This document shows, piece after piece, positions 1 through 53,267 of a stretch of DNA of 53,267 bases. This DNA comes from Lysobacteraceae bacterium (GTDB lineage Bacteria; Pseudomonadota; Gammaproteobacteria; Xanthomonadales; Rhodanobacteraceae). A model generated the notes under the pieces. It did not search any database. It was given only the letters and a program-made list of their open reading frames with translations, and had not been told where the DNA came from. The position numbers were made by a program, and so were the translations under genes. The stretch covers positions 1 to 53,267 of the forward strand of contig JAGWPB010000010.1 of assembly GCA_028870665.1 (NCBI GenBank), written 5' to 3'. Within the stretch, counting starts at the first letter, position 1; every line of letters starts with the position of its first letter.

Positions 1-111
1 GGCGCTGTACGCGGACCACGGCTGCTCGACCACGCCGGTGGCGTACATCGGGATCACGCCGCGGTCGGTGGCGATGTTTTCGACGCGCCGCGGGGGGTGG
101 GCAGCATTCAT
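1..111 (-). CDS. phhA: Phenylalanine 4-monooxygenase, N-terminal part (truncated by window edge)
   Basis: Only the first 37 codons are present; the frame stays open to the window edge. The peptide begins MNAAHPPRRVENIATDRG and continues with VIPMYATGVVEQPWSAYSA, which resembles the N-terminus of Xanthomonadales phenylalanine hydroxylases, the non-heme iron, pterin-dependent enzymes that convert phenylalanine to tyrosine. The start is supported by a strong GAGGAGG ribosome-binding site just upstream. It is divergent from an Lrp/AsnC regulator, an arrangement I associate with this gene in Xanthomonadales. The catalytic domain lies outside the window, so the call rests on the N-terminal match and context. 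Confidence 0.7.
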   Translation of the reverse strand, partial: MNAAHPPRRVENIATDRGVIPMYATGVVEQPWSAYSA

Positions 112-254
112 GGGATCGCCTCCTCGCGGCCGGGCTGGCGCGTGGCTTGATGCTTCGATCCTAGCGCGATCCGGTTGCAAGTGGGCACCTTGGTTGTGGA
201 TAAATGCCGTGAAGGCGCAATAATGCGTCGGAATCCGACCGAGTAGCGCAATAG

Positions 255-728
255 ATGACCATGACCACGCTGGATCGCACCGACCGCCGCCTGCTCACCG
301 TGCTGCAGGCCGAGGGGCGCATCAGCAATGCCGAGCTGGCGGCCCGCGTGCAGCGGTCGCCCTCGGCCTGCCTGCGTCGGGTGCAGCGGCTGGAGCAGGC
401 CGGCGTGATCGCGGGTTATCGCGCCGAACTCGACGCCGCGGCGCTGGGTCTCGACCTCACCGCCTTCGTACGCGTGCAGCTGGCCCGGCACGACCGCGAC
501 AGCGTCGAGCGTTTCGCGCGCCAGGTCGCCGATTGGGACGAGGTGATCGCCTGCCACGCGCTGACCGGCGACATGGACTACCTGCTGCACGTGGTGGTCG
601 CCGACCTCGAGCACTTCTCGCGCTTCCTGCTCGACCGCCTGCTCAACGACGCCGGCGTGGCCGACGTCAACTCGAGCTTCGTGCTGCGCACGGTCAAGCC
701 GCTGCGCGGATTGCCCGTGAAGGCGTGA
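255..728 (+). CDS. Lrp/AsnC family transcriptional regulator
   Basis: 157 aa, the usual length for the family. An N-terminal AsnC-type winged helix (about residues 5-65: LDRTDRRLLTVLQAEGRIS, then NAELAARVQRSPSACLRRV) is followed by a RAM/AsnC ligand-binding domain (about 70-150, with GDMDYLLHVVVADLEHF and a C-terminal RTVKPL). Such proteins form octamers and sense amino acids. A second in-frame ATG at 261 is an equally possible start. The divergent phhA gene suggests it controls aromatic amino acid catabolism; this is inferred from context. The intergenic region (112-254) holds one perfect TTATCCACA-type sequence (195-203, reverse orientation) and an AT-rich AATAAT block at 219-224 that could be its -10 box. 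Confidence 0.9.
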   Translation: MTMTTLDRTDRRLLTVLQAEGRISNAELAARVQRSPSACLRRVQRLEQAGVIAGYRAELDAAALGLDLTAFVRVQLARHDRDSVERFARQVADWDEVIACHALTGDMDYLLHVVVADLEHFSRFLLDRLLNDAGVADVNSSFVLRTVKPLRGLPVKA

Positions 729-833
729 GGACTCCCGCGGCGGCCAGCCGTCCGCAGGCCGCTGAACGCGAGGCACCCACGCGACCGGGTAGCCACGGCT
801 GCATCGCGCCCTGCTGTTAAAGTTGCGTTAGCC

Positions 834-1643
834 ATGCATGCAAGCCCTGCCGCCCCAGCCCCCGTGCGCGATCATCGCCGTCCGCTGCGCTATCTCGTGC
901 GGGTGCCGTTGCTGCTGCTGCATATCCTGATCGCGCCGCTGCTGGCGGTCGTGGTGGCGTTGTTGCCGGCGCACAGCGCGGCGGACGCGGGCCATGAGCC
1001 GCGGGCGCACCGCGTGGTGCGCTGGTGGTCGGGCCGCCTGCTGCGCATCTTCGGCATGCGCGTGCGCTGCGTGGGTATGCCGCTGGCCGACCCGGTGCTG
1101 TTCGTCGCCAACCATGTTTCGTGGCTGGACATCGAACTGCTGCATACGCAGCGCGCGGCCTGTTTCGTGGCCAAGGCCGAGATCGCCGACTGGCCGCTGG
1201 TCGGCTGGCTGGCGGCGCGTGCCGGCACGCTCTTCCACCGGCGCGGCAGCACGCACTCGCTGGGCGCGGTGATGGCCGTGATGGTCGAGCGGTTGCGCCA
1301 GGGTCGCGCGGTGGCGGTGTTTCCCGAAGGCGGCATCGATCACGTCAGCGGTGTCTATCGCGTGCGCACCTTTCATGCGCGCATCTTCCAGGCGGCACTG
1401 GACGCCGCGGTGCCGGTGCAACCGGTGGCGCTGGCCTATCGTTGCAAGGGTGCGCTCTGGGAGGCCGCGACGTTTCTGCCCGGCGAGAGCTTTCTCGGCA
1501 ATTTCATGCGCTTGCTGGGAGAGTCGGGAGTGCAGGCCGAGGTGACCTTCCTGGCGCCGGTCGTCGCCAGCGGTGATGGTCGCCGGCGTCTGGCCGAGGC
1601 CGCCCGCGACGCCATCGCGATGCATCTGGATCAGCATCCATGA
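834..1643 (+). CDS. 1-acyl-sn-glycerol-3-phosphate acyltransferase (PlsC-like)
   Basis: 269 aa membrane-associated acyltransferase of the PlsC/LPLAT family, which transfers an acyl chain to a lysophospholipid-type acceptor. A hydrophobic segment (about residues 22-46) precedes the catalytic NHVSWLD motif (H-x4-D, residues 93-99) and the FPEGG block (163-167), which stands in place of the commoner FPEGT. It overlaps the next gene by four bases (ATGA), so the two are probably co-transcribed. The exact acceptor cannot be read from sequence: this could be a lysophosphatidate acyltransferase or an ornithine-lipid type enzyme. Another acyltransferase, plsB, lies at the far end of the window. Confidence 0.88.
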   Translation: MHASPAAPAPVRDHRRPLRYLVRVPLLLLHILIAPLLAVVVALLPAHSAADAGHEPRAHRVVRWWSGRLLRIFGMRVRCVGMPLADPVLFVANHVSWLDIELLHTQRAACFVAKAEIADWPLVGWLAARAGTLFHRRGSTHSLGAVMAVMVERLRQGRAVAVFPEGGIDHVSGVYRVRTFHARIFQAALDAAVPVQPVALAYRCKGALWEAATFLPGESFLGNFMRLLGESGVQAEVTFLAPVVASGDGRRRLAEAARDAIAMHLDQHP

Positions 1644-2635
1644 ACTTGCCGCGCGCCGTTGACTTCAAACCGCCGCGCTGGCTGCGCAATCGCCACCTGC
1701 AATCGTTGCTGGGCTCCAGCCCGCTGCGGCGATGGCTGACCCAGCGCCGGGCAATCGCGCTGGAGACGCACGCGGTGGTCGAGATCCTCGACGTCGGCGC
1801 CGCGCGCCTGGCGGGCTATCACACGGCGCAGCGCGTGCGCCCGCAGGCACGCGGCATGGTCGTGCTGTTGCACGGCTGGGAGGGCAGCGCGCAGTCCAAC
1901 TACGTGCTGGCCACCGGTGCGCGACTGCTGTCGGAAGGATGGGACATCTTCCGCCTCAACTTCCGCGATCACGGCGCCACCCATCACCTCAACCCCGGCC
2001 TGTTCCATTCCTGCCGCATCGACGAGGTGGTGGCCGCGGTCGGCGCCGCCGCGCGCGCCCATCCGGCGCCCCGGCTGGCCGTGGTCGGCTACTCACTGGG
2101 CGGCAATTTCGCGTTGCGCGTTGCCCTGCGCGCGCCCGCGGCGGGCATCCCGCTCGACTACGCGCTGGCCGTGTGTCCGGTGATCAGTCCGCGCAACGGT
2201 CTGGCGCAGATCGAGCGCGCGCTGTGGATCTACCACGCCTATTTCATGCTCAAGTGGCGTGATTCACTCAGACGCAAGCAGGCGGCGTTTCCCGATCGCC
2301 GTTATTTCGAGCCCGGCGAGCTGCGCCAGAACATGAGCGGCCTGACCCGCAGCATGGTCGAGAAGCACACCGACTACGGCACGCTGGAGAACTACCTCGA
2401 CGGCTATTCGATCGCCGGGGATCGCCTTGCCGGTCTGCAGGTGCCGGCGACCCTCCTCACCGCGCGCGATGATCCGGTGATCCCGGTGAGCGACTTCGAG
2501 ACCCTGCGCCTGCCGGCCGGTGTCGAGCTGGATATCGCCGAGCATGGCGGTCATTGCGGGTTCCTCGCCGGCTGGCGCCTGCACAGTTTCGCCGAGGACT
2601 ACATCAGTGCCCGTCTCGATCGCCTGGCACCCTGA
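1640..2635 (+). CDS. Alpha/beta hydrolase, YheT family
   Basis: 331 aa, typical of the YheT family of cytoplasmic esterase-like hydrolases. The N-terminus has the family signature FKPPRWLRNRHLQSLL. An oxyanion-region HGWEGSAQSNY (from residue 78), the nucleophile elbow GYSLGGN (Ser152), the acid in TARDDPVIP (about 277) and the histidine in HGGHCGFL (about 304) complete the triad. It overlaps the upstream acyltransferase stop (ATGA), so translation is probably coupled. The substrate is unknown; lipid or ester hydrolysis is plausible from the neighbour. Confidence 0.88.
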   Translation: MNLPRAVDFKPPRWLRNRHLQSLLGSSPLRRWLTQRRAIALETHAVVEILDVGAARLAGYHTAQRVRPQARGMVVLLHGWEGSAQSNYVLATGARLLSEGWDIFRLNFRDHGATHHLNPGLFHSCRIDEVVAAVGAAARAHPAPRLAVVGYSLGGNFALRVALRAPAAGIPLDYALAVCPVISPRNGLAQIERALWIYHAYFMLKWRDSLRRKQAAFPDRRYFEPGELRQNMSGLTRSMVEKHTDYGTLENYLDGYSIAGDRLAGLQVPATLLTARDDPVIPVSDFETLRLPAGVELDIAEHGGHCGFLAGWRLHSFAEDYISARLDRLAP

Positions 2636-2653
2636 GGCACATGGCCGCGCTGG

Positions 2654-2659
2654 CATAAT
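2654..2659 (+). promoter_or_regulatory. Possible -10 box for the TPR gene
   Basis: CATAAT sits 24 bases before the start of the TPR gene and after the stop of the hydrolase gene. No convincing -35 element is visible. Confidence 0.3.
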
Positions 2660-2682
2660 CGCCGGCTGACCCGGAGCACGGC

Positions 2683-4782
2683 ATGCGCGACGAAATCCTC
2701 GAACTGGAACGCAACGGTCACCTCGAAGAGGCCACGGCGCGCGCGCGCGCATGGGCGCAGTCGGCGCCGCAGGATGTCGAAGCACGACATCTGTACGCGC
2801 TGGCCCTGTTGCGTGGCGGCGATGCGGCGGCGGCGCTGGTCGAGGCCACGGCGGCCGCGGCACTGGCGCCGCAGGCGCCCGGCGCGCAGCTGACCCGTGG
2901 TCGCGCCGCGCTGGCCAGCGGCGACACCGTGCAGGCGCGCGCCGCGTTCGAGCAGGCGCGCGCACTCGATCCTAACCTCGCTGGCGCGCATGCGGGACTG
3001 GCCGCGCTGGCGCTGGGTGCGGGCGATCTGGCCGCCGCCGAAAGCGGCTATCGCACCGCGCTGCGCGCCGACGGCGACGATCCGCACGCGCTGCTGGGTC
3101 TGGGCCAGGTGCTGGCGCTGAAGGGCGATCTGGCGGCTGCCGGGCGCTGTTTCGGCGCGGCGATCGAACTGCTGCCCGACGAGCCGACCGCGCAGGTCAG
3201 CCTGGGCCTGACCCTGCTGGCGCAGGGGCATTACGACTTTGCCGTGCGCGCGTTCGAGAATGCGCTGGCGCGTCAGCCGGATTACGCCTATGCGCGCCTG
3301 CTGCTGGGTGAAACCGAGTTGCTGCGTCGGCGCTACGAGGCCGCGACGCAAGCCTTCGATGCCCTGCTCGAACATCCGCAGTTCGCGACGACGGCGCTGG
3401 CGGGGCGCGGTGACGTGGCGCTGGCGCGCGCCGCGGCGGCCGAAGCGCGAACCTGGTACGAGCGCGCCCTGGCGCGCGACCCGTCCGCCGAGCGTGCCGC
3501 GCTGGGGCGCGCGCGCAGCTTCAACGCGCAGGGGTTTCCCGAGCCGGCTTGCGACGGATTGACCGCGTTCGTGGCGGCCCATCCCGACGCGCATGCCGCG
3601 CGCTCCCTGCTGGCCGAGTTGCTGCAGGGGCGCGGCCAGGTCGCGGAGGCACTGGCGCTGTGGCGCGAAGGCGTCGCCCGCGACCCCGGGAGCGGCTCGC
3701 TGCGCGGCGACCTGGCGCTGGCGCTGGAGCGCAGCGGCGATTTCGATGCCGCCGACAGCGAGGCCGAGCACGCCGCCGCGCGCGGGCGCTGGACGCCGCT
3801 GACCCTGCTGCGCGCGCGCGCGGCGCTGCGGGCCGGCGCGTACAACCTCGCCCGTGACCGCCTGGCCGTGCTCGATCGCGAGCGCCTCACCGACCGCCAG
3901 ACACGACAGCGGTTCCATCTGCTGGGCCTGGCCCATGACGGCGCCGGTCGCCACGCCGAGGCGCTGCTGGCGTTTCGCGAGCAGCAGCGCATCGATGCCG
4001 GTCCGCTGCCGGTACTGCCGGATCTCGCGGCGTATGCCGACACGCTGCTGGCGCTGGCGGCGCTGCCGGATTCGGCCCGTCCGCGCCATCCGCCCCCGGT
4101 GCTGCTGGTCGGCCTGCCCGGTGCCGGTGCCGACCGGCTCGCGGCACTGCTGGCGGATCAGCCGCAGCTGCGCCTGCGCCGCGATCATCTGGATGGCGGC
4201 AGCGACTTTCTTGCGGATGCCGCCGATCCGCGCCTGCTCGGCCCGCTCGCGGGCGGCGAACTCGATGTGCTGGCACGACGCTATGCGCGCGGCCATGAGC
4301 GCCTGGGCACCCTCGCCGACACGCGCGTGGTCGACTGGCTGCCGCATCTCGATGCGCGCGTGTTGCCGGTGCTCAAGCGCGTGCTGCCCGGCGTGCGCCT
4401 GCTGATCGCCGCACGCGACCCGGGCGCCTGCCTGCTGGACTGGCTGGCGTTCGGCTATCGCCGCGGTTATGTCGACGACGATCCGCAGCGGCTGGCGCGC
4501 TGGCTGCACGCCGCGCAGAGCCAGCTCGACTTCGCCGCGCGTGTGCTGCCGACGCATGCGGTGGACATGGATGCGCTGCTCGGTGGCGATGCCGGCAGTC
4601 GCGCCGCGCTGGCACAGTGGCTGGGCTGCGAGCGCCTCGAGGACGGGCCGCAGACGATGGCCGCCGGGCGCGTACTGGGCTTGCCGACGCGCTTCCCGAG
4701 CGGCCATCTCGATCACTACCGCGGACCGCTCGCGGCCGCGCTGGCCGAGTTGCGATCGCCGGCGAACGCAGGCAGCGCTTGA
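2683..4782 (+). CDS. TPR-repeat protein with degenerate sulfotransferase-like C-terminus
   Basis: 699 aa. Residues 1-450 are an Ala/Leu-rich tandem array of tetratricopeptide repeats (for example AHAGLAALALGAGDLAAAE). The C-terminal 220 residues follow the layout of TPR-sulfotransferase proteins: a strand-loop LLVGLPGAGAD where active relatives have GxPRSGTT, then LLIAARDPGACLLDWLAFGYR resembling the 3'-phosphate-binding segment, and a terminal YRGPLAAALAEL. The PAPS 5'-phosphate loop is therefore lost or changed, so the protein may be a scaffold rather than an enzyme. An apparently intact TPR sulfotransferase is encoded near 40 kb. No signal peptide is seen, and no partner is evident from neighbours. 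Confidence 0.75.
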   Translation: MRDEILELERNGHLEEATARARAWAQSAPQDVEARHLYALALLRGGDAAAALVEATAAAALAPQAPGAQLTRGRAALASGDTVQARAAFEQARALDPNLAGAHAGLAALALGAGDLAAAESGYRTALRADGDDPHALLGLGQVLALKGDLAAAGRCFGAAIELLPDEPTAQVSLGLTLLAQGHYDFAVRAFENALARQPDYAYARLLLGETELLRRRYEAATQAFDALLEHPQFATTALAGRGDVALARAAAAEARTWYERALARDPSAERAALGRARSFNAQGFPEPACDGLTAFVAAHPDAHAARSLLAELLQGRGQVAEALALWREGVARDPGSGSLRGDLALALERSGDFDAADSEAEHAAARGRWTPLTLLRARAALRAGAYNLARDRLAVLDRERLTDRQTRQRFHLLGLAHDGAGRHAEALLAFREQQRIDAGPLPVLPDLAAYADTLLALAALPDSARPRHPPPVLLVGLPGAGADRLAALLADQPQLRLRRDHLDGGSDFLADAADPRLLGPLAGGELDVLARRYARGHERLGTLADTRVVDWLPHLDARVLPVLKRVLPGVRLLIAARDPGACLLDWLAFGYRRGYVDDDPQRLARWLHAAQSQLDFAARVLPTHAVDMDALLGGDAGSRAALAQWLGCERLEDGPQTMAAGRVLGLPTRFPSGHLDHYRGPLAAALAELRSPANAGSA

Positions 4783-4837
4783 TTCGCGGCGCCGCAGCCC
4801 CACGCTGCAAGGATCGACGCCGCCCAAGGATTACGCC

Positions 4838-5467
4838 ATGCAGCTCCGCAGCCGCAGCTTCGCACCCGATCAGGCCATCCCGGCCGAATTCGCCTTCGGT
4901 CAGCCCGGCACGGACGGCCCGTTTGCGTTCGCGCCCAATCGCAATCCGCAGCTGGTCTGGGATGGCGTGCCGCCCGGCACGCGCAGCTTCGTGCTGACCT
5001 GCATCGATGACGACGTCCCCAGCCGCGGCGACGACGTCAACCAGCCCGGCCGCGTGGTGCCTGCCGATCTGCCGCGGGTGGCGTTCGTGCACTGGCTGCT
5101 GATCGACATCGCCGCGGATCTGCGCGAGATCGCCGCCGGCAGCGCCAGCGACGGAATTGCCCCGCGCGGCAAGCGCAATCCGCCCGGACCTGCAGGCAGC
5201 CGCCAGGGCCTCAACGACTACACCGGCTGGTTCGCCGGCGATCCCGACATGAGCGGCGACTACTACGGCTACGACGGCCCCTGCCCACCGTGGAACGACG
5301 CCCGGCTGCATCACTACCACTTTCATCTGCTTGCGCTGGACGTGCCCAGCCTGGGCCTGTCGGGCCGATTCACCTGGGCCGAAGTCGAGCCGGCGTTGCG
5401 CGGCCACGTGCTGGCCGAGGCCGTGCTGACCGGCACCTACAGCATGAATCCGGCCCTGCGCGCCTGA
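4838..5467 (+). CDS. YbhB/YbcL family (phosphatidylethanolamine-binding-like) protein
   Basis: 209 aa. The frame is open further upstream inside the preceding gene, but the start at MQLRSRSFAPDQAIP is preferred: it follows an AAGGA ribosome-binding site and matches where the family begins. PEBP/Raf-kinase-inhibitor-like features include NPQLVWDGVPPGTRSFVL, a DDD segment (CIDDDVPSRGDD), the FVHWLL strand, YDGPCPP and HHYHFHLLALDV. Bacterial members are soluble and of unknown ligand. The gene lies between the TPR gene and the yqjD-like operon, with no clear functional tie to either. Confidence 0.9.
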   Translation: MQLRSRSFAPDQAIPAEFAFGQPGTDGPFAFAPNRNPQLVWDGVPPGTRSFVLTCIDDDVPSRGDDVNQPGRVVPADLPRVAFVHWLLIDIAADLREIAAGSASDGIAPRGKRNPPGPAGSRQGLNDYTGWFAGDPDMSGDYYGYDGPCPPWNDARLHHYHFHLLALDVPSLGLSGRFTWAEVEPALRGHVLAEAVLTGTYSMNPALRA

Positions 5468-5556
5468 GCCGCACGCTCTGCCGCTGCAGGCGTGTGCGCG
5501 CAGGTCCACACTAGGCGCTCGTGGCCGCGTGGCCACCGGGCGCAGGAGTACCGATC

Positions 5557-5928
5557 ATGAGCAAGATCATTCCCGAAACGAGTCCCGCGCCGAGCGTGCG
5601 CGACGAAGGCTTCCGCGAAACGGCCGAACGCGCCAAGCGTGCCGAATCCGCCGCCGTCAAACAGGCGCGCGAAGCACTGGATGCCGCCGCCGGGCGCATC
5701 GAGCAGGGCCTGCATCGCGCGACCGACGCCACCGCCGAAGCCGCCGCCAAGGCTGCCGACGGCGCCGCGCGCGCGAAGGAAAAAGGCCGCGAGGCGATCG
5801 ACCAGGCTCTCGAACACGCTGGCGACTGGATGGACCAGGCGCGCAGTTACGTGCGCGAAAAGCCGACCCAGGCGGTATTGATCGCGGTGGCCGCCGGCTG
5901 GCTGCTGGGCCGGCTCAGCCGGCGCTGA
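5557..5928 (+). CDS. DUF883/ElaB-YqjD family protein
   Basis: 123 aa starting MSKIIPETSPAPSVRDEG after a GGAG ribosome-binding site. The long Ala/Glu/Lys-rich middle should form an amphipathic helix. The C-terminus is a short membrane anchor ending GWLLGRLSRR, the hallmark of the YqjD/ElaB family, tail-anchored inner-membrane proteins reported in E. coli to bind ribosomes. It is the first gene of a three-gene run (YqjD-, YqjE- and YqjK-like) with gaps of 3 and -4 bases, matching the E. coli yqjCDEK order in outline. Confidence 0.85.
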   Translation: MSKIIPETSPAPSVRDEGFRETAERAKRAESAAVKQAREALDAAAGRIEQGLHRATDATAEAAAKAADGAARAKEKGREAIDQALEHAGDWMDQARSYVREKPTQAVLIAVAAGWLLGRLSRR

Positions 5929-5931
5929 CGC

Positions 5932-6372
5932 ATGGCCGCGCAGGACGATCGCCCGGACGCTGCATCGCCGGGACCCACCGATGCGCCCGCGCCCGCTGCC
6001 GGGCTGCTCGACGATCTGGCGATCGCCGCCACGGCGGCCGGCACTCTGCTGGGCGCGCTGGCGCGGCTGGCACGTGCCGAGCTGCGGCTGGCCTGGCGCG
6101 GCGTGCGGCTGGCGGCGTGGGCATTGCTGACAGCGGTACTGCTGCTGCTGTTTCTGTTGCTGACACTGGTCACCCTGCTGGCCTGGTTGCTGCTGCACGC
6201 CACCGGGTCGTTGGGTGCAGGGCTGGCGCTGACGGCGCTGGCGCTGCTGCTGGCGCTGCTCGGCGCACGCGCGCTGTTGCGGCTCGGCCTGCGCTGGCTG
6301 AGCCTGCCGGCGACGCGCGCCGAGGTGCAGGCGACGCTGCAGAGCCTGACCGGCAAACGCGGCGCACCATGA
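5932..6372 (+). CDS. YqjE/phage holin-like family inner-membrane protein
   Basis: 146 aa. A short polar N-terminus is followed by an amphipathic stretch and two adjacent transmembrane helices (about residues 62-90 and 94-118, Leu-rich: LLTAVLLLLFLLLTLVTLL). This layout fits the YqjE/holin superfamily III proteins commonly found between yqjD- and yqjK-like genes. It starts three bases after the preceding stop and its stop overlaps the next start, so it belongs to the same transcript. Function is unknown. Confidence 0.75.
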   Translation: MAAQDDRPDAASPGPTDAPAPAAGLLDDLAIAATAAGTLLGALARLARAELRLAWRGVRLAAWALLTAVLLLLFLLLTLVTLLAWLLLHATGSLGAGLALTALALLLALLGARALLRLGLRWLSLPATRAEVQATLQSLTGKRGAP

Positions 6373-6620
6373 GTCTGCGCAGCGATCGCGCGGCGGTGCA
6401 CGTGGCGCGTGTTGGCGCGGTGCAGGCGCGCCGTGCCATCGCACCGGCCGGCGCGCCGCTGCAAGCGCGGCTGGCCGCGCATCCCGTGCTGGCCGCCGCC
6501 GGCGCGCTGGTCGCGGGCTTCATCGCCGCGCGCCTGATCGCCACCCCGCTGCGCGGATTCAGCCGCGGGGGCGCTCGCGCACTGCGGCACGGACTGCGCC
6601 TGCTGCGGCGGCTCGTCTGA
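6369..6620 (+). CDS. Small YqjK-like protein
   Basis: 83 aa, Arg/Ala-rich, starting with an ATGA overlap on the YqjE-like gene. A hydrophobic stretch (HPVLAAAGALVAGFIAARLI, residues 39-58) sits between basic flanks. Position and size fit YqjK, the last gene of the yqjDEK group, although sequence similarity alone is weak. The open frame runs unbroken from far upstream; the start was chosen because of the translational overlap and the GC-skewed shadow nature of the upstream part. Confidence 0.6.
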   Translation: MSLRSDRAAVHVARVGAVQARRAIAPAGAPLQARLAAHPVLAAAGALVAGFIAARLIATPLRGFSRGGARALRHGLRLLRRLV

Positions 6621-6643
6621 CCGTCATCGGCCTGGGCGCGAAC

Positions 6644-6665
6644 GCCCGACCAGGGAGGGTCGGGC
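6644..6665. repeat. Hairpin element, copy A (REP-like)
   Basis: Perfect 8-base stem GCCCGACC/GGTCGGGC around an AGGGAG loop. It has a sister hairpin at 6826-6846 in which one base pair is changed on both sides. Confidence 0.7.
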
Positions 6666-6788
6666 CGGTACCACGCACCAGGGACGGTTCGCCGGACGAC
6701 CGGCGCCACCAAAGGATCGAGCAGATTTATGAGTACACCGAAAACCGGATTCATCGGCCTGGGCGCGATGGGGTGAGCCGGGATGTGA

Positions 6789-6816
6789 CGCGAGATGCGT
6801 TGAAGCGCATCTCGCG
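6789..6816. repeat. 11-base inverted repeat between the duplicated segments
   Basis: CGCGAGATGCG and CGCATCTCGCG pair perfectly around a 6-base loop TTGAAG. It lies in the 54-base stretch present only between the first and second copies of the duplication, right after the TGA of the decoy ORF, so it could act as a terminator-like or REP-like structure. No T-run follows. Confidence 0.7.
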
Positions 6817-6825
6817 CCGGCAAAC

Positions 6826-6846
6826 GCCCGGCCAGGAAGGCCGGGC
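6826..6846. repeat. Hairpin element, copy B (REP-like)
   Basis: Stem GCCCGGCC/GGCCGGGC around AGGAA. Compared with copy A, the sixth pair is G-C instead of A-T on both strands, a compensatory change that keeps the fold. Confidence 0.7.
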
Positions 6847-6909
6847 CGGTACCACGCACCAGGGACGGTTCGCCGGACGACCGGCGCCACCAAAGGATCG
6901 AGCAGATTT

Positions 6910-7782
6910 ATGAGTACACCGAAAACCGGATTCATCGGCCTGGGCGCGATGGGCCTCCCCATGGCCCGCCACCTGCACGCACGCGGCCTGCTGGTCGCGG
7001 TCGGCAATCGCACCCACGCCAAGGCCGAGGCGCTGGCCGCCGAACTGGGCGTGAGCGCACCGCCCATGCCCGCGGCGCTGGCGGCACAGTGCGACGTGAT
7101 CGCGTTGTGCGTCACTGCCGACAGCGATGTGCTGACCACCGTGCAGGCGCTGCTACCCGGTCTGCGGCCCGGCGCGATCGTCATCGACCACTCGACCGTG
7201 GCGCCGGAAACCGCGCATCAGGCGGCCGCACTGCTGACGGCCGTCGGCGCGCAGTTCCTCGACGCGCCGGTCTCGGGCGGCGTCGAGGGCGCGCGCAACG
7301 GCAAGCTGTCGGTGATGGTCGGCGGCGATGCCGCCGCGCTGGAGCACGCGCGCCCGGTGCTCGAGGCTTATGCCGCGCGCGTCACCCGCATGGGCGCGGT
7401 CGGCAGCGGGCAGGCGACCAAGGCGGTCAACCAGGTGCTGGTCGCCGGCATCGCGCAGGCCGTGTGCGAGGGCTTGGCGCTGGGCGAGGCGCTGGGGCTG
7501 GCGCCCGAGCAGCTGTTGCCGACGCTGGCCGCCGGCGCGGCCGGCAACTGGTTCCTCGACAAGCGCGGCGCGACCATGCTGCGCGGCGAGTACGCCGTCG
7601 GTTTCAAGCTCGGCCTGCTGCACAAGGATCTGGCCATCGTGCGCGGCATCGCCGAGCGCGCCGGCACCGATCGCAGCGTGATCGAGAAGTCGCTGGCCGA
7701 TTACGCCGAATTGATGGCGCGCGGCCATGCCGACGACGACATCTCGGCGCTGATCCGGCTCAAACGCAGGTCCGCTGCTTGA
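6910..7782 (+). CDS. NAD(P)-dependent beta-hydroxyacid dehydrogenase (3-hydroxyisobutyrate dehydrogenase family)
   Basis: 290 aa, standard length. The N-terminal Rossmann fold has GFIGLGAMGLPMARHL (residues 7-22). The substrate motif DAPVSGGVEGARNGKL (118-133) and the catalytic lysine in GQATKAVNQVL (Lys171) are intact, followed by the all-helical C-terminal domain. Family members oxidise 3-hydroxyisobutyrate or reduce tartronate semialdehyde or succinic semialdehyde; which applies here cannot be told. The start is the second of two identical ATG contexts, because the region including its ribosome-binding site and first 14 codons is duplicated upstream. The decoy copy could lower translation or act as a leader ORF. 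Confidence 0.9.
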   Translation: MSTPKTGFIGLGAMGLPMARHLHARGLLVAVGNRTHAKAEALAAELGVSAPPMPAALAAQCDVIALCVTADSDVLTTVQALLPGLRPGAIVIDHSTVAPETAHQAAALLTAVGAQFLDAPVSGGVEGARNGKLSVMVGGDAAALEHARPVLEAYAARVTRMGAVGSGQATKAVNQVLVAGIAQAVCEGLALGEALGLAPEQLLPTLAAGAAGNWFLDKRGATMLRGEYAVGFKLGLLHKDLAIVRGIAERAGTDRSVIEKSLADYAELMARGHADDDISALIRLKRRSAA

Positions 7783-7893
7783 GGGCGTTGCATGCAGCAC
7801 GCTGCTTGACCGCGCGGAGACAGCGGGCGCAGGCTGGCAGTCGCTGACCCTTGCCTCGCATCAATTCGGATTGTGCGTCATTTGGGGGGCGTC

Positions 7894-8694
7894 GTGACGG
7901 CAAGCGAACTGACATGGCGTCAGGCGATCAGCAAGGTGCTGAGCACATCTGCCACGCCCCTTCACTACAACGAAATCACCGAGCGGATCATTGCCGACAA
8001 GCTTCGTACGAGTCTCGGCGCTACCCCGGCGGCCACTGTGAATGCCCAGATCAGCGTATCGATCAAGAGGGATGGTTCGCAGTCGCCCTACATCCGGGTG
8101 GGGAAGGGGACATTTGTTCTTGCGAAACCGAGGACATCATCGGCGCCACGTCCTCGATTGAGCAAGCTGACGCCCACCGTGGCATCGTCGGGCGAAACGG
8201 AGGAGCAGTACGACATCGTCTCGTCGTTCGGGATGTTCTGGCGTCGCAATGCCATCGAATGGATCGCGACCCCCAAACTTCTTGGCATGCAGCAGATCGG
8301 CGCGACGGCGGTAGATTTCAACAGGCAGCTCGGCATCTACTTGCTATACGACGGACGCGAGGTGATCTATATCGGTCGCACCACCGACAGGCCACTCGGA
8401 CGACGTCTTTTCGAGCACACGAGCGACCGCATGGCTGCCCGATGGGATCGGTTTTCTTGGTTTGGCCTTCTTCCCGTTTCGGAGTCGGGGACGCTAGGCG
8501 TTTTGCCCGCGACTTATGACGCTGCGACAATGATTCCCGCGCTTGAGGCGATTTTGATCGAAGCGCTTGAGCCACGGCAGAATCGGAAACGAGGCGATGA
8601 TCTGTCTGCAGTCGAATACATCCAGCAGGAAGATCCGCAAATCCAGAAGAAACGCGTCAGAGAATCGGTCGAACGCGCGCTCGATAAACTTTGA
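7894..8694 (+). CDS. HARE-HTH / GIY-YIG nuclease fusion protein
   Basis: 266 aa from a GTG preceded by GGGGGG; an upstream in-frame GTG at 7873 is possible. Residues 5-80 match a HARE-HTH winged-helix domain (ELTWRQAISKVL, PLHYNEITERI, SPYIRVGKGTFVLA), known from restriction-associated proteins and chromatin factors. Residues 145-235 carry a GIY-YIG nuclease core: GIY at 147-149, YIG at 159-161, an Arg pair at 170-171, a candidate catalytic Glu (218 or 223) and an Asn in EPRQNRKRG (230). Base composition is visibly less GC-rich than the neighbours and codon use is relaxed, suggesting horizontal acquisition. The neighbours are a dehydrogenase and a small membrane gene; no methylase is present. 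A DNA-targeting defence or modification-sensing nuclease is a plausible role, by inference. Confidence 0.75.
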   Translation: MTASELTWRQAISKVLSTSATPLHYNEITERIIADKLRTSLGATPAATVNAQISVSIKRDGSQSPYIRVGKGTFVLAKPRTSSAPRPRLSKLTPTVASSGETEEQYDIVSSFGMFWRRNAIEWIATPKLLGMQQIGATAVDFNRQLGIYLLYDGREVIYIGRTTDRPLGRRLFEHTSDRMAARWDRFSWFGLLPVSESGTLGVLPATYDAATMIPALEAILIEALEPRQNRKRGDDLSAVEYIQQEDPQIQKKRVRESVERALDKL

Positions 8695-8729
8695 TGCAGA
8701 TTGTTCCGACTCGTCCACGAGACCCCACC

Positions 8730-8939
8730 ATGAAAGCCCTGATCCTGTTTGTCGGCTGGTGCATCCTGTTCGTGCTGTGCTGGCCGGTCGCGCTGCTCGC
8801 CCTGGTGCTGGCGCCGCTGGTGTGGCTGCTGTCGCTGCCGTTCCGGCTGCTGGGCATCGGCTTCGAGGCGCTGTTCGCGCTGCTGCGAGCGCTGCTGTTC
8901 CTGCCGGCGCGCGTGCTGGGCTACGCCAGCCGCGCGTGA
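8730..8939 (+). CDS. Small hydrophobic membrane protein
   Basis: 69 aa, starting MKALILFVGWCILFVLCW, nearly all hydrophobic with two to three predicted membrane segments and an Arg-containing C-terminus (LGYASRA). Not assigned to a family. It begins 36 bases after the nuclease-fusion gene, but its GC content returns to the local norm, so it probably belongs to the backbone. Codon bias in the third position supports coding. Confidence 0.6.
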   Translation: MKALILFVGWCILFVLCWPVALLALVLAPLVWLLSLPFRLLGIGFEALFALLRALLFLPARVLGYASRA

Positions 8940-9029
8940 GGTGTCGAGTCGCGTGAAGGGCCGTCGCGTTGCGCGGCCGGCGCCATGCGCTGACGTTGCC
9001 GCACGGCGCTGCTCAACCGCTGCGGCGGA

Positions 9030-9629
9030 TCAGTTTTTTTCCTTCAGCGCGATGGCGGGAATGCCGGCGCCGGTCAGCTGCTGCTTGACCTTTTCCAGGG
9101 TGCCGGCATCACGGTACGGGCCCAGTCGCACGCGGTACCAGGTTTCGCCCTTGATCACGACCGGTTGCACGTTGGCGACGAAGCCCTGCAGCGCCAGCTT
9201 GGCCTTGGTCGCGTCGGCCTGGTCGGCACTGGGGAACGACCCCACCTGCAGCAGGTAGCGCCCGGCCGCGCTGCTCGCGGGCGCCACGCTGCCGGGCGCC
9301 TGCTGTGCTTTCGCGAGCGCTTCGGCCTTGGCCTTGGCGGACAGTTCGGCGTCGGGAATCACGACCTCTTTTTCCGGCAGCACCTGGTAGAAGTCGAAGT
9401 TGGGCTTGGCCTTGGCGCTGCCGCCATCGGCGATGCCGGAATCGCCGGGACCGGCCGGCTTGGCTTCGGGGTTGGGCATGGGCAACTCGTGGGTGCGCAG
9501 GCTCGGCACCCAGTCGCGCTTGACCGCGTAGCCCATCGCCGCGGCGCCGACCACCACGCCGATGCCGAACAGCGCCCAGGCGGGAACGCCGCCGCCGCGC
9601 ACGGCCTGCTTGCCGCGTTTTGCTGCCAT
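9030..9629 (-). CDS. SPOR domain-containing protein
   Basis: 199 aa. A cytoplasmic basic N-terminus ([14 protein letters not shown]) precedes a single membrane helix (about 17-36), a Pro/Ala-rich periplasmic linker, and a C-terminal SPOR domain (about 122-198: GRYLLQVGSFPSADQADATK, then ETWYRVRLGPYRD). SPOR domains bind denuded peptidoglycan at the septum, so the protein probably belongs to the division/cell-wall set (FtsN-like topology). Its ATG overlaps the argS stop by one base (TGATG), giving an argS-SPOR operon as seen in many gammaproteobacteria. Confidence 0.9.
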   Translation of the reverse strand: MAAKRGKQAVRGGGVPAWALFGIGVVVGAAAMGYAVKRDWVPSLRTHELPMPNPEAKPAGPGDSGIADGGSAKAKPNFDFYQVLPEKEVVIPDAELSAKAKAEALAKAQQAPGSVAPASSAAGRYLLQVGSFPSADQADATKAKLALQGFVANVQPVVIKGETWYRVRLGPYRDAGTLEKVKQQLTGAGIPAIALKEKN

Positions 9630-11314
9630 CACATGCTCTCCGGGGCGGATACGCCCAGCAGGTCGAGACCGTTGGCCAGCACCCGCTGCACGGCGCGCGC
9701 CAGCAGCAGGCGTGCGTCGCGCAGGTCGGCGTCCTCGACCAGAAACTGTTGCGCGTTGTACCAGGTGTGGAAGGCGTGAGCGAGCTCGGTCAGGTACTGC
9801 GCGACCAGGTGCGGTTCGAGCTGCGCCGCCGCGGTTTCCACGACCTCAGGATAGCGCGACAGCTCGACCAGCAGGGCCTGCTCGTGTGCGTTGTCGAGCC
9901 GCGCGAGCACCGCGGCGCCGCGCGCGGCGTCGTGCGCCATGCCGCGCTCCGCCGCCTGGCGCAGCACGCTGGCGACGCGCGCATGCGCGTACTGGACGTA
10001 ATAGACGGGATTGTCGTTGCTCTGCGCGCGTGCGAGGTCGATGTCGAAGGTCAGCTGCGAATCGGCCTTGCGCCCGGCGAGGAACCAGCGCGTCGCGTCA
10101 CGGCCCGCTTCGTCGATGAGCTCGCGCAACGTGAGGTAGCCGCCGGCGCGCTTGCTGAGCTTGACCTCCTCGCCGCCGCGCATCACCGTGACCATCTGGT
10201 GCAGGACGTATTCGGGATAGCCCGGCGGGATGCCGGCTTCCAGCGCCTGCAGGCCGGCTCTCACCCGCATCAGCGATCCGTGGTGGTCGGCACCCAGCTC
10301 GGTGATTGCGCGGGCGTAACCGCGCTGCCACTTGCTCAGGTGATAGGCGACGTCCGGCACGAAATAGGTGTAGCTGCCGTCGGACTTGCGCATGACGCGG
10401 TCCTTGTCGTCGCCGAAGTCGGTGCTGCGCAGCCACAGTGCGCCGCCGTCCTCGTAGGTGTGGCCGTGGGCGATCAGCTCGCGCACGGTCTGCTCGACCC
10501 GGTCTTCGGTGTACAGCGACGATTCCAGGAAGTACACGTCGAAGTGCACGCCGAAAGCCTTGAGGTCGAGGTCCTGCTCGTGGCGCAGGGCGGCGACGGC
10601 AAAGCGGCGGATGGCGTCGAGATCGCCGGCATCGCCGCTCGCGGTGACGGCGTGGCCGTCGGCGATGACCGTCGCGCCGGCCTGATAGCGTCGCGCCAGT
10701 TCGCGGATGTAGTCGCCGCGATAGCCATCGGTCGGCCAGCGCGCGTCATCGGGCTCGATGCCGAGAACGCGCGCCTGCACCGACAGCGCCAGATTGGCGA
10801 TCTGCGCGCCGGCGTCGTTGTAGTAGAACTCGCGCGTCACCGCCCAGCCGCTGGCCTCGAGCAGGCGGCTCAGGCAGTCGCCGATCGCCGCGGCGCGGCC
10901 GTGACCGACGTGCAGCGGTCCGGTCGGATTGGCGGAGACGAACTCGACGCCGACGCGTCGGCCGCCGCCGCTGACGTTGCGGCCATAGCCGGAGCCTTCA
11001 CCCAGCGCGCGCAGAACCTCGCCATGAAACGCCGCCGGGCTGAGGAACAGATTGATGAAGCCCGGTCCGGCCACTTCGGCGCGCGCCAACAGCGGATGCG
11101 CGGGCAGCGCCGCGACCAGAGCCGTGGCCAGTTCGCGCGGGTTGCGGCCGGCGGGCTTGGCCAGGGTCATGGCCAGATTGCTGGCGAAATCGCCGTGGGC
11201 GCGGTTGCGCGTACGTTCGAGGGCGAACGTCGGTGCCGGCATCGGCGGCAGGGATCCGGCCTGTTGCAGGGCAGCAAGGGCGTCGAGCAGCAGGGCGCGC
11301 AGCGGCTGTTTCAC
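9629..11314 (-). CDS. argS: Arginyl-tRNA synthetase
   Basis: 561 aa from a GTG start chosen because homologues begin at this point ([16 protein letters not shown]); the frame is open upstream but that part looks non-coding. The N-terminal Add-1 domain (about 1-90) is followed by the class I HIGH motif as HVGH (135-138) in [18 protein letters not shown], a KMSKS-like [13 protein letters not shown], and the anticodon-binding domain ending [15 protein letters not shown]. It charges tRNA-Arg. The downstream SPOR gene overlaps. No strong ribosome-binding site precedes the GTG. Confidence 0.95.
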
Positions 11315-11394
11315 GTCGCGGGTCGGGGTCGGCAGGAAGCCCGCGATGGTAACAGCTAGCGCTTGCCACGCAGCCCGGCAAGCCTCCGTACCTC

Positions 11395-11566
11395 TGTGGA
11401 TAACTCTGTGGGCTGTTGCCGGGCTGGGCGCGTCGCGCTCAGGCGGACCCGCAGCGGGTCGCATTATCGATCAAGCAAGCCCAATCGAGGCAATGGTTTG
11501 TGTGGATGATCTACGACTTGACCTTGACACTCGCGCGCAAGCCACGGTGATCGCAACTGTGCATAA
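11395..11566. promoter_or_regulatory. Cluster of three DnaA-box-like 9-mers
   Basis: Reading the plus strand: TGTGGATAA at 11395-11403 (perfect complement of TTATCCACA), TGTGGATGA at 11501-11509 (one mismatch), and TGTGCATAA at 11558-11566 (fits the relaxed TTWTNCACA pattern). All point the same way and lie upstream of argS. They could bind DnaA or be chance. Confidence 0.3.
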
Positions 11567-11797
11567 CTTGCGGGCCGCAGCGCCGGGGGGTGGATGCCCG
11601 TTCGGCCGGCGCAGGGCCGCCGGCCAGCCCATCGAGCACCCGGCCGCGTGCCGCCTGCGGACGGATGGCAGACCCACCCCAGCCGCCGTGCGGCGGCGTC
11701 ATCGCCGTGTCATTGCGGCGGGCGATGATGGCGGGGTTCCGGCGGCTCTCTCCCCGGCGGAACGAGGGCCTGTCCCTCTCCAGCGTCGCAGTGGGAC

Positions 11798-11830
11798 CGG
11801 ACGGTGCGGCGGTGACACCCGCGCCGTCCG
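11798..11830. repeat. Strong GC-rich hairpin
   Basis: CGGACGGTGCGG pairs with CCGCGCCGTCCG (one G-T pair) around a 9-base loop. It lies about 120 bases beyond the radC stop, on the transcript side of radC, but without a T-run on the minus strand. It may be a weak or factor-assisted terminator. Confidence 0.5.
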
Positions 11831-11952
11831 CTTTGCGTTGCCGCGCCGCGATCGCCGCGCGCGCGCGGCCCGGATGACGGACACCGGCCGGAGTCCGGGA
11901 TGTCGGGTGCGGCTCCCGGAGGCGGCCACGCCGCAGGCCTCAGCCTCGCCGC

Positions 11953-12618
11953 TCAGCAGCAGCCCAGGGCAGCCAGCGACACCGGCGCGTCGCCGCCGAT
12001 GACCAGATGGTCCAGCACGCGAACACCGATCAGGCCGAGACCCTGCTTGAGCTCCTGCGTGATCGAGCGGTCAGCGGCGCTGGGTTCGGCCACGCCGGAG
12101 GGGTGGTTATGCGCCAGGATCACCGCCGCGGCATTGTGGCGCAGACAGGCCCGCACCACTTCGCGCACGTGTACCGAGGCGCCGTCGAGGGTGCCGCGGA
12201 ACAGCTCCTCGAACGCCAGCACGCGATGACGCGTATCCAGGAACAGCACCGCGAACACCTCGTAGGGGCGATCGCGCAGCTGGGCACGGAGGAAGGCGGC
12301 GCTGTCGTGCGGGTTGCTGAGCATCGGGCGTTCACGCAATTGCTCGCCCAGGCTGCGCCGCGCCAGCTCCAGCGCGGCGATCAGCCGGGCGCGCTTGGCC
12401 GGGCCGAGGCCGCGCAATGCCGGTGCGGATTCGGCCAGCAGGGCGGGCAGACCGCCGGCCTCGATCAGCAGACGGCGACCGAGATCGATGGCACTGGCGC
12501 CGTGCACGCCGCTGCCCAGCAGCACGGCGATCAGTTCGGCATGGCTGAGTGCCGCCGGGCCTTGCGCCAGCAGGCGTTCGCGCGGGCGTTCGGCGGCGGG
12601 CCAGTCGCGGATGCTCAT
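11953..12618 (-). CDS. radC: DNA repair protein RadC homologue (JAB/MPN+ domain)
   Basis: 221 aa from [17 protein letters not shown], the usual family start; an upstream extension is open but unsupported. An N-terminal helix-hairpin-helix-like region (about 1-95, [19 protein letters not shown]) precedes the metalloprotease-fold JAMM core: EELFRGTLD, then HNHPSG (170-175) and Asp183 in [11 protein letters not shown]. Despite the name, a role in DNA repair is doubtful; the fold suggests a metal-dependent peptidase or isopeptidase. It is divergent from coaBC with about 95 bases between starts, the common arrangement in gammaproteobacteria. Confidence 0.95.
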
Positions 12619-12713
12619 GCCGCAGGGTGACGCACCCGCCTGCGCGCACCCAGCGGAGCGTGCAGTCGATTCCGGTAAGCTAGTTCGTCTCGCGGCTGTC
12701 GGCTCCGCCTTAC

Positions 12714-13931
12714 ATGCGCGCATCGGCTTCGGTTCCCTCCCGCATCCTGCTTGGCGTTGGCGGTGGCATCGCCGCCTACAAGGCCTGCGAATTGACGCGC
12801 CGTCTGCGCGACGTCGGCGCCGAGGTGCGCGTGGTGCTGACCGCCAATGCCGAACGCTTCGTCAGCGCGGTCACCTTCCAGGCACTCTCCGGGCAGCCGG
12901 TGCGCACGAGCCTGTGGGATGCCGCGGCCGAGGCGGCGATGGGACACATCGAGCTGGCGCGCTGGGCCGCGCGCATCGTCATCGCGCCGGCCACCGCCGA
13001 TCTGATCGCGCGGCTGGCGCAGGGTCGCGCCGACGATCTGCTGACGACGCTGTGCCTCGCCAGCGAACGCCCGCCGCTGCTGGCGCCGGCGATGAATCAC
13101 GTGATGTGGGCGCACCCGGCCACCCAGGCCAATGTCGCCACCCTGCGCGCGCGCGGCGTCGAGCTGCTGGGTCCCGCGGCCGGTGATCAGGCTTGTGGAG
13201 AGACCGGGCTCGGCCGCATGGTCGAACCCGCGGATATCATCGCCGCGCTGCAGCAGGGACCGCCGGATGGTGCGCTGGCCGGGCGTCGCGTGGTGGTCAG
13301 CGCCGGGCCGACGTACGAGGATCTCGATCCGGTGCGCTTCATCGGCAATCGCAGTTCCGGGCGCATGGGTTTCGCGATCGCCGCGGCGGCGCAGGCGGTC
13401 GGAGCGCAGGTGACGCTGGTCGCCGGACCGGTCGGTCTGGCGACGCCTGCGGGCGTGACGCGGATCGATGTGCGCAGCGCGCACGCGATGCTGGCGGCGA
13501 TGACGGCCGCAGCCGCCGAGGCCGATATCGTCATCGCGGCGGCAGCGGTGGCCGACTACCGGCCGGCCACGACCAGCGCCGGCAAGATCCGGAAATCCGG
13601 CGCCGTGCTGACGCTGGCGCTGGTGGAAAACCCCGACATCCTGGCCGCACTCGCGGCACTGCCGCGGCGACCCTTCCTGGTCGGCTTCGCTGCCGAAACC
13701 GGGGATCTCGAAGCCCACGCCCGCGCCAAGCTCGCGCGCAAGGGCATCGACCTGATCGCCGCCAACCGGGTCGGCGACGGATTGGGCATCGAGACCGAGG
13801 ACAACGCACTCGAGCTGTACTGGCCGGACGGCCACGCCAGCTTGCCGCGCGCGCCCAAGCCGCAACTGGCGCAGGCGCTGATCGCGGTCATCGGCGGGCG
13901 CTTCGCGGCGTCGCGCGGGACTCCGCCATGA
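12714..13931 (+). CDS. coaBC: Bifunctional phosphopantothenoylcysteine decarboxylase / phosphopantothenate-cysteine ligase
   Basis: 405 aa (also called dfp). The N-terminal flavoprotein decarboxylase domain (CoaC, about 1-185) has [18 protein letters not shown], the catalytic histidine in MGHIELARW (His78), PAMN with Asn128, and the mobile flap cysteine in [10 protein letters not shown] (Cys161). The C-terminal CoaB ligase (about 190-400) has [30 protein letters not shown] and the KIRKSG segment. It makes 4'-phosphopantetheine in coenzyme A synthesis. Its stop overlaps the dut start (ATGA), and it is divergent from radC. Confidence 0.96.
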
Positions 13932-14383
13932 TCGACATCCGCTTCCGCGTGCTCGATCCGCGTCTCGGCGGCGAGATCCCGTTGCCGGAGTACGCCACCG
14001 CGGGCAGCGCGGCGATGGACCTGCGTGCCGCGCCGGAGTCGGAGCTGAACCTGGCACCGGGTGACAGCGTGCTGGTGCCGACCGGGCTGGCGATCCACAT
14101 CGGCGATCCCGGCTGGTGCGCGCTGATCCTGCCGCGCTCCGGTCTCGGTCACCGCCATGGCCTCGTGCTCGGCAACCTGGTCGGCGTGATCGATGCCGAC
14201 TACCAGGGGCCGTTGATGGTGTCGTGCTGGAACCGGGCGCGGGCGCCGTTTACCATCGCGGTCGGTGATCGCATCGCGCAGATCCTGTTCATGCCGGTGG
14301 CGCGCGCGCGGTTGCAGCGGGTGGAGACCTTCGAGCCCAGTGCCCGCGGCGCGGGTGGATTCGGTTCCACGGGCATCGGCTGA
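13928..14383 (+). CDS. dut: Deoxyuridine 5'-triphosphate nucleotidohydrolase
   Basis: 151 aa, the size of trimeric dUTPases. All five motifs can be followed: motif 1 [10 protein letters not shown], motif 2 [10 protein letters not shown], motif 3 [13 protein letters not shown], motif 4 GDRIAQILF, and the Gly-rich C-terminal arm [11 protein letters not shown]. It hydrolyses dUTP to dUMP, keeping uracil out of DNA and supplying dTMP synthesis. The start overlaps the coaBC stop; the downstream mutase gene follows 17 bases later, a conserved coaBC-dut-algC order in Pseudomonas and Xanthomonadales. Confidence 0.97.
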
Positions 14384-14400
14384 ATCGGGGGAGACGCCGC

Positions 14401-16779
14401 ATGGCAGCGAAGGCACGCAGCAGCGCAACGGCCGACTGGATGCAACCTCTGCGGAGGCTGGCCGAGCGCCTGGCTCTGGCGCGGTTGCTGCCGCTGGCCG
14501 CTGCCACCGTGCTGCTGGCCTTCGCCGCATTCGCCGGCTGGCAGGCCTATCTCATCCAGCGCGAAGTCAGCGTGCGCGACGGCCTGCTGCAGGTACGGGC
14601 ACGGGCCGCCGAATCGCTGGAGTCGGTGGTAGAGGTGGCGCGCGTGCAACTGATGCAGGCGCTGCGCGACCCGGTACTGGCATCCGACCTCGCCGCGGGC
14701 GATGCCGCCGCTCGCAGTGCGGCCGCGCTGAGGCTCAAGGCATTGCTGCCCGACGCCCTCAGCGTGGAGGTATTCGAGCCGGCGCTGAAGGACGTGCTCG
14801 GCGCCGACTTCCGCCGTTTCGGCTATGCCAAGGCGGCGCAGCTGGTCCGTGCCCAGGCCAGCGGCACGGCGGCACCGATCGAGGTGCGCGGCATCGGTGC
14901 CGAGCGCGTGCTGAGTCTGGTGGATCCGATCGACAGTGGCGGTCGCGTCATCGGTTACGCCTGGGTGGCGCTGCCGTTCGCACCGCTGGCCAATCGCTTC
15001 GCCTCGGTCGATGTACCCGGCGGACGGCTCGAGCTGCGCCAGGGCGATGGCCGCGGCGATCTGGTGATCCTGGCGCGCGGCGGCAACAGCGTCCCCGGCG
15101 CAGCCGACACCGGGATACCGGTGCCCGGCAGCCTGCTGCGCGTGGCGGCGCTGCCGCCCGAGTATTACATTGTGCTGACCCATTCCCTCGCTGTCGCGCT
15201 GACGCTCCTGCTGCTGGCGCTGGCCGGCGCCGGCGCTCTGCTGTGGCTGCGTGCGCGGCGCGCGGCCGCATCCGCCATGCATCATCCTGAGGAGCCGACC
15301 TTGGCCGACGTGCTGCGCACCACGGTCGCCGCGCCCGTCGCGGCCGCTGCCGATCCACTCGCCGCGCGGGTCGCGCCCGGACCCGCGGCACCGGCCGTTG
15401 CGGTCGAGCGCAGCATCTTTCGCGCCTATGACATCCGCGGCGTGGTCGGCCGCACGCTGACCGCCGAGGTCGCGCGCCTGATCGGCCAGGCGATCGGCAG
15501 CCGCATGGGCGAGTCGAACCTGCGCGAGATCGTGGTCGGTCGCGACGGTCGCCATTCCGGCCCCGAGCTGAGCGCGGCGCTGGCCGACGGGCTGCGCGCG
15601 GCCGGCATCGACGTCATCGACATCGGCGCGGTACCGACGCCGGTGGTGTACTTCGCCACCTACCTGCTCAACACCGGCAGCGGCGTGGCGGTGACCGGCA
15701 GCCACAATCCGCCCGACTACAACGGCTTCAAGATCGTGGTCGGTGGCGAGACGCTGTCCGAGGATGCGATCCAGGATTTGTACGCGCGCATCGCCGAGGG
15801 CCGCCTGACCGAGGCCAGGGCCGGCAGCACGCGCAGCCTCGACGTGCTGCCCGACTACATCGAGCGCATCACTTCCGAGTTGCAGGCCGAGCGCAAGCTC
15901 AAGATCGTGGTCGACTGCGGCAACGGCATCGCCGGCGCGGTCGCGCCGCAGGTGCTCGAAGGCATCGGCGGCGAAGTGATCCCGCTCTACTGTGACGTTG
16001 ACGGCGATTTCCCCAACCATCACCCGGACCCGTCCGATCCGCACAACCTGGCCGACCTGATCCTGTCGGTCAAACGCATGGGTGCGGATCTCGGACTGGC
16101 CTTCGACGGCGACGGCGACCGCCTCGGCGTGGTCACCCGCGACGGCGAGATCATCTATCCCGATCGCCTGCTGATGCTGTTCGCGATGGACGTGCTGACC
16201 CGCGATCCGGGCGCGACCATCATCTACGACGTCAAGTGCACCGGCCACCTGCAGCCGCTGATCCTCAAGCACGGGGGCAGCCCGTTGATGTGGCGCACCG
16301 GCCACTCGCTGATCAAGGCCAAGATGCGCGAGACCGAGGCCGCGCTGGCCGGCGAGATGAGCGGGCATTTCTTCTTCCGTGAACGCTGGTACGGCTTCGA
16401 CGACGGCATCTACGCCGCCGCGCGGCTGCTGGAGATCCTCGCCGGCGACCACGAGGGGCGCACGCCGGAGCAGATTTTCGCGACCCTGCCCAAGGGGGTG
16501 TCGACGCCCGAGTTGAAGATCGCGATGAAAGAGGGCGAGCACTACGCCTTCATCGAGCGTTTCCGCGCCAGGGCGCAGTTCGAAGGCGCCCGCATCACCA
16601 GCATCGACGGCGTGCGCGCCGACTGGCCGGACGGCTGGGGCCTGGTGCGGGCATCCAACACCACGCCGATCCTGGTGCTGCGTTTCGATGCCGACGACGA
16701 GGCGGCGCTCAAGCGCATCCAGGACGTCTTTCGTGCGCAGTTGCTGGCGGTGCAGGCGGATCTCGCGCTGCCGTTCTGA
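14401..16779 (+). CDS. algC: Phosphomannomutase/phosphoglucomutase with membrane-anchored N-terminal extension
   Basis: 792 aa, far longer than the roughly 460 aa catalytic unit. Residues 1-335 contain a membrane helix (about 29-50), a periplasm-facing segment and a second helix (about 261-283), then an Ala/Pro linker. Residues 339-792 are the alpha-D-phosphohexomutase: phosphoserine loop TGSHNPPDYNG (Ser434), metal loop DGDGDR (567-572), sugar-binding GEMSGHFFF (from 649) and the C-terminal phosphate loop RASNTTPILVLRF. It interconverts mannose- or glucose-6-phosphate and 1-phosphate for LPS and exopolysaccharide precursors. Re-annotated Pseudomonas AlgC also has a long N-terminal extension. 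The gene symbol is by homology and context. Confidence 0.92.
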   Translation: MAAKARSSATADWMQPLRRLAERLALARLLPLAAATVLLAFAAFAGWQAYLIQREVSVRDGLLQVRARAAESLESVVEVARVQLMQALRDPVLASDLAAGDAAARSAAALRLKALLPDALSVEVFEPALKDVLGADFRRFGYAKAAQLVRAQASGTAAPIEVRGIGAERVLSLVDPIDSGGRVIGYAWVALPFAPLANRFASVDVPGGRLELRQGDGRGDLVILARGGNSVPGAADTGIPVPGSLLRVAALPPEYYIVLTHSLAVALTLLLLALAGAGALLWLRARRAAASAMHHPEEPTLADVLRTTVAAPVAAAADPLAARVAPGPAAPAVAVERSIFRAYDIRGVVGRTLTAEVARLIGQAIGSRMGESNLREIVVGRDGRHSGPELSAALADGLRAAGIDVIDIGAVPTPVVYFATYLLNTGSGVAVTGSHNPPDYNGFKIVVGGETLSEDAIQDLYARIAEGRLTEARAGSTRSLDVLPDYIERITSELQAERKLKIVVDCGNGIAGAVAPQVLEGIGGEVIPLYCDVDGDFPNHHPDPSDPHNLADLILSVKRMGADLGLAFDGDGDRLGVVTRDGEIIYPDRLLMLFAMDVLTRDPGATIIYDVKCTGHLQPLILKHGGSPLMWRTGHSLIKAKMRETEAALAGEMSGHFFFRERWYGFDDGIYAAARLLEILAGDHEGRTPEQIFATLPKGVSTPELKIAMKEGEHYAFIERFRARAQFEGARITSIDGVRADWPDGWGLVRASNTTPILVLRFDADDEAALKRIQDVFRAQLLAVQADLALPF

Positions 16780-16788
16780 GCGTTGCGC

Positions 16789-17388
16789 TCAGTTGCGCGC
16801 CGCGCGCGCCAGCCGCAGATCCAGCAGCTTGCGCCGCGCCGGCCACTCGGCGGCGGTGATGCTGTACACCACGGTATCGCGCAGGCTGTCGTCGCGGCGG
16901 CGCTGGTGCTGGCGCAGGACGCCGTCGCGGTGCGCGCCGAGGCGCTCGATGGCGCGCTGCGAGGCGAGGTTGAGGGCATCGGTGCGCAGTTCGACCGCGA
17001 CGCAGCCCAGGCTCTCGAAAGCGTGCGTCAGCAGCAGACGCTTGCAGGCGGTGTTGACGTGGGTGCGCTGCCAGCGCGCGGCGTACCAGGTGTAGCCGAT
17101 CTCCAGCCGCGGCAGTCCGCTGTCGATGTTGCAGTAGCGGGTACTGCCGATGACCGCGCCGCTGGCGATCTCGCGCACCGCGAACGCCAGCATGCGGCCC
17201 TCGGCCTGGCCGCGCAGCGCGGCATCGATGTAGGCCGCGGCCTCACCCGGAGCCGGCACCGCGGTATAGAACAGTTCCCACAGGCGACCGTCGGCGGCGG
17301 CGGCTTCCAGTGCCGGCGCGTGCGCCGGCGTTAGCGGTTCAAGGCGTACCCGCGTGTCGGCGAGCAGCGCCGGGGCGAGGATGTCCAC
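16789..17388 (-). CDS. GNAT family N-acetyltransferase (RimJ/RimL-like)
   Basis: 199 aa from a GTG (MDILAPALLADTRVRLEPL); a TTG at 17400 that overlaps the upstream stop is an alternative. RimL-type features are RLEPLTPAHAPALEAAA at the N-terminus, the strand IGSTRYCNID, and EIGYTWYAARWQRTHVNTACK, which sits where the acetyl-CoA-binding loop is expected, followed by AFESLGCVAVELRTDALNLAS. The substrate is unknown; relatives acetylate ribosomal protein N-termini or small amines. It is co-directional with the DUF465 gene just upstream and convergent with algC. Confidence 0.85.
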   Translation of the reverse strand: MDILAPALLADTRVRLEPLTPAHAPALEAAAADGRLWELFYTAVPAPGEAAAYIDAALRGQAEGRMLAFAVREIASGAVIGSTRYCNIDSGLPRLEIGYTWYAARWQRTHVNTACKRLLLTHAFESLGCVAVELRTDALNLASQRAIERLGAHRDGVLRQHQRRRDDSLRDTVVYSITAAEWPARRKLLDLRLARAARN

Positions 17389-17396
17389 GGCCGCGC

Positions 17397-17603
17397 TCAA
17401 GCGTCGAGATCCGGAATCAGCTTGCTCTCGAGGTAGGCGATCATGTCCTTGAGCTTGAGCTTGCGCTTTTTCATGCGCGTCAGCTGCAACTGGTCGCTGA
17501 CCGTGGTCAGTGCCAGCCGTTCGATCGCCAGATCGAGATCGCGGTGCTCGCTGCGCAGTTCGGCCAGCAGCCGGGCGACGTGGGCGGGGTCGTCGAAATG
17601 CAT
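17397..17603 (-). CDS. YdcH family (DUF465) small coiled-coil protein
   Basis: 68 aa. The sequence fits the DUF465/YdcH pattern: HVARLLAELRSEHRDLDLAI followed by LQLTRMKKRKLKLKDMIAYL. Members are short helical hairpins of unknown function, widespread in proteobacteria. The stop sits next to the GNAT gene start, so the two probably form a transcript. Confidence 0.88.
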   Translation of the reverse strand: MHFDDPAHVARLLAELRSEHRDLDLAIERLALTTVSDQLQLTRMKKRKLKLKDMIAYLESKLIPDLDA

Positions 17604-17668
17604 GGGCGTTCCGGGTGAGGCCGCAGTCTAGCGCCCGCCGTGCCGCGGAGCATGATCATCCGGCGCCG

Positions 17669-17674
17669 TACAAT
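17669..17674 (+). promoter_or_regulatory. Possible -10 box for ttcA
   Basis: TACAAT, five of six bases of TATAAT, lies 28 bases before the ttcA ATG. No clear -35 hexamer is seen at the expected spacing. Confidence 0.4.
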
Positions 17675-17702
17675 GCGCGCCTTGCCGCCGCATCGAGCCG
17701 CC

Positions 17703-18557
17703 ATGTCCGTCGTTGCCCCACCCGCGACCGCCGACCGCAAGCAGCAGCACGAGGCCCGGCGCCTGGCCAAGCGTCTGCGCCACCAGGTCGGTCAGGCGAT
17801 CGCCGACTTCAACCTGATCGAGGACGGCGACAAGGTCCTGGTCGGGCTGTCCGGCGGCAAGGATTCGCATGCCCTGCTCGACCTGCTGCTGTCGCTGCAG
17901 GCGAAGGCGCCGGTGCGCTTCGAGCTGGTGGCGGTCAACCTGGACCAGAAGCAGCCCGGTTTTCCGCAGCACGTGCTGCCCGATTATCTGCGCGCGCGCG
18001 GGGTGCCGTTCCGGATCCTCGAGCAGGACACCTACAGCGTGGTCAAGCGCGTGATCCCCGACGGCCAGACGATGTGCAGCCTGTGCTCGCGACTGCGGCG
18101 CGGCGCGCTGTACGCGCATGCCGAACGCGAGGGCTTCACCAAGATCGCGCTGGGCCATCACCGCGACGACATCCTGGCGACGTTCTTCCTCAACCTGTTC
18201 CACCACGCCAGCCTCAAGGCGATGGCGCCCAAGCTGCGCTCCGACGATGGTCGCCACGTGGTGATCCGCCCGCTGGCGTACTGCACCGAGAACGACCTGG
18301 CCGCCTACGCGGCGTGGCGGCAGTTTCCGATCATCCCCTGCAGCCTGTGCGGCTCGCAGGAGAACCTGCAGCGCAAGGTGGTGCGGCGCATGCTGGATGA
18401 CTGGGAGCGCCAGCACCCCGGGCGGCTGGAGACGATCTTCCGCGCGCTGGGCCACGTCGCCCCCGCGCAGCTGGTCGACCGCGAGCTGTTCGATTTCGCC
18501 GGGCTCGGCGCACGCTCCGACGCTCCGCGTGCGGATGCCCACGCCTGGCTGGCCTGA
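17703..18557 (+). CDS. ttcA: tRNA 2-thiocytidine(32) synthetase TtcA
   Basis: 284 aa from [20 protein letters not shown]; upstream in-frame ATGs were rejected because homologues start here and the -10 box lies upstream. The PP-loop SGGKDS (50-55) activates C32 of tRNA with ATP. Two CxxC pairs, Cys125/Cys128 (MCSLCSR) and Cys213/Cys216 (PCSLCGSQ), hold the oxygen-sensitive [4Fe-4S] cluster. [16 protein letters not shown] and the general length match TtcA closely. A monocistronic gene flanked by divergent DUF465 and downstream rdgC. Confidence 0.96.
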
Positions 18558-18668
18558 TTCGCACGCCGCACGCCATCGATCGCGCGCCCGTGACGCGCTC
18601 GGCGCCGACGCGCGGCCGATCCGCCGCCTGCGCCTCCTCTTCGTTGTCTTTTCTGCCGGGACCCGCCC

Positions 18669-19583
18669 ATGTTCTTTCGCAATCTGACGCTGTTCCGCTT
18701 TTCCGCCGAGACGGCGGCCGCACTCGACCGGCTCGACGCCGCGCTCGACGCGCACCGCCTGCGGCCGGTCGGCCCGCTGGAGCTGGCCACCCACGGCTTC
18801 GTCTCGCCGCTGGGGACCGAGGGGCCGCTCAGTATCGCCATCGGCGCCTGCACGCTGGTGACCCTGGGTCGCGAGGAGAAGCTGCTGCCGGCGGCGGTGG
18901 TCCACGCCGAACTGGCGCGTCGCGTGCGTGCGGCGGCCGAGCAGCGTGGGCAGAGTGTCGGTGGGCGCGAGCGCAAGCGCCTCAAGGAGGCCGTGCTGGA
19001 GGAACTGCTGCCGCGTGCCTTTGCCCGGCCTTCGCGTCTAAGTGCCTATCTTGAAAGGAAAAACGGCTGGGTTGTTCTGGATACCTCCAGTCGCAAGGGC
19101 GCCGAACAGGCGCTGACCGCCCTGCGCCAGGCGCTGGACAGCTTTCCCGCCCTGCCGCTGGCCCCCGAGCAGACCCCGCGCCTGCTCATGACGGACTGGC
19201 TGAGTCGTGGCAAGCTGCCGGCAGGCTTGAGTCTGGGCGATGAATGCGAACTGCGCGACCCGGCCAGCGCCCAAGGCGCGGTGGTGCGCTGTCGCCGGCA
19301 GGCGCTTGAAAGCGAAGAGGTTCGGGAGCATCTGAAATCAGGCAAGCAGGTGGCCCAGCTGGGTCTCGAGTTCGACGGCCGGCTGGCTTTCGTCCTGGGT
19401 GAGGATCTGTGCCTGCGCAAGTTGCGGTTCCTGGACGTGGTGCAGGACGAACTCGACAGCAGTGCTCGCGAATCGGCCGCGGCGGAGCTGGACGCCCGCT
19501 TCGCGCTGATGACCCTGGAGCTGGAGCGGCTGCTGGACAAGCTGGCGGAGTGGTTCGGATTGCCCCGTCCCGGCGCGGACTGA
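18669..19583 (+). CDS. rdgC: Recombination-associated protein RdgC
   Basis: 304 aa, normal length. The N-terminus MFFRNLTLFRF and the segments PVGPLELATHGFVSPLG, GREEKLLPAAVV and KRLKEAVLEELLPRAFA are characteristic. RdgC forms a ring-shaped dimer that binds duplex DNA and restrains RecA. It is nucleoid-associated and cytosolic. The next gene begins about 30 bases later in the same direction, so they may share a transcript. Confidence 0.95.
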   Translation: MFFRNLTLFRFSAETAAALDRLDAALDAHRLRPVGPLELATHGFVSPLGTEGPLSIAIGACTLVTLGREEKLLPAAVVHAELARRVRAAAEQRGQSVGGRERKRLKEAVLEELLPRAFARPSRLSAYLERKNGWVVLDTSSRKGAEQALTALRQALDSFPALPLAPEQTPRLLMTDWLSRGKLPAGLSLGDECELRDPASAQGAVVRCRRQALESEEVREHLKSGKQVAQLGLEFDGRLAFVLGEDLCLRKLRFLDVVQDELDSSARESAAAELDARFALMTLELERLLDKLAEWFGLPRPGAD

Positions 19584-19613
19584 CGCCGCCGCTGCGGGGC
19601 GTGGAGCGAGGTG

Positions 19614-20390
19614 ATGCGCACGGGCGACGACGACAACTGGCTGGAACTGGCGACCGCGCGCGGCGGCACCATCCGCGTGCTCAAGCGCGCGCATCCGCGC
19701 GCACGTCGATTGCGCCTGACCGTGAGCTCGACCGGCGCGCGCCTGAGTTATCCGCACGGCACCCATCCGGCACAGGCCTTTGCTTTTCTGCGCCAGCACG
19801 CCGACTGGCTGGAGCGCAAGCTCGATGAGCTGCACCTCGACGCGGCACCGCCGCCGCTGACGGTCGGCCAGCCGACGCTGATCCCGTTGCGTGGGGAGAG
19901 CGTGCGGCTGGGCTGGGCGCAGGGGCCCTACCCGCGCGTCGAGTCCCACGGCGACAGCCTGCGCGTGGTCCTGGCCGAATCCGGCACGCGCGGACGGCTG
20001 CGGGCGCAGGCGCTGCTCAGCGGTTATCTCGCTTCCGAGCTGCGCCGCGACGTCGCCCGCTGGCTGGGACCGTTCGTGGCCCGCCTCGGCGCGGCGCCGA
20101 TGGCGTTGCGCGTGCGGCCGATGTCCAGCCTGTGGGGCAGCCTCGACGCGCGTGATCGCATCACCCTCGATCTGGCGCTGGCGCTGGCGCCGTCGGCGGC
20201 ACTGCGCTACGTGCTGGCGCACGAGCTGTGTCATCTGAAGGTGCGCAGCCATGCGCCGCGTTTCTGGTCCTGGGTGCGCGAGCTGACGCCGGACTATCAG
20301 GAGCAGCGCGACTGGCTGCGCGAGCACGGCGCCGCGCTCAAGGCCGAGCTGACGCGGCTGGGCGGCAGCGCGCGCAGGATACCGGGCTGA
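19614..20390 (+). CDS. YgjP-like zinc metallopeptidase (DUF45 family)
   Basis: 258 aa. The ATG at 19614 has a GGAG ribosome-binding site seven bases upstream; an adjacent GTG is also possible. The gluzincin motif HELCH (203-207) is followed by the third ligand His213 in KVRSHAPRFW, the pattern of the YgjP/SprT-like minigluzincins. SSLWGSLDARDRITL is also typical (the family usually has RWGSC at this point; here the Cys is Leu). Relatives occur near DNA repair genes; here it follows rdgC. Function is otherwise unknown. Confidence 0.85.
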   Translation: MRTGDDDNWLELATARGGTIRVLKRAHPRARRLRLTVSSTGARLSYPHGTHPAQAFAFLRQHADWLERKLDELHLDAAPPPLTVGQPTLIPLRGESVRLGWAQGPYPRVESHGDSLRVVLAESGTRGRLRAQALLSGYLASELRRDVARWLGPFVARLGAAPMALRVRPMSSLWGSLDARDRITLDLALALAPSAALRYVLAHELCHLKVRSHAPRFWSWVRELTPDYQEQRDWLREHGAALKAELTRLGGSARRIPG

Positions 20391-20407
20391 TCGGCTACAG
20401 TGATCGC

Positions 20408-21979
20408 ATGCGTTCCGCTTCCCTCGAGTGCCGCGAGCCGCCGTTCGCGCTCGCACCCGACCCGCGCTTCGCGTACCCGGGTGCGCAGGCGGCGCGTCTG
20501 CTCGATGCCTGGTTGACGGCGCTGCCGCAGGGATCGGCGGGCCTGCGGGTGGTGATCGGAGCCCTGGGCAGCGGCAAGAGCCTGCTCGCGGAGCTACTGC
20601 TGACACGGCTGCCCGCCACGGTGCGCGTGATCCGCCTGCGCCAGCCGCGCATCGACGCGGTGGCGCTGCTGGAAACCCTGGGCGTGGCGCTGGGCGCCGA
20701 AACCGGCGGCAATGCGGCGCTGCTGGGCGAACGCATCGAGCAGGCGCTTGCCGCCGAACGCGCGCAGGGACACACGGCTCTGTTGCTGGTGGACGAGGCG
20801 CAGCAATTGCCGGATGCCACGCTCGAGCAGATCCGTCTGCTGGTCAACGCACGCGCCGCAGGCCAGCCGCTGCTGCAGGCGCTGCTGCTGGCCACGCCGG
20901 CGTTGCAGGCGCGGCTGGCGCGCGCCGAGTTGCGCGCGTTCGCCGAGCGTATCGACGACCTCCAGCCGCTGCAGCCGCTGGATGCGGATGACACCCGCGC
21001 CTACGTGCAGCACCGGCTGGCGGTCGCCGGTGGTTCGCCGCACTTGTTTTCGCGACTGGCACTGCGCGCATTGCATCAGGCCAGCGGCGGCCAGCCGCGG
21101 CTGATCAACCGCATCGCCGAGCGTGCGCTCAAGCTGACTGCCGCCGCGGGCTATACCGTCGCCGACGAAAACATGGTGCGCCGCGCGGCGCGTGCGGTAC
21201 TGCCGGCGGCGCGGCGCGCGCGCTGGCTGCGCGCAACCCTTTCGCTGGCGCTGCTGTTGGTGCTGCTGGCGGCAGCCTGGACCTGGTGGCGAGCGCGGCC
21301 GGCGTCGATTCCCGGCGCGATGTCCGCGATGACCGCGCCCGCCCAGCCGGCCGCCGACGCCATCGCGCTGCGGCGGGTGCTGGCCACCACCCAGGATTCG
21401 CGCCTGCTGGCCTGGAGCGCCTTGCTGGCCCGCTGGCAGGTGACCTCGCAGGACACCTCGGTGGCGGCGGCGGCGCAGTGCGAGGCGCGCATCTTCCCTG
21501 GCTTCTTCTGCGTCAGCGGCAGCGGCAGCCTGGAGCAGCTGCAGCGCTTCAACCGGCCGCTGATCCTCGAGTTGCAGCTCGATGGGGCTGCCCGTTACGC
21601 ATTGCTGCTGGGGGTGGGCGACGGTCGCGTGACACTGGATGTCGGAGGGCGCGACTTCGTGCTGACGCCGATGGCGCTGGCGGCGCTGTGGCATGGGCGC
21701 TTCTATGCCGGTTTCCGCGTGCCGGCATCCACGCCGCTGTCCTTGCGGCGCGGCGATCATGGCGATGCGGTGGCATGGCTGGCCGACGCCCTGGCGCGCG
21801 CCGATGGCGCGCCGCTGCCGGCCGACGCCGACGTGTTCGATGCCACGCTGGCGGCGCGGGTGCGTGCGCTGCAGCGGCGCTTCGGGATCCATGCCGATGC
21901 CGTGGTCGGCCCCGAGACCTTGTTCGCGCTCAGCGCGCTCGAGCCGGACGGGCCGCATCTCGCTCGCGAGCAGCCCTGA
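20408..21979 (+). CDS. ExeA/GspA-like AAA ATPase with peptidoglycan-binding domain
   Basis: 523 aa. The AAA module (about 10-265) has Walker A GALGSGKS (51-58), Walker B LLLVDEAQQL (Asp129, Glu130) and a TniB/ExeA-like lid. A single membrane helix follows (about 276-294), then a periplasmic region with a C39-like/unknown segment and a PG_binding_1 domain at the end (LRRGDHGDAVAWLADAL, then RRFGIHADAVVGPETL). In Aeromonas, ExeA with ExeB remodels peptidoglycan so the type II secretin can assemble. No gspB/exeB follows here; a rhomboid gene does, so its partner must be elsewhere or it has another role. Confidence 0.85.
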   Translation: MRSASLECREPPFALAPDPRFAYPGAQAARLLDAWLTALPQGSAGLRVVIGALGSGKSLLAELLLTRLPATVRVIRLRQPRIDAVALLETLGVALGAETGGNAALLGERIEQALAAERAQGHTALLLVDEAQQLPDATLEQIRLLVNARAAGQPLLQALLLATPALQARLARAELRAFAERIDDLQPLQPLDADDTRAYVQHRLAVAGGSPHLFSRLALRALHQASGGQPRLINRIAERALKLTAAAGYTVADENMVRRAARAVLPAARRARWLRATLSLALLLVLLAAAWTWWRARPASIPGAMSAMTAPAQPAADAIALRRVLATTQDSRLLAWSALLARWQVTSQDTSVAAAAQCEARIFPGFFCVSGSGSLEQLQRFNRPLILELQLDGAARYALLLGVGDGRVTLDVGGRDFVLTPMALAALWHGRFYAGFRVPASTPLSLRRGDHGDAVAWLADALARADGAPLPADADVFDATLAARVRALQRRFGIHADAVVGPETLFALSALEPDGPHLAREQP

Positions 21980-21985
21980 GCCGGC

Positions 21986-22669
21986 ATGTTCGTCCACATC
22001 GAATCGCGTCGTCGCCGCAGTCTCCGCTGGGTCACGCCGCTGCTGGTCGCCGCCTGCGTGGCGAGTTACCTCGCGCTGGCCATGACGCCCCCGGCCGCGC
22101 GCCTGGCGGCGGTGCTGCATTGGGGCAGCATTCCGGCCGATCTGCTGCATCCGCTGCCGTCGTCCGGGGGCCTGGCCGCGGGATGGGCAGTGCTGCGGCT
22201 GTTCAGCGCGCTGTTCATCCATGCCGATCTGCTGCATCTGGCCGGCAATCTGCTGTTCCTGATGATCTTCGGTCTGCCGGCGGAGCGCGCGCTGGGCTCG
22301 TGGCGGTTTCTTCTGCTGTTCCTGGTGGGCGGCGCGTTCGCCAATATCGGCGGTGCGCTGAGCCTGCCGTCGGCGCACGGTCCGATCATCGGCTGCAGCG
22401 GCGCGGTGTCGGCGGTGGTCGGCGCTTACCTGGCATTGTTTCCGCGGGCGCGCCTCGGCCTGGTCCTGCCGCTGGGGGTGTACCTTGAGTTCGTGCGCGT
22501 TCCGGCCGCGCTGCTGATCAGCCTGTGGTTCCTGCTGCAGGTGCTGTTCACCTACGTCGGCCCCGGCTTCGGCGCCGTGGTGTGGTGGGCGCACATCGCC
22601 GGCTTCTGCTTCGGCATCCTGTTCGCGCTGGCATCGCGCGCTGCCGTGGCGCGCCGGTTGCGTGACTGA
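21986..22669 (+). CDS. Rhomboid family intramembrane serine protease
   Basis: 227 aa with six to seven predicted membrane helices. The catalytic dyad is visible: Ser138 in the GCSGAVSAVVGAY motif (GxSG) and His203 in WWAHIAGFCFG. The first conserved helix has FIHADLLHLAGNLLFL (His79, His84, Asn88). It cleaves transmembrane substrates within the inner membrane; natural bacterial substrates are mostly unknown. It starts six bases after the ExeA-like gene and is convergent, with a three-base gap, to the next gene on the other strand. Confidence 0.93.
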   Translation: MFVHIESRRRRSLRWVTPLLVAACVASYLALAMTPPAARLAAVLHWGSIPADLLHPLPSSGGLAAGWAVLRLFSALFIHADLLHLAGNLLFLMIFGLPAERALGSWRFLLLFLVGGAFANIGGALSLPSAHGPIIGCSGAVSAVVGAYLALFPRARLGLVLPLGVYLEFVRVPAALLISLWFLLQVLFTYVGPGFGAVVWWAHIAGFCFGILFALASRAAVARRLRD

Positions 22670-22672
22670 GGG

Positions 22673-23500
22673 TCACATCGGCACGACGGTCGTGCCCGGT
22701 GCGCCGGCAGCCACCGGGTCTGCGGGCATCGCGTCGAAGACGTCGCGCCAGGCGGCGTAGGTGACCAGCCCGCCGAAGGCATTGGCAAGGGTGCCGAGCA
22801 CCATGACCAGGATGGTTTGCGCCCATGTCCCGGCGACATGCAGCAGTGCCAGGGGCAGATAGACCAGAACCGCGATCACGGCCGCGGCGACGACGCCCAG
22901 GGCGAACAGCGCGAGGACCAGGCTGAGCAGTGCGCCGGCGTTGCGCGCGCTCGCACGCGCGCTGTCGGCCATCGCGCCAAAGGCGCCGCGGCGGTCGAAC
23001 ATCACCCGCGGCACGGCGAAGAAGACCAGCATGGTCTGCAACACGGCGGCGATCAGCACCACCAGCAGCAGCGCGCCGAGGTGTCCGCGCAGCACGGCCA
23101 GCAGCGCCTCCGGATTGGCGGTCATGGCCTGCAGCTGCTGCGGATCACCGCCGGTCGCCCCGAGCAGCACGAACACCAGCAGCAGGATCAGCGCCACGAT
23201 CAACCCGACGGTGGGCAGGCACAGCGCGACCAGACTGCGCAGCGGCTTGTCGCCCGTGAATGCCTCGAACAGCTGGCCGAGACGCGGCGTCCGGCCCGCA
23301 TCGGCCTCGCGGGCGGCATGGGCGACACCCGCCGTCAGCGCCGGTCCCAGCAGCAAGGCGATCAGGGTGCCGGCCAGCGGGATCTGCCCGAGGATGACCA
23401 CCACCACGCCCATGCCGAGAAACACGCCCGGGTAACGGCGCAGCATGTCGAGGCCGAAGCGCAGCCACGCCAGCGCGGCAGCGGCGGGAACTTTGCGCAT
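22673..23500 (-). CDS. BPSS1780-family membrane protein
   Basis: 275 aa from MRKVPAAAALAWLRFGLDML. Six or so membrane helices can be drawn, with the family-like start YPGVFLGMGVVVVILGQIP and an internal ARSAR-type loop (ADSARASARNAG). This resembles the BPSS1780 proteins of unknown function found in beta- and gammaproteobacteria. A longer open frame upstream on this strand belongs to the opposite reading of the amidotransferase gene. Same strand as the amidotransferase gene 65 bases upstream. Confidence 0.75.
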   Translation of the reverse strand: MRKVPAAAALAWLRFGLDMLRRYPGVFLGMGVVVVILGQIPLAGTLIALLLGPALTAGVAHAAREADAGRTPRLGQLFEAFTGDKPLRSLVALCLPTVGLIVALILLLVFVLLGATGGDPQQLQAMTANPEALLAVLRGHLGALLLVVLIAAVLQTMLVFFAVPRVMFDRRGAFGAMADSARASARNAGALLSLVLALFALGVVAAAVIAVLVYLPLALLHVAGTWAQTILVMVLGTLANAFGGLVTYAAWRDVFDAMPADPVAAGAPGTTVVPM

Positions 23501-23565
23501 GCTGTGGATTCCTTGATTCGGGCGGGACGCCAAGATGCTAGCAGCAGCCGGCGACCGGCCGTACC

Positions 23566-24333
23566 TCAGGCGGCGCGGACCTGGCGGATCGCGGCAGGCG
23601 GCGCGGCCAGCGGCGCGCTGTCCGCCAGCGCGGCGCGCACGAAGGCACGCAGCAACCGGCGCGCCTCGGGCGTGGGCCGAGTGGTCGCGAGCAGGGCGTC
23701 GACATCGCGGCCCTCGCCACGCAGGACGTCCGCGCGCCGGTGGATATACGCCTGCATCGCGGCGACGCTGAACTCGGGGTGGAACTGCGTGCTCAGCGCG
23801 CGCGGCCCGTAGCGCAGGATCTGGTGCGCATCGTGCGCCGAGCGCGCCAACACCCGTGCGCCGCGCGGCGGTTCGAGCACGCTCTGCTCGTGGGTGGTGT
23901 GCGCGGCGAAGCCGTCGTGCAGGCGTTGCAGCAGCGGGTCGCATGACGCGCCGGACAGCAGGGTGATCGCCTGGGTGCCGATCTCGCGGCCCTGCGGGTG
24001 GTAGTCGACGTGCCCGCCCAGCGCGTGCGCGATCAGCTGGTGGCCGTAGCAGACACCGAACAGCGGCAGGTCGGCATCCATCGCGTCGCGGATCCAGCCG
24101 GCGCAGCGCTCGCTCCACGGCAGGCGCTCGCTGACCATCGCGCCCGATCCGGTGATCACCGCGGCGGCGAGCATGCGCGGCGGCGGCAGCGCCTGCTCGT
24201 GATCCACGCGCACGGTGCGCACCCGGGCGGACTTGAGGCCCATGGCGACGCGGAACCAGTGCGGGAAATCGCCCATGCGGGCACGCAGTTCGGCCGGCGC
24301 TTCGCCGGTCTGCACGATCAGGACGGGTCTCAT
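23566..24333 (-). CDS. Class I glutamine amidotransferase-like protein (GMP synthase-type GATase domain)
   Basis: 255 aa stand-alone GATase1. The nucleophile elbow FGVCYGHQL contains Cys95, and the His/Glu pair is in STQFHPEFS (His185, Glu187). An oxyanion segment ITGSGAMVSE and HTTHEQSV are also present. Such proteins hydrolyse glutamine or gamma-glutamyl compounds; some act on gamma-glutamyl-putrescine or related amides. No synthase domain is attached and neighbours give no pathway, so the substrate is open. Confidence 0.88.
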   Translation of the reverse strand: MRPVLIVQTGEAPAELRARMGDFPHWFRVAMGLKSARVRTVRVDHEQALPPPRMLAAAVITGSGAMVSERLPWSERCAGWIRDAMDADLPLFGVCYGHQLIAHALGGHVDYHPQGREIGTQAITLLSGASCDPLLQRLHDGFAAHTTHEQSVLEPPRGARVLARSAHDAHQILRYGPRALSTQFHPEFSVAAMQAYIHRRADVLRGEGRDVDALLATTRPTPEARRLLRAFVRAALADSAPLAAPPAAIRQVRAA

Positions 24334-24394
24334 GAGGCCGGCATGGTACGGCCTGCCGCGGCCGGCGCGTGAACGCGCGCTGATGGCCGCGCGC

Positions 24395-26197
24395 TCATTC
24401 GCCCGCCGGCAGCACGCCGAGGACCTCGGCGACCGTGGTCACGCCGCGTGCCACCTGCGCCGCCGCCGAATGGCGCAGCGGGCGCATGCCTTCGGCCAGC
24501 GCGCCGGCAGTGAAGGCGCCGCTGTCGAAGGCGGCCCCGATCATGCCGCGCAGCGGCGCGCTCAGGCGCAGCATCTCGTAGATGCCGGTGCGGCCGAGGA
24601 AGCCGGTATTGCGGCATTCGATGCAGCCGACCGCGCCGAAGGCCCGCGCTGGCGGCGGCAGCGCCAGCCCGTGGGTCAGCGCGCGCCAGCCGTCGTGATC
24701 GAGCGCGATCTCGCGCTTGCAGTGCGGGCACAGCGTGCGCACCAGGCGCTGCGCGACGACGCCGGTCAGCGTCGACTGGATCAGGTAGTGCGGCACGCCG
24801 AGGTCGAGCAGGCGCGTCACCGCGCTGGGCGCATCGTTGGTATGCAGGGTCGACAGCACCAGATGCCCGGTCAGCGAGGCCTGCACCGCCATCTCGGCGG
24901 TCTCGAGGTCGCGGATCTCGCCGACCATGATGATGTCGGGATCCTGGCGCAGCAGGGTGCGCACGCCGGCGGCGAAGTCGAGATCGATCGCCGGCTGCAC
25001 CTGCATCTGGTTGAACTCGGGACTGACCATCTCGATCGGGTCCTCGACCGTGCACACGTTGAGCTCGGGCCGCGCCAGATGCTTGAGCGTCGAGTACAGC
25101 GTGGTCGTCTTGCCCGAGCCGGTGGGACCGGTGACCAGCACGATGCCGTGCGGGCGCTCGACCAGCTGCCGCCACAGCGCTTCCTCGTCGGGCGCGAAGC
25201 CGAGCTGCGCGAACGCCTTGACCACGATGTCGGGATCGAAGATGCGCATCACCACCTTTTCGCCGAAGGCGGTGGGCATGGTCGACAGACGCAGTTCGAC
25301 CTCGCGACCGCCGACCGAGCGCGTCTTGATGCGGCCGTCCTGGGGGCGGCGCTTCTCGGCCACGTCCATGCGGCCGAGGATCTTGATGCGCGCAGTCACC
25401 GCGCTCATCACCGGCATCGGCAGCTCGAACACCTTGTGCATCACGCCGTCGATGCGAAAGCGCATCTGGCCCATGTCGCGGCGCGGTTCGAGATGGATGT
25501 CGGACGCGCGCTGCTCGAAGGCGTACTGCAGCAGCCAGTCGACGATATGCACCACGTGGCGATCGTCGGCGCCGACCTCGCCGGTCTTGCCCAGTTCAAG
25601 CAGCTGCTCGAAGTTGAGCAGCCCGCTGCGATCGCCTTCCCCTTTGGCGTCGCGGGCCAGCTGGATCGAGCGCTGCACGCCGTAGAACTCGCCGAGATAG
25701 CGGTTGATCTCGATCGGATTGGCGACCACCCGCAGCACATCGCGGCGCAGCATCTGCGCCAGGTCCGCCGACCAGCGCGTCTCGAACGGCTCGGCGGTGG
25801 CGAAGGTCACCTCGCCTGCGGTCACCCTGACCGGCAGCACGCGATGGCGCTGTGCCCAGGCGTGGCTGACCACCTGGGTGACCGCGGCGACGTCGATCTT
25901 CATCGGATCGATCTTGAGGTAGGGTAGGCGCGCCTTGTCGGCCAGCCAGTGGGTCAGCACCTCGAGGCTGAGCGGACGCTCCGGCGTGCGTTGGTCGGCG
26001 ACGCGCGCATTGGCGATCAGCACCAGCGGATGCAGCTCCAGCGCTTTCTTGCCGGCGCGCGAGGCGGTGCGCACACGCCGCGCGTCCTCGACATCGAGCA
26101 GCCCGTCCACCAGCAGCGCCGCCAGCACTTCCTCGAGCTCCAGCCGGCCGCGGCGTCCCAGCGGGGCGATCGCAACGGGATTGCCTTCCACCGCCAT
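24395..26197 (-). CDS. GspE/PilB-type secretion or pilus ATPase (orphan)
   Basis: 600 aa. The N-terminal MshE/GspE-N-type region (about 20-180) is followed by the ATPase core: RASDIHLEPRRD (Asp box onset), Walker A GPTGSGKTT (357-365), Asp box VCTVEDPIEM, Walker B DIIMVGEIRD and His box TGHLVLSTLHTNDA. A zinc-type tetracysteine (Cys490, Cys493, Cys525, Cys528) is present, as in type II secretion GspE and PilB. All catalytic elements are intact. No gspC-N or pil genes lie in the window, so which machine it powers is unknown. The promoter region is shared divergently with glyQ. Confidence 0.9.
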   Translation of the reverse strand: MAVEGNPVAIAPLGRRGRLELEEVLAALLVDGLLDVEDARRVRTASRAGKKALELHPLVLIANARVADQRTPERPLSLEVLTHWLADKARLPYLKIDPMKIDVAAVTQVVSHAWAQRHRVLPVRVTAGEVTFATAEPFETRWSADLAQMLRRDVLRVVANPIEINRYLGEFYGVQRSIQLARDAKGEGDRSGLLNFEQLLELGKTGEVGADDRHVVHIVDWLLQYAFEQRASDIHLEPRRDMGQMRFRIDGVMHKVFELPMPVMSAVTARIKILGRMDVAEKRRPQDGRIKTRSVGGREVELRLSTMPTAFGEKVVMRIFDPDIVVKAFAQLGFAPDEEALWRQLVERPHGIVLVTGPTGSGKTTTLYSTLKHLARPELNVCTVEDPIEMVSPEFNQMQVQPAIDLDFAAGVRTLLRQDPDIIMVGEIRDLETAEMAVQASLTGHLVLSTLHTNDAPSAVTRLLDLGVPHYLIQSTLTGVVAQRLVRTLCPHCKREIALDHDGWRALTHGLALPPPARAFGAVGCIECRNTGFLGRTGIYEMLRLSAPLRGMIGAAFDSGAFTAGALAEGMRPLRHSAAAQVARGVTTVAEVLGVLPAGE

Positions 26198-26251
26198 GCT
26201 GCCTCCGGCATGCGCCGACGCGGTCGCGCCCGGCGCGCAAATGCACGCCGC

Positions 26252-26257
26252 TATACT
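26252..26257 (+). promoter_or_regulatory. Possible -10 box for glyQS
   Basis: TATACT (five of six matches to TATAAT) lies 45 bases before the glyQ ATG in the divergent region. The expected -35 position is GC-rich and shows no good match. Confidence 0.4.
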
Positions 26258-26301
26258 AGCGCGCTTGATTCGCGCGCCCTGCCGGCGCCGGGAAACGCCG
26301 C

Positions 26302-27210
26302 ATGACCGGACCCAGCTTCCAGGACCTGATCCAGACCCTGAACCGCTACTGGGCCGAGCAGGGCTGTGTGCTGGTGCAGCCGTTCGATATCGAGGTCGGT
26401 GCGGGGACCTTTCACCCCGCCACCTTCCTGCGCGCGCTGGGACCGGAGCCCTGGGCAGCGGCCTTCGTGCAGCCCTCGCGCCGGCCCGCCGATGGCCGCT
26501 ATGGCGACAACCCCAACCGCCTGCAGCACTACTACCAGTACCAGGTGGTGATCAAACCCAACCCGGACGACATCCTCGATCGCTACCTCGGCTCGCTGAA
26601 GGCGCTCGGCATCGATCCGCTGGTGCACGACCTGCGCTTCGTCGAGGACAACTGGGAGTCACCGACACTGGGCGCCTGGGGACTGGGCTGGGAGGTCTGG
26701 CTCAACGGCATGGAGGTGACCCAGTTCACCTATTTCCAGCAGGCCGGCGGCCTCGAATGCCGGCCGGTGACCGGCGAGATCACCTACGGGCTGGAGCGCC
26801 TGGCGATGTACCTGCAGAACGTGGACAACGTCTATGACCTGGTCTGGACGGTGGCGCCGCACGGCACCGTGACCTACGGCGACGTGTTCCACCAGAACGA
26901 GGTCGAGCAGAGCGCCTACAACTTCGAGTACGCCGACGTGGCCGAGTTGTTCCATCGCTTCGATGCCTGCGAAGCCGAGGCGCAGAAGCTGATCGCCCTG
27001 GGCTTGCCGCTGCCGGCCTACGAGCAGGTGTGCAAGGCCAGTCATGCCTTCAACCTGCTGGATGCGCGCCGCGCGATCGGCGTCAGTGAACGCCAGCGCA
27101 CCATCCTGCGCGTGCGCGCGCTGTCGCGCGGCGTGGCCGAGGCCTATGTGGCGCAGCGCGAGAAGCTGGGGTTTCCGGGCGTGAAGCATGCGGAGGCGGC
27201 CCATGGCTGA
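26302..27210 (+). CDS. glyQ: Glycyl-tRNA synthetase alpha subunit
   Basis: 302 aa. Class II catalytic subunit of the bacterial alpha2beta2 enzyme: it starts with the family pattern [17 protein letters not shown], has YNFEYADV and the block [19 protein letters not shown] (motif 3 region), and [20 protein letters not shown] (motif 2). It charges tRNA-Gly with the beta subunit, whose ATG at 27203 overlaps this gene's 3' end by eight bases. The two form an operon. Confidence 0.97.
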
Positions 27211-29455
27211 GGCCGCCGGCAAGCCGTTGCTGATCGAGCTGGGCGTCGAGGAACTGCCGATCGCTGCAGTCGACACCTTGGCCGAAGCGTTTCTCAATGC
27301 CGTCCGCAAGGGTCTCGAGACTCGGCATTTCGGCATCGGAAGCGAGCATCACGGCAGGACTCCACAGTTCTACTGTTCGCCGCGGCGTCTGGCGGCCTAT
27401 CTACCTTGGGTCAGTTCCAAGCAGGACGATGTTCACACCAAGGTGCTGGGGCCTGCGGTTTCCATCGGCCTGGATGCCGCCGGTCAGCCCACCGCCGCAC
27501 TGCGTGGCTTCGCCGCCAAGATCGGCGTGGCCGTTGAATCGTTGACTCGCGAGATGACCGACAAGGGCGAGCGCTTCGTGTACGTGAGCGAAGACGTCGG
27601 CCAGCCGCTGACCGCGCTGCTGCCGGAGATCCTCGCCGAGGCGCTGAAGGCGTTGCCGATCGCCAAGCCGATGCGTTGGGGCGATCACGACTTCAGCTTC
27701 GTGCGCCCGCTGCACTGGCTGGTGATCCTGTTCGGCGAAACCGTGATCGAAACCGAGCTGATGGGCATCCGCAGCGGCCGGCAGTCGCGTGGCCACCGCT
27801 TCCACCACGACAAGCCGGTGTGGATCGCCGACGCCGACGGCTATGTCGAAGCCCTGCGCGCTGCGCACGTGCTGGCCGATCCGGCCGAACGCCGTGCGCG
27901 CATCCGCAGCGAGGTGGCGCGCGCCGCTGCCGAGGTGGACCGCCTGCCGCACTTGGATGACGCGTTACTCGACCAGATTGCCAACCTGACCGAATGGCCG
28001 GTGGCGATCGTTTGTTCATTCGATAGGTACTTCGTCTCAGTTCCAGAGGAAGCACTTATTGCGACGATGGTCACCAATCAGAAATTCGTTCCGCTACTTG
28101 AAAATTACACACCTGACCTTGCCACCATCGGATTAGATGCTGATCCGTCCGAAGTGCAGGGCCAGCGGTTGAGCAACCTCTTTATCGGTGTGGCGAACGT
28201 CGAGAGCCGCGATCCGGCGCAGATCCGCCACGGCTACGAGCGCGTGATCCGCCCGCGCTTTGCTGATGCGATGTTTTTCTGGAACCAGGATTTGCGAGAG
28301 CTTCCCTTGTCCCAACGGCAAGAAGCGCTCAAGGCTGTTACCGACCAGCCCGCACTGGGCTCGCTGTGGGACAAGAGCGTGCGCGTCGCCGAGCTGGCGC
28401 GCGTCATCGCCAACCGCGTCGGCGCCGATGCGGCGCAGGCTGCGCACGCCGCCAGCCTGGCCAAGTGCGATTTGCTCACACGCATGGTCGGCGAGTTCCC
28501 CGAACTGCAGGGCGTGATGGGCCGCACCTACGCCTTGGCACAGGGCGAGCCCGCCGACGTTGCCCATGCACTGGATGAGGTCTACATGCCGCGCCAGGCC
28601 GGCGACGGCATCGCGCCCAGCCCGCTCGGCCGCGTGCTGGCCGTCGCCGAGCGCGTCGACACGCTGGCCGGATTGTTCGCCATCGGTGGCAAACCCGGCG
28701 GCGCCAAGGATCCGTATGCCCTGCGCCGCGCCGCGCTGGGCCTGGCGCGCACGCTGATCGAGGGCGGCCTGCAGCTGGATACGCGCGGCCTGCTGCTGGA
28801 GGCGCTGGACGCCATCCCCGAGGGCGCGTTTGCCGCTGGTCTCAAGCCCGGCAGGGGCGGCAAGCCCGACAAGTCCGACAAGTCCGACGAGCCCGGCGCC
28901 GCGCCGGCGCCGGATTCCGGTGCGCGTCGCGCTGCGCTGGCTGCCGAGCTGGAGCTGTTCATCCTTGAACGCTTGCGCGGCTACTACGCCGAGCAGGGCT
29001 TCGCCGCCGGCCTGTTCGATGCCGTGGCCGCGGTGGCGCCGACCAGCCTGTTCGATTTCGACCGCCGCCTGCGTGCACTGGCTGCCTTCATGCGGCGCCC
29101 CGAGAGCGCGGCGCTGGCCGCGGCCAACAAGCGCGTGGCCAACATCCTGCGCAAACAGGCCGAGGAGGCAGGCGGCGCTGCCGTCGCGATCAACGCGGCG
29201 CTGTTCGAGGCGCCCGCCGAGCGTGCGCTCGGCGACGCGCTGGCCGCTGCGCGCCATTCCAGCGCAGCGGCCGTGGCCTGCCACGACTACGCCGGCGCGC
29301 TGGAATCCCTTGCCGCGCTGGAAGCGCCGGTCGCGCGCTTCTTCGACGACGTGATGGTGCTGGCGGACGACCCCGCGGTGCGCGCCAATCGCCTCGCCCT
29401 GCTGGCCGGGCTGCAGGCCGCGTTCAACGCAATTGCCGACATCGCTCGGGTGTAA
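27203..29455 (+). CDS. glyS: Glycyl-tRNA synthetase beta subunit
   Basis: 750 aa, longer than the usual 690 or so. It starts [19 protein letters not shown], has the conserved [20 protein letters not shown] and SRGHRFHH-type segments, [12 protein letters not shown], and ends [18 protein letters not shown]. Two oddities: a Gly/Lys/Asp-rich insertion with 9-base tandem repeats ([12 protein letters not shown], around 28855-28900), probably a surface loop; and patches of clearly lower GC and different codon use (about 27280-27440, 27990-28150 and 28255-28345), suggesting mosaic recombination from another lineage. All parts stay in frame. Confidence 0.95.
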
Positions 29456-29512
29456 GGGCGGCTGCTTCGGCGGCGCGCCGCCCCTGCGTGAGTGCCGCGC
29501 GACCGCGACGGC

Positions 29513-29546
29513 CGAGATGCTTCGGCCTGCGCAGCGAAGGATCTCG
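29513..29546. repeat. Imperfect inverted repeat in the glyS-SDR gap
   Basis: CGAGATGCTTCG and CGAAGGATCTCG pair over 12 bases with one mismatch around GCCTGCGCAG. The wording (GATCC-TTCG-CTGCGC on the minus strand) is like dispersed intergenic repeats of GC-rich proteobacteria. The rest of 29456-29691 shows no gene. Confidence 0.45.
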
Positions 29547-29691
29547 ACGCGTCGATGCGCGTCACGGCCTGCGCGCGGCTGGCGATGACGCAAGTCGATG
29601 TATCGCGGTCTGTGTTTGGACAGGACAACATGCCGAATGCGGGCTGCTGCGCAATACTCGGTCTGCCCGCAACAGCCGAGAGGGACGCCGC

Positions 29692-30444
29692 GTGAGCCAG
29701 TTCCCACGAGCCCTGATCACTGGCGCCGCGCGCCGCGTCGGTGCCGAGATCGCGCGTCAGTTGCACGTCGACCACGATCTGCTGCTGCACTGTCGGCGCT
29801 CGCGCGACGAGGCCGCGACGTTGGCCGCCACGCTGGAGGCGACCCGCCCGCGGAGCACCCGCATCGTCGCAGGCGAACTCGGCGATGAAGACGCGCGCGC
29901 GCAGCTGGCCGACGCCATCGGCACCGCCGCGCTCGATCTCGTCGTGTTCAACGCGTCGCGCTATGTGCGCAGCGATCTTGCCGCCGTACCGGCAGACCGC
30001 AATCGCGAGCTGCGCGACTTGCTCGAAGTCAACGTGGTCGCCACCTGGGATCTGGCCCTGCGCCTGCGGCCCGCGCTGACCGCCGCGGCGCGTGCGCGCG
30101 GGGACGCGGCGATTGTGGTGATCCTCGATATCTATGCGCAGCGCCCGTTGCCCGGCCACGAGGCTTACAGCATCAGTCGCGCGGCGGGCAGCATGCTGGT
30201 GCAGGCGCTGGCGCGCGCCTTCGGCAGCGAGGGCATCCGCGTCAACGGCGTGGCGCCGGGCACGGTGCTCTGGGCCGAGGGTCCGCAGCGCGCCGAGACC
30301 GAGGCGTTGCTGACCGCACGCACCGCGCTGGGCCGCATCGGCAGCCCCGCCGATGTCGCTGCCGCCGTGCGCTATCTGGCCGGGGCGCGCTACGTCACCG
30401 GTAGCGTGCTGCCGGTCGATGGGGGGCGTGGCACCTGCGCTTGA
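29692..30444 (+). CDS. Pteridine-reductase-like short-chain dehydrogenase (FolM/PTR1 type)
   Basis: 250 aa from a GTG preceded by GAGAGGGA. The NADPH motif TGAARRVG (10-17) with its Arg pair and the Asp (146, in ILDIYAQRPLPG) in place of the usual catalytic Ser are hallmarks of pteridine reductases, which reduce dihydrobiopterin or dihydrofolate. Tyr159 is present, but the catalytic lysine of YxxxK is Arg163 (YSISR). The NNAG position is FNAS. Pterin reduction would fit the pterin-dependent phhA at the window start. The Lys-to-Arg change may weaken activity or alter it. Confidence 0.82.
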   Translation: MSQFPRALITGAARRVGAEIARQLHVDHDLLLHCRRSRDEAATLAATLEATRPRSTRIVAGELGDEDARAQLADAIGTAALDLVVFNASRYVRSDLAAVPADRNRELRDLLEVNVVATWDLALRLRPALTAAARARGDAAIVVILDIYAQRPLPGHEAYSISRAAGSMLVQALARAFGSEGIRVNGVAPGTVLWAEGPQRAETEALLTARTALGRIGSPADVAAAVRYLAGARYVTGSVLPVDGGRGTCA

Positions 30445-30481
30445 GCGGTTTGCAAGGCCGCTCCGGCACATGGATCAGCCG

Positions 30482-30511
30482 CCGCGATGAGCACGCGCGT
30501 GCTCGTCGCGG
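30482..30511. repeat. 30-base near-perfect palindrome
   Basis: Two 15-base arms (CCGCGATGAGCACGC and GCGTGCTCGTCGCGG) with one G-T pair and no loop. The 16-base core 30489-30504 is perfect. It may be the SDR terminator or a protein-binding site. Confidence 0.7.
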
Positions 30512-30726
30512 TAAAGGGGCGGCTATGCCGCATCCGTTTGCTTGCAAGCCGCGGCAGGATGTCCGGCTTTGCGAATGGATCGGCTGAGGGGCATTCAGCC
30601 GGACGCCGCCGAGCTTGCCGGCAAAACCGATGCCGGGTCCGGATGCGGCCTGCCGTCGATGGCGCGCCGCGGGGCGGCCATTACCCGCGCAAACATTACG
30701 AAATGACCCTCGGGAACTTACGGGCC

Positions 30727-30755
30727 TTGACCGTGGCGTCAGATTGACGTTACGG
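30727..30755 (+). promoter_or_regulatory. Promoter-like element of TonB-dependent receptor 1
   Basis: TTGACC (30727-30732), 17 bases, TTACGG (30750-30755). The block CCTTGACCG-14 bases-CGTTACG recurs with identical spacing upstream of receptor 2, while the spacer differs, which supports function. Confidence 0.6.
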
Positions 30756-30764
30756 TTTCGCAAT

Positions 30765-30793
30765 GTTTCCGTCATGGTTCCGGAATCGGAAAC
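30765..30793. promoter_or_regulatory. Inverted repeat just downstream of the promoter (operator or leader hairpin)
   Basis: GTTTCCG (30765-30771) and CGGAAAC (30787-30793) flank an inner palindrome TTCCGGAA (30778-30785). The position, about 10-40 bases past the -10 box, fits an operator or a 5'-UTR stem. Confidence 0.4.
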
Positions 30794-30918
30794 TGCTCGC
30801 GCCATGCGAGCCGGGGGACGTGACGCCATGCAGTGCCGGCCGGAGAGGCCGCTTGCGGCGCGAGCGTTGAAGCGGCCCGCCACAAGCGGGCATGACACAG
30901 CAACAGGGGACTCATGTG

Positions 30919-33732
30919 ATGAAGCAGAAACTGTTGGTTGCCGCCATTGTCGCGGCGCTGTTCACGCCAGCGATGGTCCTGGCGCAAGACACGCCGCCGA
31001 GTGGCGGTGGCGAGCAAGGCAACGCCCCCAAGAAGGAGGAGGCCAAGAAGCTCGACAAGGTGACCGTCACCGGCTCGCTGATCCCGCAGGCGCAGATCGA
31101 GACTGCGTCGCCGGTCATCACGATCACCGCGGCCGACATGCAACGCCAGGGTTTCAGCAACGTCTATGACGCTTTGCGCGCCCAGCCACTGGCCACGGGT
31201 GCGGTGCAGGACAGCCAGTTCTCGGCCGGTTTCACCCCCGGCGCGGAAACCATCAGCCTGCTGGGACTCAATCCCGACTTCACGCTGTTCCTGATCAACG
31301 GCAAGCCGATGTCGGAGTACCCCCTGCTTTACAACGGCCAGTCGAACTTCGTCGATCTGTCCACGGTGCCGATGGCGATGGTCGACCATATCGACATCCT
31401 GCCCGGCAACCAGTCCTCGATCTATGGCTCGTCGGCGATCGCCGGCGTGGTCAACGTGGTGCTCAAGCAGCGTGCCGAGGGCGTGACGTTCGACTATCGC
31501 GCCGGCGGCACCTCCGACGGCGGTGGTTCCAACCAGCGTCTGCAGCTGGTCGGCGGCTACAACACCGACAAGCTGAGCCTGGTCTACGGCCTGCAGATCA
31601 GCGACAGCCAGGCGATCTGGGGCTTCGACCGGTCGATCTCCAGCAGCACCAACAGCAACCCCAATCCCAATGCGCGCTATTCCCCGCGCAATTACCTGAT
31701 CCTGCGCTACGGCAGCGGCTACGTGGATCCGACCAGCGTGGCCGGGCCCAATCCCTGCGCAGGCATCGCCAACCAGTTCGGCGGCACGATCAGCTATCAG
31801 TATCGCCCCGGATCGGGCTACTACTGCGGCAGCAAGCAGAGCGTGGGCTATGCGACGCTGAAGAACCCCAACACCACCTACAGCGGCTACCTCAACGCCG
31901 ATTACCGGCTGAATGATTCCGCCGAGCTCTACGGCACGCTGCTCTACACCTTCGCCAAGAACAAGAGCTATGCCGGGCCGAACTACACCTGGTGGGGCGC
32001 CAACACCGGCAACTACTTCGTCAACGCCAACACCGGAACCTTCGATCTGGTCCAGCAGACCTTCGCGCCCGAGGAGATGGGCGGGCTGGATGCCAGCGCC
32101 GAGCGGCTCTGGTCGCGCGCGTATTCGTTCACGGGCGGCGTGCGCGGCAATCTGGGTCAGTCGGACTGGGCCTACGACGCCTACTACGCGCGTTCCCAGT
32201 ACAATCTCTCCAGCGAGCAGCGGCGCACCCTCGGAGCCAAGGTCGACGCCTTCTTCGAAAGCCAGTTCCTCGGACCGAAGCTCGGCACCTACTACGGTTA
32301 CCCGATTTACGCCCCCGACTACAGCAAGTTCTATCAGGGCATCACCCCGGCCCAGTACCAGAGCTTCACCGGCGTGATCAGCAGCAAGTCCGAGACCTAC
32401 ACCCAGAACGCCAACCTGGTGCTCACCAACACCAGCCTGTTCGACCTGCCGGCCGGTCCGGTGGGGGTTGCCGGCGTGCTGCAGGCGGGCAACTCGTACT
32501 GGAGCCTGCCGGCGGATCCGCGGTTGGTGGCGGGCGATTTCTGGGGGATCACCGGTTCCTCAGGGGCCGGCAAGCGCGACAACTACGCCGGCGCACTGGA
32601 GTTCAAGGTGCCGATCTTCAGCATGCTCACCGCGGATCTGTCCGGCCGTTATGACCATTACAAGAACCTCGGCGGCGGCTCCGACAGCAAGGCCACCTAC
32701 AAGCTGGGGCTGGAGTTCCGGCCGATCAGCACCCTGCTGTTTCGCGGCAACTACGCCACCGCCTTCCGCGCGCCGGATCTGGGATACGCCTTCATCGGCC
32801 CCAGCGGCTTCTACAGCTCGGCCACCGACTACTACCGCTGCGCGGTGCTGGAGCCGAACGTCACGATCGAGAACTGCACCTACAACAGCGTGCAGTACAA
32901 GGGCACCCAGCTCGGCAATGCCAACCTGAAGTCGATCACCGCCAAGTCGTATGGTTTCGGCGTGGTTTGGTCGCCGACCGCGTCCCTGGACTTCAAGGCC
33001 GACTACTACCACATCAACATCGACAACGAGGTCAGCTACCAGAGCGTGGATCAGTTGATGAAGGATGATGCGGCCTGCTTGCTCGGACAGCTCGACATCA
33101 ACTCGCCGACCTGCCAGGCCGCGATCTCGCAGGTCCAGCGCGCGCCCGGCACCGGGCCGCTGCCGTACAACCTGCTGGGGATCACGGTCAAGCCGATCAA
33201 CATCTCCAGGGAGATGGTCGCCGGCATCGTGGCGTCCGGCAACTACCGCTACGACGCGGGTCGCTGGGGCGACTTCGGCTTCGGGGCCCAGTACAACGTC
33301 ACCCTGAAGCACACCTACCAGCAGTATCCGGGGGATCCCGACATCGACCTGTTGCGCAATCCGTACTACTCGTCGGAGTTCAAGTCGATTCTCAGCGGCA
33401 ACATCACCTGGGCGGTCGGCAACTGGACCACGACGCTGTACGGCATCCGTTACGGGGCCACGCCCAACTACACCGCGCAGGTCAACACGACCGGCTACGC
33501 CGCCCGCGGAGCGGGCACGGTGGCGCCCTGGATGGTCTACAACGGCAGCATCGAATACCGCCTGACCCCGGATGCCAAGGTCAGCCTGTTGGTCAACAAC
33601 ATTCGCAACACGATGCCGCCGCGCGACAAGACCTGGGTCGGCTGGCCTTACTACAACGTATTCAACTACAACGCCTACGGGCGCGCGTTCTGGGTCGAGC
33701 TCAACGTGCACTTCGGCGGCGGCAAGTCATAG
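30919..33732 (+). CDS. TonB-dependent outer-membrane receptor 1
   Basis: 937 aa. The ATG at 30919 follows AGGGGA and gives a clean signal peptide (MKQKLLVAAIVAALFTPAMV, cleavage near LA-QDT). A Lys/Glu-rich linker leads to the plug (KVTVTGSLIPQAQIETASP, GFSNVYDALRAQPLATG, PGNQSSIYGSSAIAGVVNVV), then a long Tyr/Asn-rich 22-strand barrel ending VELNVHFGGGKS. It should import a substrate using TonB-ExbBD energy. It is paralogous to the next gene over its whole length (for example GPKLGTYYGYPIYAP in both). Neighbouring secreted S9 peptidases suggest oligopeptides as cargo. A strong terminator follows, so it is its own transcript. Confidence 0.93.
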   Translation: MKQKLLVAAIVAALFTPAMVLAQDTPPSGGGEQGNAPKKEEAKKLDKVTVTGSLIPQAQIETASPVITITAADMQRQGFSNVYDALRAQPLATGAVQDSQFSAGFTPGAETISLLGLNPDFTLFLINGKPMSEYPLLYNGQSNFVDLSTVPMAMVDHIDILPGNQSSIYGSSAIAGVVNVVLKQRAEGVTFDYRAGGTSDGGGSNQRLQLVGGYNTDKLSLVYGLQISDSQAIWGFDRSISSSTNSNPNPNARYSPRNYLILRYGSGYVDPTSVAGPNPCAGIANQFGGTISYQYRPGSGYYCGSKQSVGYATLKNPNTTYSGYLNADYRLNDSAELYGTLLYTFAKNKSYAGPNYTWWGANTGNYFVNANTGTFDLVQQTFAPEEMGGLDASAERLWSRAYSFTGGVRGNLGQSDWAYDAYYARSQYNLSSEQRRTLGAKVDAFFESQFLGPKLGTYYGYPIYAPDYSKFYQGITPAQYQSFTGVISSKSETYTQNANLVLTNTSLFDLPAGPVGVAGVLQAGNSYWSLPADPRLVAGDFWGITGSSGAGKRDNYAGALEFKVPIFSMLTADLSGRYDHYKNLGGGSDSKATYKLGLEFRPISTLLFRGNYATAFRAPDLGYAFIGPSGFYSSATDYYRCAVLEPNVTIENCTYNSVQYKGTQLGNANLKSITAKSYGFGVVWSPTASLDFKADYYHINIDNEVSYQSVDQLMKDDAACLLGQLDINSPTCQAAISQVQRAPGTGPLPYNLLGITVKPINISREMVAGIVASGNYRYDAGRWGDFGFGAQYNVTLKHTYQQYPGDPDIDLLRNPYYSSEFKSILSGNITWAVGNWTTTLYGIRYGATPNYTAQVNTTGYAARGAGTVAPWMVYNGSIEYRLTPDAKVSLLVNNIRNTMPPRDKTWVGWPYYNVFNYNAYGRAFWVELNVHFGGGKS

Positions 33733-33762
33733 CGTCACGCCAGGCGCAAACGATGCAACCAG

Positions 33763-33789
33763 GGGCCGTCCGCAAGGACGGCCCTTTTT
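33763..33789 (+). terminator. Rho-independent terminator after TonB-dependent receptor 1
   Basis: Nine-base perfect stem GGGCCGTCC/GGACGGCCC with a GCAA tetraloop, followed by TTTTT. Confidence 0.93.
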
Positions 33790-33910
33790 CTTGGGCAGCG
33801 GCCAGGCACGCCGGCATCCGGGTTGCCACGTCGCATCGCGGAGCCCCGCAGGCCGGGGTTGCCGGGCGCACCGGATCGATCCGGGCCGTTACGGCGGGAT
33901 GCGTTGCGGT

Positions 33911-33925
33911 TAGGAAAAATTCCTA
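33911..33925. promoter_or_regulatory. Operator-like palindrome upstream of receptor 2
   Basis: TAGGAA-AAA-TTCCTA, perfect six-base arms in a GC-poor patch, about 60 bases before the -35 hexamer. It could bind a dimeric activator. Confidence 0.4.
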
Positions 33926-33984
33926 GCCAATTCCGCGAACTTCATCACGTTTCTTACGGAACGGATACATCGCATGACCGCGCC

Positions 33985-34013
33985 TTGACCGGCCGGTTAA
34001 GCAATCGTTACGT
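33985..34013 (+). promoter_or_regulatory. Promoter-like element of TonB-dependent receptor 2
   Basis: TTGACC (33985-33990), 17 bases, TTACGT (34008-34013). It matches the block upstream of receptor 1 at both hexamers and their immediate flanks (CCTTGACCG, CGTTACG) with the same spacing. Confidence 0.6.
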
Positions 34014-34195
34014 TCAGTGTCAAGCAATCCTGCGGTCGCCAGCGTCTCCGGAAAAGCGCGATCGGATCGCGTGCGCTGATCGGGCAGCGGCGCGCGATGG
34101 TGCTGCCGCGCAGCGGCCCGCAGCAGACCGTGAGGCATCGCATTACGCCGTCCAGCGGATGGCCTGTCAGCGTCACCACCAAGGGGCTCCACATC

Positions 34196-37069
34196 ATGAA
34201 GAGAAAGCTGTTGGTTGCCGCGATTTGCACCGCACTGGCGCTGCCGGCCATGCCCATGCTTGTCCATGCGCAGGATGCCACCCAGGGCACCAAGCCGGAC
34301 AAGAAGGAAACCAAGAAACTCAAGGAAGTCGTGGTGACCGGCTCGTTGATCCCGCAGTCGGAGATTGAGACCGCCTCGCCGGTGATCACGATCACTGCCG
34401 AGGACATCAAGAAGCAGGGATTCAGCAACCTCTATGACGCCCTGCGTGCCCAACCGCTGGTGACCGGCCAGGTCCAGGGCCAGCAGTTCCAGGCAGGCTT
34501 CACTCCGGGCGCCCAGACGATCAGCCTGCTCGGCCTGCCACCGGATTTCACCCTGATCATGGTCGATGGTCATCCGTTGGCCGACTATCCGCTGCTCTAC
34601 AACGGCTCTTTCAGTTTCACCGATGTGTCGTCCATTCCGCTGGCGATGATCGATCGTGTCGAGATCGTCCCCGGCAACCAGTCCTCGCTCTACGGCTCCG
34701 CGGCCATCGCGGGCGTGGTCAACATCATTCTCAAGCATCACGCCCAGGGCGTGGATTTCGACTACAAGGCGGGCGGCTATTCCGACGGCGGCGGTACCAG
34801 CCAGCGCCTGCAGCTGGTCGGCGGCTACGACAAGGGCCGCTTCAGCATGGTGTACGGCTTGCAGTACACCGACCAACAGCCGATCTGGGCTTTCCAGCGC
34901 GAGCTCACCGCCAGTACCTACAGCAATCCGAATCCGCAGCTCGCGGGTGTTCCGTCGGGCTCCTACTTCATTTTCGACGGCAGCACGGGGCAGGTCGTCG
35001 ATCCGAACAGCGTGACACCCAACGCCTGCGCCCAGATCGGCAATCAGTTTGGCGGCACGACGGTACGGGGTCCCTCGATGAGTTACAGGGGGAACGGCAA
35101 CTACGCCGTCAGCGGTTATCGTTGCGGCAGCGCCTATCTGCCCGGCTATACGACGCTGATGAACAGCAACCACGGCGGCAGCGCCTATGTGTCATCGCAG
35201 TTCCGGCTGAACGACAATGCCGAGCTCTACGCCACGCTGCTCTACAACATCGACAGCAAGGATTCCTACGCCGGCCCGTTCTACAACTTCTGGTCACCGA
35301 ACAACTTCGGTTATTTCGTCAACGCCAATACCGGCACCTTCCAGTACCTCTACGAGACGTTCTCGCCGGAAGAGGCTGGCGGCTTGGCAGCTGGCGCGAC
35401 GCATTTCCTGAACCGTTCTTACAACTTTTACGGCGGCATCAAGGGCAGCCTTGGGCAGACCGACTGGAACTACGACGCGTACTTCGCGCGTTCACAGAAC
35501 AACCTGACGTCCAATCAGCCTCGTCCGCTGACCAGCGCGGTCAACCAGTTCTTCCAGAATCAGTTCATGGGGCCGAAGCTGGGGACCTATTACGGCTACC
35601 CGATCTACGCACCCAATTACGCCAAGTTCTACCAGAGCTTCACGCCGGCCCAGTACCAGAGCTTCCTCGGCATCATCCACAGCAGCAGCGAGGCCTATAC
35701 CCAGAACGTCAACCTCAAGGTCACCAATACCGACTTGTTCGCCCTGCCGGCGGGTGATGTCGGTGTGGCCGGCCTGTTGCAGGTGGGCGACCAGCGCTGG
35801 TCGTTGCCGGTCAATCCGCTGCTGGCCTCGGGCGGCTTCTGGGGCATCACCGGGTCGTCCGGTGGCGGCCTGCGCAACAACTATGCCGGCGCGCTGGAGT
35901 TCAACGTGCCGATCACCCGCATGCTGACGGCGGATGTCTCGGCACGCTACGACCGTTTCCACAATGACGGCGGTGGCACGGCCAGCAAGCCGACCTACAA
36001 GCTGGGACTCGAGTTCCGGCCGATCAAGACCTTGCTGTTGCGCGCCAGCTACTCGACCGCGTTCCGCATGCCGGACATGGGCTACGTGTTCAACGGGCCC
36101 AGCGGCTTCTTCACCTCGGTCACCGACTACTACCAGTGCGAGCTGCTGTTCCCCGGAACGCCGTTCAACCAGTGCGCGACGATTCCCAATCCGCGCATCA
36201 CGCCGCAGATCGAGGGCACCAACGCCTCCAATCCCGGGCTGCAGCCGATCACCTCGAAGTCCTGGGGCGGCGGCTTCGTCTGGTCGCCGACCTCCAATAT
36301 CGACCTGAAGGCCGACTACTACGACATTCGCATCAGCAACGAGGTGCAGTACCAGAGCATCGACTCGCTGTTGCAGACCGACGCGCAGTGCCTGCTCGGG
36401 CAGATTCCAGCGACATCGCCGGCGTGCATCGCCGCCGAGGCGGCGATCCAGCGCGGTCCTGCGAATGGGCCGATCCCGTACCAATTGCTGGGCGTGACCG
36501 TCAAACCGATCAACATCGCGCGCGAGCGGGTCAGCGGCATCATTTCGTCGGCGAGCTACCGCTATGACGCCGGACGCTACGGCGAGTTCGACTTTGGCGC
36601 CCAGTACAACGTGACCATGCGCCATACGCTGCAGCTGGCGCCCGGCGCGCCGACCTACGATCTGATGCACAACCCCTACTACGACTATCTGTCGGCGCAG
36701 GGCGGATCGGCGATCGGGCCCGAGTTCAAGACCATCTTCAGCGGCAACGTGACGTGGAGCATCGGCAACTGGTCGACCACCCTGACCGGAATCCGCTACG
36801 GCAAGCTAGCCAACCAGGCGGCCTACACCAACCCGACCGTTTACAGCAGCTACGGTGCCGGCCGGGTCAAGCCGTGGGTGCTCTACAACGCGACCGTCCG
36901 CTACAACCTGACGCCCGATGCCAGCGTGACCCTGACAGTCAACAATCTGTTCAACCGCATGCCGCCGCGCGACAACAGCGCGACCGCCTGGCCGTACTAC
37001 GACTTCGGTGCCTACAACCCGTTCGGACGTTCGTATTTCCTCGATTTCAACGTCCGCTTCGGCGGTTGA
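34196..37069 (+). CDS. TonB-dependent outer-membrane receptor 2
   Basis: 957 aa, start at MKRKLLVAAICTALALPAMP after AAGGGG. Signal peptide ends near VHA-QDA; the plug begins EVVVTGSLIPQSEIETASP. It shares long stretches with receptor 1 in signal peptide, plug and barrel, so the two arose by tandem duplication and then diverged (for example an extra loop near SAQGGSAIGPEFK). The barrel ends SYFLDFNVRFGG with a terminal aromatic in the last strand. An S9 peptidase gene follows after a terminator. Substrate unknown; peptide import is the best guess. Confidence 0.93.
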   Translation: MKRKLLVAAICTALALPAMPMLVHAQDATQGTKPDKKETKKLKEVVVTGSLIPQSEIETASPVITITAEDIKKQGFSNLYDALRAQPLVTGQVQGQQFQAGFTPGAQTISLLGLPPDFTLIMVDGHPLADYPLLYNGSFSFTDVSSIPLAMIDRVEIVPGNQSSLYGSAAIAGVVNIILKHHAQGVDFDYKAGGYSDGGGTSQRLQLVGGYDKGRFSMVYGLQYTDQQPIWAFQRELTASTYSNPNPQLAGVPSGSYFIFDGSTGQVVDPNSVTPNACAQIGNQFGGTTVRGPSMSYRGNGNYAVSGYRCGSAYLPGYTTLMNSNHGGSAYVSSQFRLNDNAELYATLLYNIDSKDSYAGPFYNFWSPNNFGYFVNANTGTFQYLYETFSPEEAGGLAAGATHFLNRSYNFYGGIKGSLGQTDWNYDAYFARSQNNLTSNQPRPLTSAVNQFFQNQFMGPKLGTYYGYPIYAPNYAKFYQSFTPAQYQSFLGIIHSSSEAYTQNVNLKVTNTDLFALPAGDVGVAGLLQVGDQRWSLPVNPLLASGGFWGITGSSGGGLRNNYAGALEFNVPITRMLTADVSARYDRFHNDGGGTASKPTYKLGLEFRPIKTLLLRASYSTAFRMPDMGYVFNGPSGFFTSVTDYYQCELLFPGTPFNQCATIPNPRITPQIEGTNASNPGLQPITSKSWGGGFVWSPTSNIDLKADYYDIRISNEVQYQSIDSLLQTDAQCLLGQIPATSPACIAAEAAIQRGPANGPIPYQLLGVTVKPINIARERVSGIISSASYRYDAGRYGEFDFGAQYNVTMRHTLQLAPGAPTYDLMHNPYYDYLSAQGGSAIGPEFKTIFSGNVTWSIGNWSTTLTGIRYGKLANQAAYTNPTVYSSYGAGRVKPWVLYNATVRYNLTPDASVTLTVNNLFNRMPPRDNSATAWPYYDFGAYNPFGRSYFLDFNVRFGG

Positions 37070-37093
37070 TCCTCTCCAGCGATGGGTGTGATC

Positions 37094-37123
37094 GGGCCGG
37101 CGGTGACGCCGGCCCCTCTTTTT
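37094..37123 (+). terminator. Rho-independent terminator after TonB-dependent receptor 2
   Basis: Stem GGGCCGGC/GCCGGCCC with loop GGTGAC, followed by CTCTTTTT. It separates receptor 2 from the S9 peptidase start only 75 bases on, so the peptidase is either fed by readthrough or has its own promoter. Confidence 0.9.
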
Positions 37124-37197
37124 CAGAGGCGTGACATCGGCATGCCGGCACTCACGCGAAGGCCTGCCCACACTGTCGATAACCCAGGGAGCGCCAT

Positions 37198-39279
37198 ATG
37201 AAGCTGCGTTCGGTCTCTTTCATTGCCTCGGGGCTGCTTGCCTGCGGTGCGCTGGCCCATGCCGCGCCACCGCGACTGCCCACCGCCGACTTCGCGCGCG
37301 CGCCGGACCTGCGCCAGGCCACGCTCGCGCCCGATGGCAAGCATCTGGCCCTCGTGCTGGCAGAACATCAGACCGCCGGCGCCGATGCCACCGAGCAGCT
37401 GGTGGTTTTCGATTTGCCGACGCTGCAGGTCGCGTCACGGCTGAACTTCGCGCTGGATCGGCTGCCGGGCCAGATCACCTGGGTCAGCGATACCCGGCTG
37501 GTCGTGGCCGAGGCGCGCCAGACCGGCACCCTGGATCAGCCGTCGCTGGACGGCAACATCATCGCCCTGGATTACGACGGCAGGCACCAGCGCACGCTCT
37601 ACAGCCTGGTCGGTCGCGGCAACCTGGGCAGCTCGTTCAACATGATGTCGATGGAGCAGGGCTATCCGAACCTCGATGGACCCACGCTGGCGATGGATGG
37701 CCACGTGTTCATCTCGATCACGCCGTTCCCGCACAACGAGGGCACCCGCAACCAGGAGGCCCGGCGCACGCTGCTCTACGACGTCAACACCCTGGACGGC
37801 TACCCGAAGCAGGTCGCCGAGATCCATCGCGGCGGCATGCAGTTTCTGGTCGATCGCGATGTCGCGCTGTATGCCTACGGCAGCAACGACAAGCTGGAGC
37901 CTGTCGTCTATTCGCGCGCCGATGGGCACTCGCAGTGGCAGCGCATGCCGGCTGCGGAGACCGGCAAGGTGTTCATCCCCGGGCAGGTCACGGCGGACGG
38001 CAAGCATGTCGATGCGCTCTACAGCGCCGCGGGCGGACCGTTGCAGCTGATCGAGGCCAACCTGGATGGCAGCGGTCGGCATGTTCTGGCCAGCGACCCG
38101 TTCGGCTCGGTCGATACCGGCAGCGAGCTGGGCGCGATGAATGACGGCTACGGCCCGATCCTGCGCTCCTGGTCCACGCCGCGCAGCCACACGCCGTTTG
38201 CGGTGACTTTTTCCGGCGTCTATGCCAATGGCAAGCCGGCGATCACCTACCTGCAGGATGATCGCTACGCGCAGATCCTGAAAGCGCTGAACACGCAGTT
38301 CGGCGATCACCTGGTCACCTTCGCGGGCATCAGCCGCGACGGTTCGACCATTCTCGTGCATGCGATCAGCGGTCAGGATCCGGGCGAATACGCGCTGCTG
38401 GACACGGCGTCCATGCAGATGAAGCCGCTGTTCCAGTCGGAGCCGTGGATCAAGCCGGACCAGATCGGGCCGCGCATGGCGTTCCAGTTCCACAATCGCA
38501 GCGGTACGCTGCTGGACGGCTACCTGACTCTGCCGGCGGGCGTGCCGTCCAGGGATCTGCCGACGGTGGTGATGGTCCATGGCGGCCCGATCGGCATCCG
38601 CGACCAGTGGGATTACGACCCGTTGCAGATCGCGCCGTTTCTCGCCAATCGCGGCTACGCCGTGCTCAACGTCAACTACCGCGGCTCCAGCGGGCGCGGT
38701 CTGGGCTTCGAGGATTCGGGCTATCGCCAGTTCGGCACCGGCATCCAGAACGACATCATCGACGCGGTGCACTGGGCGATCCGCAAGGGGTACGTCGATC
38801 CGCAGCGCATCTGCGTCTTCGGCGGCAGCTTCGGCGGCTACTCGGCGCTGATGCAGCCGATCCTGGCGCCGGACCTGTACAAGTGCGCGATCGACTATGC
38901 CGGCGTGTCCGACTACACCATCGAGTTCGATCGCAGCGACACCTCGCATTCCAAGCTCGGCAACAACTATTTCGCCATGGCCGTGGGCACGCGCGCCGAT
39001 GGCAAGGCGATCTCGCCGCTGTCCATGCTCGGCCGCTTCAACGTGCCGGTGCTGATCGCCCAGGGCGGTTCCGACCCGCGGGTCCCGCCGCAGAACGCCG
39101 AACGCCTGCGCGATGCGCTGGAAGCCGCGCACAAGCCCTATCAGTGGCTGTATTTCCCCAAGGAGCCGCACGGCTTCACCACCGAGCCGCACCGGCTGGC
39201 GCTGCTGCAGAAGATGGAGGCGTTTCTGACCGAGTATCTGGGGCCGGGCGTCACCGCGACAGGCACCAGCCGGCCCTGA
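37198..39279 (+). CDS. Secreted S9 family peptidase 1 (prolyl-oligopeptidase-like)
   Basis: 693 aa. A signal peptide (MKLRSVSFIASGLLACGALA, cleavage near AHA-AP) sends it to the periplasm. A degenerate beta-propeller-like region (about 30-410) gates the C-terminal alpha/beta hydrolase domain (about 430-690): HGGPIGIRDQWDYDP, nucleophile GGSFGGY (Ser544), Asp626 in AQGGSDPRVP and His658 in KEPHGFTTEPHR. S9 enzymes cleave short peptides, often after proline; the lasso-peptide isopeptidases of proteobacteria belong to the same clan and also sit beside TonB receptors. It is paralogous to the peptidase at 41.1 kb. Confidence 0.93.
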   Translation: MKLRSVSFIASGLLACGALAHAAPPRLPTADFARAPDLRQATLAPDGKHLALVLAEHQTAGADATEQLVVFDLPTLQVASRLNFALDRLPGQITWVSDTRLVVAEARQTGTLDQPSLDGNIIALDYDGRHQRTLYSLVGRGNLGSSFNMMSMEQGYPNLDGPTLAMDGHVFISITPFPHNEGTRNQEARRTLLYDVNTLDGYPKQVAEIHRGGMQFLVDRDVALYAYGSNDKLEPVVYSRADGHSQWQRMPAAETGKVFIPGQVTADGKHVDALYSAAGGPLQLIEANLDGSGRHVLASDPFGSVDTGSELGAMNDGYGPILRSWSTPRSHTPFAVTFSGVYANGKPAITYLQDDRYAQILKALNTQFGDHLVTFAGISRDGSTILVHAISGQDPGEYALLDTASMQMKPLFQSEPWIKPDQIGPRMAFQFHNRSGTLLDGYLTLPAGVPSRDLPTVVMVHGGPIGIRDQWDYDPLQIAPFLANRGYAVLNVNYRGSSGRGLGFEDSGYRQFGTGIQNDIIDAVHWAIRKGYVDPQRICVFGGSFGGYSALMQPILAPDLYKCAIDYAGVSDYTIEFDRSDTSHSKLGNNYFAMAVGTRADGKAISPLSMLGRFNVPVLIAQGGSDPRVPPQNAERLRDALEAAHKPYQWLYFPKEPHGFTTEPHRLALLQKMEAFLTEYLGPGVTATGTSRP

Positions 39280-39291
39280 TCCGAAGTCGGC

Positions 39292-39330
39292 GCGAACCAC
39301 GACCGCGTGCTTCCTGCGGTCGCGGTTCGC
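39292..39330. terminator. Probable bidirectional terminator hairpin
   Basis: GCGAACCACGACCGC and GCGGTCGCGGTTCGC pair over 15 bases with one mismatch around a 9-base loop. It sits exactly between two convergent genes (S9 peptidase 1 and the TPR sulfotransferase). There is no T-run. Confidence 0.55.
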
Positions 39331-39352
39331 TGCGGCGCGGGCGGCGCGCTGC

Positions 39353-40912
39353 TCAGCCTTCGCCCAGCGCCTGCGCCAGCGGAGCGAGCTGGGCCTGGTA
39401 GCGCCGCCATTCGGAGAGCGCGCGCCGATGGATCGGCTCGCGCACCTGCGCGCTGCTCAGGGTCGAGACCGGGTTCGAATTGCCGGCGGGATCGATGCAG
39501 CGTGCGTCGTAGGGCAGCCCGCAGTGCGCCAGTACCCGGCGCAGGACCGCTTCGGAATCATCGACCAGTGCCTCGTAGGAGACGTCGAGGATCACGCCCG
39601 GCATCAGCCGTTGCCACTGGCCCATGCAGGCCTGATAGTCGCGGTAGTGCGCGGCGAGCTCATCCAGGCGATAGCTGTAGGTGTGCGAGGCACCGAACAT
39701 CGCCTTGTAGTTGGAGTAGCACACCTCCATCGCCGAGCGTCGCATGTGCAGGATGACCGCATGCGGCAGTGCCTTGCGGATGAAACCCGCCAGCATCCAG
39801 TTGGCCGGCAGCTTGTCGATGTAGTGGCTGCGGCCCTGCGCGTGCCACTGGGTCTGCTCGAGGTAGCGTCGGGCCAACAGCGCATAGTCGGCGTCTGCCG
39901 CACGATCGAGCAGGGTGTCATCGAGTACGCCCGAGCCGTGGGTGTCCGCAACGTAGCGCAACTGTCGCGGGAAGTCGGGCAGCTCGCCCGGCGACGCCAC
40001 CTGCGGATGATTGCCCAGCAGGCGTTCGAGCAGGGTGGTGCCCGAGCGCGGCATGCCGAGGATGAAGATCGGTACCGGTCCGTCCTGTGGCGCGGCGGTT
40101 TCGCGCAGAAAGGCAGCGCTGCAGATCACGCGCACCCGCTCGAAGTGGCGCGACTCCGTGGCGCCGTCGTGGCCGACACGGGCGCGCATCAGGTCGTTGC
40201 CGCGTACCAGCGCCGACCACGCTTCGTCGCTGCGCCCCAGATCGTCCAGCGCCTTGAAGCGGGCGAACTCGAAGGCGTCGCCGTCCTCGTTGTCCGTGGA
40301 GGCGGACGCCGCATGCGCGGCGATATGGCGCAGAAGCGTTTCGTCACGCTGGCGATGCAGTCGCGCCAGGGTGAGCGCTGCGCGTCCGAAACCCGGGCGC
40401 ATGGCGAGCGCGGCGCGAAGCTCCGACTCGGTCTCGGCGAGCCGGCCGAGAAACTGCAGCTGCAGCGCGCGAAAGTAGTGGAACTCGGGTTCATCGAGGC
40501 CCAGCGCGCGCGCGCGATCCATCAGGGCGAGTCCCTCGTCATGCTGGCCGATCAGCTGGTGCACGTGCGCCAGCTTGGCCAGTGCCGGCGCGTCGCGCGA
40601 AACGGCGATGCCGGGATGGCGCAGACAGTCGCGGGTGGCCACCGTTTCGCCGATGCGGAACAGGCAATGGGCGACGGTGCAGATGGTTTCGGCGTCGGCG
40701 GGAAGATGGCGTGTGGCGGCCAGTGCCTGGGCCGCCGCCTCGCGCAACTTGCCCTGGGCCAGCAGCACGCTGCTGAGCAGCATGCGGCCCTGGACGTTGG
40801 CGGGCTGCTCGGCGACCAGCGCCTCCAGCGCGATGCGCGCGGCGGGCAGGCGCTCATCGGCGATGTAGCGTTCGATGCGTGCCCAGCGGTGGTCGGCGAC
40901 GGCCATGGTCAT
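39353..40912 (-). CDS. TPR-containing sulfotransferase family protein
   Basis: 519 aa. Residues 1-260 are TPR-like helices (for example LARLHRQRDETLLRHI). The C-terminal sulfotransferase domain has the PAPS 5'-phosphate loop FILGMPRSGTTLLERLL (PRSGTT at 288-293), GNHPQVASPGE with a candidate catalytic Glu310, the segment YIDKLPANWMLAGF, an ILHMRRSAMEVCYSNYKAMF 3'-phosphate-binding stretch and the typical end STLSSAQVREPIHRR. This layout is shared with tyrosylprotein-sulfotransferase-like proteins. No signal peptide is visible, so it acts in the cytoplasm, where PAPS is. It lies between two S9 peptidase genes and is divergent from the second, hinting at a peptide or peptide-derived substrate. 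An ATG six bases in is an alternative start. Confidence 0.9.
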   Translation of the reverse strand: MTMAVADHRWARIERYIADERLPAARIALEALVAEQPANVQGRMLLSSVLLAQGKLREAAAQALAATRHLPADAETICTVAHCLFRIGETVATRDCLRHPGIAVSRDAPALAKLAHVHQLIGQHDEGLALMDRARALGLDEPEFHYFRALQLQFLGRLAETESELRAALAMRPGFGRAALTLARLHRQRDETLLRHIAAHAASASTDNEDGDAFEFARFKALDDLGRSDEAWSALVRGNDLMRARVGHDGATESRHFERVRVICSAAFLRETAAPQDGPVPIFILGMPRSGTTLLERLLGNHPQVASPGELPDFPRQLRYVADTHGSGVLDDTLLDRAADADYALLARRYLEQTQWHAQGRSHYIDKLPANWMLAGFIRKALPHAVILHMRRSAMEVCYSNYKAMFGASHTYSYRLDELAAHYRDYQACMGQWQRLMPGVILDVSYEALVDDSEAVLRRVLAHCGLPYDARCIDPAGNSNPVSTLSSAQVREPIHRRALSEWRRYQAQLAPLAQALGEG

Positions 40913-41093
40913 GCGCCCTGGGGGGCTGGAGGAATCGCGTCATTGTGCCTGCGCCGCTGCGCGATGTGTCGGCATGGACATCGGCCGGGTCGCATCCGGA
41001 TCCCTGCCGGAAGTCAGTCTTGCCCGGCGCCAAGGCTTGCGATTTGATAACGAATGGCATACCGGCGCACAGGGCGCCGGCCAGGGGGACGAC

Positions 41094-43172
41094 ATGGAAA
41101 GGAAATCGTTGCGCCGCGGCGCGGGGGCGCTGGCGCTGCTGTTGATCGGCGGATGGATGAGTGCCGACGCGCTCGCGGCACCTCTGGATGCTGCGGAATC
41201 GGCAACGGCGGTGCCCGGCGTGCCGCCGCTCCTGCCGGTGAGCGACTTCGCGCGTCGCGCCAGCCTTGGCTCGCCGGCGCTGTCGCCGAACGGGCGTTAC
41301 CTCGCCGTCAGCGTGCGCGAGGAAGACAACGATGCCGACAGCAGCCGCTACCAGTTGGCGGTGCTCGAGCTGCCGTCGCTCAAGCCGCTGGCCAAGCTCA
41401 ACATGGCGCCCTATACCCAGCCGGCGCGCATCGCCTGGGTCAGCCCGACGCGACTGATCGTGGAGAAGGCGCGCGAGAGCGGCACGCTGGACGCGCCGGG
41501 CCTGACCGGCGAGATCGTCGCGCTCAACTTCGACGGTTCGCAGCAGCGCATCCTCTACAGCTTCGAGGCGCGCGGCGGTCGCAGCGGCAATGACGCCATG
41601 CTGCGCATGCCCTACGGCTATCCCGAGGTGATCGGCGTTCCGTCCAGCTACAACGGCCATCTGTACCTGCAGATCGCGCCGGCGCCGGAAAACAGCAACG
41701 GCCAGTCGGTCGACACCTACCGCACCCTGCTGTTCGACGTCGATACGGTCAGCGGCTACCCGGTCGAGATCGCCAGCATCGACAAGGGCAACATGCGCTT
41801 CGTGGTCGCCGACGGCAAGCCCTGGTATGCCGAAGGCAGCAACGACAACAATGACCCGGTCGTCTATCGCACCACGGATGCCGGCAAGAGCTGGTCGTTG
41901 ATGCCGGCGCAAGTCGTCGGCAAAGGCTGGAGTCCGCTGGCGCTCAGCCCCGATCGCCAGCACGTTTATGCGCTGGACGGAGCCGACGGCGGGCCCGAGC
42001 GCCTGGTCGAGGCCCGCCTCGACGGCAGCGAATCGCGCGTGCTGGCCGGCGATCCCTTCTTTTCCGTCGCTGCGGTGCGCTTCACGCCGGAACCGCGGCA
42101 GCCCTATGCCGCGCTGATCGAAGGTGGCCGTCCGCACTGGATCACCATCGGCGACACGCCCTGGGGCGATGCCCTCACGGCGTTGGGCACGCAGTTCGCC
42201 GACCGGTTCGTGGCCATCGCCAGCATGAGCCGCGACGGCAACACCCTGCTGATCGCGGCGACGAGCGACCGCAGCCCCGGCGTCTATGCCCTGCTCGATC
42301 GCTCGAGCATGCACCTGCGGCCGCTGTATCAGACGGCACCGTGGATCGACCCCGCGCGGATGGCCGCGACCACGCCGATCCGCTACCGCAACCGCAGCGG
42401 GACGGACATCGCCGGCTATCTCACCCTGCCGGCCGGACGCGCGCCGAAGAACCTGCCGCTGGTAGTGCTGCCGCACGGCGGCCCGATCGGTCCCGCCGAC
42501 GCCTGGTTCTACGATCCCGACGTGCAGTTTCTCGCCAACCGCGGCTATGCCGTGCTCAAGGTCAACTACCGCGGTTCCGGCGGGCGCGGCGACCACTTCC
42601 TCAAGTCGGGCTACCGGCAGTGGGGCACCGGCATGATCGACGACATGATCGACGGCGTGCGCTGGACGATCGCGCAGGGTCAGGTCGATCCGGCGCGCAT
42701 CTGCGTCTACGGCGGCAGCTACGGCGGCTACGCCTCGCTGATGCTGCCGATCCGCGCGCCCGACCTGTTCAAGTGCGCGATCGACTACGTCGGCGTCACC
42801 GATCTGACCATCCAGTTCGATCGCAGCGATACGCGCCGCTCCAGCTACGGGCGCACCTATTTCAGGCAGGCGATGGCGGCCACGCGCGAGGAGGCGCGTG
42901 CGATCTCGCCGCTCCATCTGCTGGAGCAGCTCAAGGTACCGGTGCTGATCGCCAGCGGCGGCGCCGACAAGCGGGTGCCGATCCAGAACGCCGACGCCCT
43001 GCGCGACGCGCTCGACAAGGCGCACAAGCCGTACGAATGGCTGATGTTCCCGAAGGAGGGCCACGGCTTCTTCACCGAGCCGCATCGCGCGGAGTTCTAC
43101 ACCCGCATGCAGGACTTTCTGGCGAAGTATGTCGGTGCCGGTGCGACTTCGGCTGCGGCGACCGCCGATTGA
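41094..43172 (+). CDS. Secreted S9 family peptidase 2 (prolyl-oligopeptidase-like)
   Basis: 692 aa, start at MERKSLRRGAGALALLLIGG after AGGGGGA; the frame is open upstream but unsupported. The signal peptide is probably cleaved near ALA-AP. The propeller-like N-terminal region (about 45-410) precedes the hydrolase domain: HGGPIGPADAWFYDP, GGSYGGY (Ser542), Asp625 in SGGADKRVP and His657 in KEGHGFFTEPHR. It aligns with peptidase 1 over its full length (shared FLANRGYAVL, VNYRGS, FKCAIDY-type blocks), so the pair is a duplication. Divergent from the TPR sulfotransferase with about 180 bases between starts, where a promoter for both may lie. Confidence 0.93.
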   Translation: MERKSLRRGAGALALLLIGGWMSADALAAPLDAAESATAVPGVPPLLPVSDFARRASLGSPALSPNGRYLAVSVREEDNDADSSRYQLAVLELPSLKPLAKLNMAPYTQPARIAWVSPTRLIVEKARESGTLDAPGLTGEIVALNFDGSQQRILYSFEARGGRSGNDAMLRMPYGYPEVIGVPSSYNGHLYLQIAPAPENSNGQSVDTYRTLLFDVDTVSGYPVEIASIDKGNMRFVVADGKPWYAEGSNDNNDPVVYRTTDAGKSWSLMPAQVVGKGWSPLALSPDRQHVYALDGADGGPERLVEARLDGSESRVLAGDPFFSVAAVRFTPEPRQPYAALIEGGRPHWITIGDTPWGDALTALGTQFADRFVAIASMSRDGNTLLIAATSDRSPGVYALLDRSSMHLRPLYQTAPWIDPARMAATTPIRYRNRSGTDIAGYLTLPAGRAPKNLPLVVLPHGGPIGPADAWFYDPDVQFLANRGYAVLKVNYRGSGGRGDHFLKSGYRQWGTGMIDDMIDGVRWTIAQGQVDPARICVYGGSYGGYASLMLPIRAPDLFKCAIDYVGVTDLTIQFDRSDTRRSSYGRTYFRQAMAATREEARAISPLHLLEQLKVPVLIASGGADKRVPIQNADALRDALDKAHKPYEWLMFPKEGHGFFTEPHRAEFYTRMQDFLAKYVGAGATSAAATAD

Positions 43173-43294
43173 GCGGGCGGAGCAGGACGGCCGTGGCGCG
43201 CTGACGCTGCGGCCGTGTGTTGCGGGCCGGGCGCCGGCCGGGCTGCGCAGTCCGGTCGGCCCGCCTCGGCAAGGCGCGGGGTTGACCCGCCCGC

Positions 43295-44296
43295 TCAGGG
43301 TGCGCCGGTCAGGAATCGCGTCAGCGCGTCGGCCGTGGCGCGCGGTTCTTCCATGATCGGCATGTGGCCGCAGCCATTGAGCAGGCTGGTGCCGATCTGC
43401 GGTGCCGCGACCAGGCCCTTGCGCAGCGCGTCCAGCGCGGAGGGATCGATCACGCGATCGTCGTTGCACCACAGGCCCAGCACCGGCATGGTCAGCCGCG
43501 GCAGCACCGGTACCAGCGCATCGGCGTCGGCCGGTGCGCGCAGTCGTGCCAGGGTGGCATCGAGGAAGGGTTGCGCGGCGACATTGCGCGCGATCAGCAC
43601 GTCGGCGATGCGCGCGGGCACAAACGGCGGCCTGGCGAAGATCAGCCGCATGAAGCGCGCGAACTGCGCGCGGTCGCTGTAGGCGAAGGGGTTGTGGCCT
43701 TCGGCCACGGCGCGCGCGAAGGCGTTGGGCCGGAACGGCAGGCCGGCCGTATCGAGCAGCGCCAGCGCTGCCACGCGATCGGGGTGCTCGGCGGCATAGA
43801 CGCCGGCGATGGCGCCGCCCATCGAGTGTCCGGCCAGCGCGAAGTGCTGCAGCTTCAGCGCATCGACGAAACCCGCCAGCCGCCGCGCCTGGGCATGCAC
43901 GCCGGCATCGGCGCCGGGGATCGGCGAGGAGGCGCCGTAGCCGGGCAGGTCGGGGATCAGCAGATGAAAATTGCGCACGAGATAACGCGCGGTCGGCAGC
44001 CAGTTTTCGCGCGAGCCGCCGAAGCCGTGCAGCAGCACCAGCGTCGGGCCCTTGCCGCCCTCGTAGTACACCCAGTGCGTCGCGCCCACCTGCAGCGTGC
44101 GGGTGTGCAGGTCGGCCTGCCAGGACTGCAGCGCGTAGTCGCCGCGCAGCAGCAGCCCGGGAGCGAGCAGATACGCGCTGCCGGCGCCCAGCGCGATCAC
44201 CAGCAGCAGCACGCCGAGGGCTTTCAGCCGGCGCAGCAGCAGCGTGCGCAGCGTGGAGCGCGGCGACTGGGCACGCGCATCAGGGTCGGCCCTCAC
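43295..44296 (-). CDS. Membrane-anchored alpha/beta hydrolase
   Basis: 333 aa from a GTG whose GTGA overlaps the ubiE stop, implying translational coupling; the frame continues upstream only as a shadow of ubiE. An N-terminal membrane helix (about 20-42, LGVLLLVIALGAGSAYLLA) precedes the hydrolase fold: LLHGFGGSRENW, LAGHSMGGAIAGVYA (nucleophile Ser), an Asp in CNDDRVIDP and a His in GCGHMPIMEEP. Resembles lipase/esterase or ring-cleavage product hydrolase types. Coupling to ubiE may only reflect co-transcription; a role in quinone metabolism is not shown by the sequence. Confidence 0.88.
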   Translation of the reverse strand: MRADPDARAQSPRSTLRTLLLRRLKALGVLLLVIALGAGSAYLLAPGLLLRGDYALQSWQADLHTRTLQVGATHWVYYEGGKGPTLVLLHGFGGSRENWLPTARYLVRNFHLLIPDLPGYGASSPIPGADAGVHAQARRLAGFVDALKLQHFALAGHSMGGAIAGVYAAEHPDRVAALALLDTAGLPFRPNAFARAVAEGHNPFAYSDRAQFARFMRLIFARPPFVPARIADVLIARNVAAQPFLDATLARLRAPADADALVPVLPRLTMPVLGLWCNDDRVIDPSALDALRKGLVAAPQIGTSLLNGCGHMPIMEEPRATADALTRFLTGAP

Positions 44297-45039
44297 AGCC
44301 GGTAACCGCGGTGGATGGCGACGATCCCGGCACTGAGATTGCGCACCTCGACGTGGGCCAGGCCCGCGCTTTCCATCATGGCCTTGAGCGTGGCCTGATC
44401 GGGGTGTTTGCGGATCGACTCGGCCAGGTAGCGGTAGCTGTCGGCGTCGCCGGCGATCAGCTGCCCCAGCCGCGGCAGCACGCGGAACGAATGCAGGTCG
44501 TACAGCGGCGCCAGGGCGGGCGCGGTGAGGCGCGAGAATTCCAGCACCAGAGCGCGGCCGCCGGTCTTGAGCACGCGCCGCATCTCGGCCAGCGCGCGCT
44601 CCTTGTCGGTGACGTTGCGCAGGCCGAAGGCGATGGTCACGGCGTCGAAACTCTGATCCGCAAACGGCAGCGCCTCGGCGTCGAGCTGCGCCCAGTCCAG
44701 TCCGCGCACCAGGCCGCGGTCGGTCAGGCGGTCGCGACCGACGCCGAGCATCGCCGCGTTGATGTCGCCGACGACCACGCTGCCGCCGGCGCCGACGCGC
44801 GGCAGCAGCAGCGCGGCGATGTCGCCGGTGCCGCCGGCCAGATCCAGCACACGGTCGCCAGCGCGCACGCCGCTGCCGGCGACGAAGTGGCGCTTCCAGA
44901 GGCGGTGCATGCCGAACGACATCAGGTCGTTCATCAGGTCGTAGCGGGCGGCGACCGACGTGAACACCGCGCCGACCAGTTTCCGCTTCTCGGTCACCGG
45001 GACTTCGCGGTAGCCGAAGTGGGTGGTGGATTCGTTCAT
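44293..45039 (-). CDS. ubiE: Bifunctional demethylmenaquinone / 2-polyprenyl-benzoquinol methyltransferase
   Basis: 248 aa. SAM-dependent C-methyltransferase of ubiquinone and menaquinone synthesis. It starts MNESTTHFGYREVPVTEK, with KRKLVGAVFTSVAARYDLMN and NDLMSFGMHRLWKR, SAM motif I VLDLAGGTGDIA, and the diagnostic AFGLRNVTDKERALAEMRRV plus SYRYLAESIRKHPDQATL blocks. Quinones made through this step would also be the electron acceptors for the sulfur operon divergently encoded next to it. Confidence 0.97.
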   Translation of the reverse strand: MNESTTHFGYREVPVTEKRKLVGAVFTSVAARYDLMNDLMSFGMHRLWKRHFVAGSGVRAGDRVLDLAGGTGDIAALLLPRVGAGGSVVVGDINAAMLGVGRDRLTDRGLVRGLDWAQLDAEALPFADQSFDAVTIAFGLRNVTDKERALAEMRRVLKTGGRALVLEFSRLTAPALAPLYDLHSFRVLPRLGQLIAGDADSYRYLAESIRKHPDQATLKAMMESAGLAHVEVRNLSAGIVAIHRGYRL

Positions 45040-45267
45040 CGCGGAGCGCTCGCTGCCGATGGCTGGAGCGGCCTATGGTAGCTCGCGTGGCAGTGCAACA
45101 TGCGCGATGGATCAGATTGGCAAGGCATGGCGCACGGCGCATGCTGCGATGGCAAAAACATCAGCGCCGCTTATGGCTCGACCGCAGGCATCTTTATTAG
45201 ACGCAACTGAAGCAGCGGCGTAGATTGCGCGGGCGCGCTTCGCGCTTCGTCCATTGGGAGGACTGTC

Positions 45268-45822
45268 ATGAACATGCGTTCCGTCGTGCTTTCGCTGGCT
45301 GCCGCCGTGGCGTTTTCCTCGACCGCCTTCGCCGCGCAGCCCCCGGGCTTCTGGACGATGCCCGCGATCAAGGATTTCGGCCCGGTGCATGTCTGGCCCG
45401 AGGCGGTCGACCGCCCCAGCGCCCACGCCACCTACAAGTCGCTGTTCGATGTGACCCAGGGCAATCCGGCGGCCGACAAGGTCAATCCCGGTCTCGATCA
45501 CATCGCGCGCGCGGTCAACACCTTCGCTGCCGCCGGCGTGCCGCTGAGCCATCTGAAATTCGACGTGATCATCCACGGCGGCGTCACGCCGATCGCGCTG
45601 GGCGAGAAGGCCTACATGGCCAAGTACGGTCACGCCAATCCGAACCTGGCGGTGATCGCGGCGCTGAAGAAGGCCGGCGTCAACGTGATGGTGTGCGGCA
45701 ACGCGCTGGGCGACATGGAGTTCACCCCGGCCGAGGTCAATCCCGACGTCAAGGTGGCGCTGTCGGCATTGTCGACGCTGATCATCCAGCAGGACCAGGG
45801 TTACGCGCTGATCCGCATGTGA
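45268..45822 (+). CDS. Exported DsrE-family protein
   Basis: 184 aa with a signal peptide (MNMRSVVLSLAAAVAFSSTA, cleavage near FAA-QP) after a GGAGGA ribosome-binding site. The DsrE/DsrF-like fold is suggested by LKFDVIIHGGVTPIA and GVNVMVCGNALGDM, the latter with the single mature cysteine (Cys143) where sulfur-carrying members bear theirs. DsrE-type proteins pass sulfane sulfur in sulfur oxidation; this one would act in the periplasm. It opens a six-gene operon whose other products oxidise or bind sulfur oxyanions. A weak -10-like TAGATT lies at 45221-45226. It could instead be an unrelated DsrE-fold protein. Confidence 0.82.
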   Translation: MNMRSVVLSLAAAVAFSSTAFAAQPPGFWTMPAIKDFGPVHVWPEAVDRPSAHATYKSLFDVTQGNPAADKVNPGLDHIARAVNTFAAAGVPLSHLKFDVIIHGGVTPIALGEKAYMAKYGHANPNLAVIAALKKAGVNVMVCGNALGDMEFTPAEVNPDVKVALSALSTLIIQQDQGYALIRM

Positions 45823-45904
45823 TCCGGTGCGCCGCCGCCGCGCGGTTGCGCCGTCGTGGCGCGGCCGCGCGGTCTTGCTTGCATTCGATCGTCGAGGAGT
45901 GGTC

Positions 45905-46918
45905 ATGAGACTGCATCGCAAACCCTGGTTGCCGGCCGTGCTGTGCGTGCTCGGCGCGTCCGGCTTCGCCGCTGCCCAGGCCGCCGACACCGGCAAGCCG
46001 GTGACAGCGCCCCGCTACAACGAAACCCTGTATCCGCCGTGGTCGCACGGCGCGAACAACCCGGCCCTGCACAAGGGGCTGGAGTTCACCATCCCCGAAG
46101 TCGATTCGATGCCCGATTTCCACGGCAGCATCAACGACCCGCAGCTGGTGATCTACGTCGGCGGCAACTACTACTTCGCGATGGCGCCGCTGGTGCAGGC
46201 CTTCGAAGCCGAGCATCCCGCGCTGCGCGGCCGGATCTTCTACGTCACCATCCCGCCCGGACTGCTGATCAAGGCGATGGAGCAGGGCAACACCTTCACC
46301 TCCGGCAACATGACCTTCACCGTCGCGCCGGATATCTATGCCGCGGGCCTGAAGAAGGTGAAAGAGCAGATCGCGGCCGGCAAGCTGGTGGCGCCGGCGG
46401 TGCCCTATGTCACCAACGACCTGACCATCATGGTGCCCAGGGGCAACCCCGCCGGCATCAAGACGCTCAACGACCTTGGCAGACCCGGTGTGCGCCTGGT
46501 GATGCCGAACCCGGCATGGGAAGGCGTGTCGCGGCAGATCGAGGCCAGCCTGCGCAAGGCGGGCGGCCCGGCGCTGGAGCAGACGGTGTACGCCACCAAG
46601 GTCAAGGACGGCCAGACCGTGCTGACCCACATCCATCACCGGCAGACGCCGCTGTTCCTGATGCAGGGGCTCGGCGATGCCGGCATCACCTGGAAGTCGG
46701 AGGCGATCTTCCAGGAGCAGGCCGGGCATCCGATCAGCCACGTCGACATTCCCGCGCAGTACAACACCACGGCGATCTATGGCGCGGCCATGGTCAAGGG
46801 CGCGGCGCACCCCGCGGCGGCCAGGGCGTGGCTGGAGTTCCTGCGTTCGCCGGCGGCGCTGAAGATCTTCGAGCGCTACGGTTTCAAGGCGGCGCCCGCC
46901 TCCGCGACCCGGGAGTAA
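45905..46918 (+). CDS. Periplasmic substrate-binding protein 1 (molybdate/sulfate-like)
   Basis: 337 aa, ATG preceded by GAGGAG; signal peptide cleaved near AQA-AD. The body follows the type II binding-protein fold: LVIYVGGNYYFAMAPLVQAF, an inter-lobe VTNDLTIMVPRGNPAGIKTL, GVRLVMPNPAWEG, and the C-terminal AAARAWLEFLRSPAALKIFE typical of ModA/sulfate-binding relatives. Ligand residues cannot be assigned. It is followed three bases later by a second binding protein, but no permease or ABC ATPase is in the window, so it may deliver an oxyanion to a periplasmic enzyme or sensor rather than a transporter. Sulfate/thiosulfate/molybdate-binding-type genes are also known beside doxDA in Acidithiobacillus. 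Confidence 0.82.
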   Translation: MRLHRKPWLPAVLCVLGASGFAAAQAADTGKPVTAPRYNETLYPPWSHGANNPALHKGLEFTIPEVDSMPDFHGSINDPQLVIYVGGNYYFAMAPLVQAFEAEHPALRGRIFYVTIPPGLLIKAMEQGNTFTSGNMTFTVAPDIYAAGLKKVKEQIAAGKLVAPAVPYVTNDLTIMVPRGNPAGIKTLNDLGRPGVRLVMPNPAWEGVSRQIEASLRKAGGPALEQTVYATKVKDGQTVLTHIHHRQTPLFLMQGLGDAGITWKSEAIFQEQAGHPISHVDIPAQYNTTAIYGAAMVKGAAHPAAARAWLEFLRSPAALKIFERYGFKAAPASATRE

Positions 46919-46921
46919 GCG

Positions 46922-47701
46922 ATGAGGGTGTGGCCGCTGGGCGTCCCGGTGTTGCTGGCGTGCGCGCTGGCACTGCCGTGTGCCGCCGCGGCCGGCGTGG
47001 TGCGGGTGTTCGGCCCCGGCGGGCCGGCGCCGGCGATGAAAGCCGCGGCCGTGGCGTTCGAAAAGCTGCACCCGGGTGTCAGCGTCCAGGTCACGGCCGG
47101 GCCGACGCCGCGATGGATCGCCGCCGCGCGCGCCGAGGGCGATGTGATCTACAGCGGATCGGAAGCGATGATGGCCGAGTTCGAGCACGATCTCGCCGGC
47201 GTGCTCGACCCGACCACGATCGAGCCGCTGTATCTGCGCCCCGCGGTGATCCTGGTGCGGCCGGGCAACCCCGATCAGATCACCGGTGTTGATGACCTGC
47301 TCAAGCCGGGAGTCAGGGTGATGGTGGTCAACGGCGCCGGCCAGGTCGGACTGTGGGAGGACATCGTCGGTCGCGACGGCGATATCGCCACGGTGCGCGA
47401 TTTCCGCCGCAACATCGTCTACGCCGCGCCGAACAGCGCGCTGGCGCTGAAGCGCTGGCGGGACGATCCGTCAGTCCAGGCCTGGCTGATCTACAACATC
47501 TGGGCGATCGCCCATCCGGGCGTGGCCGACATCGTGCCGCTGGAACCGCGCTATCGCCTGTATCGCGACTGCGGCGCGGGCCTCACCGCGCGCGGCCGGG
47601 CGAGTGCCGAGGCGCGCGCGTTCGTCGCGTTCCTGCGCGATGCGCGAGGGCAGGCGATCTTCGCGCACTGGGGCTGGCAGCAGCAGTTCCGTGCGCCGTG
47701 A
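46922..47701 (+). CDS. Periplasmic substrate-binding protein 2 (ModA-like)
   Basis: 259 aa with a signal peptide (MRVWPLGVPVLLACALALPC, cleavage near AAA-GV). The mature part begins VVRVFGPGGPAPAMKAAAVA, the standard first strand and helix of ModA-type proteins, with ITGVDDLLKPGVRVMVVNGA in the middle and FVAFLRDARGQAIFAHWGW at the end. It lies between binding protein 1 and a cytochrome, with gaps of 3 and 14 bases. Not a duplicate of its neighbour at the sequence level, so the two may bind different oxyanions. No transporter partner is present. Confidence 0.8.
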   Translation: MRVWPLGVPVLLACALALPCAAAAGVVRVFGPGGPAPAMKAAAVAFEKLHPGVSVQVTAGPTPRWIAAARAEGDVIYSGSEAMMAEFEHDLAGVLDPTTIEPLYLRPAVILVRPGNPDQITGVDDLLKPGVRVMVVNGAGQVGLWEDIVGRDGDIATVRDFRRNIVYAAPNSALALKRWRDDPSVQAWLIYNIWAIAHPGVADIVPLEPRYRLYRDCGAGLTARGRASAEARAFVAFLRDARGQAIFAHWGWQQQFRAP

Positions 47702-47715
47702 GGCACGCAGATGCC

Positions 47716-48381
47716 ATGCGGACCGTGCGGCGGCGCGCCCTGGGTGCCGCGTTCGTGTTCGTCACCGGGCCGGCGCTGCAGGCACAAGGCGTCGATGCCG
47801 TGCAGATCGTGATGCACGGCAATGGCCGCGGCGCGCACGCCTGCGCCGCCTGTCATGGCAACCACGCCGAGGGCAACCGGCTCGCCGGCATTCCGCATCT
47901 GGCGGGGCTGCCCGATGCCTATCTGACCCGCCAGTTGACGCATTTCCGGGCCGAGGCCCGCGACAACCCCAGCATGCAGGTGATCGCGCACACCCTGACG
48001 CCGGCCGAGATCGTCGCGCTGGCCCGCTATTTCGCCGCGCTGGCGCCGCCGCCGCCCGCGTCCGTGACCGCGCCGCCGCCGGCGCTCGGCATCGCGCTGG
48101 CGGTGCAGGGCCGCGGTGCCGTGCCCGCCTGCGCCGCCTGCCACGGTCCCGGCGGCGTCGGTCTGGGCGACGAATTCCCGCCGCTCGCGGGCCAGTCCGC
48201 GCTGTATATCCGGCGGCAGCTCGAGGCCTGGCAACAGGGCCGGCGCCCCCCCGGCCCGCTGGGCCTGATGGGCGCGATCGCCAGGCGGCTGACGGCGGCC
48301 GAGATCGCGGCGGTCGCCGCGTACTATGAGCAGCAGCCTGCCATCCCCGTGGCGGCCGCAAGCAGCAAGGACGTGCCGTGA
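47716..48381 (+). CDS. Diheme c-type cytochrome
   Basis: 221 aa with an Arg-rich signal peptide (MRTVRRRALGAAFVFVTGPA). Two heme sites, both CAACH (43-47 and 139-143), sit in two similar cytochrome c domains (CAACHGNHAEGN and CAACHGPGGVG), each followed by PHLAGLPDAYLTRQL or PPLAGQSALYIRRQL. This is the cytochrome c4/c-553 type pattern. A GTG at 47698 overlapping the previous stop is an alternative start. It probably accepts electrons from the TsdA-like protein and passes them to a terminal oxidase. Confidence 0.9.
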   Translation: MRTVRRRALGAAFVFVTGPALQAQGVDAVQIVMHGNGRGAHACAACHGNHAEGNRLAGIPHLAGLPDAYLTRQLTHFRAEARDNPSMQVIAHTLTPAEIVALARYFAALAPPPPASVTAPPPALGIALAVQGRGAVPACAACHGPGGVGLGDEFPPLAGQSALYIRRQLEAWQQGRRPPGPLGLMGAIARRLTAAEIAAVAAYYEQQPAIPVAAASSKDVP

Positions 48382-49427
48382 ACGCGCGCAGTGCCTGCCG
48401 GGGCCGACTCGCCCTGCTGGCAGCGGCGGTCGGTCTGGCCGGATGCACGCAACACGGCGCATCGCCGCCACCCGCCGCCACGGCGCGCGTGCTGCCGGCC
48501 GCGCCGGCCGCGGTGGCATTCACGCCCCCGCCGCGCCGCGCCATCCCGGACGATGCATTCGGCGCCGTCGTGCGCCAGGGCGAAGCGCTGTTCACCCGCA
48601 CCGGCCAGGCGGCGCCGCAATTCGTCGGCAATGCGCTGACCTGCCAGAACTGCCATCTCGATGCCGGACGTCTGGCCGACAGCGCGCCGCTGTGGGCCGC
48701 ATGGGTGGGTTATCCCGTCTATCGCAGCAAGACCGGGCACGTCAACACGTTCGCCGAGCGCCTGCAAGGCTGCTTCCGCTTCAGCATGAACGGCAAGGCG
48801 CCGCCGCTGGGGGACCCGGTGCTGGTCGCGTTGGAATCCTACAGTTACTGGATGGCGACCGGCGCACCGACCCATGTCACGCTGGCCGGCGCCGGCTACC
48901 CGATCCTGCCGCAGCCGGAGCAGACGCCGGACCGTGTCCGAGGCAAAGCCGTCTATACCGCCAAATGCTCGATCTGCCACGGCGCCGAGGGTCGCGGCCG
49001 CGAAGCCTGGGGCAGGCTGGCGTTCCCGCCGCTGTGGGGGCCGGACTCGTTCAACTGGGGCGCGGGCATGGGCAACGTCAACCTCGCCGCCGGCTTCATC
49101 AAGGCCAACATGCCGCTGGGCAACGGCTGGAGCCTGAGCGACCAGGAGGCTTGGGACGTGGCGCTGTACGTGGATAGCCAGGAGCGACCGCAGGATCCGC
49201 GCTATACCGGTGACGTCGCCGAGACCCGCGCGCGTTTTCACGATACCCCGATGTCGATGTACGGACGTGTCGTTGACGGCCATGTCCTCGGCAGCGTCGC
49301 GCCGCAAGCAGGCGCTCGCCCGCGCCCGCCGTCGGCGGATCGGCCCGCGGCGGCGGCATTCGTGCGCCGCCGCGGGCGCGCTGCACCAGCAACCCCTCAA
49401 CCCCGGACCACCAAGGAGCAACCATGA
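48378..49427 (+). CDS. TsdA-like diheme cytochrome c lipoprotein (thiosulfate dehydrogenase family)
   Basis: 349 aa from a GTG overlapping the previous stop. A lipobox LAGC (Cys23) makes it an outer- or inner-membrane lipoprotein. Heme 1 is CQNCH (89-93) in NALTCQNCHLDAG, heme 2 is CSICH (197-201). Between them HVNTFAERLQGCFRFSMNGK closely follows TsdA, the enzyme that joins two thiosulfates into tetrathionate; Cys132 is conserved-looking there. The last 45 residues after YGRVVDGHVLGS are Pro/Arg/Ala-rich and read through a 13-base perfect hairpin (49343-49377), so the ancestral stop may have been lost. Stop overlaps the doxDA start. Confidence 0.85.
   Translation: MNARSACRGRLALLAAAVGLAGCTQHGASPPPAATARVLPAAPAAVAFTPPPRRAIPDDAFGAVVRQGEALFTRTGQAAPQFVGNALTCQNCHLDAGRLADSAPLWAAWVGYPVYRSKTGHVNTFAERLQGCFRFSMNGKAPPLGDPVLVALESYSYWMATGAPTHVTLAGAGYPILPQPEQTPDRVRGKAVYTAKCSICHGAEGRGREAWGRLAFPPLWGPDSFNWGAGMGNVNLAAGFIKANMPLGNGWSLSDQEAWDVALYVDSQERPQDPRYTGDVAETRARFHDTPMSMYGRVVDGHVLGSVAPQAGARPRPPSADRPAAAAFVRRRGRAAPATPQPRTTKEQP
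49343..49377 (+). repeat. Perfect 13-base hairpin inside the 3' end of the TsdA-like gene
   Basis: GCCCGCGGCGGCG and CGCCGCCGCGGGC flank a 9-base loop, about 35 bases before the doxDA ribosome-binding site. It could pause ribosomes or protect the upstream mRNA, changing the ratio of the two products. Confidence 0.8.
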
Positions 49428-50494
49428 ACACGCAGCGATCGATCGAAGCCGGCGGCAGCGCCACCGCGGATGGCTGGCGGCTTGCCGCCGTGGCCCTGCT
49501 GGCGGTGCGCTTCGTGCAGGGCTGGATCTTCTGGGGCGGCGGCAGTCGGCGTTTCATCTACGCGCCGAGCAAGCTCGACCCGCACGCGTCGAGCTGGATG
49601 GCCAACAAGTTCCAGTCGGCGATGCCCGGCGCGCTGCTCGGCATGGATCATGTCGTCGATTACATGCTGCACCACTTCACCCTGCTGTATGCCGGCGTGA
49701 TCGTGTTCAGCGCCGCCGAGCTGATCTTCGGCCTGTTCCTGATCTTCGGCTTCATGACCCGACTGTCGGCGCTGGTCACGATCGGGATCAGCGTCGTGCT
49801 GATGCTGCTGTTCGGCTGGCAGGGTGCGACCTGCATCGATGAATGGACCATGGCCGCGAGCAACTTCGCCATGGGTGTGACCCTGTTCGTGGCCGGCTCG
49901 GCAGCCTGGTCCGTCGACAGCTGGATGCTGCGGCGCAATCCCGCGCTGGCCGGTCGCGGCTGGTTCCAGTGGTTCGGCAGCGGCACCTGGAGCGCGCAGC
50001 GGGTCAATCGCCTGGGCCTGATCGGCGCCATCGTCACCGTGCTGTTCGTGGTGCTGACCTACAACGACTTCCGCGGCTCGGTGATCACGCCCTTCCACGG
50101 CGGCCCGGTCAGTCCGGCCAAGCATCACATCAGCCTGTCGGCGGGCAGCGTCGGCGCCGACGGTTCGGTGCGCTTCACCGCGTATCTGGATGCCGGCACG
50201 CCGGCCGAGCCGGCCAACATCATCCGCGCCGAGCTGATCGGCGCGCAGGGTCAGGTGATCGAGGCGTGGGACGGCGCCACACTGGCGGCGCTGCCGAAGA
50301 CCGCCTTCGCCAACGACTACGACTACAACAAGTTCGCTCCGGGCTACGCCGGCATCACCGCCAAGATGGGCGCGCGCGCGGCCATCAGCCTGCCGCCGGC
50401 ACAGCCGGGCCTGAGCCTGGCCAACGGCACTTATGCCGTGGTCCTGCACAGCGTCAACGGCCACAGCTATACCTTGCAGGTGAAGCGTCCTTGA
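49424..50494 (+). CDS. doxDA: DoxD-DoxA fusion (thiosulfate:quinone oxidoreductase)
   Basis: 356 aa, AAGGAG ribosome-binding site and an ATGA overlap with the TsdA-like gene. The N-terminal DoxD/DoxX-like part (about 1-185) has four or so membrane helices (FVQGWIFWGGGSRRFIYAPS, LLYAGVIVFSAAELIFGLFL and others). After another helix (about 200-215) the DoxA-like periplasmic domain follows (about 220-356: NDFRGSVITPFHGGPVSP and an Ig-like strand-rich body ending SVNGHSYTLQVKRP). DoxDA oxidises thiosulfate to tetrathionate and reduces quinone; the fused form is known from Acidithiobacillus. With the TsdA-like protein the operon would hold two thiosulfate-oxidising routes. Confidence 0.88.
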   Translation: MNTQRSIEAGGSATADGWRLAAVALLAVRFVQGWIFWGGGSRRFIYAPSKLDPHASSWMANKFQSAMPGALLGMDHVVDYMLHHFTLLYAGVIVFSAAELIFGLFLIFGFMTRLSALVTIGISVVLMLLFGWQGATCIDEWTMAASNFAMGVTLFVAGSAAWSVDSWMLRRNPALAGRGWFQWFGSGTWSAQRVNRLGLIGAIVTVLFVVLTYNDFRGSVITPFHGGPVSPAKHHISLSAGSVGADGSVRFTAYLDAGTPAEPANIIRAELIGAQGQVIEAWDGATLAALPKTAFANDYDYNKFAPGYAGITAKMGARAAISLPPAQPGLSLANGTYAVVLHSVNGHSYTLQVKRP

Positions 50495-50502
50495 GACGCG
50501 CG

Positions 50503-50532
50503 CTGCCGCCGCGCCGACCGGCGCGGCGGCAG
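50503..50532. terminator. Terminator hairpin between doxDA and plsB
   Basis: CTGCCGCCGCGCC and GGCGCGGCGGCAG pair perfectly over 13 bases with a GACC loop, eight bases after the doxDA stop. Followed by GGTTTCC rather than a full T-run. It lies between convergent genes. Confidence 0.75.
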
Positions 50533-50617
50533 GGTTTCCGCATGCGCGGGGCCATCGCTGGCCGGGGGCGGCCGCCGGATCCGGCACGCAGGCACTTTGC
50601 GCAGCGCGGCGTCGGAC

Positions 50618-53152
50618 TCAGTCACCGCCGTCGGCGTGCCGCAGTTCCGGTTCGGCGCTGGCCGATTCGTTGCCCGGGGTGATCTTGAGGATCGCCTGGC
50701 GCACCGCGCGCGCGAGCACCACGCGCGCGTCGCGCACGATGTCGGCCAGCGCGGCGTCGAAATCGAGCTTGCCGTCGGCGCCCGGGCGCACCACGCCGCG
50801 CGCGCGCAGCAGCTGGATGAAGCCGCGGAACAGCGCCTTGTCGAAATATTCCGGTGCGCCCAGCTGCAGCAGCAGGGCCAGACGCTGGCCGGTCAGCACG
50901 CACTGGGTTTCCAGCTCCTGCGCGGTGAGCGTGCCGGGGCCGTTCTTGACCAGCGCGGCGAGCGCGATGTAGTAGCGCTCGAAGGCCTGCAGCAGGCTGT
51001 GCGCGATCACCCGCAGCTGATAGGCGCCGTCGCCCTGGCCGGGGCCGCGTTCGAGCACGCGGCCGTCGCCCTGCGCCTCAAGCAGGCCGCGGCGCAGGAA
51101 GAACCCGATCGTCGCCTGCAGGCGCTCGCCGAAGCCATCCTCGTCCCACGGCAGGAACAGTTCGCTGCGGATGAACGGGTACACCAGCCGGCCCAGGCGC
51201 AGCAGCGCGGCGCGCGTCATCCGCCGGTTGTTGAGAAAGCACGCCGCCACCCACGCCGCGCAGGCGTACAGGTGCAGCACGTTGTTGCGGAAATAACTGA
51301 GCAGGACGGCCTGGTCACCCTCGCACAGCAGCACGTCGCCCAGCGGATGGCGCACTCGCCGCACCCAGCCCATGCGCTCGCCGTAGGCGATGATCTCGGC
51401 CGGCGACGCCGGCGTGACGGTGACGCGCTCGGCGTAGGGCAGCTCCAGCAGCAGCGCCTTGCTCAGTTCGATCTGTGCCAGCAGGTCACTCTCGGCCATC
51501 GCGTGCTTGGGCGTGGCCAGCAGCGCCAGCGCCAGCAGGTTGATCGGATTGACGTCGGCGGCGCGGTTGATCTCGACATGCACGCGCTCGGCCAGCGTAT
51601 CGATCAGGCCCGGCAGCCAGGCGGGCTTTTCGTCCTCGGCGCCGCGCGCGGTGCGCCATTCCGGCGCAGTCTGGTCCAGCAGCGGTTCGAGCAGGATCGG
51701 CTCGCCGAAGTTGAGCGTGACGCGGCCGTATCGCTGGCGCAGCACCTTCAGCGCGCGCAGCACGCTCCACAACGATTCCTTTTCCTTGGGCTGCCCGCTG
51801 AGCTCGCCGATGTAGCTGTTGCCCTCCATCAGCTTCTCGTAGCCGATGTAGACCGGCTGGAACAGCACCGGCCGCCGCGGCGAGCGCAGGAAGGCGCGCA
51901 CCGTCATCGCCAGCATGCCGCTGCGCGGTGCCAGCAGGCGCCCGGTGCGCGAGCGTCCACCCTCGACGAAATACTCCAGCGCCACACCGCGCTGGAACAG
52001 CTGATCGACGTAGGCGGCGAACACCGTCGAGTAGAGCGCGTTGGCCTTGAAGCTGCGGCGCAGGAAGAATGCACCGCCGCGACGCAGGAAGGCGCCGACC
52101 AGCGGCAGGTTGAGATTGACCCCGGCGGCGATGTGCGGCGGCACCAGGCCGTTCTGGTACAGCTGGTAGCTCAACAGCAGATAGTCGGCGTGGCTGCGGT
52201 GGCAGGGCACATAGATCACCTCGTGGCCCGGCGCGGCCGCACGCAGCGATTCCAGATGATGCATGCCGATGCCGTCGAACAGCTTGTTCCAGAACCCCGA
52301 CAGCAGGAACGACGCCGAGCGCACCACCGGATGCGAGTAGTCGGCGGCGATCTCCATCGCGTAGCCATGCGCGCGGCGCCACGCCGCTGCGCGGCTGATG
52401 CTCTCGCGCAGCGCGGTCTGGGTGATCGCCTGGCGCACCGCTTCGGTATTGAGCACGGCGTCGACCACGGTGCGCCGGTGCGACAGGTCGGCGCCGATCA
52501 CCGCGGCACGGATGCGGCGGAAATGCGCGCGCAGCACGCGCGTCAGCTTGCGTGCCAGCCGCGGTGGCGCCTCGCCGGCCGCGCGCGACTCGGCCAGCAC
52601 CTGGCGCAGGCTGACCGGCGGCGAGAAGTGGACGATGGTGTCGCGGCCGTTGAGCAGCAGCGCCAGCAGGCGCCGGAAGCGCCCGACCATCACCCAGTTT
52701 TCCGAAAACAGCACGCGGAACCAGCCGGACTGGCGGTTGGGGGCGCGGCCGACGTAGATCGCCACCGGCACCACCTGGATGTCCTGCTGCGGCTGTGCCT
52801 CGAGTCCGCGCAGCAATGCCAGCAACGCTTCGCGCGCCGCGCGCCGGCGCAGGCGGCCGAAGACCAGACCGTCGCGGCGGTTGAGCGCGAACAGCGCGCG
52901 GCGCCGACGCAGGCCGGGCACGTTGATCGGCCGCAGCGGCGGCGGCAGTCCGGCTTCGCGGCAGGCGCGGTCGAGGATCAGCGCGTCCGACAGGCCGTGG
53001 CGCTCGATCACGTAGCACACCGGAGCGTCCGGTTGCAGCAGCTGCGCCGGTTCGGCCGGATCGCGCTTGATGCGCAGCCACGGTGTCAGCAGGCGGCCGA
53101 ACAGGGCCATCCACCAGGGGGCACCGGAATCGTACGGGCGGTCGTCGATCAT
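50618..53152 (-). CDS. plsB: Glycerol-3-phosphate 1-O-acyltransferase
   Basis: 844 aa from MIDDRPYDSGAPWWMALFG; a TTG 30 bases upstream is a less likely start. Membrane-bound enzyme for the first step of phospholipid synthesis, using acyl-ACP or acyl-CoA. The four acyltransferase blocks are present: VPCHRSHADYLLLS (HRSHAD 318-323), GAFFLRRSF, YFVEGGRSRTGR and QPVYIGYEKLMEG. Length and N- and C-terminal extensions are those of the large PlsB form. It is convergent with the sulfur operon, and a probable gene end lies just upstream. Confidence 0.96.
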   Translation of the reverse strand: MIDDRPYDSGAPWWMALFGRLLTPWLRIKRDPAEPAQLLQPDAPVCYVIERHGLSDALILDRACREAGLPPPLRPINVPGLRRRRALFALNRRDGLVFGRLRRRAAREALLALLRGLEAQPQQDIQVVPVAIYVGRAPNRQSGWFRVLFSENWVMVGRFRRLLALLLNGRDTIVHFSPPVSLRQVLAESRAAGEAPPRLARKLTRVLRAHFRRIRAAVIGADLSHRRTVVDAVLNTEAVRQAITQTALRESISRAAAWRRAHGYAMEIAADYSHPVVRSASFLLSGFWNKLFDGIGMHHLESLRAAAPGHEVIYVPCHRSHADYLLLSYQLYQNGLVPPHIAAGVNLNLPLVGAFLRRGGAFFLRRSFKANALYSTVFAAYVDQLFQRGVALEYFVEGGRSRTGRLLAPRSGMLAMTVRAFLRSPRRPVLFQPVYIGYEKLMEGNSYIGELSGQPKEKESLWSVLRALKVLRQRYGRVTLNFGEPILLEPLLDQTAPEWRTARGAEDEKPAWLPGLIDTLAERVHVEINRAADVNPINLLALALLATPKHAMAESDLLAQIELSKALLLELPYAERVTVTPASPAEIIAYGERMGWVRRVRHPLGDVLLCEGDQAVLLSYFRNNVLHLYACAAWVAACFLNNRRMTRAALLRLGRLVYPFIRSELFLPWDEDGFGERLQATIGFFLRRGLLEAQGDGRVLERGPGQGDGAYQLRVIAHSLLQAFERYYIALAALVKNGPGTLTAQELETQCVLTGQRLALLLQLGAPEYFDKALFRGFIQLLRARGVVRPGADGKLDFDAALADIVRDARVVLARAVRQAILKITPGNESASAEPELRHADGGD

Positions 53153-53178
53153 GGCCGGGCGCGTCGGGCGCGATCGGT

Positions 53179-53267
53179 TCAATGCGTCCGGCCCGCGGGC
53201 GCCGACCGCGCGGCCGAGGGCACGGCTGCCGGTGCGCGCGCGGTGGCGGCGGGCGCGGCGATGGCAG
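53179..53267 (-). CDS. Possible C-terminal end of an unidentified gene (window edge)
   Basis: On the minus strand a frame enters from the window edge and ends at a TGA 27 bases before the plsB ATG. The 28 visible residues ([20 protein letters not shown] and on to RTH) are Ala/Pro-rich, typical of low-complexity tails, and cannot be assigned. In such GC-rich DNA an open frame of this size is weak evidence. Confidence 0.3.
   Translation of the reverse strand, partial: AIAAPAATARAPAAVPSAARSAPAGRTH

Follow-up and report, generated by a model that had tools for sequence, protein, structure and literature searches.

What do two periplasmic binding proteins do in an operon for thiosulfate oxidation that has no transporter, and what is the role of the single-cysteine protein encoded ahead of them? 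The question is raised by six genes in the window, that is, the whole stretch of 53,267 nucleotides analyzed here, from a Lysobacteraceae bacterium. The host is an acid-mine type bacterium. The genes lie on the + strand at 45268-50494 in the order DsrE-like, SBP1, SBP2, TsdB, TsdA and DoxDA, with intergenic gaps of 82, 3, 14, -4 and -4 bases; all are present at the place and with the spacing that a first-pass annotation had given. Because both flanking genes are on the − strand, the six form an isolated + strand run.

44293-45039, − strand: UbiE-like flanking gene
45268..45822, + strand: P0001, exported DsrE-like protein, 184 aa (Pfam DsrE, E 1.8e-10)
45905..46918, + strand: P0002, SBP1, 337 aa (SBP_bac_11 at 81-328, E 1.5e-52)
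46922..47701, + strand: P0003, SBP2, 259 aa (SBP_bac_11, E 8.3e-46; 4jb7, 3fir)
47716..48381, + strand: P0004, TsdB-like diheme cytochrome c, 221 aa, two CAACH motifs (N-terminal part of 5lo9, 3.2e-36)
48378..49427, + strand: P0005, putative TsdA thiosulfate dehydrogenase, 349 aa (5lo9, 1.9e-87; 4wqc, 5.6e-57)
49424..50494, + strand: P0006, DoxDA fusion, 356 aa (DoxD 4.8e-31, DoxA 2.4e-9)
50618-53182, − strand: flanking reading frame

The arrangement is not due to chance, since the full six-gene order recurs contiguously in 5 of the 12 other genomes of the genus (G005, G008, G009, G011 and G012). The scan kept five of the operon reading frames, not that of TsdB, and in these five the GC content by codon position is coding-like. 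We looked for a sigma-70-like promoter at the operon and found none, the promoter and terminator scan being uninformative, and we therefore infer co-transcription of the six genes from their spacing.

The most informative feature of the locus, absent from the first-pass annotation, is that a DsrE-like gene stands in the place of a gene for TSD, the upstream partner of SBP1 in Acidithiobacillus. P0001 passes the Pfam DsrE model (PF02635, 41.4 bits vs a cut-off of 22.7) and has a signal peptide as judged by eye. Its only cysteine, Cys143, belongs to a position conserved in 59 of 59 aligned family members, and we propose that P0001 is a thiosulfonate-forming thiol protein in the TSD slot. P0001 matched no NCBIfam model at E ≤ 0.1 and so fails the thiosulfate dehydrogenase model for TSD (NF052225, >300 bits); it is accordingly not filed as a recognized TSD, while both TSD rows tested score well above its 300-bit cut-off, at 416.5 and 418.9 bits. 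In the Acidithiobacillus locus, TSD belongs to a Tat-type family, which NF052225 and gene order tie to AFE_0042. Exported DsrE relatives at a greater distance lack SBP1 beside them in the stretches covered: SBP1 is present in both stretches around matches of 162 and 169 bits and missing from all 10 longer stretches around matches of ≤153 bits.

We also compared TSD with DsrE directly. With deep profiles, hhalign gave a probability of 78.8 and a score of 41.8; none of the controls (four other families, a reversed profile and 20 column-shuffled profiles) exceeded 3.3 and 23.0, and the probability was 87.5 with two bridging proteins added. The aligned cysteines are found in 42 of 42 TSD and 59 of 59 DsrE rows, with extra cysteines in 6 of the 42 TSD rows and 6 of the 19 SBP1-linked DsrE rows. 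With shallow profiles the probability was just 2.6, none of 36 TSD members matched Pfam DsrE, and Pfam scans of TSD found no model. An earlier TSD structure prediction from 15 rows was a low-quality model (pLDDT 39.9), and a fold search with a model from 36 trimmed rows (pLDDT 64.9) returned no PDB match below E 1.7; 2pd2 at rank 3 (E 2.4) and the DsrE/DsrF-like 3mc3 at rank 6 (E 3.3) were non-significant, and 2pd2 is the best, weak match of the P0001 profile as well (E 0.046). Homology of TSD and DsrE is suggested by the deep profiles but supported neither by the shallow profiles nor by the fold search.

The partner of this cysteine protein, SBP1, consists of a solute-binding-protein fold and an N-terminal extension that carries conserved positions. 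In an alignment of 87 rows, near-identical ones included, E206, H244, H245, R246 and W263 are kept in every row. Using the sulfate-contact residues of 1sbp, we found that S130 is replaced by E206 and A173 by H244 in 87 of 87 rows while W192 is retained as W263; the two replacements make plain sulfate capture by SBP1 unlikely. As a sulfate/thiosulfate ABC binding protein (Sbp/CysP), SBP1 was rejected on the same replaced contacts and on its best NCBIfam score, 40.9 of 155.5 bits.

To place SBP1 in context, we surveyed 81 SBP1 loci: that of the window and the 80 best of 374. Immediately ahead of SBP1 lies a DsrE-like gene in 30 of these loci and a TSD gene in 43, never both, and neither in 8. 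SBP1 is thus a constant partner of one or the other cysteine protein, and it is widespread, far outside Xanthomonadales. Downstream, DoxDA occurs in 50/81 and TsdA in 13/81; both occur together in only 7/81, all within the window's genus, which agrees with the earlier view that TsdA and DoxDA in one operon are unusual. Neither lies directly downstream in 25/81 (4 of these lie on cut contigs, and TsdBA is found upstream in 3 and ~2.5 kb downstream in 2), so that not every locus is coupled to an oxidase. A genome of the same family as the window (G065) has the order TSD-SBP1-DoxDA. Conversely, among five strong TSD matches in a 398-genome sample, two have no SBP1 nearby, and one of those two genomes has SBP1 elsewhere.

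The inheritance of these associations was followed on an SBP1 tree of 80 rows, with identical rows merged and rows beyond the 81 loci included. For the 72 rows with an upstream label, the upstream partner changes only twice on the tree (200 shuffles: mean 22.7, minimum 18), and it also changes twice for the 64 rows that remain when those with <1200 bases downstream are omitted as well (shuffle minimum 16). On the same 64 rows, the presence of DoxDA changes 10 times (shuffle minimum 13) and that of TsdA 7 times (shuffle minimum 8). SBP1 is therefore co-inherited tightly with its upstream partner and more loosely with the oxidase, a contrast of degree, since DoxDA and TsdA presence also beat the shuffles. 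The SBP1 rows of the genus do not form a strict clade (p-AU 0.016), and a MAG from outside, L066, nests among them. Taken together, DsrE or TSD with SBP1 appears to be a recurring module core in many sulfur oxidizers, joined to differing electron-accepting enzymes. A literature search by titles and the starts of abstracts found neither DsrE in the TSD slot nor SBP1 as its partner, which is not proof of absence.

The enzymes downstream appear intact. The domain search placed cytochrome domains on P0004 in two stretches, and on P0005 a cytochrome c domain and a sub-threshold SoxA/TsdA match (23 of 27 bits). P0004 and P0005 align to the N- and C-terminal parts, respectively, of PDB 5lo9, which we take to be the TsdBA fusion of Marichromatium, indicating that they are a TsdB-TsdA pair; the two genes overlap by 4 bases. 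The haem motifs of TsdA (CQNCH at 89, CSICH at 197) and the ligands Cys132 and Met231, transferred through the 4wqc alignment, are invariant in 10/10 aligned sequences. P0005 is a probable lipoprotein, its LAGC motif being read by eye. SoxA was excluded as its identity, since P0005 scores 296.7 bits with 5lo9 and 196.5 bits with 4wqc vs 25.1 bits with 1h31, presumably a SoxA-type chain. The NCBIfam matches of P0005 include no TsdA model, and the SoxA model TIGR04484 reaches 51.9 of 110 bits. By this placement P0005 is a true TsdA, a putative thiosulfate dehydrogenase, as the first-pass annotation had it. PMC5146829 names a TsdBA fusion of the Marichromatium kind and gives the roles of the haem-1 ligand Cys and haem-2 ligand Met of TsdA.

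P0006 scores 90.8 bits with NCBIfam NF041179 (TQO large subunit DoxD), below the cut-off of 300, and is consequently filed as DoxDA, a putative thiosulfate:quinone oxidoreductase, by domain content only. Its single cysteine, Cys137, belongs to a set (C137, D139, E140 and W141) found in 51/51 rows. Within the genus, a single clade of nine DoxDA rows (G010 left out) was rejected (p-AU 5.4e-5, in a test chosen with the tree already in view), while DsrE and SBP1 outside G010 are 78-92% and 82-90% identical to those of the window. This indicates that another oxidase probably took the place of the original one while the neighboring DsrE-SBP1 pair stayed conserved.

SBP2 is a different kind of protein. 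It matches the solved PEB3/AcfC structures over its full length (4jb7, 1.7e-42; 3fir, 2.6e-42; 5.5e-67 and 2.2e-65 in a profile search), and among the best 80 of 374 SBP1 loci plus the window it occurs only in the window's genus, alongside TsdBA; G064 has a 39% relative, with none of the other operon genes beside it. P0003 was also considered as TSD, both being ~25 kDa, and excluded because TSD is the different, Tat-type family. The first-pass family calls therefore hold for the DsrE-like protein, TsdA and DoxD-DoxA, while its "diheme cytochrome" is TsdB and its like pair of ModA/sulfate-type binding proteins resolves into SBP1, the widespread partner of a cysteine protein, and a PEB3/AcfC-like SBP2.

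We give a probability of about 0.5 to the reading in which DsrE or TSD acts together with SBP1 on thiosulfate, as a thiol unit that needs no cofactor, here with two electron exits. The operon would then carry out periplasmic, tetrathionate-forming thiosulfate oxidation around one thiol core, a complex of the single-cysteine DsrE-like protein with SBP1, which would be a binding protein that has lost its link to an ABC importer. SBP1 would help to bind thiosulfate, which would be oxidatively joined to the DsrE cysteine as Cys-S-S-SO3-, and a second thiosulfate would displace the adduct, releasing tetrathionate. In favor of such chemistry, a member of the DsrE family, DsrE3A, forms Cys-S-thiosulfonate with tetrathionate (PMC4175335). 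Electrons would leave through DoxDA to the quinone pool or through TsdA/TsdB to c-type cytochromes, and TsdA/TsdB could also oxidize thiosulfate alone via the haem-ligating cysteine. Elsewhere the SBP1 family is paired with the Acidithiobacillus-type TSD in place of the DsrE-like protein, and SBP2 would be a later addition traveling with TsdBA.

The same genes could be read as the first-pass annotation proposed, TsdA/TsdB and DoxDA doing all the catalysis and the DsrE-like protein and SBP1 serving as accessories for low-concentration substrate capture, protection or maturation. Both enzymes look intact, tetrathionate formation by each is known from other systems (TsdA: PMC5146829), and small ligands are usual for binding proteins. 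Nevertheless, we consider this rather unlikely. On the tree, the upstream gene is a closer companion of SBP1 than the oxidase is; among the 81 loci surveyed, 17 on uncut contigs have DsrE/TSD-SBP1 with no oxidase next to it downstream (in 3 of them TsdBA lies immediately upstream, and in 2 it lies ~2.5 kb downstream); and a review describes the TSD of the same slot as an oxidizing enzyme (PMC6335251). That description also weighs against placing the core after oxidation, where the DsrE-like protein would pass thiosulfonate from tetrathionate made by TsdA or DoxDA to other carriers and SBP1 would bind tetrathionate. For such a role speak DsrE3A, a DsrE family member that forms Cys-S-thiosulfonate with tetrathionate and hands thiosulfate on to TusA (PMC4175335), the altered sulfate-contact positions of SBP1, and a search of the genome for SoxB, which found none; with no TusA-like gene among the six of the operon, we regard it as improbable.

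It is very improbable that SBP1 and SBP2 are sensors, or parts of an importer using a distant permease. No ABC permease adjoins the operon, as had been noted before, and the six proteins have no signal-transduction domain in the domain search. The earlier proposal would have been contradicted by a permease or ATPase elsewhere pairing with these proteins; the genome (91.5% complete) gave five permease matches, of sugar, PstC/PstA and Mo/W type, and none of CysT/CysW, or sulfate, type. The Mo/W-type permease and ATPase at G000:C67 could in principle serve them, but a WtpA-like binding protein of its own adjoins that permease.

On the thiol-unit reading, then, the partner is SBP1 and electrons go to the unit that happens to be encoded alongside, and the SBP1 family looks like an enzyme subunit rather than part of a transporter. 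TSD would gain a probable fold family and a catalytic cysteine. More tentatively, TSD might be a divergent DsrE-fold protein that makes up, with exported DsrE, one cofactor-free superfamily that oxidizes thiosulfate by means of a cysteine, with SBP1, once an ABC binding protein, as its obligatory second subunit, feeding DoxDA to reduce quinone or TsdBA to reduce cytochrome; if so, the window carries both electron exits in one operon. Named species such as Acidocella aquatica, Thiomonas delicata and Acidithiobacillus ferruginosus carry the genes, which opens the idea to testing.

Parts of this layout have known counterparts. TsdB-TsdA occurs both as the Marichromatium TsdBA fusion and as separate TsdB/TsdA pairs; the window has both subunits, the four haem motifs and the ligand Cys and Met, but embeds them with DoxDA, a DsrE-like gene and two SBP genes. 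Like the Acidithiobacillus/Acidianus TQO, its DoxDA has DoxD and DoxA domains, fused as in Acidithiobacillus, and the conserved Cys137 loop, but it falls below the NF041179 cut-off and has other operon partners. SBP2 resembles PEB3/AcfC in sequence, its context being thiosulfate oxidation instead. P0001 shares with the Metallosphaera DsrE3A-TusA carriers (PMC4175335) the DsrE family and a cysteine for Cys-S-thiosulfonate; DsrE3A is cytoplasmic with TusA, whereas P0001 is an exported protein with an SBP as its partner. The closest likeness in layout is already in print, the tsd-sbp-doxDA(-rhd) cluster of Acidithiobacillus ferrooxidans (AFE_0042-0044), with higher expression on sulfur reported (PMC6335251; PMC2754497), which bears out the earlier remark on a binding-protein gene near doxDA in Acidithiobacillus. 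Cluster and window share an upstream cysteine-protein slot, an SBP and DoxDA in the same order; in the window, however, a DsrE-like protein replaces TSD, and SBP2 and TsdBA are inserted between SBP1 and DoxDA.

The operon at 45268-50494 (+ strand) comprises six genes with gaps of 82, 3, 14, -4 and -4 bases, the same values as in the first-pass annotation, and is flanked on both sides by genes of the opposite strand.

44293-45039, - strand, UbiE-like gene (upstream flank of the operon)
50618-53182, - strand, reading frame (downstream flank of the operon)

Pfam domains were found in all six proteins: DsrE in the first, SBP_bac_11 in the two binding proteins (SBP1 and SBP2), cytochrome domains in the fourth and fifth, and DoxD plus DoxA in the sixth (DoxDA). 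In a search of solved structures, the fourth protein matched the N-terminal part of 5lo9, which we take to be a Marichromatium TsdBA fusion (3.2e-36), and the fifth matched its C-terminal part (1.9e-87) as well as the TsdA structure 4wqc (5.6e-57); these matches identify the two as predicted TsdB and TsdA. The predicted TsdA has two haem motifs, and by alignment the haem-ligand Cys and Met map to Cys132 and Met231. SBP2 is PEB3/AcfC-like (1.7e-42) and not, as first called, of the ModA/sulfate type; the domain and structure matches thus bear out the other initial gene calls. Elsewhere in the window, two consecutive TonB-dependent receptor genes (30892-37069) and a prolyl-oligopeptidase-family gene (37198-39279) sit in its GC-poorer part, and a sulfotransferase-family gene lies at 39353-40912 (PF13469, 3.9e-48).

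The SBP1 profile scan of GTDB species genomes is biased by its two SBP1 peptide patterns and by keeping the best 80 of 374 relatives, which include Acidithiobacillus, Thiomonas, Acidocella, Acidiphilium, Acetobacter, Komagataeibacter, Sulfuriferula and many MAGs. In the resulting 81 loci (the best 80 plus the window), the gene immediately 5' of SBP1 encodes a DsrE-like protein in 30 and a ~280-aa Tat-type protein in 43, with both types in none and neither in 8. Both Tat-type proteins tested pass the NCBIfam thiosulfate dehydrogenase (TSD) model (416.5 and 418.9 bits, cut-off 300). Among the 8 loci with neither type, L074 and L097 are close to contig edges, L088, L089, L095 and L123 have other genes upstream, and two Acidithiobacillus loci (L102 and L115) encode a third exported DsrE-like protein farther upstream.

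L102:7558-8055, A. ferrivorans, third-type exported DsrE-like protein upstream of SBP1-DoxDA
L115:7569-8066, A. ferriphilus, third-type exported DsrE-like protein upstream of SBP1-DoxDA

This third-type protein adjoins a second exported protein, which has a weak DUF302 match in L102. In Acidithiobacillus ferrianus (L089:6978-8714), a 579-aa Tat-type protein, presumably SoxB-like as judged by eye, is encoded upstream of SBP1-DoxDA. SoxB was not found in the window's genome.

On the 3' side of SBP1, the same 81 loci (best 80 of 374 plus the window) have DoxDA in 50, TsdA in 13 and neither in 25; the 7 loci with both all belong to the window's genus. Contig ends cut 4 of the 25, and TsdBA lies upstream in 3 and ~2.5 kb downstream in 2; these last five are among the 17 loci in which DsrE/TSD-SBP1 stands on uncut contigs with no adjacent downstream oxidase. 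A member of the window's family (G065) carries TSD-SBP1-DoxDA.

A maximum-likelihood tree was built from 80 SBP1 rows. Across the 72 that carry a label, the upstream type changes twice, where 200 shuffles gave 22.7 changes on average and never fewer than 18. When the count is restricted to the 64 labelled rows whose downstream sequence is long enough, there are again two changes of upstream type (shuffle minimum 16), compared with 10 changes in DoxDA presence (minimum 13) and 7 in TsdA presence (minimum 8); thus, the oxidase also tracks the SBP1 tree beyond chance, though much less strictly than the upstream partner. A single clade for nine DoxDA rows of the window's genus (G010 excluded), chosen for testing after tree inspection, was rejected (p-AU 5.4e-5). 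For SBP1 of the genus, a single clade was likewise rejected, though less strongly (p 0.016), since L066, a MAG from outside the genus, falls inside the group. We read DsrE/TSD-SBP1 as a constant pair to which the oxidase is exchangeable.

In a 398-genome phylum sample, strong TSD matches occur in 5 genomes, with SBP1 adjacent in 3, elsewhere in one, and absent from the one with the most divergent TSD. DsrE-profile matches occur in 34 genomes of this sample, the window's own included. Among 12 non-window matches fetched with longer flanks, SBP1 adjoins both that score >160 bits and is absent beside all 10 of <=153 bits; thus, the exported DsrE family is broader than the DsrE/TSD-SBP1 module.

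The two upstream types are likely homologous, although this is not proven. Shallow profiles of TSD and DsrE align with a probability of only 2.6, none of 36 TSD members has a Pfam DsrE match, and a TSD fold search gave no significant match. With 59 DsrE and 42 TSD sequences, however, hhalign gives a probability of 78.8 (score 41.8), compared with at most 3.3 (score 23.0) for the controls: four unrelated families, the TSD profile reversed, and 20 versions of it with shuffled columns. Adding the two third-type proteins, which weakly match both profiles (one also NF052225, E 0.002), raises it to 87.5. The aligned cysteine is kept in 59/59 DsrE and 42/42 TSD sequences, being the sole Cys of the matched region in 36/42 TSD and 13/19 SBP1-linked DsrE rows.

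Within the genus, all six genes form one run in 5 of 12 other genomes (G005, G008, G009, G011 and G012), G002 and G003 are without SBP2, and G004 and G010 have DsrE-SBP1-DoxDA alone; neither DoxDA nor SBP2 was matched in G001 (81% complete) or G007 (72% complete). In G006 the operon genes are split over two contigs. A ~94-aa SBP2 remnant stands immediately 5' of DoxDA (L043:10572-10853 in G006, and L042), which looks like deletion of an SBP2-TsdB-TsdA cassette, and the cassette itself is present on a second contig of that MAG. In the genus, SBP2 accompanies TsdBA except for the remnant in G006/L065, and we therefore place it with TsdBA. At any similarity, DoxDA is found in 16 and SBP2 in 14 of 119 related genomes, the window's own included. 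Outside the genus, G064 has an SBP2 relative at 39%; the 18 kb retrieved around it contain none of the remaining operon genes.

SBP1 has no Cys beyond the signal region, and a ~55-residue stretch with conserved positions precedes its binding-protein domain (Pfam domain from 81). It scores far below the cut-off as a sulfate-binding family member (40.9 against 155.5 bits). In alignment with 1sbp, Ser130 and Ala173, which we take to be sulfate-contacting residues, are replaced by Glu206 and His244 in 87/87 SBP1 rows, and Trp192 is retained as Trp263. The constancy of His244-His245-Arg246 is partly selected because these residues fall inside one scan pattern; E206 and W263 lie outside, and five loci found via other genes (L050, L182, L183, L185 and L187) have the same Glu and histidines. 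The binding proteins had been described as lacking a transporter; consistently, none of the five ABC-type permease matches in the window's genome is best matched by CysT/CysW. Two weak halves of Sulf_transp (PF04143, YeeE-like; 31.0 and 26.7 bits, cut-off 27) at G000:C23:9748-10649 in this genome are a possible sulfur-compound transporter.

A DsrE-family protein, DsrE3A, forms a Cys-S-thiosulfonate (PMC4175335), and TsdA works through its haem-ligating cysteine (PMC5146829). By the mechanism we propose, thiosulfate would be held with the help of SBP1 and a thiosulfonate formed on Cys143 of the DsrE-like protein; electrons would then pass to DoxDA or to TsdBA, and a second thiosulfate would release tetrathionate. 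The sole cysteine of DoxDA, Cys137, is conserved in 51/51 sequences. By this mechanism, the window's operon would serve quinone and cytochrome simultaneously.

In the literature searched, mostly at listing level, we found neither the DsrE-for-TSD exchange, the TsdBA-for-DoxDA exchange or their combination, nor a description of SBP1 as the constant partner. The first-pass annotation had pointed to similar binding-protein genes near doxDA in Acidithiobacillus, and the tsd-sbp-doxDA cluster is in print there, the order being described for A. ferrooxidans (PMC6335251). The A. ferruginosus locus resembles that cluster, with its TSD gene standing in the same tsd-sbp-doxDA order.
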